Source: a virus. From it: a DNA stretch of 30,234 nt. Under the pieces are notes generated by a model that saw only the letters and a list, made by a program, of their open reading frames with translations, had not been told where the DNA came from and ran no database searches. The stretch lies in the IMG/VR virus record IMGVR_UViG_3300031975_001134, positions 1 through 30,234 of that record. One strand, given 5' to 3'. This document shows positions 1 through 30,234 of the stretch, one piece after another (position 1 is the first letter of the stretch; every line of letters begins with the position of its first letter). The translations under genes and the position numbers were made by a program.

Positions 1-1
1 A

Positions 2-2062
2 TACAATATGCGTGGCACCATGTTTCGATGTGTAGATACCAATTCTCCTTTGTATGGTCGTAAGTGTATTATTACGCACGATCCATATATACTGACAGGT
101 CAATACAAGCTAGTTCCTTTAGTTGCTTTTGATCTAAAACGTGCAGCGGAAGAAGCGTTAGACAAAGATCTTGAGCTGCCGCAACGCACCTTTGACCTTC
201 ATCTAACTCCTCCAGAAATAATAGATAAACTAGACTCTTGGCCGACAGGCCACGTCGCATCTATTGACATTGAAGGTGGAGTAGACCCTGAGAAGTATGG
301 CGGTATTACCTGCCTTTCTATTGCATCTTCGCCGCAGTATGCTTTTATCATTGACTTCAAAAATATGTCTCCTCCTGTGATGCTTGACGTTTACAAGTCT
401 CTAAAGCGTTGGATGGAGAATCCTGAGATTCCAAAGATTGCGCAGAACTTTATGTATGAAAACTTCTGTATTCCTTGGAGACACAAAATGTATGTCGCAG
501 GTATGCATTGGGATACCATGCTATCTGGCTGGGAGATATTTCCAGAGCTGCCTAAAAGTCTAGCTACGCAGACATCAATCTGGACACGTGAACCTTACTA
601 CAAGTTCGAGAGAAAGATACACGATGACGAAACTCACAACGCTTACTGCTGCAAAGATACAACTGTAACATACGAGATTTATGAGCGGCAAAAAGAGTAT
701 CTTGACCAAGAAGAATTTGCACAAGCTAAAGCACACCTAGACTTCAATCACAGCTTACTTAGACCATTTGCATACATGCAGCTGAGAGGTATAAAGTATG
801 AAAGTGAGCTTGCACAAAACGAGGCTTCCGCGCTTTGGGCTGAGATGATGGAGCTTCAAACCTGGATTGATTTAGTAAATGGAGAACCACTTAATATAAA
901 CTCTCATGTTCAGCTTAAAAAGTTCCTATACAACAAACTTCAACTAACTAAGCAGTATGTTATAGAGAAAGGAAGAAAGACCAACAAGCTTGCTTCCGAC
1001 GTAGTCGCTCTGCTAAAGCTCCTTAAATTGCATGACTCAGACGTAGTATATCACATCCTTAGATGGCGACACTTAGAAGGTATTCGTCGTCAAGTGGATT
1101 TCAAGTTAGATGATGACGGTCGTGTCCGGTCTGGTTACAATGTTGTTGGCACAGAAACAGGTCGTTTATCTTGTAAGACCTCTGACTCAGGCGGAGGTTA
1201 CAATTTGCAGACTACAACTAAACGACTGCGCAAATGTTTCGTTCCAGACGAAGGCAACTACATGTTTCAAGTTGACCTTTCTGGAGCAGACGGTTGGACT
1301 GTTGCAGCTCATTGTGCAAGGTTCGATGACTTCGCTATGTTAGAAGATTATCGCTCCGGAGTCAAACCTGCTAAAGTCATCTGTGCTTTGTCTATTCTTA
1401 AAGACAACTCTATTGCAACACTTCCATCACACGACCTTAAAGAAATTATCGACGGTTTAGACATTCCGCCTTGGCTGTATGCTGCTGCTAAAGCAGTTCA
1501 ACACGGCTCCAACTATGGTATGGGTGGACCGACTATGTCTAACAACATCCTTAAACGATCTTGGAAAGACGATGGCAACCCTGTTCACGTTGCACCTAAA
1601 GATTGTCTTGCATTACAAACACTATACTTTTTACGCTATCGTGGTGTCAAAGCATGGCAAGCTTGGTGCAAACAACAACTAGAACAATTCGGCTGGATGG
1701 ATTCTGCATCAGGTCATCGAAGGCACTTCTTTGGTCGTCGACGTGACAACGCTACACTTCAAGCTGCATATTCGCAAGAGCCGCAGGCTAATACCACTTA
1801 TGCCACTAATTTAGCTCTAACAAACCTTTGGCAGGATCCAGAAAACCGCGACAAAAATAAACTCATCATTGAACCACTGCACCAAGTTCACGATGCACTC
1901 ATTGGTCAATTTCCAAAAGACAAAGAGGACTGGTCTGTTAAAAAACTTATAGACTATTTTTCTAACACATTAACAATAGCTGGCACCGAAATGATTATTC
2001 CTTTTGAGGGCGAGTATGGCCTTTTCTGGGGTGATGATTCAGCTGGCACTATATCCCTATGA
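2..2062 (+). CDS. Family A DNA polymerase with 3'-5' exonuclease; N-terminus looks like the end of a UDG-like domain (5' partial)
   Basis: Replicative DNA polymerase of the phage. The frame is open to the left edge; the first ATG is at 8, but the first ~45 residues (RG, an ITHDPYIL stretch, then FDLKRAAEEA) resemble the C-terminal end of a uracil-DNA-glycosylase superfamily domain (HP loop plus final DL..A helix), so the true start probably lies upstream. Numbering from the ATG at 8: exonuclease motif I is D87-I-E89, with an N..YE motif II near 147-152 and a YCCKD motif III near 215. Polymerase motif A is VDLSGADG (D423). Motif B is K495AVQHGSNYG. Motif C is VHDA (D629). Compared with E. coli Pol I, Arg754 is replaced by Tyr491 and Phe762 by His499, and Glu883 of motif C is Ala. 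The stop overlaps the next ATG (ATGA). Family assignment is firm; the glycosylase-like part is inference. Confidence 0.93.
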   Translation, partial: YNMRGTMFRCVDTNSPLYGRKCIITHDPYILTGQYKLVPLVAFDLKRAAEEALDKDLELPQRTFDLHLTPPEIIDKLDSWPTGHVASIDIEGGVDPEKYGGITCLSIASSPQYAFIIDFKNMSPPVMLDVYKSLKRWMENPEIPKIAQNFMYENFCIPWRHKMYVAGMHWDTMLSGWEIFPELPKSLATQTSIWTREPYYKFERKIHDDETHNAYCCKDTTVTYEIYERQKEYLDQEEFAQAKAHLDFNHSLLRPFAYMQLRGIKYESELAQNEASALWAEMMELQTWIDLVNGEPLNINSHVQLKKFLYNKLQLTKQYVIEKGRKTNKLASDVVALLKLLKLHDSDVVYHILRWRHLEGIRRQVDFKLDDDGRVRSGYNVVGTETGRLSCKTSDSGGGYNLQTTTKRLRKCFVPDEGNYMFQVDLSGADGWTVAAHCARFDDFAMLEDYRSGVKPAKVICALSILKDNSIATLPSHDLKEIIDGLDIPPWLYAAAKAVQHGSNYGMGGPTMSNNILKRSWKDDGNPVHVAPKDCLALQTLYFLRYRGVKAWQAWCKQQLEQFGWMDSASGHRRHFFGRRRDNATLQAAYSQEPQANTTYATNLALTNLWQDPENRDKNKLIIEPLHQVHDALIGQFPKDKEDWSVKKLIDYFSNTLTIAGTEMIIPFEGEYGLFWGDDSAGTISL

Positions 2063-2289
2063 AAACCGTAGAAGCCCGTCGTAACCTTCTAAACGATATT
2101 CAAAACTTTCATTCAGTCGAGGTAAATTCTGACTATTTATTGTCTGAAGTATTTAATGATGTGTTAATCACCGAGTGGTGTCACGCGGTTGGTGTAACAT
2201 ACTTAGTTAATTTAAAACCTGACCCTTCCTTCAAATCAAAAAGCACAATTATATTCCAAGACATTCTTTGTAAAGACGAATCACTATGA
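2059..2289 (+). CDS. Small hypothetical protein (76 aa)
   Basis: I do not recognise a family. It is kept as a gene because its ATG overlaps the polymerase stop (ATGA) and its own stop overlaps the start of the following methyltransferase in the same way, the packing typical of a phage operon. The product is mixed alpha/beta in character, slightly acidic, with no membrane segment or obvious motif. Its place between polymerase and methyltransferase suggests co-expression with replication genes, not a specific role. Confidence 0.6.
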   Translation: MKTVEARRNLLNDIQNFHSVEVNSDYLLSEVFNDVLITEWCHAVGVTYLVNLKPDPSFKSKSTIIFQDILCKDESL

Positions 2290-2876
2290 AACCTAATGTT
2301 CACCTAGAAACCGAAGCGTTTAAAGCACAAGTAAAAAATCTACGATCAGAATTTGATACTGTCGTAGAGACTGGCACAAACACAGGAACCGGCACAACTA
2401 AGATCTTTGCCGATAATGGGTTTGAAGTTTACTCTTGTGAGATGAACGTATCAAATTACGACAAAGCAAAAGAGTTGCATGGCAACAATAAAAAAGTGCA
2501 TCTGCATTACGCTTTCTCTTGCGACCTTAAAACACTTGATCCAGTCAGTCAACAGAAATACAAAGATCACCAAGACATAGAGCAAGACTTTCTTGCCAAG
2601 CAAATTAAAAAGCACGGATCAAGCGTTTTGTATTGCCTTGATTCTCATTGGACTATGGGCTTCCGTGAGTTTAGTCAACTGCTTCAACACCATATGAAGT
2701 TCGGTCAACGTCTAGTAATTCTTTTAGACGACGTAACAAATCTAAAGCACCGCCCATCTATTAGATTCTTAGACACAATGTATCCTTACCCTCATACAGT
2801 AGAACATAAATCAGGAGAACGTTGGGCAACCATTACCTTGCACGCATATGATACCAATGTTAGCACATCACTATAA
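2286..2876 (+). CDS. Class I SAM-dependent methyltransferase-like protein (TylF/FkbM-like fold)
   Basis: The 196-residue protein carries the marks of a small-molecule-type class I methyltransferase. A glycine-rich SAM loop VETGTNTGTGTTK (residues ~27-39) follows a beta strand, an acidic end of strand 2 sits at YSCEMN, and the later strands read CLDSHW and ILLDDV. The latter two match the LDAHW...IDDV pattern of macrocin O-methyltransferase (TylF)-like enzymes. No DNA-methylase DPPY or PCQ motif is present, so base modification is not indicated; the substrate may be a sugar or other metabolite. The start overlaps the previous stop, and the end overlaps the ligase gene by 29 bp. Fold fairly sure, substrate unknown. 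Confidence 0.7.
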   Translation: MKPNVHLETEAFKAQVKNLRSEFDTVVETGTNTGTGTTKIFADNGFEVYSCEMNVSNYDKAKELHGNNKKVHLHYAFSCDLKTLDPVSQQKYKDHQDIEQDFLAKQIKKHGSSVLYCLDSHWTMGFREFSQLLQHHMKFGQRLVILLDDVTNLKHRPSIRFLDTMYPYPHTVEHKSGERWATITLHAYDTNVSTSL

Positions 2877-3678
2877 GGACAAGAAAAAGCATGTAACTTA
2901 TCCCTGCTTTATTCAGCCTAAGATTGATGGAGTCCGAGGCATTTACAACAGTGAAATACTTCAAACACGTGACGAAAAGATCTGGAATAACTCAGTAGTA
3001 GAACATATCACTTCCGAGTTAACTAACCTGCCTAAACACATTCTACTCGATGGTGAGCTTTATGTCCACGGCTGGCCATTGCAGAAAATTAACGCTGCAA
3101 TTTCTGTGAATCGTTTGCACCCAACTAAAAATACTCCGCATGTGCAGTTTCATGTATTCGACTGTATAGATGCTAGTAACTTAACTATGCCTTTTTCTGA
3201 GCGATTCAACTTGCTCCAAGAAATATTACCAGCAAACTCCTTAAACATCTTTTCTGTTCCAACTTACAAAGTTCACACAGAAATAGAAGCCGACCAATAT
3301 TACTCACATTTCCTTGGACTAAACTACGAAGGTATGATGTATCGTCTTAATCGTCCATACGGCTTGCTAGACGACTGCGGTAACAAAGAAAACCGTTGGC
3401 CGTATCTACTCAAGCGCAAAGACTGGTTAGACGAAAACTGTGAATGCGTTGACGTAATACTAGGAGAAGAAGGTTCTAAATACGAGAACGTTGTAGGTTC
3501 ATTAAAACTACGTTTTCCTAATGGTATAATCTTCTCAGCTGGTTCTGGCCTTTCTGACATTCAACGACACCAATACATGGACGCTCCTCCTATTGGCACT
3601 ATGGTCAGAATAAAATACAAATGCCTTACAGAAGGAGGCAGACCACGTGAACCTATTATCGCCGCTGTGCTAGACTAA
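2848..3678 (+). CDS. ATP-dependent DNA ligase
   Basis: Seals nicks during replication by transfer of AMP from ATP via a covalent lysyl-AMP. The catalytic lysine is in motif I, QPKIDGVRG (about residues 23-31). Motif III is LLDGELYVHG, motif IV is YEGMMYRL, and motif V is YLLKRKDWLD. A C-terminal OB-fold half follows and ends with a conserved-looking VRIKYKCLTEGGRPREP stretch, the region of motif VI in T7-type ligases. At 276 aa it is the short, two-domain viral form. Start at 2848 or 2857 (both ATG, same frame); both overlap the upstream methyltransferase, so translation is probably coupled. Last gene before an intergenic gap. Confidence 0.92.
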   Translation: MIPMLAHHYKDKKKHVTYPCFIQPKIDGVRGIYNSEILQTRDEKIWNNSVVEHITSELTNLPKHILLDGELYVHGWPLQKINAAISVNRLHPTKNTPHVQFHVFDCIDASNLTMPFSERFNLLQEILPANSLNIFSVPTYKVHTEIEADQYYSHFLGLNYEGMMYRLNRPYGLLDDCGNKENRWPYLLKRKDWLDENCECVDVILGEEGSKYENVVGSLKLRFPNGIIFSAGSGLSDIQRHQYMDAPPIGTMVRIKYKCLTEGGRPREPIIAAVLD

Positions 3679-3689
3679 GCTCTAACGCA

Positions 3690-3702
3690 TTCAACTATTG
3701 AA
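3690..3702 (+). repeat. Dispersed 13-bp near-palindrome, copy A (TTCAACTATTGAA)
   Basis: Inverted repeat TTCAA-N3-TTGAA placed 12 bp after the ligase stop. It fits TTCAACNATTGAA, a 13-mer found at 3690, 5998, 19354 (minus) and 24293, differing only at the central base. Too small a loop for a useful RNA hairpin, so a protein-binding DNA site is more likely than a terminator. Confidence 0.55.
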
Positions 3703-3730
3703 TCAAACGTAATTTTAGGGCTTTTATATA

Positions 3731-3800
3731 TCGCCCGCGCTATCCATCCGATCCGCCCGATGCGATGGCCTACGGGCAAGCGTGATGCAAAAGCGGGGCA
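3731..3800. other. GC-rich structured intergenic segment with competing hairpins
   Basis: The gap 3679-3846 holds no gene. Its middle is visibly richer in G+C than the surroundings. Two overlapping, mutually exclusive stem-loops can be drawn: CCATC (3744-3748) with GATGG (3764-3768), and GCCCG (3755-3759) with CGGGC (3773-3777). No T-run follows, so it is not a classical intrinsic terminator. It could be a weak attenuator, an origin-associated element or a processing site upstream of the promoter at 3810. Confidence 0.35.
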
Positions 3801-3809
3801 TTTACGAGA

Positions 3810-3838
3810 TTGACAAATCCCCCATTGCATGATATATT
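3810..3838 (+). promoter_or_regulatory. Sigma70-type promoter, TTGACA-N17-TATATT
   Basis: Perfect -35 box TTGACA at 3810-3815, 17-bp spacer and a -10 box TATATT at 3833-3838. The predicted transcript would begin about 3845, within a couple of bases of the ATG at 3847. A second -10-like TATAAT overlaps that ATG (3843-3848) but is badly spaced from the -35. Use of this promoter implies host RNA polymerase. Confidence 0.7.
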
Positions 3839-3846
3839 TATATATA

Positions 3847-4077
3847 ATGAAATCATATCCGTTAAACCTATCCGAGAATGCTTGGCTTGATTACATCAAA
3901 CGCAAGCGAACTATACACGACCTAAGAGCTAAAGAATCTCCTCAGTCTCCTAAGGTGACTATGGCATTACTCTTTCGTCTTGCCATTGCCGAGTTCTTCA
4001 AAATGTCTGACAAAGACATAATAAATCTAATTCGCAAAGAGCAACTATCTGAGACTGAACAAGACCTCTTTTCCTAA
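3847..4077 (+). CDS. Small protein, possible ribbon-helix-helix-type regulator (76 aa)
   Basis: The frame can be opened at 3829, but that ATG lies upstream of the -10 box at 3833, so the ATG at 3847 is chosen. A short N-terminal strand (SYPLNLSE) followed by a helix (NAWLDYIKRKR) and a second helical region (VTMALLFRLAIAEFFKM) is compatible with a ribbon-helix-helix DNA-binding fold, but I cannot confirm it. There is no Shine-Dalgarno and almost no leader, so the mRNA may be leaderless. Its stop overlaps the ATPase start (TAATG), indicating coupling. Alternative: a small replication accessory protein. Confidence 0.6.
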   Translation: MKSYPLNLSENAWLDYIKRKRTIHDLRAKESPQSPKVTMALLFRLAIAEFFKMSDKDIINLIRKEQLSETEQDLFS

Positions 4078-5384
4078 TGTCATTCCTGCGCAACTATTCA
4101 ATCATGACCTCAGGCAATGAGTCACCTGTTGTCTATCATAACTGGGCTGCACTGTCTACCTTATCGTCACTCATATCAAGACGCGTATGGGTTGACATGG
4201 GTATCTTTACAGTTTACCCTAATATGTATGTTCTATTCGTAGGTATGCCAGGCATCAAGAAGTCTACAGCAATGGACATATCTTTACGTATGCTGCAGTC
4301 ACTTCATGACATTCCTATCTCTCCTCCATCTGTGACAAAAGAAGCACTAACTCAAATGATGGCAGAAGAAGATTCACCATGCCAAAAAGCTTTCAAAGTC
4401 GGCGAGGACTTGCATCACTACACTCACCTGTCACTATACTGTAACGAGTTTGCAACTTTACTAGATGCAGGTGGTAATGCTCCAGGTATGATTGGCTTTC
4501 TCACAGACGTTTGGGATCGTGATGAGTTTGAAGTTCGCACCAAGAACAAAGGTATCGACACTATCAAAGGTCCATACATCACTATGCTTGGTTGCCTTAC
4601 TACAGAGACCATGAACAACTTAGCGTCAACACGCATTATTTCTTCTGGTTTTTCTCGCCGCTGCATCTTTGTTTATTCAGACGACTTCGGAACACCAGTG
4701 CCTATTCCTCGCATCACAGAAGAACAAAAGCTTGCTCGTGACGCTTGCATCAAACGAGCAAAAGAAATACTAGAACTTAAAGGTGAGTTCAAGCTAGCTA
4801 CGACTGCACTGGTCTGGTGGGACAGATGGTATAAAGAGAACTTCAAAGCACGAGCAGAAGAAAAGAACGCAATCTTTCAAGGTTACTTACAATCAAAAGC
4901 AGGATACGTTTTGAAGGTTGCAATGTTAATATCTCTGTCCGAAAGTAATGACTTGAACTTAGAGCCAGAACATCTTTCCGCTGCACTACAATTCCTAGAG
5001 GACATTGAGCCTGACATGATGAGAGTGTTTGAAGGTGCTGGTCGCAATGAGCTTGCGCCTATCGCAGCATCAATCAAGACAATGATCCTCGCTTCCAAGA
5101 AGCCCGTCACTCGTAAGTTAATTCACAAGACTTTCCACAAAGATGCCGATCCAAAGGAAATGGACAACGTGCTGGATCACTTGGTTAATACCGAGGACGA
5201 GATTCTATGCAAGGCTTTAACAATAGATGAGACGCACACCGTAAAGCTCTACGGGACTGAAGCAGCGTTTACAGAGTTGCTAACAACTGATCCGCGATTT
5301 GCGCCGCAACAACACGAGAAAGATAAGGTCGATCTTCCATCAGTCGATCTATCAAAGACGCCCTCATCACAGAACGTTGATTAA
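4077..5384 (+). CDS. DUF3987-like P-loop ATPase, putative replicative helicase or helicase-like protein
   Basis: A 435-residue ATPase with a P-loop at residues 56-64, GMPGIKKST. It aligns with GPPGTGKST, but the usual glycine before the lysine is itself lysine. A Walker-B-like LYCNEFATLL has Asn in place of the first acidic residue, TMLGCLTTETM occupies the sensor position, and GFSRRCIFVY offers arginines typical of DUF3987 proteins. In phages this family sits with polymerase and primase genes and is thought to act as a replication ATPase; here it follows polymerase and ligase in the same direction. No separate primase is seen. The last ~115 bp are also the 3' end of the giant gene on the opposite strand, and the C-terminal tail is charged and looks poorly constrained. 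Confidence 0.7.
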   Translation: MSFLRNYSIMTSGNESPVVYHNWAALSTLSSLISRRVWVDMGIFTVYPNMYVLFVGMPGIKKSTAMDISLRMLQSLHDIPISPPSVTKEALTQMMAEEDSPCQKAFKVGEDLHHYTHLSLYCNEFATLLDAGGNAPGMIGFLTDVWDRDEFEVRTKNKGIDTIKGPYITMLGCLTTETMNNLASTRIISSGFSRRCIFVYSDDFGTPVPIPRITEEQKLARDACIKRAKEILELKGEFKLATTALVWWDRWYKENFKARAEEKNAIFQGYLQSKAGYVLKVAMLISLSESNDLNLEPEHLSAALQFLEDIEPDMMRVFEGAGRNELAPIAASIKTMILASKKPVTRKLIHKTFHKDADPKEMDNVLDHLVNTEDEILCKALTIDETHTVKLYGTEAAFTELLTTDPRFAPQQHEKDKVDLPSVDLSKTPSSQNVD

Positions 5385-8300
5385 GGTTAGGTTTAGATCC
5401 TAGCTGTGATTGAACTTCTGCCCTTTTAAGCAGCCTAGCAACCTCGCTAGGTTCATTGCTATAACCCATAGATCGAAGCAAAGCCTCTTGACCAGCCGAA
5501 CCTTTAAAAGTAGCTTCCCTTCTAGCATCTCTAGGAAACGCTTCTTTCTCTGCTCGGTCTGCAACAAGGCCAGACAAACGCTGCTTTTCGCTTTCAAACT
5601 CACTAAAAGCTTTTTCAGTCGCACCCATATCTAGTGCCATCTGAACTTTTTCTGAACTCCAAGCTAGCCGCTCAATCTCTTTTCTTGCTTCACTTGCTGG
5701 CATCTCTGACAGCGAATCAGCCACTTTAATACCTTTTCTTCTTATAACGTCTTCATGCTTACGTTGCAGACGATTAATAGTTCTTTCTCTGTCTATTCGT
5801 TGTGGTGTAAATCCAATAGCATAAGCTACCTTTTCTCCAAAGTTAGCATCAATCAATTTGCCACCTCCCGAGTCTCTCAGCTCTCCACCGTGCCTTAGCA
5901 GGTGAATAGGCTTCTTCCAAGCAATAGGAACAACATCCTCTAATGCTTGCCCAGGGTTGCCTTCTCTAATCAAGTTAATAGCACCCTTAGAGACATTTTC
6001 AACGATTGAACCCGTCGGTCCCATTAGTTGCCCCAGAGACCAACCATCATAAGGGTTAAGTCCCATCACACCGCCGACAGCTAAACGACTTGCAAAGTCA
6101 GGTGCGCCTGGTAATACTTCTTTAGAAAAGGTATTTGCTGCTCCATTAAGTATCAAGTCAGCCAAGATGCCACCGTCTTCTCGTTCATCATCTTCTAATA
6201 GACCTGCAAGACCTTCTCGAGCTTCTTTCTCAATTTCAAGTCCAGTATATTTTTCTAGCAGTGCCATAGCTGATCCTACAAAAGGAAGTCCTACTAAACC
6301 TGCAGAAGCAAACTGTGCAATAACCATTGCTGTTAAAGCTTTGCGTGCATTTTTCCTGTCAGTTGGTGTCATGTCAGGATACTGCGTCTTATTAAAAGCC
6401 GTTTCACCGTAACGTCGCATCATTGACAACACACCAAAGTTATATCCTTGCAACGAATACATAGCTTGACCAAGTCCTCTAAATGCGCCTGTTCCTTCAA
6501 ACATTGCAACAGGCCTATTAGCTTTGCCGCCTGAATAAGTAACTACACGAGCAAATTCAAGTGCTGACTCCATTGCGGCTTTATGGTCTAATCCGTCAGC
6601 TTTTGCTTTGTTGTATCCAGCAATGAGGGCGACGCGAGCATTGTATTGTGTAAACTGCTGATAGAGTTTCAGCGAGTTTCTTGCTAGGTTCATTGCAGGA
6701 GTTATTCCCCACCTTGCAAGTGGATTTTTGGATTTCTCACCGCCCCTCATTGCCAGACCTGAAAGATCTGAGTTTGCTGCAGGATCAGGCTCAATAACTT
6801 CACTAGCCCATGACATAGAAATTTCGCCCCTTTCAGCAGCGTATTCCATCAGTTCGCCATAGTCTTTGTTGTCCCAAAACCTGTGGTTGTCAATACCCTT
6901 ATAAGCCTTTTGTTTGTCGCTTTCAGTAAGTCTACCAACAAATGGTAGTTTAACTTTAGCCAGACGTTTTAGATTAGAAGGTATCTGTAGTGCAGAAAAC
7001 TTACCAACTTCTTTTTCAGCCTGAATAATATACTTCATTGCACCCAGAAAACTTTCACCTCGTGCTATTAACTCAGGCACATAAGTGTTAACTGGCTGTG
7101 TAAGTTCAATAGCATGAGAGCTAAAGTTCAAGCCAAGAAAGTATGCAGCATTTGCTTGCACAATATCTTTACCAATCTTCGTATCTGGTTCGAAGAAGTT
7201 TTTAATGTGTTGGTCCAAGTCACCTAAATGTGCAGCAACCTTTTCATCGTTACGCCATGCCGGATCGGACTGACGATAGTTGTATCTGTGATAGAATAAT
7301 TTTTTGTTTAGCTTTCGTGTAGCAGAGTTCCAGTAAGCCATTTGCGTCGAAAACATATCAAGATACTGACGACCATCAGAAAGCTTTCTGCGCGATCCAT
7401 TCTTAATAATGTCGCTTGCCATCAGGTCTTTCTCAAATTCTGAAGCATAATTAAACTCAGCTTTGAGACGCTGCTTCTGCTCATCAGACAATGTAGTCAT
7501 AGAGTCTACAAGCGACTTGTTCAATGCATCCATGCGTGCAAGTTCAGAAACAACACGATCTTCACCTACAAAGTGTGGTTGTCCTCTGCGAACACCTTCC
7601 ACCATTATGACCTCTTTTCCTCTGGCTTTAAGCTCCTTAGCTTCAAAGGCTTTAGCTTCTTTAGCTGAATCAAACGCAGCACCACCAGTCTTGCCATCTT
7701 TGTCTTTCCAGCGAACAAAGAACTTACCTGTTCTAATTTCAGAGAAGAAATAAGGCTTCTTCTTGAATTGTGCTTTAAGCGTCTCTAAACCATTAAAACC
7801 CTTTTCAGCAAGTTCATACGCCTTGGCAAATCCGTCACTATCAGGAAACTCACTTGCTACTTTTTGTAGCATAGTTCTACCAGCTTCTACACTAGCAGGA
7901 TCACCTGACTTCATTAAAGTTAAAGCTTCATACATGACATTAGACAAGCCCATTGCGTTTTCACGTAAGCTGTCAGGATAGCGGCTTGCAATATAGTTAG
8001 TTACAAGTGCTTCGTTAGAGGCTCTAACAATACGAGGAATTTCTACGTCAGTAAACTCTTTCATTGCCGCAGACATTCTAGATTTAATGTGAATAACTGC
8101 TTCTCTCTCTGAAGGCTTAAGGTCTTTCAGTTTCTTGTGTAGCTCAGGTTCTACTTCAGCTAAGTCACCAAATGACAACTCCTTAGCGTGAGTGTTTTGT
8201 GCACGCATCCAGTCATCTCGCAGCGACTGTAGCTTAGGACTCTTTTTAACGCGCTCAAACTTTAAGCTGTCATCGCGTGATGAAAACTGTGCGTTACCTG

Positions 8301-11300
8301 CTGCATCAACTTCACCCATAATCTTGCCTGCAATACGTTTCATTACAGCATTGACGTTTCCAGAGTAAGCGTGCAGGTCTGAGCCAACTCCTTGAAAAGA
8401 AGGAATCATACGTGTTAGTTGATCAAACTGCAAAATCCATTTATCAAAGGCCTTGCGAGCAAAACCACGAGAGTCATCTGGTATTTGACTTTCAAACTTG
8501 CCGCCAAAGAAGTCTAAGCTATCTTTAACGTCAAAGCCCTGTGGACCCATTGCAAGTAATTTCTGGCTTTCTGTCCAAAACTCACGTTGTTTCTGTTGTG
8601 CCTTCTGGTATGCGTCAAGATCCTTGGTAAGACGATCCAATTTCTTGCGCATATCTCTTCTTGACCGGAAGTTGGTTAGAACGTTGCTGGTTCCTTTCAT
8701 TGCACCAACAACGTCTCTCATCAGATCAGTAAGCACTCTAAGTCCACGTTGAATTGGCGCAGGCAGAAGGTTCATTGCAACTTCATCTGGTTTATGTGCA
8801 CGGTTCATAGCCCACATTGAGATAAGGTTAGCCCTTACCTCTGCAGGATCGCTAACAGTATCCATAGCCTGCCGCACAACTTCAGTGTCTCGGAACTTCT
8901 TAGACAGCATACCGTCGCGCATAATCTCTAGCGCAAGCCTTCTGTCTTGTTCACTGGCATCTTTAGTCCAGTTAGTTAGTTCACGCATCATGTTGTGATG
9001 CCGCTTAGAAAGTAAACCTTTACGATCTAACTGTTCAACCAAGTGTGCTAACTCATGACCAGTCACAAAGGCAGCAGCTTCGTATGAGTCCTGCTTGCCA
9101 AGAAACAACTTTTGTGCAGTTCTACTTGCCGCACCTGAAATATTACTATTCTCTATTGTAGACAATGTAACTTCATTAGCGTCAAGTAAATCAAAGATCT
9201 TAGAAAAAGTCTCGTGAGATTCTTCTAGTGATTTATTGGTCCATCCTTTCTTGCGAAGTATACGAGTTAGCAGGTCTTTAGGTGTAGCAACAACTTGACC
9301 TTCAAGACGTCCAGTTCTAGCTCCATCAAGACCAATATGAGATGGCACGTCATATATTCGACCAGTAACGTTTGTGTGCGGTGTGCCGTCGGGGTTAAAG
9401 AGGGTGGGTTCGCGGGTTTCCAGAGGAAAGGCTGCCTCTGCTTCAGCCTCCGAAATCAGTCCCTCTTCATACTGTTGATTCAACCTTTCTTGTTGAACTT
9501 CAAGGGGTTCAAGCGGACTATCCTTATGCCTACCTAAATCCGCACGATTTCCGACGCCAAGCTGTTTCCTCGCAATGTTCTGAAGTCGTTCGTCATAAGC
9601 TGCACGCATTCCGGGTGCTTGAGAGGGTTCTGGATAAAACCGTGTGCCTACAGTTTCTAAGTGTCGCTTTATATCAGGGTTATTAGTTACAATCCGTCCG
9701 TCAGCAAAAACGTCAAATAACCAAGAACCGTCTTGCGCTGTATAAGTTCTACGACCGTCGCCTTGATCAAAATCTTTGATGTTGTCGTAGAACTCAACGA
9801 ACTCCTTCCGCTGTGTTTCTGTTAATCTATAAGCAAAATTTTGTCCGTTTAGAGAAGCTGCATCATGCCGCTCAGTCATCATCGCCGTATTACTATCCGG
9901 CATAAACAGCTTCGTCGCACCGTTCTCACGAGCTTTTTGAATTGCTGTGCGGAGTGCAATAGTTTCGTAGTTGGAGAAGAGTGGGTGAGAGTAGTTAGGA
10001 ATTACTGAATCAACTAATTCTCGCGTGATAATATCGCTCGCGTCGATACCATACGAGTATCTTAAATGATCAGATAACACAGATGCTTTTTCGCCAAGAT
10101 GACTTAGCATCTGTGTTCTGTTTGCATCCTCTCTTTTTTGTCTCTGCGCAGCTCCTTGCGCCGCATCACTTTGAACCTCGTCCACTCTAAAAATTCTATT
10201 TGCGTCCACTTGACGTAGAAGTTCTTGCCGCAATTCTGCTGCCTTCGTTTTTTGCTTTTCCACGTATTTAACTAGCTCTTCCCTTGTTTTGAATTCAGTG
10301 TCAACAAGGTCCCCTGCCGTTGGTTTCTCCATACGCTTGAGAGCTTGCAGTGTTTTGCTCACTTTATTGGTATCATTCTGATTAACCATTGACAGAGGAA
10401 TCTGATCTAGGGTAGAGTCAACAAAAGCGTCGTCGGCTAAAATAAACTTCCCTCTCACCCATGCAAGCGTATCGTCATTGCCTGTATGCCCTCCACCATT
10501 TTCTACTCCGTCAGCACGAATCACATACGCAACGTTACCTAGTCCTGTTTTAGGATCGAATGGTTGAAACTCATCAGGTGCAATATCTCCGAACCGTTCT
10601 GCAAAGTCCTCATTCTCTGCTTTATAGTCTGCATAGTCCGCATCGTTGTAAGCATCTGTAAGACGTTCATACTCAGGCAACAAAGCTTCAATACGAGCGC
10701 GGTTCTCTCGAAGTATTGCCTTTTGTGCAGAGGACACCAACGATGACTCAAGTGCGCGTTCAACACTAGATCCTGTACGAAAGGCCGAACTAAGTGCATC
10801 AAATCCTTCACTTCCTAATTCAGTTTCTACTGAATGTCGAAACTCATCAATGCGTCGTCTAGGTTCATCTGTAGCTTTTTCTCTAACTTCTACCCCACCA
10901 TGCACATCAACATCCAACAAAGGATACTCCGAGATCTCCATCAGCAACTGAAGATCAACTTCCCCGTCCTTTACCAACGTATCATACTTTAGTTTATAAG
11001 CCTCCCACGTGGAAGCCTTCATACCATAGCGCATCAGCTGCTTTTTAACAATGCGCTCGTCGACAAGTGGACTCTTATTGCTGCTAAACTGATAATCACC
11101 AATCATGAGATTACCAGTATCTTTATGCTTACCTAACACATGAGCAAGCGTTACACCCACACCAATATCCTTTGTGTCTAGCTTACCAATGTTCTCAGCG
11201 TCTCCACCAAAGAAATCAAGGTCATCCCAGTCTGCTGCATCATCTTCAAGAAACGTTTCAACATCCAGTCTATCTTGTTCGTCTTCTGTTAAATCGTATT

Positions 11301-13242
11301 TATCAAGATCTATTGTAACTTCACTTTCATCAAAGTCAGGGTCAAGAAAAGGATTTTTGTATTTTTTACCCTTCTTTTTCTTTTTCTTCGCAATCTGATT
11401 AGCTTTTTCTTTTGCTTTAGCAACAATATCTTCTGGCGAACCAGGAACAATTCGTCCTGACTCAGCTACTGCTTCTTGCGCTTGAGCAGCTTCAGCATCT
11501 TGTGCTTTATCCAGCTTGCTAACAACAACGGCTTTGCCATTGTATCGAACTTCATTACCACTAAATGTCAAGTCAGGACCTTCACCAGTTGGATTTTCAA
11601 GCTTAAGTATAACTTCACCTTGTTCATCAACTTTAGCTGATTTTACAACTGCTTGCACGTCGCCAACAGTATCTTGAACTTCTTCTGGCAACTGAACAAA
11701 TTTACCTACAACTTCTTTAACATCTTTAATCGAAGTTTCTTGAGCTTTATAAACCTCACCTTTAACCGCTGCTTCAGTTTCACTTCTAAGTCTTTCAGCT
11801 ACAACATCGACCGCTTCTTCAAGATTACCTTTCTTTTGCTCTGTAGCTTGACCCATAAAAGCTTTAAGGCTTTCATCATCAATCAAGCTCATATCCATTT
11901 CTTGCCTTACAACATTAGCTTGCAGCACTCTTTCTTTGAACTCTATATCATTCTTTGGCTCAAGTGCATCAAGCATCCTAGCATAACTAGCTTCTCCAGG
12001 AAAACTAAAACCTTCTACAGTCCTGCCAAAGGCTTCTAATGCCTCTGGTTCAACCAATGTTTCACGGCTCAGCTCTTGCATAACTGTGCCTTCTTCCGTA
12101 GCGACGGGTTCAACAGTTGAATTTGTCTTGTAGTCTTCTAGCTCAGTATACAAGACCTCTCCAAGAACTGTTGGAACTTCTTCAGCAGAAAGAACGCCTG
12201 CATCAGCCGCTGCATAAGCTTCTTCACGAAGTTTAGAAACTACAGTCATCATGCTCTCTCGAACATTTTCATCTTCTATATTTCGAGCCATTTCATACAG
12301 CTCACTTGAAGTGCGTAAGATTTCTTCTCGAGTCTTACCAATGCTTGTTGGAGTCGCAGCTGCAATTTTAGCAGCTTGTTCATCTTGCTCTGCAGAAGTA
12401 TATTTCTTTTTGTCTTGTTGTCTGCTAATATACCGTTCGCTTATTACTGAAGGATTAACCATCTCGTTGATTCCAAAGATTAGAGTTGGATCAACTAAGT
12501 TAGAAAGTATTTCTTCTTTTGTAAAGGGATTTTCAAACTCTCCAGTTTCAGCATATTTAATACCTGAACTTCCTAGCATTGCCGCAAGGTTAATAGTTGT
12601 TTCACCCGCAATACCTGCAAGAGCGCGATCACCCAACGTTTGTGCTATTAGTCGCTCTCCAACTTGTTCTCCAGTTTCGCTAAGTATTTTTTGCGTTGTG
12701 CCTCGACCAAGAGCAGATAAAGTTCCACGAGCGCCAAGACTTGCAACACCTCCACCAAAACCAGCAAGACCTGCTGAAAGTGCAGCTTGTCCATACGAGT
12801 CAGTTTGTTCCAAAGTGTTTGCTCCTGCTAGTGCAGCAGAACTAGCTAATCCTAAAGGTATTGCTATAGGACCGGCTGCTCCACCCGTGGCAGCAGTAAT
12901 GCCAAAACCTGCGATTGCAGGGAGGAAGTCTACAACTCCACGTAGAGCTTCCTCCCCGACTTGTCGCCCGGTTGCTTCATCAGCACCGAAAAATTCAAAA
13001 AGGTCTGCACCTCTTTCACCCAACCATTCTTCAGCACCACCAGCATTTCTGTCTAAAAACAGGTTAATTTCATCACTGGCTGATTTGACGGTGTTTTCAA
13101 ACCTATTACCTACACCAGCGTCGAATACATTGGTGCCAGTAAGTTGGTTAGCAAGTTGGGAAAACTCGTTAAGGTTTCCAAAAGCTCCACCGGTTTGTCC
13201 GTGGAGTTGTCGGACATCTGAGAATGATAAAGGGTTAATCAT
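5269..13242 (-). CDS. Giant internal virion / large polyvalent protein (2657 aa) with HExxH metallopeptidase centre
   Basis: Last and longest gene of the late block, uninterrupted over 8 kb. From the N-terminus: an FEFFGAD turn (82-88); a Gly/Ala-rich hydrophobic stretch (~105-175); a charged, repetitive coiled-coil region; a K6GKKY patch (619-628) then an acidic run; LDFFGG (675-680); an EVQSD-type polyvalent-protein domain (DEVQSD at 1021-1026 to GMRAAYDERL near 1211); a zincin centre HELAH (1396-1400) with a likely third ligand Glu1468 in DPAEVRANL; a second LDFFGG (1576-1581); long helical regions; PLARWG (2174-2179), close to the PLxRFG signature of huge phage proteins; and a hydrophobic segment near 2300-2325. 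I infer a protein packaged in the virion and ejected with DNA, comparable in position and size class to T7 gp16. Its ATG lies 2 bp after the previous stop. Family-level call fairly confident, activities inferred. Confidence 0.8.
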   Translation of the reverse strand: MINPLSFSDVRQLHGQTGGAFGNLNEFSQLANQLTGTNVFDAGVGNRFENTVKSASDEINLFLDRNAGGAEEWLGERGADLFEFFGADEATGRQVGEEALRGVVDFLPAIAGFGITAATGGAAGPIAIPLGLASSAALAGANTLEQTDSYGQAALSAGLAGFGGGVASLGARGTLSALGRGTTQKILSETGEQVGERLIAQTLGDRALAGIAGETTINLAAMLGSSGIKYAETGEFENPFTKEEILSNLVDPTLIFGINEMVNPSVISERYISRQQDKKKYTSAEQDEQAAKIAAATPTSIGKTREEILRTSSELYEMARNIEDENVRESMMTVVSKLREEAYAAADAGVLSAEEVPTVLGEVLYTELEDYKTNSTVEPVATEEGTVMQELSRETLVEPEALEAFGRTVEGFSFPGEASYARMLDALEPKNDIEFKERVLQANVVRQEMDMSLIDDESLKAFMGQATEQKKGNLEEAVDVVAERLRSETEAAVKGEVYKAQETSIKDVKEVVGKFVQLPEEVQDTVGDVQAVVKSAKVDEQGEVILKLENPTGEGPDLTFSGNEVRYNGKAVVVSKLDKAQDAEAAQAQEAVAESGRIVPGSPEDIVAKAKEKANQIAKKKKKKGKKYKNPFLDPDFDESEVTIDLDKYDLTEDEQDRLDVETFLEDDAADWDDLDFFGGDAENIGKLDTKDIGVGVTLAHVLGKHKDTGNLMIGDYQFSSNKSPLVDERIVKKQLMRYGMKASTWEAYKLKYDTLVKDGEVDLQLLMEISEYPLLDVDVHGGVEVREKATDEPRRRIDEFRHSVETELGSEGFDALSSAFRTGSSVERALESSLVSSAQKAILRENRARIEALLPEYERLTDAYNDADYADYKAENEDFAERFGDIAPDEFQPFDPKTGLGNVAYVIRADGVENGGGHTGNDDTLAWVRGKFILADDAFVDSTLDQIPLSMVNQNDTNKVSKTLQALKRMEKPTAGDLVDTEFKTREELVKYVEKQKTKAAELRQELLRQVDANRIFRVDEVQSDAAQGAAQRQKREDANRTQMLSHLGEKASVLSDHLRYSYGIDASDIITRELVDSVIPNYSHPLFSNYETIALRTAIQKARENGATKLFMPDSNTAMMTERHDAASLNGQNFAYRLTETQRKEFVEFYDNIKDFDQGDGRRTYTAQDGSWLFDVFADGRIVTNNPDIKRHLETVGTRFYPEPSQAPGMRAAYDERLQNIARKQLGVGNRADLGRHKDSPLEPLEVQQERLNQQYEEGLISEAEAEAAFPLETREPTLFNPDGTPHTNVTGRIYDVPSHIGLDGARTGRLEGQVVATPKDLLTRILRKKGWTNKSLEESHETFSKIFDLLDANEVTLSTIENSNISGAASRTAQKLFLGKQDSYEAAAFVTGHELAHLVEQLDRKGLLSKRHHNMMRELTNWTKDASEQDRRLALEIMRDGMLSKKFRDTEVVRQAMDTVSDPAEVRANLISMWAMNRAHKPDEVAMNLLPAPIQRGLRVLTDLMRDVVGAMKGTSNVLTNFRSRRDMRKKLDRLTKDLDAYQKAQQKQREFWTESQKLLAMGPQGFDVKDSLDFFGGKFESQIPDDSRGFARKAFDKWILQFDQLTRMIPSFQGVGSDLHAYSGNVNAVMKRIAGKIMGEVDAAGNAQFSSRDDSLKFERVKKSPKLQSLRDDWMRAQNTHAKELSFGDLAEVEPELHKKLKDLKPSEREAVIHIKSRMSAAMKEFTDVEIPRIVRASNEALVTNYIASRYPDSLRENAMGLSNVMYEALTLMKSGDPASVEAGRTMLQKVASEFPDSDGFAKAYELAEKGFNGLETLKAQFKKKPYFFSEIRTGKFFVRWKDKDGKTGGAAFDSAKEAKAFEAKELKARGKEVIMVEGVRRGQPHFVGEDRVVSELARMDALNKSLVDSMTTLSDEQKQRLKAEFNYASEFEKDLMASDIIKNGSRRKLSDGRQYLDMFSTQMAYWNSATRKLNKKLFYHRYNYRQSDPAWRNDEKVAAHLGDLDQHIKNFFEPDTKIGKDIVQANAAYFLGLNFSSHAIELTQPVNTYVPELIARGESFLGAMKYIIQAEKEVGKFSALQIPSNLKRLAKVKLPFVGRLTESDKQKAYKGIDNHRFWDNKDYGELMEYAAERGEISMSWASEVIEPDPAANSDLSGLAMRGGEKSKNPLARWGITPAMNLARNSLKLYQQFTQYNARVALIAGYNKAKADGLDHKAAMESALEFARVVTYSGGKANRPVAMFEGTGAFRGLGQAMYSLQGYNFGVLSMMRRYGETAFNKTQYPDMTPTDRKNARKALTAMVIAQFASAGLVGLPFVGSAMALLEKYTGLEIEKEAREGLAGLLEDDEREDGGILADLILNGAANTFSKEVLPGAPDFASRLAVGGVMGLNPYDGWSLGQLMGPTGSIVENVSKGAINLIREGNPGQALEDVVPIAWKKPIHLLRHGGELRDSGGGKLIDANFGEKVAYAIGFTPQRIDRERTINRLQRKHEDVIRRKGIKVADSLSEMPASEARKEIERLAWSSEKVQMALDMGATEKAFSEFESEKQRLSGLVADRAEKEAFPRDARREATFKGSAGQEALLRSMGYSNEPSEVARLLKRAEVQSQLGSKPNLNQRSVMRASLIDRLMEDRPYLSRVVAAQIADQLLATL
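5998..6010 (+). repeat. Dispersed 13-bp near-palindrome, copy D (TTCAACGATTGAA)
   Basis: Same 13-mer as the copy at 24293 (and 14 identical bases including the preceding T), but inside the giant virion protein gene, where the codons for Ser-Ile-Val-Glu account for it. It may be chance or an intragenic binding site. Confidence 0.4.
12109..12121. repeat. Perfect-arm variant of the 13-bp palindrome (TTCAACAGTTGAA)
   Basis: Arms TTCAAC and GTTGAA around one central base, one substitution from the TTCAACNATTGAA consensus. It lies within the giant virion protein gene, so it may be coincidental; listed because it is the fully symmetric form of the motif. Confidence 0.3.
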
Positions 13243-13244
13243 GA

Positions 13245-14426
13245 TTAATCTACTCTAGGATTAAATAGGTTAAAAACTGCATCTTTGGTTTCATCACCAG
13301 TAAACTGCTCTTTACCTGTAAAAAGATACATTAAAGGGTTAGCGATATAACTATTGAATAAGTCATTTATTCCTGCGAGTGCGCCTAAAAAGACTTCTGG
13401 CGTGTCTAACGCGTCTCTAGAAATAGGATTATCTAAAAGCGGTCCAGCATCCTCCATGTAGTCTGCTGCAGGTTGAAATAACTTCTCTCTTGTCACTGGT
13501 TTAGGTATTAGAGCTGGTGCAGGCGGAAAAACTTCGCCGACTACAGGAGTCTCCATAGGTTCCATAGGCTCCATGACGTTAAGCACAGGCTCAGGCTCAA
13601 GCACAGGCCTAAGTTCACGAGGAGTTTCATAAAAGTCCTTAATTCTGTCTTTTATAGATTCTTGAACCATAAACCTTCTTGCGTCGTTAGCATCCATTGA
13701 AGAAGGACTAGACCTATCTTCGGGTGCATAAATATTGTTTTCAAGTTTATCAGTCGAAAATGCCTCCAAAGCACTCATAGGAATACCTGAACCAGTTGGT
13801 AGCTCTCTGTTAGGGTCAATTTTAATTAGATTTTCAGAACCACCGTAAGCCATACCACCACCATACTGCTCAGGAATGTTTATAACTGTAAAATCTGGAC
13901 CCTCTGACGGAGACAAAGGATTACTGTAATAGTTTGTAATTTCTCCGTCTGTGGTTGTGCCATACCTTTCAAGATCCATTTGACGTTGTTCAGCCCTAGC
14001 ACGCTGCAGTTCTTTTGCTTCTGCAACTGCACTAGCAGCTCTGGCTTGAGGATCTATGTAATTAGGACTTCTGCGGTCATAAGGATTAGCTGCAGGATTA
14101 TAATTCTTTGCAAGATAATCAAGACCACCAGAACCAAAGTCTGGCTTGATGTTGCTTCGTCTATAACGAGCTTCGTCAGCCTCACCTTGAAGTCTATACA
14201 TTTCTTGCATAGCGTCCATAAGGAAGTCGTTTCCCAAAGGATTGTTCAAGTCTTTGCCATTTGAACGAATCCTTGAACCTGTAGTGGCCTCATTATAATC
14301 ACCTCGTGCCTTGCGCCTAGCTTCTCTTGTTTTTCTTTTAGCTCCTCTTTCAGCAGCACGTCTTTGACGATTAGCTTCACTTCTTCCTACTTCTTCAACC
14401 AATTTGTTATATTCTTCTTCTGTCAT
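13245..14426 (-). CDS. Putative internal virion protein (393 aa)
   Basis: Not matched to a named family. The N-terminal ~45 residues are a very basic helix (RRAAERGAKRKTREARRKAR), followed by a Gly/Asn/Pro-rich, low-complexity middle, a short MEPMEPMETP repeat in a Pro/Glu-rich linker, and a C-terminal hydrophobic helix (LYFTG-proximal, about residues 345-370). The start overlaps the stop of the 147-aa gene (ATGA), and the stop lies 2 bp before the giant gene. The order small, medium, giant gene after the tail genes parallels the T7 ejection proteins gp14, gp15 and gp16. Function inferred from position only. Confidence 0.65.
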   Translation of the reverse strand: MTEEEYNKLVEEVGRSEANRQRRAAERGAKRKTREARRKARGDYNEATTGSRIRSNGKDLNNPLGNDFLMDAMQEMYRLQGEADEARYRRSNIKPDFGSGGLDYLAKNYNPAANPYDRRSPNYIDPQARAASAVAEAKELQRARAEQRQMDLERYGTTTDGEITNYYSNPLSPSEGPDFTVINIPEQYGGGMAYGGSENLIKIDPNRELPTGSGIPMSALEAFSTDKLENNIYAPEDRSSPSSMDANDARRFMVQESIKDRIKDFYETPRELRPVLEPEPVLNVMEPMEPMETPVVGEVFPPAPALIPKPVTREKLFQPAADYMEDAGPLLDNPISRDALDTPEVFLGALAGINDLFNSYIANPLMYLFTGKEQFTGDETKDAVFNLFNPRVD

Positions 14427-14866
14427 TGTGCTTGTTGTTGTTGAACGATTTCCATAAGCTGTTGTCCGATAGGAGAGTTTCGAAGCGCTTCAAGTTGTTC
14501 TGCATTTACAGAACCACTGCTTGGACCAGTCCTATTAGTGTTTAGCATGTTCATCATGTTTGTAAACTGCTGCATTTTCATTTGCTCTTGTGCGATACGA
14601 GGATCAACAGCTTTTGGCCTAAACCGACCCTGAACGCCTCGCTGCCTCAAAAGATTTTGAATAATTTCAGTTGGATCAGAGTGATAACCTGCAGTAGATA
14701 ACAAATTAGAAATATTTCTATCATCTGCAGATAGCACATTTTGAAGCGCAGCTATGTTTTGAAGCATAGGTAAAGGGCTGCTCATTTGTCGCTCCATTGC
14801 CTCATTTTTTAGTTTCTGCGCCTTAGCTTGCTCTCTAAGCAGACGCCCTTGTATTCCTCCTGGCAT
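14423..14866 (-). CDS. Putative small internal virion protein (147 aa)
   Basis: Glutamine- and methionine-rich, predicted mostly helical protein with a basic N-terminus and a C-terminal QQQQAQ tail. No enzyme motif, signal peptide or clear membrane helix is visible. It is the first member of a tightly coupled three-gene unit with the 393-aa and 2657-aa genes (ATGA overlap). By size and order it could be the gp14-like component of a podovirus ejection complex, but there is no sequence evidence beyond context. Confidence 0.6.
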   Translation of the reverse strand: MPGGIQGRLLREQAKAQKLKNEAMERQMSSPLPMLQNIAALQNVLSADDRNISNLLSTAGYHSDPTEIIQNLLRQRGVQGRFRPKAVDPRIAQEQMKMQQFTNMMNMLNTNRTGPSSGSVNAEQLEALRNSPIGQQLMEIVQQQQAQ

Positions 14867-14899
14867 AATATTATTTAAGTTAAATTTATTAGACTTTGA

Positions 14900-15463
14900 T
14901 TACAACCTGCCAAACGGCTGGTTACCTAATGTTCGATTTATATTTTGTGTTCCACCATATCCCTGAGTGGTTCTATTTGTAAAATAATTAACTCCTGGTT
15001 TAAGTCCTTGAGGAAAACCAAACTGATTGTAACGTTGTTTGTTTCTCTCAGTATAATCAGCTGCTCCAGGATTTAATGTATTTACCAAAGGCCTAACGTT
15101 ACTCCTTAGATATTGTGAACCTGGGAGGTTCATAAATGCCTTTTGATTCTCAGGCATTTGTTCGTCTGAAAGAGCAAAAGACGGGTAGTTTCCGGTTGTA
15201 GCCATGTTTAATATACCTCTTGCTTGAGGATCTTGCTGCAGTTGTCCTGCCCTAACGTTAGGGTTTCTAGACAATCTGCCAGAATTTGTCATTTCGTTTA
15301 GGTTGTATTGCCCATAAGCTCGAACTTCATTTTTATCTAAAGGGTTAAAAGTTCTACGAGAGCTTACATACGACCCATCACGTAAGCTTTGTCTTGTAGC
15401 TCTTACGGGTCTGTTTGGACGATATGGATTGTATCTACCTGGAGAATTATACAGTGTGGACAT
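14900..15463 (-). CDS. Hypothetical structural protein, Asn/Arg/Gly/Tyr-rich (187 aa)
   Basis: The reading frame extends upstream to 15538, but the ATG at 15463 (MSTLYNSPGRY) is preferred: it lies 4 bp after the sulfotransferase stop, whereas the longer version would overlap that gene by 71 bp and begin with atypical hydrophobic residues. The protein is low-complexity, with many N, R, Q, G and Y residues (YNPYRPNRPVRATRQ, GYGGTQNINRTLG), and has no recognised domain. Composition and location between the modification enzymes and the ejection-type proteins suggest a virion component, possibly disordered. No Shine-Dalgarno is visible before either start. Confidence 0.6.
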   Translation of the reverse strand: MSTLYNSPGRYNPYRPNRPVRATRQSLRDGSYVSSRRTFNPLDKNEVRAYGQYNLNEMTNSGRLSRNPNVRAGQLQQDPQARGILNMATTGNYPSFALSDEQMPENQKAFMNLPGSQYLRSNVRPLVNTLNPGAADYTERNKQRYNQFGFPQGLKPGVNYFTNRTTQGYGGTQNINRTLGNQPFGRL

Positions 15464-15467
15464 AATA

Positions 15468-16190
15468 TTATAGGTTTCTAAGTTTGCTACGTTCTTGTTG
15501 AACAATAGTGTTAATTTGATCTCTAAGAGATTTATCAATAAGTCTTAAACCATCTTTAGGAATACCTTGGCGTTGATGGCTGTCTGAACCTTTAGGTTCA
15601 AATACACAGCATTCTAACGCTCTGTCAAAATCTTCTTGATCTACGTCTAAATTAAATGTGTTAATAAGTTTTTCCAACATATACTCATGTCCAGCCGTCC
15701 ATATAGTATCGTAATTAAAAGCCACGTGATTTTTGCAACAAAAACTTTTATCATGCTTTAACCACATCTTAGCTTGGCTCCGAACAAACTCTAGCCTAGT
15801 GTCAATAAAGCAGTTCACATAAACTTCGTCTGGTAAATCTTTATAAAGCTTATTAAACTCTTCAAACGTAGAATGAACAGATTCTTTGTTTGCAGGTCGT
15901 TTTTTACCATTGTAAAGAATATACGATGCTAGCACGTCTAAAAATCTACGTCTGACTGAGATAATTCCTACTTTGTCAGCCATAGCCAAGTCTAATAAAT
16001 CTCTTGGTACAAGTTCATGTGTTTTAATAACTCTGTTATTTCCTTCTACAAAAGACTCAGATTCTTTTTCTGAAAGCCTCCAACGAAGCTTAGATTTAAA
16101 AGTCTCATATTTTACATTTAGCAGTCCGCATATACCACGAGTTACAAGCGTAGAACCACAGCGCATAAAAGTAGGAACAACGTAATTCAT
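15468..16190 (-). CDS. PAPS-dependent sulfotransferase
   Basis: Transfers sulfate from PAPS to an acceptor, usually a sugar hydroxyl in families of this kind. The 5'-phosphosulfate loop is at residues 6-15 (PTFMRCGSTL, the PxxRSGSTxL pattern with Cys for the usual Ser). A VIKTHEL strand (54-60) holds the likely catalytic histidine region, and the 3'-phosphate motif is RRRFLDVLASY (80-90), with the conserved Arg and Ser. No signal peptide or transmembrane anchor, so it acts in the host cytoplasm on intracellular PAPS. Its ATG overlaps the glycosyltransferase stop (ATGA), so the two are translated together and probably act on one product. Domain call strong, acceptor unknown. Confidence 0.85.
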   Translation of the reverse strand: MNYVVPTFMRCGSTLVTRGICGLLNVKYETFKSKLRWRLSEKESESFVEGNNRVIKTHELVPRDLLDLAMADKVGIISVRRRFLDVLASYILYNGKKRPANKESVHSTFEEFNKLYKDLPDEVYVNCFIDTRLEFVRSQAKMWLKHDKSFCCKNHVAFNYDTIWTAGHEYMLEKLINTFNLDVDQEDFDRALECCVFEPKGSDSHQRQGIPKDGLRLIDKSLRDQINTIVQQERSKLRNL

Positions 16191-17131
16191 AGTGCTTTTA
16201 AAGTGTGTTTAATTAAATTTGCAGAATTAAAACTTAGTGCTGTATTAAAGCCGTTAAAGTTTTTTGTCTGTCCGTCTTTGCACGCAGCTTTCAAACAATC
16301 AACTGCGCTGTCAAGCTCAGGATAAGCCCACTCACCTAAGTAAAACTCATCGTCAACAGCATCAAGTTTGTAGTCAATCAAGTAAGAATTTTCGTCATTG
16401 CAAAAATCCATATTACCAGAATAACCAGTGGCTACAACTTTTTTACCCATAGCCATCATTTCAATCATGTGCAAACCAAAGCCTTCACTCTTATGAGGGC
16501 TAAACAGTATGTCACAATTATCATACAACGAAAGCAAATCATTACGTGTAAGTGAGTCAGTAATCCACTCGCAGTCTAAACTTTCAGCTTGTTTTTTGAA
16601 GTACTTTAATAAAGAGCTTTTTGAGTTTGATACCTTAAATTTAACTTTAAAGGCTATAGACTCACTAAGTTTATTTAATGCTTCAAGAGCAAAAAATGGG
16701 TTCTTTCTAGATACTCGACTATCGCAATTAAATGCAACTAGAATAACAGGAACGTCATCTGCTGCGTCGGGATTGTATTTATAATCATTTACACAGTGTG
16801 GAACCAACTTTACTGGTTTACCAAGCGTTTCAAAGATGGACTTACAATAATTACTAGCAGTCCATATCTCTGAGTAATACGTTGCATGTTCAGCAAAGTC
16901 AACCGCAAGCTCTGAACTTTCCCACATCCAGTAAGCAATGTTATTGCCGTCAAGAAACTTAGGAATATGTATTAAGCTGCGAGTAGAACGTGGCAAACCA
17001 TGAACGTAAAAGTCGTCGTAGTCTTCTGCACTAGATACATTACAAACAGTTTTAATTGCTGCAGCTGTTTGCTTGTAAGCTGTGGAGATTCCACAAACGC
17101 CATTAACACCATGCAAATTCAACCTTCTCAT
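16187..17131 (-). CDS. Glycosyltransferase, GT-B fold, group 1 (GT4-like)
   Basis: A 314-residue GT-B enzyme. The N-terminal half begins with a glycine-rich loop (GVNGVCGIST, 8-17) and contains WTASNYCKSIF and PHCVN (111-115) at the usual inter-domain position. The C-terminal half has SRKNPFFALEA (141-151) and the EX7E donor-site motif EGFGLHMIE (Glu216, Glu224), followed by GYSGNMDF. This is the pattern of nucleotide-sugar-dependent retaining transferases. It is coupled to the 60-aa gene upstream (TAATG) and to the sulfotransferase downstream (ATGA). Position between tail-like and internal virion genes suggests glycosylation of a virion protein, or of a host surface glycan, with later sulfation. 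Confidence 0.87.
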   Translation of the reverse strand: MRRLNLHGVNGVCGISTAYKQTAAAIKTVCNVSSAEDYDDFYVHGLPRSTRSLIHIPKFLDGNNIAYWMWESSELAVDFAEHATYYSEIWTASNYCKSIFETLGKPVKLVPHCVNDYKYNPDAADDVPVILVAFNCDSRVSRKNPFFALEALNKLSESIAFKVKFKVSNSKSSLLKYFKKQAESLDCEWITDSLTRNDLLSLYDNCDILFSPHKSEGFGLHMIEMMAMGKKVVATGYSGNMDFCNDENSYLIDYKLDAVDDEFYLGEWAYPELDSAVDCLKAACKDGQTKNFNGFNTALSFNSANLIKHTLKAL

Positions 17132-17313
17132 TATTGAGGTTTTACTACTTTATACTGTTCTAACAGTTGCTGTGTTTCTTGGTCAAAGCTTGACTCATCT
17201 TGAGTCATTTGCTGTTCTGCTTCGTTTAGACTGAGCCGTATGGCTCGTAAGTCAGTGTTCCGAACGCTTCCGTCAAGTCCGGAAGTGTTATATAAATCTT
17301 CGTCCGTCTCCAT
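17131..17313 (-). CDS. Small acidic hypothetical protein (60 aa)
   Basis: Acidic, Gln/Glu-rich, likely helical product with no recognised domain. The gene starts inside the 3' end of the 456-aa gene (88-bp overlap in a different frame), and its stop shares a base with the glycosyltransferase ATG (TAATG). That coupling is the main reason to accept it. It might be a chaperone, a linker in the virion, or just a translational relay into the modification genes. Confidence 0.5.
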   Translation of the reverse strand: METDEDLYNTSGLDGSVRNTDLRAIRLSLNEAEQQMTQDESSFDQETQQLLEQYKVVKPQ

Positions 17314-18596
17314 AAATCATACTTCCATCTAACTGTATCATCTGCAATTAATTTTTCTTCACCCATTATATCAAGATATTCTGTTGCAGTAGGAGAACTA
17401 CCTCTCCAAGAATATGTGGTTATAGGCAATTCGCTAACATCGTAACCGCCAAAACCTCCTGATCCTATGGTGATTAAATTCAACTTTCTTAAAACAATTT
17501 CACCATCGTCACAAATAATATTAGGAACATCAATTCTAAAATCTCCATCAATATAAGATAAGTCTACAGTCTTAAATTGAAAGATTTCATCTGGTCCTTG
17601 TGCTGTTTCATGATAAGTAACTTCAAATCGTGCAGGCACTTTTAACTGTTGATCGCCTGATTTATTAGGCGAAACAGTGTTTAGATCAGAAACAACTTTA
17701 AAAGGAACAAGAGGGTCTAAATAAGCATTAAAGTAAAAATCAACATTATGATACTCATAAAATGTTTCAGTTAAAATAGAGCTATCAATCGTTTTTCTGA
17801 TTCTTGTCCAAACGTTATCACTTGATTGAACAACACTTTCAGTGCGTCGAGCGATAGACATATCTGCTGTTGTAGCAGGTTCTGCCAAAAAGATTGCTCG
17901 TTCTACAGTAACCCTTCTTCCAGTAATAGGCTCTTCTTCAAAGCTTGTAAATGTTCCGATAGGTTCAGAGTCACTAACATAGTTTTCAGCTCTAACAACT
18001 GTGCGAAGCATCTTAGCATCGTCTAGTTGCTGATCAACAACCTCAATAATATTACTTCCAGTTTCGACAGGAGTTCCAACGGCAATAACTTGTGCTGTTG
18101 AATTAGAAGTCCCACCAAACAAGTTGTCGTCTGTATGCTTTGTTAAGGTTCTTGGTCGCCAACTATCAACACGATTAACAACACTAACAGCGTTAGTCTC
18201 ATTAACTTGATTAAGTTTTTCACTAAGTAATGTCAAATCTTGATTACTTAGTTCATCTTGTGTTGTTGAACTTGTAAGATCGACATAAGACTCTGTAGTT
18301 GTGACAGTTTCACCACCTAGACGGTCAAGCCCTTTTAGCTCTGCGTGAGAAAGCGTTCCAGTATCTGAGGGATCAAATTTTGTAACCTGTTCTCTTGATT
18401 TGTTAATATTACCACCATTGACAACGCGTTTTTCTAACTCACCAAAAACAGGTGTATCAGGTTGATGCCCGTGTGCTACTTCTTGGTCAGTAGTAACTAA
18501 AGTCTTGCCTGTGGTCTCTGCACTTTTAACTCTTTGTGCTTCAATCTTTGGTCCTTTAATAGAACCAACAGGGTTATTTATATCAGTTTCAGCCAT
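17226..18596 (-). CDS. Putative tail/virion structural protein (456 aa)
   Basis: Unrecognised. The N-terminal ~120 residues are polar and Thr/Ser/Gly-rich. The rest is rich in beta-strand-prone segments (FEVTYHETAQGPDEIFQFKTVDLSY, shown here as adjoining pieces FEVTYHETAQ and FQFKTVDLSY) with many acidic residues and few helices, typical of a phage tail or fibre-like component. It directly follows the adaptor gene with a TAATG junction, the position of a tail nozzle, stopper or appendage gene in podoviruses. It may be the scaffold or acceptor for the downstream glycosyltransferase and sulfotransferase, but that is only inference. No enzymatic motif was seen. Confidence 0.65.
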   Translation of the reverse strand: MAETDINNPVGSIKGPKIEAQRVKSAETTGKTLVTTDQEVAHGHQPDTPVFGELEKRVVNGGNINKSREQVTKFDPSDTGTLSHAELKGLDRLGGETVTTTESYVDLTSSTTQDELSNQDLTLLSEKLNQVNETNAVSVVNRVDSWRPRTLTKHTDDNLFGGTSNSTAQVIAVGTPVETGSNIIEVVDQQLDDAKMLRTVVRAENYVSDSEPIGTFTSFEEEPITGRRVTVERAIFLAEPATTADMSIARRTESVVQSSDNVWTRIRKTIDSSILTETFYEYHNVDFYFNAYLDPLVPFKVVSDLNTVSPNKSGDQQLKVPARFEVTYHETAQGPDEIFQFKTVDLSYIDGDFRIDVPNIICDDGEIVLRKLNLITIGSGGFGGYDVSELPITTYSWRGSSPTATEYLDIMGEEKLIADDTVRWKYDLWRRTKIYITLPDLTEAFGTLTYEPYGSV

Positions 18597-19333
18597 TACC
18601 TTTTATATGGTGCTCTACCTGCTTCAATCAAGTAATTATCTTCTTCTACAAGACTTGCAAGTGCGTCATCTCTAGCCCGTTCTGGCACATCAACATTGCC
18701 TTCTTGTCTATTTACAAATTGTTTGACTAACAAGTTTGCTTCAACAATGCCACCATAAATCAGAAAATCAGATCCTTGATCTGTGAAGAAATCTTCATCT
18801 GAATCATTAGCATAATCGTCAAATCGTCTGTATCCATCTACAACAAAAGTTGTAGTTTCACTAGGTGTAGGCACAAAGGTTACAGTCTCGCCTTGTATAT
18901 AAGCGTTATAACTTGTTCCTCTAAAAGGAGCAACTAAGCTTTCTCTGTAAATTGCACCATCGTTAAGATACCTAAAAGCACTACTAATGCCTTGCGCAGT
19001 GTTTCTTTCACTTGCTGCAATAGCACCGTGGCGCATACTGTGTTGCCTAACAACCAGCAAGTCTTCACCATATTGCAGGTAAAAACTTTCTGGCTGCTTC
19101 AGCGTAACACTGGAATCGTCACTGATTAAACTAAGGTTTCTCCAGTTACCGACTCCATCCGTAAGAGTGCCATAAGCTCGAACCTCTTCACAATTCCAGT
19201 CATGCATTCTTGTAGCAAACCTACGTGCATTATTGCACGCGATTAACAACAAGTCAACACCACCTGTAATAAGTTGACTTTGATCAACTTGCAGATAAGC
19301 AGCAATCGTAGTTTTAATTTGTCCGATGTTCAT
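18596..19333 (-). CDS. Head-tail adaptor protein (SU10/P22 gp4-like)
   Basis: A 245-residue protein with the features of podovirus adaptor proteins. It opens with a helical start (IGQIKTTIAAYLQV), a helix with NNARRFATRMHDW, and a central beta region (ETVTFVPTPSETTTFVVDGYRR). The end reads DDYANDSDEDFFTDQGSDFLIYGGIVEANLL, split here as DDYANDSDEDFFTDQGS and DFLIYGGIVEANLL, the acidic loop plus long helix typical of the family. Such proteins form a ring under the portal that joins the tail. It lies between capsid and tail-like genes, as expected, and its stop overlaps the next start (TAATG). Confidence 0.75.
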   Translation of the reverse strand: MNIGQIKTTIAAYLQVDQSQLITGGVDLLLIACNNARRFATRMHDWNCEEVRAYGTLTDGVGNWRNLSLISDDSSVTLKQPESFYLQYGEDLLVVRQHSMRHGAIAASERNTAQGISSAFRYLNDGAIYRESLVAPFRGTSYNAYIQGETVTFVPTPSETTTFVVDGYRRFDDYANDSDEDFFTDQGSDFLIYGGIVEANLLVKQFVNRQEGNVDVPERARDDALASLVEEDNYLIEAGRAPYKR

Positions 19334-19353
19334 AGCTTATAGCACTAAACGGT

Positions 19354-19366
19354 TTCAATGGTTGAA
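19354..19366 (-). repeat. Dispersed 13-bp near-palindrome, copy C (TTCAACCATTGAA on the minus strand)
   Basis: Lies in the 33-bp gap between the 61-aa gene (stop at 19367) and the adaptor gene (start at 19333), so 21-33 bases before that ATG. Identical to the other copies except at the central base. Confidence 0.55.
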
Positions 19367-19552
19367 TTACTTGGCGTGACCGCGCAAACCAAGCTTTCCA
19401 AATGCCCCATGTTTTACTGTGTGGCGTTTGGTTGTATTTGTTCCAGTAGCAAAACGCTCGCGCGCTTCGGTGCTAAGCATAGCTGTATCTTTTACATCTA
19501 CTGCTGAACTTGCGGTTACTTCATCGTTTACTCCGACTCGATGTCTTTTCAT
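19367..19552 (-). CDS. Small basic hypothetical protein (61 aa)
   Basis: Short, basic, polar product (starts MKRHRVGVND, ends GKLGLRGHAK) with many Thr, Ala and Arg and no hydrophobic segment. It is one of the few genes in the window with a recognisable Shine-Dalgarno: AAAGGA about 8 bases before the ATG. It lies between the decoration-like protein and the adaptor, so it could be a minor head component. No family recognised. Confidence 0.6.
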   Translation of the reverse strand: MKRHRVGVNDEVTASSAVDVKDTAMLSTEARERFATGTNTTKRHTVKHGAFGKLGLRGHAK

Positions 19553-19573
19553 TTATAATGTCCTTTATTTGGG

Positions 19574-19888
19574 TTAATGTGCACGGCCGTTGACCACGCC
19601 ACGGAAAGTTCCTGTAAAAGTTCCAGGCGCATTATGCGTCCCGTCTTGTAGCAGGAGGATTGATTTGTCAAAAGACGCAACACCAAGCACAATAGTGCTA
19701 TTGTCATCTTCTGTAAGTGTGCTACTGCCTTCGAAACTCTTAAATCCGAGGGCAGAAGCAGGAATTGTATCTGTTTCGTCACCTTGACCAGCAAGCTCAA
19801 TAGTCACATCACGAGACATAACAAGTTTGTCTTGCGTAGTGTAATATGATTTGTGAAAGGTAACGTCGCTTTTTTCTAAATCTGCCAT
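19574..19888 (-). CDS. Putative capsid decoration / head-associated protein (104 aa)
   Basis: A 104-residue, beta-rich protein (strands such as VTIELAGQ, STIVLGVASF, SILLLQDG, GTFTGTFRGVV) immediately downstream of the major capsid gene, the usual place for a head decoration or stabilisation protein. There is no Shine-Dalgarno: the sequence before the ATG is pyrimidine-rich and forms the 3' arm of a hairpin. Function is inferred from context. Confidence 0.65.
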   Translation of the reverse strand: MADLEKSDVTFHKSYYTTQDKLVMSRDVTIELAGQGDETDTIPASALGFKSFEGSSTLTEDDNSTIVLGVASFDKSILLLQDGTHNAPGTFTGTFRGVVNGRAH

Positions 19889-19925
19889 AGTAATAAGAGG
19901 GAGGAGGGATTAACCTCACTCCCTC
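19889..19925 (-). terminator. Terminator-like hairpin between capsid and decoration genes
   Basis: On the minus strand, GAGGGAG (19925-19919) pairs with CTCCCTC (19903-19897) over a 14-base loop, followed by a T-rich CTTATTACT up to the next start. Placed 9 bp after the capsid stop, it could partly terminate or stabilise the capsid mRNA. The T-run is interrupted, so termination would be incomplete. Confidence 0.5.
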
Positions 19926-19933
19926 ATTAAGGG

Positions 19934-21340
19934 TTAGAGAGTGATTGATCCAAGGCGATCCAAGAACATGTGGTTCTCTGGATAGTGCAACTCAAGACCT
20001 GCTTCAGTAAGCCACTCATCCTTACGACCATCATAGTCGCGAGGCTGACGATTCTTAAGCAATGTCGTATCTGAATCTTGGAACGGTGTATATTTAAGCT
20101 CTCCCATATCAAGAATAAACGCAGACGAGTTGTGAACGTCGGTTTGTGCAAGAAGTGGGTGTGATTTGAAGTGAAGCACACCATGAGCAGTTTCCCAAGA
20201 TGTAACTTTCATACCAAAGGTATCTTCTTTAGAGTGAAGGTCAATGGTTTTAAGTGATGCATTTTTAGCATACTTGTTAAACTCAGACAAGAAACGCTGA
20301 CCGCAAAGAGCAATCTTTTCATAAGATTCATCGTTCGTATAACGGAACGCGTTCTGAATGATACGATCTTCAAACTCTTCACCAGTAATGTCAGCATTTG
20401 CAAAATCAAGAATACGCTTGTCATCCGAAGAATCCCATGCGTCGCCTGAAATATCAGAGCCATTAGGACGGTAATCAAATTGACCACCATTAGAGGTATT
20501 ACCCTTTTCGTATTGCTCAAGGAACCAACGAATGCCACCAAGAGTTCGACGAACCGTAGTGTCACCATCATCGGTAGTTGCAGCATAAGAAGAACGACGA
20601 CCAAAAAGGAAGGCGTATTCAAGCAGCTTCATGTGCTTCAAGGAATTGATCTTAGCTGTGGACTTGTAAGTGCCAGAGCTATCAAACTTGAGGCCCATCT
20701 TCAACGCATTACGCGTGAAGTTGAACGAATGACGAAAGATCTGGGTGTAGTTATACACTTCGATCGGCAATGTGCGGAAACCCGTCTTAGAGCGATCACC
20801 CTCAGCAGCTGCTGAAGATACAATGATCACATCCATAGCGTTAGCAGCGGTGGTGTTAAGCACGTTTGCTACCGTCTCAATCAAGAGAACGTCGACTGAG
20901 TTTTCCGTGGGGTAGACAGCAGTAATAACGCCTTGGAAAGTCTTCTCGGAAGAAGATGTTCCAGGAATGTTACGAAACTCAAGAACATCACGTTCTTGAA
21001 TTAGGGAAACATCGTTAAGAAACACGCGAAAAGCTGCGTTTCCTGCGAGTCCCCAGCCTGCTGCTGTCAAGTCAGTTCCAGCTGCGCCATTAGAACCGGA
21101 AGTATCGGTAAATGGTCCAGCGGAATTAGCTTGAGCTGTTTTAGCTTGGAAAGTTGGAAAACGTTCTTCGTTCCAACCCCAAGAGGGTTTATCTGTTTCA
21201 CCGTCGCCATCATCCATCATGGACAGCAAACCCATAAGAGGTGCCGCGCCGTTAGGATACTGGTAAAACACCTTACGTCGGATATCAAGAGACTGAACGC
21301 CTGTCAAATCCGAAGATGACTGTAAGCCTAGTATTGACAT
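19934..21340 (-). CDS. Major capsid protein
   Basis: A 468-residue protein in the expected position between scaffold and head-completion genes. It begins SILGLQSSSDLTGVQSLDIRRKVFYQYPNGAAPLMGLLS, quoted here as SILGLQSSSDL and RRKVFYQYPNGAAPL. It contains TQIFRHSFNFTRNA and YAFLFGRRS, then a long central region and a C-terminal YPENHMFLDRLGSI. These pieces (a Y-N-Y-T-Q-I-F..F..T segment, the LFG+ turn) fit the P22/SU10-like HK97-fold capsid proteins of podoviruses that infect aquatic bacteria. The upstream 37-bp gap is A/T-rich without a Shine-Dalgarno. Sequence identity to a specific family cannot be proved by eye. Confidence 0.8.
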   Translation of the reverse strand: MSILGLQSSSDLTGVQSLDIRRKVFYQYPNGAAPLMGLLSMMDDGDGETDKPSWGWNEERFPTFQAKTAQANSAGPFTDTSGSNGAAGTDLTAAGWGLAGNAAFRVFLNDVSLIQERDVLEFRNIPGTSSSEKTFQGVITAVYPTENSVDVLLIETVANVLNTTAANAMDVIIVSSAAAEGDRSKTGFRTLPIEVYNYTQIFRHSFNFTRNALKMGLKFDSSGTYKSTAKINSLKHMKLLEYAFLFGRRSSYAATTDDGDTTVRRTLGGIRWFLEQYEKGNTSNGGQFDYRPNGSDISGDAWDSSDDKRILDFANADITGEEFEDRIIQNAFRYTNDESYEKIALCGQRFLSEFNKYAKNASLKTIDLHSKEDTFGMKVTSWETAHGVLHFKSHPLLAQTDVHNSSAFILDMGELKYTPFQDSDTTLLKNRQPRDYDGRKDEWLTEAGLELHYPENHMFLDRLGSITL

Positions 21341-21377
21341 ATTGTATTATTATTTTGTTTTTTGGTTAAAGGGCAGC

Positions 21378-22208
21378 TCAGGAGAAAATGTCCAATCCAG
21401 TAGGAACTTTCGATCTACCACCTTGGGCACCTTGCTGTCCTCCTCCAGCTCCGCCACCAAGCGAAGCCATTGAAGGCATGCTGCCCTGCTGTCCATTGTT
21501 GTTGTTGTTTTGAGCACCGGATTGCAAACTGAACTGTGGGTTAACAGAACGAATTAGCGATTCGGTTTGGCCAGCAACGATCTGAGCTGCTTCAGCACCA
21601 CTGTTTGCGGTATAACCACTTTGACGTAGTTGCTCAAGCACCTTTCTCATTGTTTGCTCGTGGCCTTTTAGTGCAGGATACATACTTGTTACACCAGAGT
21701 AAAATTCATTATCTCTAGCTTCACGAGCCATATCTAGCGCGGGCGAAATTTGTGTATTAAGTTTAGAATACATATGCTGAAGCGCATAGTTTCCAACTGC
21801 TGTGGAGTTTTTAATAATTGAGTCCGCAAAGTTTTGCAGAGCTTTAATTTGGCTATCAGAAACTTCTGAACCAAAAATTGACTCAGCAAGCTCAGAATCA
21901 ACGCGAACAGTATGCAGCATCTCATCAATTTGCTCTTGCGTTATTTGCGGAGTTTCAGGTTGCTGAGTAGCTTGTTGCTGCTGCTGCATATACTGCATCA
22001 TCTCTGACATAGGCACCATTGTCTCTTGTGGAGCCTCTTCAGTTTCAGACACTTCTTCATAATCTGCCTCTTCTTCTTCTGCTTCAACTGGCATACCACT
22101 TTCGTAGTCTACAGTCTCATCAAAAGATTCGAGATCACCGTGTCCAGTGCTGTAATCTCCAGCTTCTTCGTATTCATTGAACACGCCATTTATTGGTAGT
22201 TTATACAT
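21378..22208 (-). CDS. Capsid scaffolding protein
   Basis: A 276-residue protein with scaffold character. The N-terminus is very acidic (VEAEEEEADYEEVSETEE), followed by a Gln-rich MQYMQQQQQATQQ stretch, helical mid-section with DMAREARDNEFYSGV and LKGHEQTMRKVLEQLR, and a Gly/Gln-rich flexible tail ending KVPTGLDIFS. It sits directly before the major capsid gene, the standard order. Scaffolds guide procapsid assembly and then leave or are degraded. The start overlaps the stop of the 94-aa gene by 8 bases. Confident on context and composition. Confidence 0.8.
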   Translation of the reverse strand: MYKLPINGVFNEYEEAGDYSTGHGDLESFDETVDYESGMPVEAEEEEADYEEVSETEEAPQETMVPMSEMMQYMQQQQQATQQPETPQITQEQIDEMLHTVRVDSELAESIFGSEVSDSQIKALQNFADSIIKNSTAVGNYALQHMYSKLNTQISPALDMAREARDNEFYSGVTSMYPALKGHEQTMRKVLEQLRQSGYTANSGAEAAQIVAGQTESLIRSVNPQFSLQSGAQNNNNNGQQGSMPSMASLGGGAGGGQQGAQGGRSKVPTGLDIFS

Positions 22209-22485
22209 TATTCTTTTCGGTTTGGGCTAGTTGTGCTAGTTCGTTTTGTTTGGTTTCGAACCAGTATTTATCTATTCTGACTTGGGAAAGTGATCCAGCA
22301 GCTTGCTCTCTAACAATTAAAGCAGCAATGCCATCAGGTTGAGCACTTGTTACCATGTCAATTAACATATCTTCAGCTTGTTGGCATTCCTCTTGGAACA
22401 GCTTGTAAAGTAGGCTGTCCTTGAAGTTGTCCAACTCCTGCCGAACTTGGGAGAGTTTGACCTGGTCCCATTGGATTTTGTCCAT
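22201..22485 (-). CDS. Small helical protein overlapping the portal 3' end (94 aa)
   Basis: A 94-residue, predicted fully helical protein (QVRQELDNFKDSLLYKLF, EECQQAEDMLIDMV, IDKYWFETKQNELAQL) with no recognised domain. The first 113 bp overlap the portal gene in another frame, where the portal encodes a low-complexity Pro/Gln/Gly tail. The downstream end couples with the scaffold start. Good amphipathic spacing and the coupling argue that it is real. Likely a small head-assembly factor of the kind seen between portal and scaffold genes in related phages. Confidence 0.65.
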   Translation of the reverse strand: MDKIQWDQVKLSQVRQELDNFKDSLLYKLFQEECQQAEDMLIDMVTSAQPDGIAALIVREQAAGSLSQVRIDKYWFETKQNELAQLAQTEKNNV

Positions 22486-24286
22486 TTAAGATTTGAGGTT
22501 GAGGTTGGTTTTGAAAACGATCTACATTTTCGATCCCGCGCAACCTTAAAATCTCTTTTATAAGTGCGCCAAGATCGACATTGAGCATTGCCATTACTTC
22601 TGGCGTTCCCATCATAGCAGAAACAAGTTCTTGCAGCGATTGTGCAATAAAACCTTTTTCGCTTTGAAGTGTAGCATCGTGAACAAAATGATCTTTTAAG
22701 CCAATGAGTTGGCTTGGGTCTGTTGGTTTGAAAGCTTGAAACCTTTCTTCAGTATTTTCACCAATAATCTTTTGCCAACCTGGATAAGTAATACCTTGTC
22801 TGTGATTCGACAACAGCTTTTGTCCGAGCGGTGTAAAGGCGCAGTCCCACAAAATCTTAGCTGTAACTTTCATACGTGCAGCGGAACCGGAGTTAACGGC
22901 GCGAGCTTCAGTAGCAGACCTACGGCCACCATGAAACTGACCCATCGCGTTCTCGTTAACCCCAGTCACCACTTGCATGACTTTCATAAGAACTTCAGCG
23001 TCATTAAAATTGCCAGCAGTATAATCATTAAACTGCAACTGTTTAGCAAAACGATCAACGCCCATCTTAGGAGCACCTTTCTTAGTAAGAATCCAAGGTG
23101 ATCGGCTTTCAAGACTTGCCATATCAATCATACCTGGATCAACAATCATGTTGTTTTCCAAACCTTTCTTATTTGCCATAAGCCTAGCGTTAATAAGAAA
23201 GCTAATAACCTCTTGAATAGGATCAATAGAATCTGCAAGCGATTGTCCAATATGCTGGTGCATATCAGGCGAAATAAGTCCAACGTCGTAAGTATACTCA
23301 TCGTGCATATAGCCAATAGGCTCAGCACGTATTATTCTATCGTCGTTAGCAACTTGGACAACGTATTTAACAAGTCTGTCAGTATCGCTGAAACCGTAAG
23401 ACTTTGGATTGATCTCTAATTGACATTCAGTAACACATACAACTTGATCTTCTTTTGTTTTAACTCTAGATTCACTAATTGTATAATTATGAAAAGCTGA
23501 CAACCTAGTGTAATTACGGTGCCTTTCATAATCTTGTTTAGTCATAGGCTCAATAAACTCAACTCCTGCTACCCTTCCTGCAGCTTCGTGTTTTTTAAGA
23601 TAATTAATGTGCCACTCTGTTTCATCAGCTACAAAAGAGCCTTTGTGCCATTCACTCAGAGGAAATCTTGTATCAGGAAAAAAGTTATATGGCGAGATGT
23701 TAGTGAACTTATTGCCTTGGAACTTCAAGTATTCTTGTTCAGTTTCAACACTTTCGTTAGATACTTCAATATCACCTAACTGTGCGACTGCACCTGGAAT
23801 TGTAGCAGGAGCAAACTGATTTTCTGTTTCATACCAGCTTTTAAAGATTCCAATCGAGAAGCGACCGACATTAGTTAAAAACTGATAAACCTGCTGGCTA
23901 CCGTAGTTAGACCGCATATCTGCTTCTAACAGCTTTTCACCGTCGCTTGACTTATCACCTTTGTCTTCACTGCCAGTTCCAATTAACTCAAAGAACCTTT
24001 TGTTTTGGTAGAACAACAAAAAGATAAAGGCCACAAATGTTTGAATCTGTGCAAACGACATAGGAACGACCATTTTTTCAGGCTCATTATGATCGCTGGC
24101 GTCAATATCTTCTTCATCTGGAGCACGCAAGCCACAATACACATCGTTGTTTTTATCCCAACGTTCGTAATTTTTTGACATTTCTGATCTGGACTCTTTG
24201 ACCAGTTGAACAACTTTGTTCTTTAGTCTGACCAGATCATCATCTTGCTCTTCAGCAGCTAGTCTTTTCTTTAATTCTTCTTCCAT
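22373..24286 (-). CDS. Portal protein
   Basis: A 637-residue portal of podovirus type, forming the dodecameric DNA channel at the head vertex. Recognisable stretches include an N-terminal helix with RSEMSKNYERWDKNNDVYCG, the membrane-like or wing segment SFAQIQTFVAFIFLLFYQN, the stem/clip-region piece SLADSIDPIQEVISFLINAR, and NAMGQFHGGRRSATEARAVN, a strongly conserved portal pattern (G..GG+.SATEA). The C-terminal ~60 residues are Gln/Pro/Gly-rich and overlap the 94-aa gene. It follows the terminase directly, as usual. Confidence 0.9.
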   Translation of the reverse strand: MEEELKKRLAAEEQDDDLVRLKNKVVQLVKESRSEMSKNYERWDKNNDVYCGLRAPDEEDIDASDHNEPEKMVVPMSFAQIQTFVAFIFLLFYQNKRFFELIGTGSEDKGDKSSDGEKLLEADMRSNYGSQQVYQFLTNVGRFSIGIFKSWYETENQFAPATIPGAVAQLGDIEVSNESVETEQEYLKFQGNKFTNISPYNFFPDTRFPLSEWHKGSFVADETEWHINYLKKHEAAGRVAGVEFIEPMTKQDYERHRNYTRLSAFHNYTISESRVKTKEDQVVCVTECQLEINPKSYGFSDTDRLVKYVVQVANDDRIIRAEPIGYMHDEYTYDVGLISPDMHQHIGQSLADSIDPIQEVISFLINARLMANKKGLENNMIVDPGMIDMASLESRSPWILTKKGAPKMGVDRFAKQLQFNDYTAGNFNDAEVLMKVMQVVTGVNENAMGQFHGGRRSATEARAVNSGSAARMKVTAKILWDCAFTPLGQKLLSNHRQGITYPGWQKIIGENTEERFQAFKPTDPSQLIGLKDHFVHDATLQSEKGFIAQSLQELVSAMMGTPEVMAMLNVDLGALIKEILRLRGIENVDRFQNQPQPQILNGQNPMGPGQTLPSSAGVGQLQGQPTLQAVPRGMPTS

Positions 24287-24292
24287 GACGCT

Positions 24293-24305
24293 TTCAACGA
24301 TTGAA
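24293..24305 (+). repeat. Dispersed 13-bp near-palindrome, copy B (TTCAACGATTGAA)
   Basis: Occupies the gap between the terminase stop (24310) and the portal start (24286), only 7 bases before the portal ATG where a ribosome-binding site would normally lie. Identical to the copy at 5998. A protein bound here could act on transcription, or the sequence could matter in the mRNA. Confidence 0.55.
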
Positions 24306-24309
24306 GATG

Positions 24310-25905
24310 TTAAACTCGATATCTATTTGAGGTTTGTTGTTTAGGCAGGCTAGGTGTTCCCATAGTCGGTAAGCCAAAAGAACCTGACAGAATGTTTTTA
24401 GTTGAGCTTAAATTGATAGGATTGACTGTAACTTTATAACCACCAGGCTCAACATATTTCATACCAGAAAGCACTGCTCGATAAAGGTTCTCCATCATGT
24501 GGTCGTCTTTGTCTACTGGTTTTTCAGTATTAGGTTTCCATACGTAACGATCAATTTCAAAAAGGAATGTATCGCATCCTTCATGCACATAAAAAGTAGG
24601 ACGATCTGCTTCGTCACGGTCTCTTAATTTTTTGCGAGTTGCTTGTATGCCGTAAGCAAGATCTTTTACTGCTGGCACAATGTTAAGCCCTTGCTCGTAA
24701 AATACATCTGCCATGCAGGTTCCATCAATTGGATTCTCATTCCAAGCAATAGGGTCACAAATAAAATCTTCCACAACGTAACCATCTACGACTGCTTTAA
24801 TGTGTTCACAGATATCTGAAATTAAGCCAGGACGAAAAAGTTCTTGGTATTGAAAAGTGTATCCTTCTGGCGAAGTTGCAAAAAATGACACAGCATGTGG
24901 TGTCTTAGGATGCGGGTCAATAAAAACTCTAATTGTGTAATTGCGAGGCGGAGTAATAACGTCTTCCCAACCTTTAGGGCAGTCCCTGTAAACATGTAGA
25001 TCTTGAGAAAACTCTTTGTAAACAACACCAGCTAAAGCAGCAGGAATACCAGAAATACGACACTCTCTTTCGTCAGCTGATATGTCTGCTTCAAAAGCTT
25101 GTAGCGCTTCTTTACTAATGTGCGGATTATCGTATGAACTGCCGGTTAGAACGTATTTAGTTAAATTTTCTTCTTCTACGTTTTTGTAACCTTCGTCAAA
25201 GGTAGAACGTGTAAGAGAGCGTGGAATAAAGTAATCGTTAATCCATGCCTCGGTAATTGGCGTGCAAGTAAACCAAGCGGAGCCTGCACGATCAACTAGA
25301 CCACGAGATACGGCAACCCACATTTCTCTAGGACAAGGCTCATCAACGTGAATCCAGTCCCAGTTAGATGATTCCAAGCCCATCTTGTTTTGCATGAAAG
25401 ATCTCACTGTTTCCAGATGAATTGTTGAATGTCCACCGTGCACACTTTTAATAACTATTTCTGCGATACCTGTTCCAGAACGTCCTTTTTTGCAAGACAC
25501 TATTGCATCTTTTGGAAGAAAGTGAAAGAGTTTACCTCTTGATTTTCCAGGTTCAGTGTTTGTAAAAATTTCATGTGCTTTATCCCAATCTTGCACAATA
25601 ATACAACCTTTAGTAGAATGCTTAGGAATACCTTCGTATCTTGCTGGATCGTCTTTAGCATACCAAGGACGCTCTCCTAATGCATACGCACAATCTTCTG
25701 CTGCACCACAGTCAGACTTGCCAAAACGGTTGCCTGTTCTAAGATAACGTCTTTTATATTTTGCAGCACGATGGAAAGTGTCTTGTTTGGGATGAGGAGT
25801 ATAAAACGCCAATCCGTTCTCCTCACGCAGTTGTTTTCTGCGTCGGAGCAACTCTAGCTTTTGTCGTCTTTTGACGATTTCAAGCTGCTGTGCGTTATCA
25901 CTCAT
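24310..25905 (-). CDS. terL: Terminase large subunit (ATPase-nuclease)
   Basis: DNA-packaging motor. The ATPase domain has Walker A TGNRFGKSDCG (G58 to G67), Walker B WDWIHVDEP (Asp188-Glu189) and a coupling motif FTCTPITE (~212-219). The C-terminal RNase H-like nuclease shows its acidic residues in RVFIDPHPKTPH (~327-338), EDFICDPIAWNE (~388-399) and a C-terminal DKDDHMMENL. At 531 aa it has the usual length. The start overlaps the stop of the membrane coiled-coil gene by 8 bases. The small subunit is not adjacent but lies about 2.6 kb upstream, beyond the lysis cassette. Confidence 0.95.
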   Translation of the reverse strand: MSDNAQQLEIVKRRQKLELLRRRKQLREENGLAFYTPHPKQDTFHRAAKYKRRYLRTGNRFGKSDCGAAEDCAYALGERPWYAKDDPARYEGIPKHSTKGCIIVQDWDKAHEIFTNTEPGKSRGKLFHFLPKDAIVSCKKGRSGTGIAEIVIKSVHGGHSTIHLETVRSFMQNKMGLESSNWDWIHVDEPCPREMWVAVSRGLVDRAGSAWFTCTPITEAWINDYFIPRSLTRSTFDEGYKNVEEENLTKYVLTGSSYDNPHISKEALQAFEADISADERECRISGIPAALAGVVYKEFSQDLHVYRDCPKGWEDVITPPRNYTIRVFIDPHPKTPHAVSFFATSPEGYTFQYQELFRPGLISDICEHIKAVVDGYVVEDFICDPIAWNENPIDGTCMADVFYEQGLNIVPAVKDLAYGIQATRKKLRDRDEADRPTFYVHEGCDTFLFEIDRYVWKPNTEKPVDKDDHMMENLYRAVLSGMKYVEPGGYKVTVNPINLSSTKNILSGSFGLPTMGTPSLPKQQTSNRYRV

Positions 25906-26344
25906 CTTCTGTTTTCTGTAGTTCTTCTAGTTGCTCACGTAAATTTCTAATATCTGATTGTGTGTTTCTGTCACGCATATCTTCCATTTCGCGCAGGTGA
26001 TTATCTCTAAGCTCAGATATTATAATAGAATGCTCGTCAGCTTGTTTGTTCTTTTGTTCAATTAAACTTGTGATTGTCCAGCCTAATCCAGCTGTTGTTA
26101 CAATAATAGAAATACTTAAAGTTAAAACCTTAATAATCGAATCAGTCCTAACAAAACCAGGTTGAGGTTGTTGTTGAGAGTGTTTAGTTTGCTCGCTAAC
26201 AGAAGCTGCAATACCGTCAAGAACTGTGCCTTGTCGTGTCTGCTCTGTTTTAATGTCTGCAACGCTTCTATCAAGATTGTTTATTCGTGTTTCACTGGTG
26301 GATACGCGACGCTCTAAGTCTGTTTTAGCAAGCTCTTCGCTCAT
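25898..26344 (-). CDS. Single-transmembrane coiled-coil protein of the lysis region (148 aa)
   Basis: Heptad-like helices before and after one central membrane segment (VLTLSISIIVTTAGLGWTI, about residues 72-92). The N-terminal part resembles XhlA/hemolysin-type phage proteins (TSETRINNLDRSVADI, then EQTRQGTVLDGI), and the C-terminal part is a charged coiled coil (EMEDMRDRNTQSDIRNLREQ). It lies one base after the endolysin stop. It could be a membrane-anchored lysis accessory protein, an inner-membrane spanin-like protein or a second holin-type protein. I do not know which. Confidence 0.65.
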   Translation of the reverse strand: MSEELAKTDLERRVSTSETRINNLDRSVADIKTEQTRQGTVLDGIAASVSEQTKHSQQQPQPGFVRTDSIIKVLTLSISIIVTTAGLGWTITSLIEQKNKQADEHSIIISELRDNHLREMEDMRDRNTQSDIRNLREQLEELQKTEDE

Positions 26345-26345
26345 A

Positions 26346-27083
26346 TTAGTCAGATAAAATTACGCTTAGACCTAATTTAATTGATTCAACTAGCAAAGAA
26401 GCATAGCCTTTATGACCCAGATCAGCAACTTTAGCAGCGCTTTGTAAGTGATCACCAAAAAATGGTTCTAACAATACTGAAGGACATTTAGCTTTTACCA
26501 TAGAGTAATAACCGTTTTCTCCCGAGATCAAAGCTGGAATACTTTCTTTGCCTTCTTCTATGTTATAATTACGAAGTCCAAACGCATTAGCAAAAGGCAC
26601 TGACATTGCATCTGCAACACGACGAGAAATTTTACTTTGTTGATAATACATTACCATAGAGTAGGCACCGCCACCTCCGTTAAAATGTCCATCAATAGCA
26701 AACGTAGGATTGAACTCATCAATCTCTTTGTAAACACGATTAATTTCTTCCGTATAGCCACCGCCATACGTTCGATTAAACTTTTTAAACTCTACGTTAT
26801 CAAGCCCACGGTCAATAACAATGTCAAACACTTTGTTATAGAATGTAAACTCTGACTCTCTTAGGCTTGGATCTTTGATCCAAGCACCAGGTTGTTTTTC
26901 GTTATGTCCAGTTAGAAGTGCAATGCGACCATAAAGCTTTGGCGTATCTGGTTCAGGGTCTACAATATCAGGAATTGTGTCATCATCTGTTACAATATCT
27001 GATATAGACTTAATCAGCTTTGACTGATAGTGTCGCGCAGTAAAGGCTTCTTTAAGAAGGGCATGTTTACTTTCTTTGTTCAT
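26346..27083 (-). CDS. N-acetylmuramoyl-L-alanine amidase endolysin (Amidase_3 type)
   Basis: Zinc amidase that cuts the lactyl-peptide bond of peptidoglycan at lysis. Zinc and catalytic residues are visible: His60 in LLTGHN, a glutamate in RESEF (Glu76 or Glu78), His133 in AIDGHFNGG and the catalytic Glu206 in VLLEPFFG. About 50 N-terminal residues precede the domain and are not a signal peptide, so export would depend on a holin. The ATG overlaps the end of the lipoprotein gene by 4 bases (TAAATGA region), which places it in the lysis cassette. The third family residue H often seen as SLHxN is here DGHFN. Confidence 0.9.
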   Translation of the reverse strand: MNKESKHALLKEAFTARHYQSKLIKSISDIVTDDDTIPDIVDPEPDTPKLYGRIALLTGHNEKQPGAWIKDPSLRESEFTFYNKVFDIVIDRGLDNVEFKKFNRTYGGGYTEEINRVYKEIDEFNPTFAIDGHFNGGGGAYSMVMYYQQSKISRRVADAMSVPFANAFGLRNYNIEEGKESIPALISGENGYYSMVKAKCPSVLLEPFFGDHLQSAAKVADLGHKGYASLLVESIKLGLSVILSD

Positions 27084-27304
27084 TTAGTAGCAACTCTAGT
27101 AAAAGCAGCTTGGGAGTAAAATTTTTGTCCTCTACCTTTCAAGCGACCTTCTTCAAATTTATACGTTTGGTCTTGAATCAATGTCACTGAAGACGGATCG
27201 TATAATGCTGAGTTGTTCAACAATACGGCGTTTTCTTTGTTTGAGTTTCTCGATGCGCAGGATGTCAGACTCACTAGCGTTGATACTGCAATCAAAAATC
27301 TCAT
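27080..27304 (-). CDS. Small lipoprotein with lipobox, o-spanin (Rz1-like) candidate (74 aa)
   Basis: Short charged start (MRF), hydrophobic core LIAVSTLVSL and lipobox LTSC with Cys16, followed by a polar mature part of about 58 residues. That is the architecture of a bacterial outer-membrane lipoprotein. The first 146 bp lie inside the upstream 86-aa gene in another frame, the arrangement of Rz1 within Rz, and the gene ends at the amidase start. Mature Rz1 proteins are usually Pro-rich, and this one is not. Hence spanin is a candidate, not certain; a phage-encoded surface-exclusion lipoprotein is an alternative. Confidence 0.65.
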   Translation of the reverse strand: MRFLIAVSTLVSLTSCASRNSNKENAVLLNNSALYDPSSVTLIQDQTYKFEEGRLKGRGQKFYSQAAFTRVATK

Positions 27305-27419
27305 CTTCTATTTTGTCTAAGTCTTTGTTAAGTTGACGAGAGACTGCTAGAGGCGCCAAGTAGCGCATGAACATCGTTGCAGCTTTAAGGCTCGTTTCAA
27401 TGACCCCTAGCAGTCTCAT
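27159..27419 (-). CDS. Small lysis-region protein, overlapping partner of the lipoprotein (86 aa)
   Basis: An N-terminal semi-hydrophobic helix (AATMFMRYLAPLAV, about 13-26) followed by a charged coiled-coil-like region (RQLNKDLDKIEDEIFD, RIEKLKQRKRRIVEQL). The membrane segment is weak for an i-spanin, but its overlap with the lipoprotein gene and the position after the holin-like gene recall an Rz/Rz1 unit. I do not recognise a named family. The start is preceded by the palindrome at 27425-27438. Confidence 0.55.
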   Translation of the reverse strand: MRLLGVIETSLKAATMFMRYLAPLAVSRQLNKDLDKIEDEIFDCSINASESDILRIEKLKQRKRRIVEQLSIIRSVFSDIDSRPNV

Positions 27420-27424
27420 TATGC

Positions 27425-27438
27425 GTCAACGCGTTGAC
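27425..27438. promoter_or_regulatory. Perfect 14-bp palindrome GTCAACGCGTTGAC
   Basis: Fully self-complementary sequence in the 25-bp gap between the holin-like gene and the 86-aa gene, centred about 12 bases before that ATG. Its TCAAC/GTTGA arms echo the dispersed 13-bp motif but with a 2-base, not 1-base, centre. Possible operator or RNA structure that shields the start. Confidence 0.35.
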
Positions 27439-27444
27439 ATTTTG

Positions 27445-27630
27445 TTAAGCTCCTTGGGAAGAACCTCTTGCACCAGAGTCAGCAATACCTTGGCCAATAA
27501 TGTAGCCAGTGATAATAGTGGCAGTCCACTGAACAACGTCAGCAGGCAGACCAAGTTCTTCTCCAAGCGTAACAAGGACAGTGCCAACTACGGCTGCCCA
27601 CAGCTTTCGGGATTTTAGTTTATTTAGCAT
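27445..27630 (-). CDS. Holin-like small membrane protein (61 aa)
   Basis: A basic start (MLNKLKSRKLW) leads into a hydrophobic segment (AAVVGTVLVTLGEEL) and a second one (WTATIITGYIIGQGI), so a one- or two-helix membrane protein. This KSRKLW-AAVVG...YIIGQG layout is common in small phage proteins encoded beside endolysins and Rz-like genes. It lies upstream of the lipoprotein and amidase in the same direction, so a holin or pinholin role in timing lysis is the best inference. Confidence 0.6.
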   Translation of the reverse strand: MLNKLKSRKLWAAVVGTVLVTLGEELGLPADVVQWTATIITGYIIGQGIADSGARGSSQGA

Positions 27631-27681
27631 TTTATTATCTGTTAAACTTTACAATGACCATTGTTATTTCTTTTTCTTAGG

Positions 27682-27777
27682 TCACTTCTTTTTCTTGACC
27701 ATTTTCTTTTTAACTGTCGTTTTCTTTTTGGGTGGTCGACCCTTTTTACTTCCGTATGTTCCTTTACCGTATGGCAT
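27682..27777 (-). CDS. Very small basic protein, MPYGKGTYG family (31 aa)
   Basis: A 31-residue product, MPYGKGTYGSKKGRPPKKK followed by a lysine-rich end. I recognise the MPYGKGTYGSKxGRPPKK pattern as a recurrent small protein of marine phage genomes. More than a third of the residues are Lys or Arg. Its ATG lies 2 bp after the stop of the 92-aa gene. Function unknown; nucleic-acid or glycan binding is plausible from charge alone. Confidence 0.6.
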   Translation of the reverse strand: MPYGKGTYGSKKGRPPKKKTTVKKKMVKKKK

Positions 27778-27779
27778 AG

Positions 27780-28058
27780 TTATTTCTTTCTTTTTAACGA
27801 TTTAACTCTTCTAGGTTTTCCAGCAGGTTGACCTAGACGTTTCTTTTGACTTATTCTGCTACGTTTTTCAGCAGCAGTCATTTCCTTTATTGTCTTTGGA
27901 GTTTTAGAGGAAACTCTTTTCTTGGGACGACAGTATGGAGTCCCACGCTTCTCGCCTTTCTTGCGACCACAAGCTTTACCAGTTCTAACATCAGTCCATT
28001 CTTCTTTGAACCAACGTTTAAGTGCGGCACCTTCTTTACTTTTTCTTTGCTTTGGCAC
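27780..28058 (-). CDS. Basic small protein with WFKEEW / CGR...CRP motif (92 aa)
   Basis: Starts at GTG (28058), supported by GGGGA seven bases upstream; it overlaps the previous 55-aa gene by 23 bp. The sequence contains LKRWFKEEWTDVRTGKACGR and YCRPKKRVSSKTPKT, a pattern I know from small phage proteins (DUF5872-like; the family number should be checked). Two cysteines in CGRKKGE...YCRP could bind a metal or form a pair. Strongly basic C-terminus. Function unknown. Confidence 0.7.
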   Translation of the reverse strand: MPKQRKSKEGAALKRWFKEEWTDVRTGKACGRKKGEKRGTPYCRPKKRVSSKTPKTIKEMTAAEKRSRISQKKRLGQPAGKPRRVKSLKRKK

Positions 28059-28203
28059 GACCAGTTCCCCAGTTTTTAGCTCCTACTTTACGACACTTTG
28101 CAATTGCTCCACTGGCGTAAGCTGATGGAAAGACTTTATATCGTCCTTTAACCTTGCTATAACAAGCGTCTTTTTTCTTAGCCGTTTTGCGTTTAGTTGC
28201 CAT
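28036..28203 (-). CDS. Basic small protein with SAYASGAIAKCRKVG motif (55 aa)
   Basis: Complete 55-residue gene with start ATG sharing a base with the preceding stop (TAATG). The core DACYSKVKGRYKVFPSAYAS continuing to KCRKVGAKNWG is a highly recurrent phage small-protein pattern, with two conserved cysteines. Very Lys/Arg-rich at both ends. It lies between the 96-aa and 92-aa genes, so the three are one co-translated unit. Function unknown. Confidence 0.7.
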   Translation of the reverse strand: MATKRKTAKKKDACYSKVKGRYKVFPSAYASGAIAKCRKVGAKNWGTGRAKAKKK

Positions 28204-28493
28204 TACCACTTAACTTTGTCGGCCCAATAAGCTGCACTCATTTTGCCTTTTTTAATGTTTCTTCCGTGTCGTGCTTTGAAACTTTTACGTTTCATAGTCA
28301 TTTTTCGAGATTCTCCGGATTTTGGTTTGCCTGCAGTTTTAGCTCCTTGTTGACCAAATCTAATAGTCTTTATTTTGTCGCCTTCTTTTGCAACAACAAC
28401 GTGACTTTTCTTTGGATGATTAGGTGTCCGCTTTGGCTTATTAAAACCTGAAACACCTGCTCTAGCTAATCTAGGGTCCTTTTTACTTGGCAT
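28203..28493 (-). CDS. Basic small protein, KKDPRLARAGVSGFNKPKRTP family (96 aa)
   Basis: A 96-residue, strongly basic protein. Its N-terminal SKKDPRLARAGVSGFNKPKR, middle SHVVVAKEGDKIKTIRFGQQG and C-terminal SFKARHGRNIKKGKMSAAYW match a small-protein family I have seen in marine phage and large-virus genomes, without known function. Highly conserved-looking along its whole length. First of the tandem basic genes after TerS. Candidate DNA-condensing or packaged protein, by charge only. Confidence 0.7.
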   Translation of the reverse strand: MPSKKDPRLARAGVSGFNKPKRTPNHPKKSHVVVAKEGDKIKTIRFGQQGAKTAGKPKSGESRKMTMKRKSFKARHGRNIKKGKMSAAYWADKVKW

Positions 28494-28515
28494 TGTATTG
28501 TGGGTTATAATTTAA

Positions 28516-29058
28516 TTATTCAAGCTCTAACTGCTTAATCTCACGGTTAATAATATCAAGCTCTTGTTGTGGGTCATCAGAAACTTTTTCAGCTTCTTTT
28601 GGTTTATTTGCAAAATGTAAATCTAACAACTTTGCCGCAGAAAATCTTTGTGTTGACTCTGAACCCTCTTCCATTAAAGTTTCAAGTTTTAGCACAGCTG
28701 AAGTAGCTGCACCTTCGACCATCTTAGTAACATCGTTATCAAAGTGTTCTGCTGCAAGTCGAGCGCACAAATCCTCAAACCAAGGTTGCCGCTTAATTAA
28801 TCTAATTGTATCAGGATGCTTTCCAAATTCTTCAGCAAGTTCTGCTGTAGGTTTGCCTTGCAGACTTAAATAAGCCAAAGTGCGGTGCCAGGGTTTTTCG
28901 TTTTTAATTTCAGGTGGAAGTGCTTTGCCGTCCTGTCGTTTTAAGGGCACGACGGAAGTTCCTGCTCGTGTCGAATTATCGTCACGAACAATACGCGGCT
29001 GAGGAGCTATCTCTAGCTCTCCTAGCAGTGCATCTGCAAATGAATCAGGTTGTCCCAT
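28516..29058 (-). CDS. Terminase small subunit-like protein
   Basis: A 180-residue protein whose centre (WHRTLAYLSLQGKPTAELAE then EFGKHPDTIRLIKRQPW) is a helix-turn-helix of the type found in small terminases and other phage DNA-binding proteins: a helix, a turn at GKP/GKHP and a recognition helix. The C-terminal part is helical and acidic, ending in REIKQLELE, as expected for oligomerisation. It opens the late block, 2.6 kb from the large subunit. A transcriptional regulator is the main alternative. Confidence 0.7.
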   Translation of the reverse strand: MGQPDSFADALLGELEIAPQPRIVRDDNSTRAGTSVVPLKRQDGKALPPEIKNEKPWHRTLAYLSLQGKPTAELAEEFGKHPDTIRLIKRQPWFEDLCARLAAEHFDNDVTKMVEGAATSAVLKLETLMEEGSESTQRFSAAKLLDLHFANKPKEAEKVSDDPQQELDIINREIKQLELE

Positions 29059-29143
29059 GTTTTACAAGCTTAGAATCTACTTCAGACTCATTAAACTTTC
29101 TAACCTTTGCAACAGGTCTATTTATGCGACGTTTTTCAGTCAT
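29045..29143 (-). CDS. Tiny basic leader ORF before TerS (32 aa)
   Basis: A 32-residue frame (MTEKRRINRPVAKVRKFNES start) whose end overlaps the TerS start by 14 bp. It has AGG about 8 bases before the ATG, one of the better ribosome-binding sites in the late block. It may be a real small protein or a leader that couples translation into TerS. Too short to be sure. Confidence 0.4.
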   Translation of the reverse strand: MTEKRRINRPVAKVRKFNESEVDSKLVKHGTT

Positions 29144-29440
29144 GTAGCAACCTACTATATGTATAGCAAATAGCAACGCGTATTTTATTTTTTACGCATC
29201 GTTTAGGACTTTTTTATACCTGGCACATTGCTTTAATTTTTCCACATTACTATCTGTCTGACCAATTCAACACATGAATGCGTTTAAGTCTATTACAAGC
29301 AAGGCGCAACTCTCGTTCGATTCTAAGTTTCTCACTCGCGTGTGGATGTTTTATGTTTAAGGTTTAGAAACGTTTTGTTGTCGAAGGAACCGAGGGTGAT
29401 AATAATAGGGCCAGCAGGCGTCGAGGGGAAGGGAACCCCC

Positions 29441-29461
29441 TGATAGTGAGACTCAGTATCA
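29441..29461. promoter_or_regulatory. Operator-like 21-bp dyad
   Basis: Arms TGATAGTGAG and CTCAGTATCA flank a central A; 9 of 10 symmetric positions are complementary (one G/G mismatch). It sits about 45 bp upstream of the -35 box of the rightward promoter, a position for an activator or repressor. Confidence 0.45.
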
Positions 29462-29506
29462 ATAAGAAAGAATCTCGGAAAATAGGGCGATTTGAGCAAA
29501 AAGTGC

Positions 29507-29534
29507 TTGAGAATCAGATTAGATGTGGTATATT
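29507..29534 (+). promoter_or_regulatory. Extended -10 sigma70-type promoter, TTGAGA-N16-TATATT
   Basis: TTGAGA at 29507-29512, 16-bp spacer and TATATT at 29529-29534 with an extended TG just before it (TGG-TATATT). The same -10 sequence is used by the promoter at 3810. It points toward the 150-aa gene at 29737, leaving an untranslated leader of roughly 195 bases. Confidence 0.6.
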
Positions 29535-29736
29535 GTCTGACAAGAAAAAACAGAAATAAGGCCAGAAAGGTTTTGGCAAGCCATAGCAAAGGAAAGACTT
29601 TGTGACAAGGTAGAGTAAACGCTCTAAAGTGTAGATCTTTTACATATCCAAGATAAAAACCTAGTAAGGTCAATTTGTGCTTTGTTAGCTGGTGTTGATT
29701 ATCCAGCAGAATAAATACTAAACAAAAGTAAATATT

Positions 29737-30189
29737 ATGGCAAAGTTAATTGAAAGCAAAGTAGTGTCCGCTGGTAGCAAGTCTAATGCAGACGGTGATA
29801 CCATCGCAAGCTGGCCTGATACCAAGCTCACGATTGAAGCTCACGTTGATACATGGAGTGATGAGCAGAAAGATAAGTTCATCGCATCCGTTCTCAACAC
29901 GGTATTGCAACACGGTCCATCTACCGCTTGCCGATACAATCACGATCAATTCGAGATCGACGCAGAAGTTGCAGGTGGTAAGATTGTAGAATATGAGGCA
30001 GGCGATAGCGAGACAATGCGTAGCGTTACAATCGTGCTTGACCCTGACAAGGTCAAAGGCAAGCGGAACGGTTTGACTAAGGCGCAACAGCAAAAGCTGG
30101 AGTCTTTGAAAACCTATCATACCGCAATGTATGGCGCGGAGCCTACCGAAGACGAAATCGCCAAGATGGTGGAAATTGTCAAAAAGTAG
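29737..30189 (+). CDS. Hypothetical early protein (150 aa)
   Basis: A soluble, acidic-to-neutral 150-residue protein with no recognised domain. It opens MAKLIESKVVSAGSKSNADG, has a strand-rich middle with YNHDQFEIDAEVAGGKIVEY, and ends in a helical piece with PTEDEIAKMVEIVKK. It is the first gene of the rightward transcript from 29507 and is followed by a strong hairpin, so it may be expressed alone at high level. The ATG has an A-rich upstream sequence without Shine-Dalgarno. Small, first-transcribed proteins in phages are often host-takeover factors; nothing here proves it. Confidence 0.75.
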   Translation: MAKLIESKVVSAGSKSNADGDTIASWPDTKLTIEAHVDTWSDEQKDKFIASVLNTVLQHGPSTACRYNHDQFEIDAEVAGGKIVEYEAGDSETMRSVTIVLDPDKVKGKRNGLTKAQQQKLESLKTYHTAMYGAEPTEDEIAKMVEIVKK

Positions 30190-30197
30190 AAACTACA

Positions 30198-30226
30198 TGG
30201 CGTGGAGGTGAAATATCCTCCCGCCA
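30198..30226 (+). terminator. Strong hairpin after the 150-aa gene
   Basis: Nine bases after the stop, TGGCG and GGAGG (30198-30208, one-base bulge) pair with CCTCC and CGCCA (30217-30226) around loop TGAAATAT. Ten pairs with one bulge is a stable stem, but the window ends without a T-run, so it may be a terminator lacking its tail, or an mRNA end-stabilising or processing site. Confidence 0.45.
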
Positions 30227-30234
30227 GCTAACAG

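Follow-up and report, generated by a model that had tools for sequence, protein, structure and literature searches.

What would a glycosyltransferase (GT) and a sulfotransferase (ST), encoded by overlapping genes among the virion genes of a podovirus-like phage, modify: the phage particle, the surface of the host, the phage DNA, or unrelated substrates? The stretch analysed here, referred to as the window (30,234 nucleotides), is a viral record of IMG/VR (IMGVR_UViG_3300031975_001134).

Organization of the locus

The virion genes form a block on the minus strand, in the order TerL, portal, g276, MCP, g104, g61, g245, g456, g60, GT, ST, g212, g147, g393 and a gene for a giant protein (Table 1). 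The capsid and portal proteins both match SU10 families in Pfam, which assigns the phage, known here from its contig, to the SU10 type. Both GT and ST are real genes in their correct reading frames, and the overlap of the GT stop and the ST start as ATGA, as initially described, agrees with the coordinates of the two frames. The start of g212 is most likely the ATG at 15463, directly past the ST stop, so that ST need not overlap g212. The g60 gene shares 88 bp with the end of g456, and scans for promoters and terminators returned signals at chance level only. The placement of the pair within a late virion block, claimed in the preliminary description, stands, but the labels given there to its neighbours (‘tail-like’ for g456, ‘internal virion’ for the downstream genes) derive from position, as no family was matched.

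Table 1. Position of GT, ST and neighbouring genes in the window.
Feature	Coordinates	Strand	Remarks
Portal protein, SU10 type	22373..24286	-	Pfam SU10_portal 6e-17
Major capsid protein (MCP), SU10 type	19934..21340	-	Pfam SU10_MCP 7e-27
g245, conserved virion-block protein	18596..19333	-	Upstream boundary of the module; found in relatives with the interval visible
g456, candidate virion (tail or neck) protein	17226..18596	-	456 aa
g60, 60-aa ORF	17131..17313	-	Overlaps g456 3' end; TAATG stop/start with GT
GT, GT4-type glycosyltransferase	16187..17131	-	314 aa; EX7E is E216/E224
ST, predicted PAPS-dependent sulfotransferase	15468..16190	-	240 aa
g212, first gene downstream of the module	14900..15463	-	187 aa from likely start; conserved in L005; L017 has a gene of comparable make-up in this position

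The giant protein that closes the block (2657 aa; window 5269-13242, minus strand) has no family match and shows local similarity of 20-34% in relatives. Between the capsid gene and g245, a 61-aa protein (window 19367-19552, minus strand) keeps 47-59% identity in relatives, compared with only about 24-35% for their g245. Window positions 8-2062 are a truncated part of a gene found at L053:12236-14656 in the same phage, which encodes an 806-aa DNA polymerase A with an N-terminal uracil-DNA glycosylase domain (Pfam UDG 4e-12, DNA_pol_A 5e-24); adjoining it (L053:10658-12235) is a gene for a 525-aa protein in which a ParB-like N-terminal domain is fused to an N6/N4 DNA methyltransferase.

Family assignment of the two enzymes

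The earlier reading of GT as a GT4-like enzyme with an EX7E motif at residues 216-224 is borne out. It matches Pfam Glycos_transf_1 (E 3e-12; 46.8 bits against a curated cut-off of 26.4), Glyco_trans_1_4 (1e-10) and phrog_2170 (1.5e-19), and carries both glutamates of the E216-x7-E224 motif. GT also matches GT4 families of the polysaccharide type. The protein is 87% identical to its copy in the sister contig L005, with a dN/dS of 0.12, and 29% identical to that of a distant phage, L017. In the GT tree the window/L005 and L017 proteins cluster together, separate from 50 bacterial GTs (98% SH-aLRT), a grouping exposed to long-branch attraction given the length of the two branches. Among uncultured bacteria, L070, L073 and L078 carry GT4 relatives close to APS kinase genes, that is, in apparent sulfation clusters; these kinase genes include L070:2447-3052 and L073:261-875, with several such kinases per genome there.

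Searches with one or two ST sequences against Pfam, PHROGs, NCBIfam, PDB, phages and plasmids yielded no informative match, with no sulfotransferase match in the first four. A profile of the family, made from bacterial sulfotransferases fetched separately and with the phage sequences left out of the alignment, recovers ST (E 2.4e-7) and its L005 copy (E 2e-8) as the only significant phage ORFs. Because this fresh profile does match ST, the missing match to the curated Pfam family is taken as a sign of divergence. Comparison by hhalign aligns ST with the family at 96.6% (E 6e-10) over residues 4-226, almost the full length, while 60 column shuffles gave at most 3.7% and other window proteins of up to 700 aa at most 1.6%.

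The P-loop R10-T14 (R10CGST14), K56-T57-H58, R81-x7-S89 and R207-Q-G209 are all in register with the family and invariant in the L005 copy; in 50/50 family rows an R stands opposite R81 and an S opposite S89, and the alignment extends to the P-loop, K56/H58 and RQG. In sulfotransferases these elements are the 5'-phosphosulfate P-loop, the catalytic Lys/His, the Arg-x7-Ser 3'-phosphate site and the C-terminal RxG. In a set of 1389 ORFs (180-500 aa) the four-motif grammar is satisfied by the ST copies alone, and by none of 200,000 shuffles. The motifs are beyond chance and the profile tests are decisive: judged by its sequence, ST belongs to the PAPS sulfotransferase family (Sulfotransfer_1 superfamily), in agreement with the preliminary description, which had singled out the loop and the R81..S89 motif. 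The conserved residues and a dN/dS of 0.20 between the window and L005 suggest that it is enzymatically active. A profile of the two phage ST copies had one match below 1e-3 (5.4e-4) among 398 Pseudomonadota genomes, in L168, to a canonical Sulfotransfer_1 protein (Pfam 5e-30) adjoining a GT2 gene; a match at E 0.006 in L169, where there is no sulfotransferase ORF, was treated as noise. An AlphaFold2 model of ST from a two-row alignment had a pLDDT of 35.

Distribution and divergence of the module

L005, about 96% identical to the window in head genes, has the same locus, order and overlaps, with an ST 73% identical. In L017 (TerL 50% and MCP 45% identical to the window) g245 is followed by homologues of g456 and GT, a 214-aa ORF (L017:15309-15953) in the position of ST that shares the 4-bp overlap with GT. 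Next come genes resembling g212, g147 and g393 in size, order and make-up, and finally the giant gene. The 214-aa ORF may be a diverged sulfotransferase, but its weak in-register similarity is no higher than that of shuffles and no database match was found. Conservation of the pair at one locus, the check named in the preliminary description, is seen in L005, and the two genes are not found apart in unrelated positions in this sister phage; L017 keeps GT, followed by a third gene that cannot be recognised as an ST. Likewise, the 60-aa gene is coupled to GT as described and 90% conserved in L005, but is not a constant part of the unit, since nothing corresponding to it lies between these two genes in L017, where GT follows g456.

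Six relatives (L008, L009, L014, L016, L022 and L028) lack g456, GT and ST in the interval between g245 and the giant gene, a count covering loci in which that interval is complete; L011 repeats L008, and L007 is partial and agrees as far as visible. Scans of IMG/VR for further relatives of g456, GT or ST led back to the same phage, L005 and L017; beyond these, they turned up only distant GTs in large phages. As g456 (26-34% identical between window/L005 and L017) and GT co-occur in window/L005 and L017 and are both missing from the other relatives, they behave as one unit. A firm ST is confined to the window lineage and the third gene of L017 is unrecognisable, so that the tie to g456 holds for GT alone and not for the two enzymes together. 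The g456 product, which has no family match and gave a pLDDT of 30 in AlphaFold2 from a three-row alignment, is probably a virion protein of the tail or neck. Its residues 99-138 have the highest local Ser/Thr density (0.35) among the window proteins checked, which may be a faint pointer to O-glycosylation.

Divergence between the window and L005 rises at the module. The dS is 0.04-0.16 in g245, g276, MCP and portal (0.04 in g245, about 0.15 in head genes), 0.26 in g456, where differences are concentrated at residues 41-120, 0.56 in GT, 1.00 at its peak in ST and 0.36 in g212; this island is seen in one genome pair, and dS values around 1 approach saturation. The whole compared region, GT and ST included, is under purifying selection. 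A rise in dS combined with low dN/dS is as expected for a functional module swapped between alleles, and the simplest reading of the pattern suggests allele exchange by recombination at the module.

Relation to known systems

Virion glycosylation is established in phages, with glycans on the capsid and tail tube of mycobacteriophages (Freeman et al. 2023, cited by PMC12619734), and the likeness to the present locus is that a phage-encoded glycosyltransferase decorates structural proteins. Here, in contrast, the acceptor is putative and the phage is of the SU10 type. We know of no sulfotransferase in the mycobacteriophage system. Sulfotransferases are already known from phages: contigs related to OM43 phages carry Sulfotransfer_3 genes, whose function in phages the paper calls unclear (PMC10580990); these differ from ST in belonging to another Pfam branch, and a glycosyltransferase is not mentioned there. 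A similar arrangement occurs in Synechococcus phage S-SRM01 (MW015081, 230774-233771), where a sulfotransferase (Pfam Sulfotransfer_3/1), one further gene and a glycosyltransferase lie near tail-fibre genes with 4-bp overlaps. It is, however, a T4-like cyanophage in which the sulfotransferase comes first and the glycosyltransferase is a GT2-methyltransferase fusion rather than a GT4, and the papers found do not describe the cluster as a virion-modification system. In S-SKS1 no glycosyltransferase is annotated within the stretch read. The bacterial pair in L168, which includes the nearest bacterial sulfotransferase found, is likewise coupled by an overlapping start and stop, but resides in a bacterial genome and has a GT2 instead of a GT4.

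No paper describing phage virion sulfation was found in the open-access literature. The pairing itself, which the preliminary description took to be unusual in podoviruses and perhaps an undescribed pathway, has a partial precedent in S-SRM01 (T4-like, with another glycosyltransferase family).

These arrangements also bear on whether the two genes belong together. They might be independent accessory genes in a variable spot, acting on different substrates, with an adjacency of little meaning, as would fit the different gene after GT in L017, the lone sulfotransferase among replication and recombination genes in S-SCSM1, and the far greater divergence of ST than of GT between the sister phages. 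This is improbable, since the ATGA coupling and the order are retained in L005, g456 co-occurs with GT, and a sulfotransferase close to a glycosyltransferase recurs in the tail-fibre region of S-SRM01 and in L168.

Predicted target of the modification

The best-supported function, predicted with a confidence just short of even, is that GT and ST decorate the virion with a sulfated sugar. As a late, translationally coupled two-step unit, GT would move a sugar from a host nucleotide-sugar onto a virion protein, most likely the g456 product, the best candidate acceptor, and ST would then sulfate that sugar. Phage contigs, including a 38,981-bp contig of the same phage, contain no APS kinase, and hence host PAPS would be used. 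The outcome would be a variable acidic glycan on the particle, which may alter adsorption or recognition. Activity, order of reactions, substrate, sugar and benefit are all inferred. The link to g456, the position in the virion block and the coupling together favour a virion acceptor.

The particle is the likelier target, and the host surface is a less likely but serious rival. GT and ST could act late on a glycan of the host surface (LPS, capsule or a lipid-linked precursor) and so mask or change the receptor, which would keep new particles from binding to debris or shut out competing phages. Such a role, to which about one chance in three may be given, would suit the polysaccharide-type matches of GT, the apparent sulfation clusters around its relatives in L070, L073 and L078, and the surface-sugar genes of cyanophages such as S-SRM01. 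It fits less well with GT being tied to the putative virion gene g456 at one virion-block locus, with no transporter, flippase or acyltransferase being found beside GT, and with a late gene leaving little time for surface remodelling.

Modification of phage DNA to a glycosylated, sulfated hypermodified base is very improbable. Glycosyl- and sulfotransferases have been suspected of nucleotide modification in viral ecology (PMC10829341), but no base modifier of the thymidylate synthase type is present in the 38,981-bp contig or in L017, GT and ST sit among structural and not replication genes, and the phage has a plain N6/N4 methyltransferase instead.

Extending the virion reading, the module may be a glycosulfation cassette: the g456 product, a tail or neck acceptor, would bear a glycan added by GT and sulfated by ST, and phages would trade the cassette among themselves for recognition, as a kind of ‘serotype’ unit whose third enzyme is interchangeable (ST here, something else in L017); this fuller picture is speculative and, taken as a whole, rather unlikely. 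With two enzymes, an adjacent candidate acceptor and a comparison phage (L017) that has the acceptor and GT but another third gene, the locus provides a compact test case. If the virion is the target, this would be the first sulfated phage particle, as far as found, and would account for a class of orphan phage genes.
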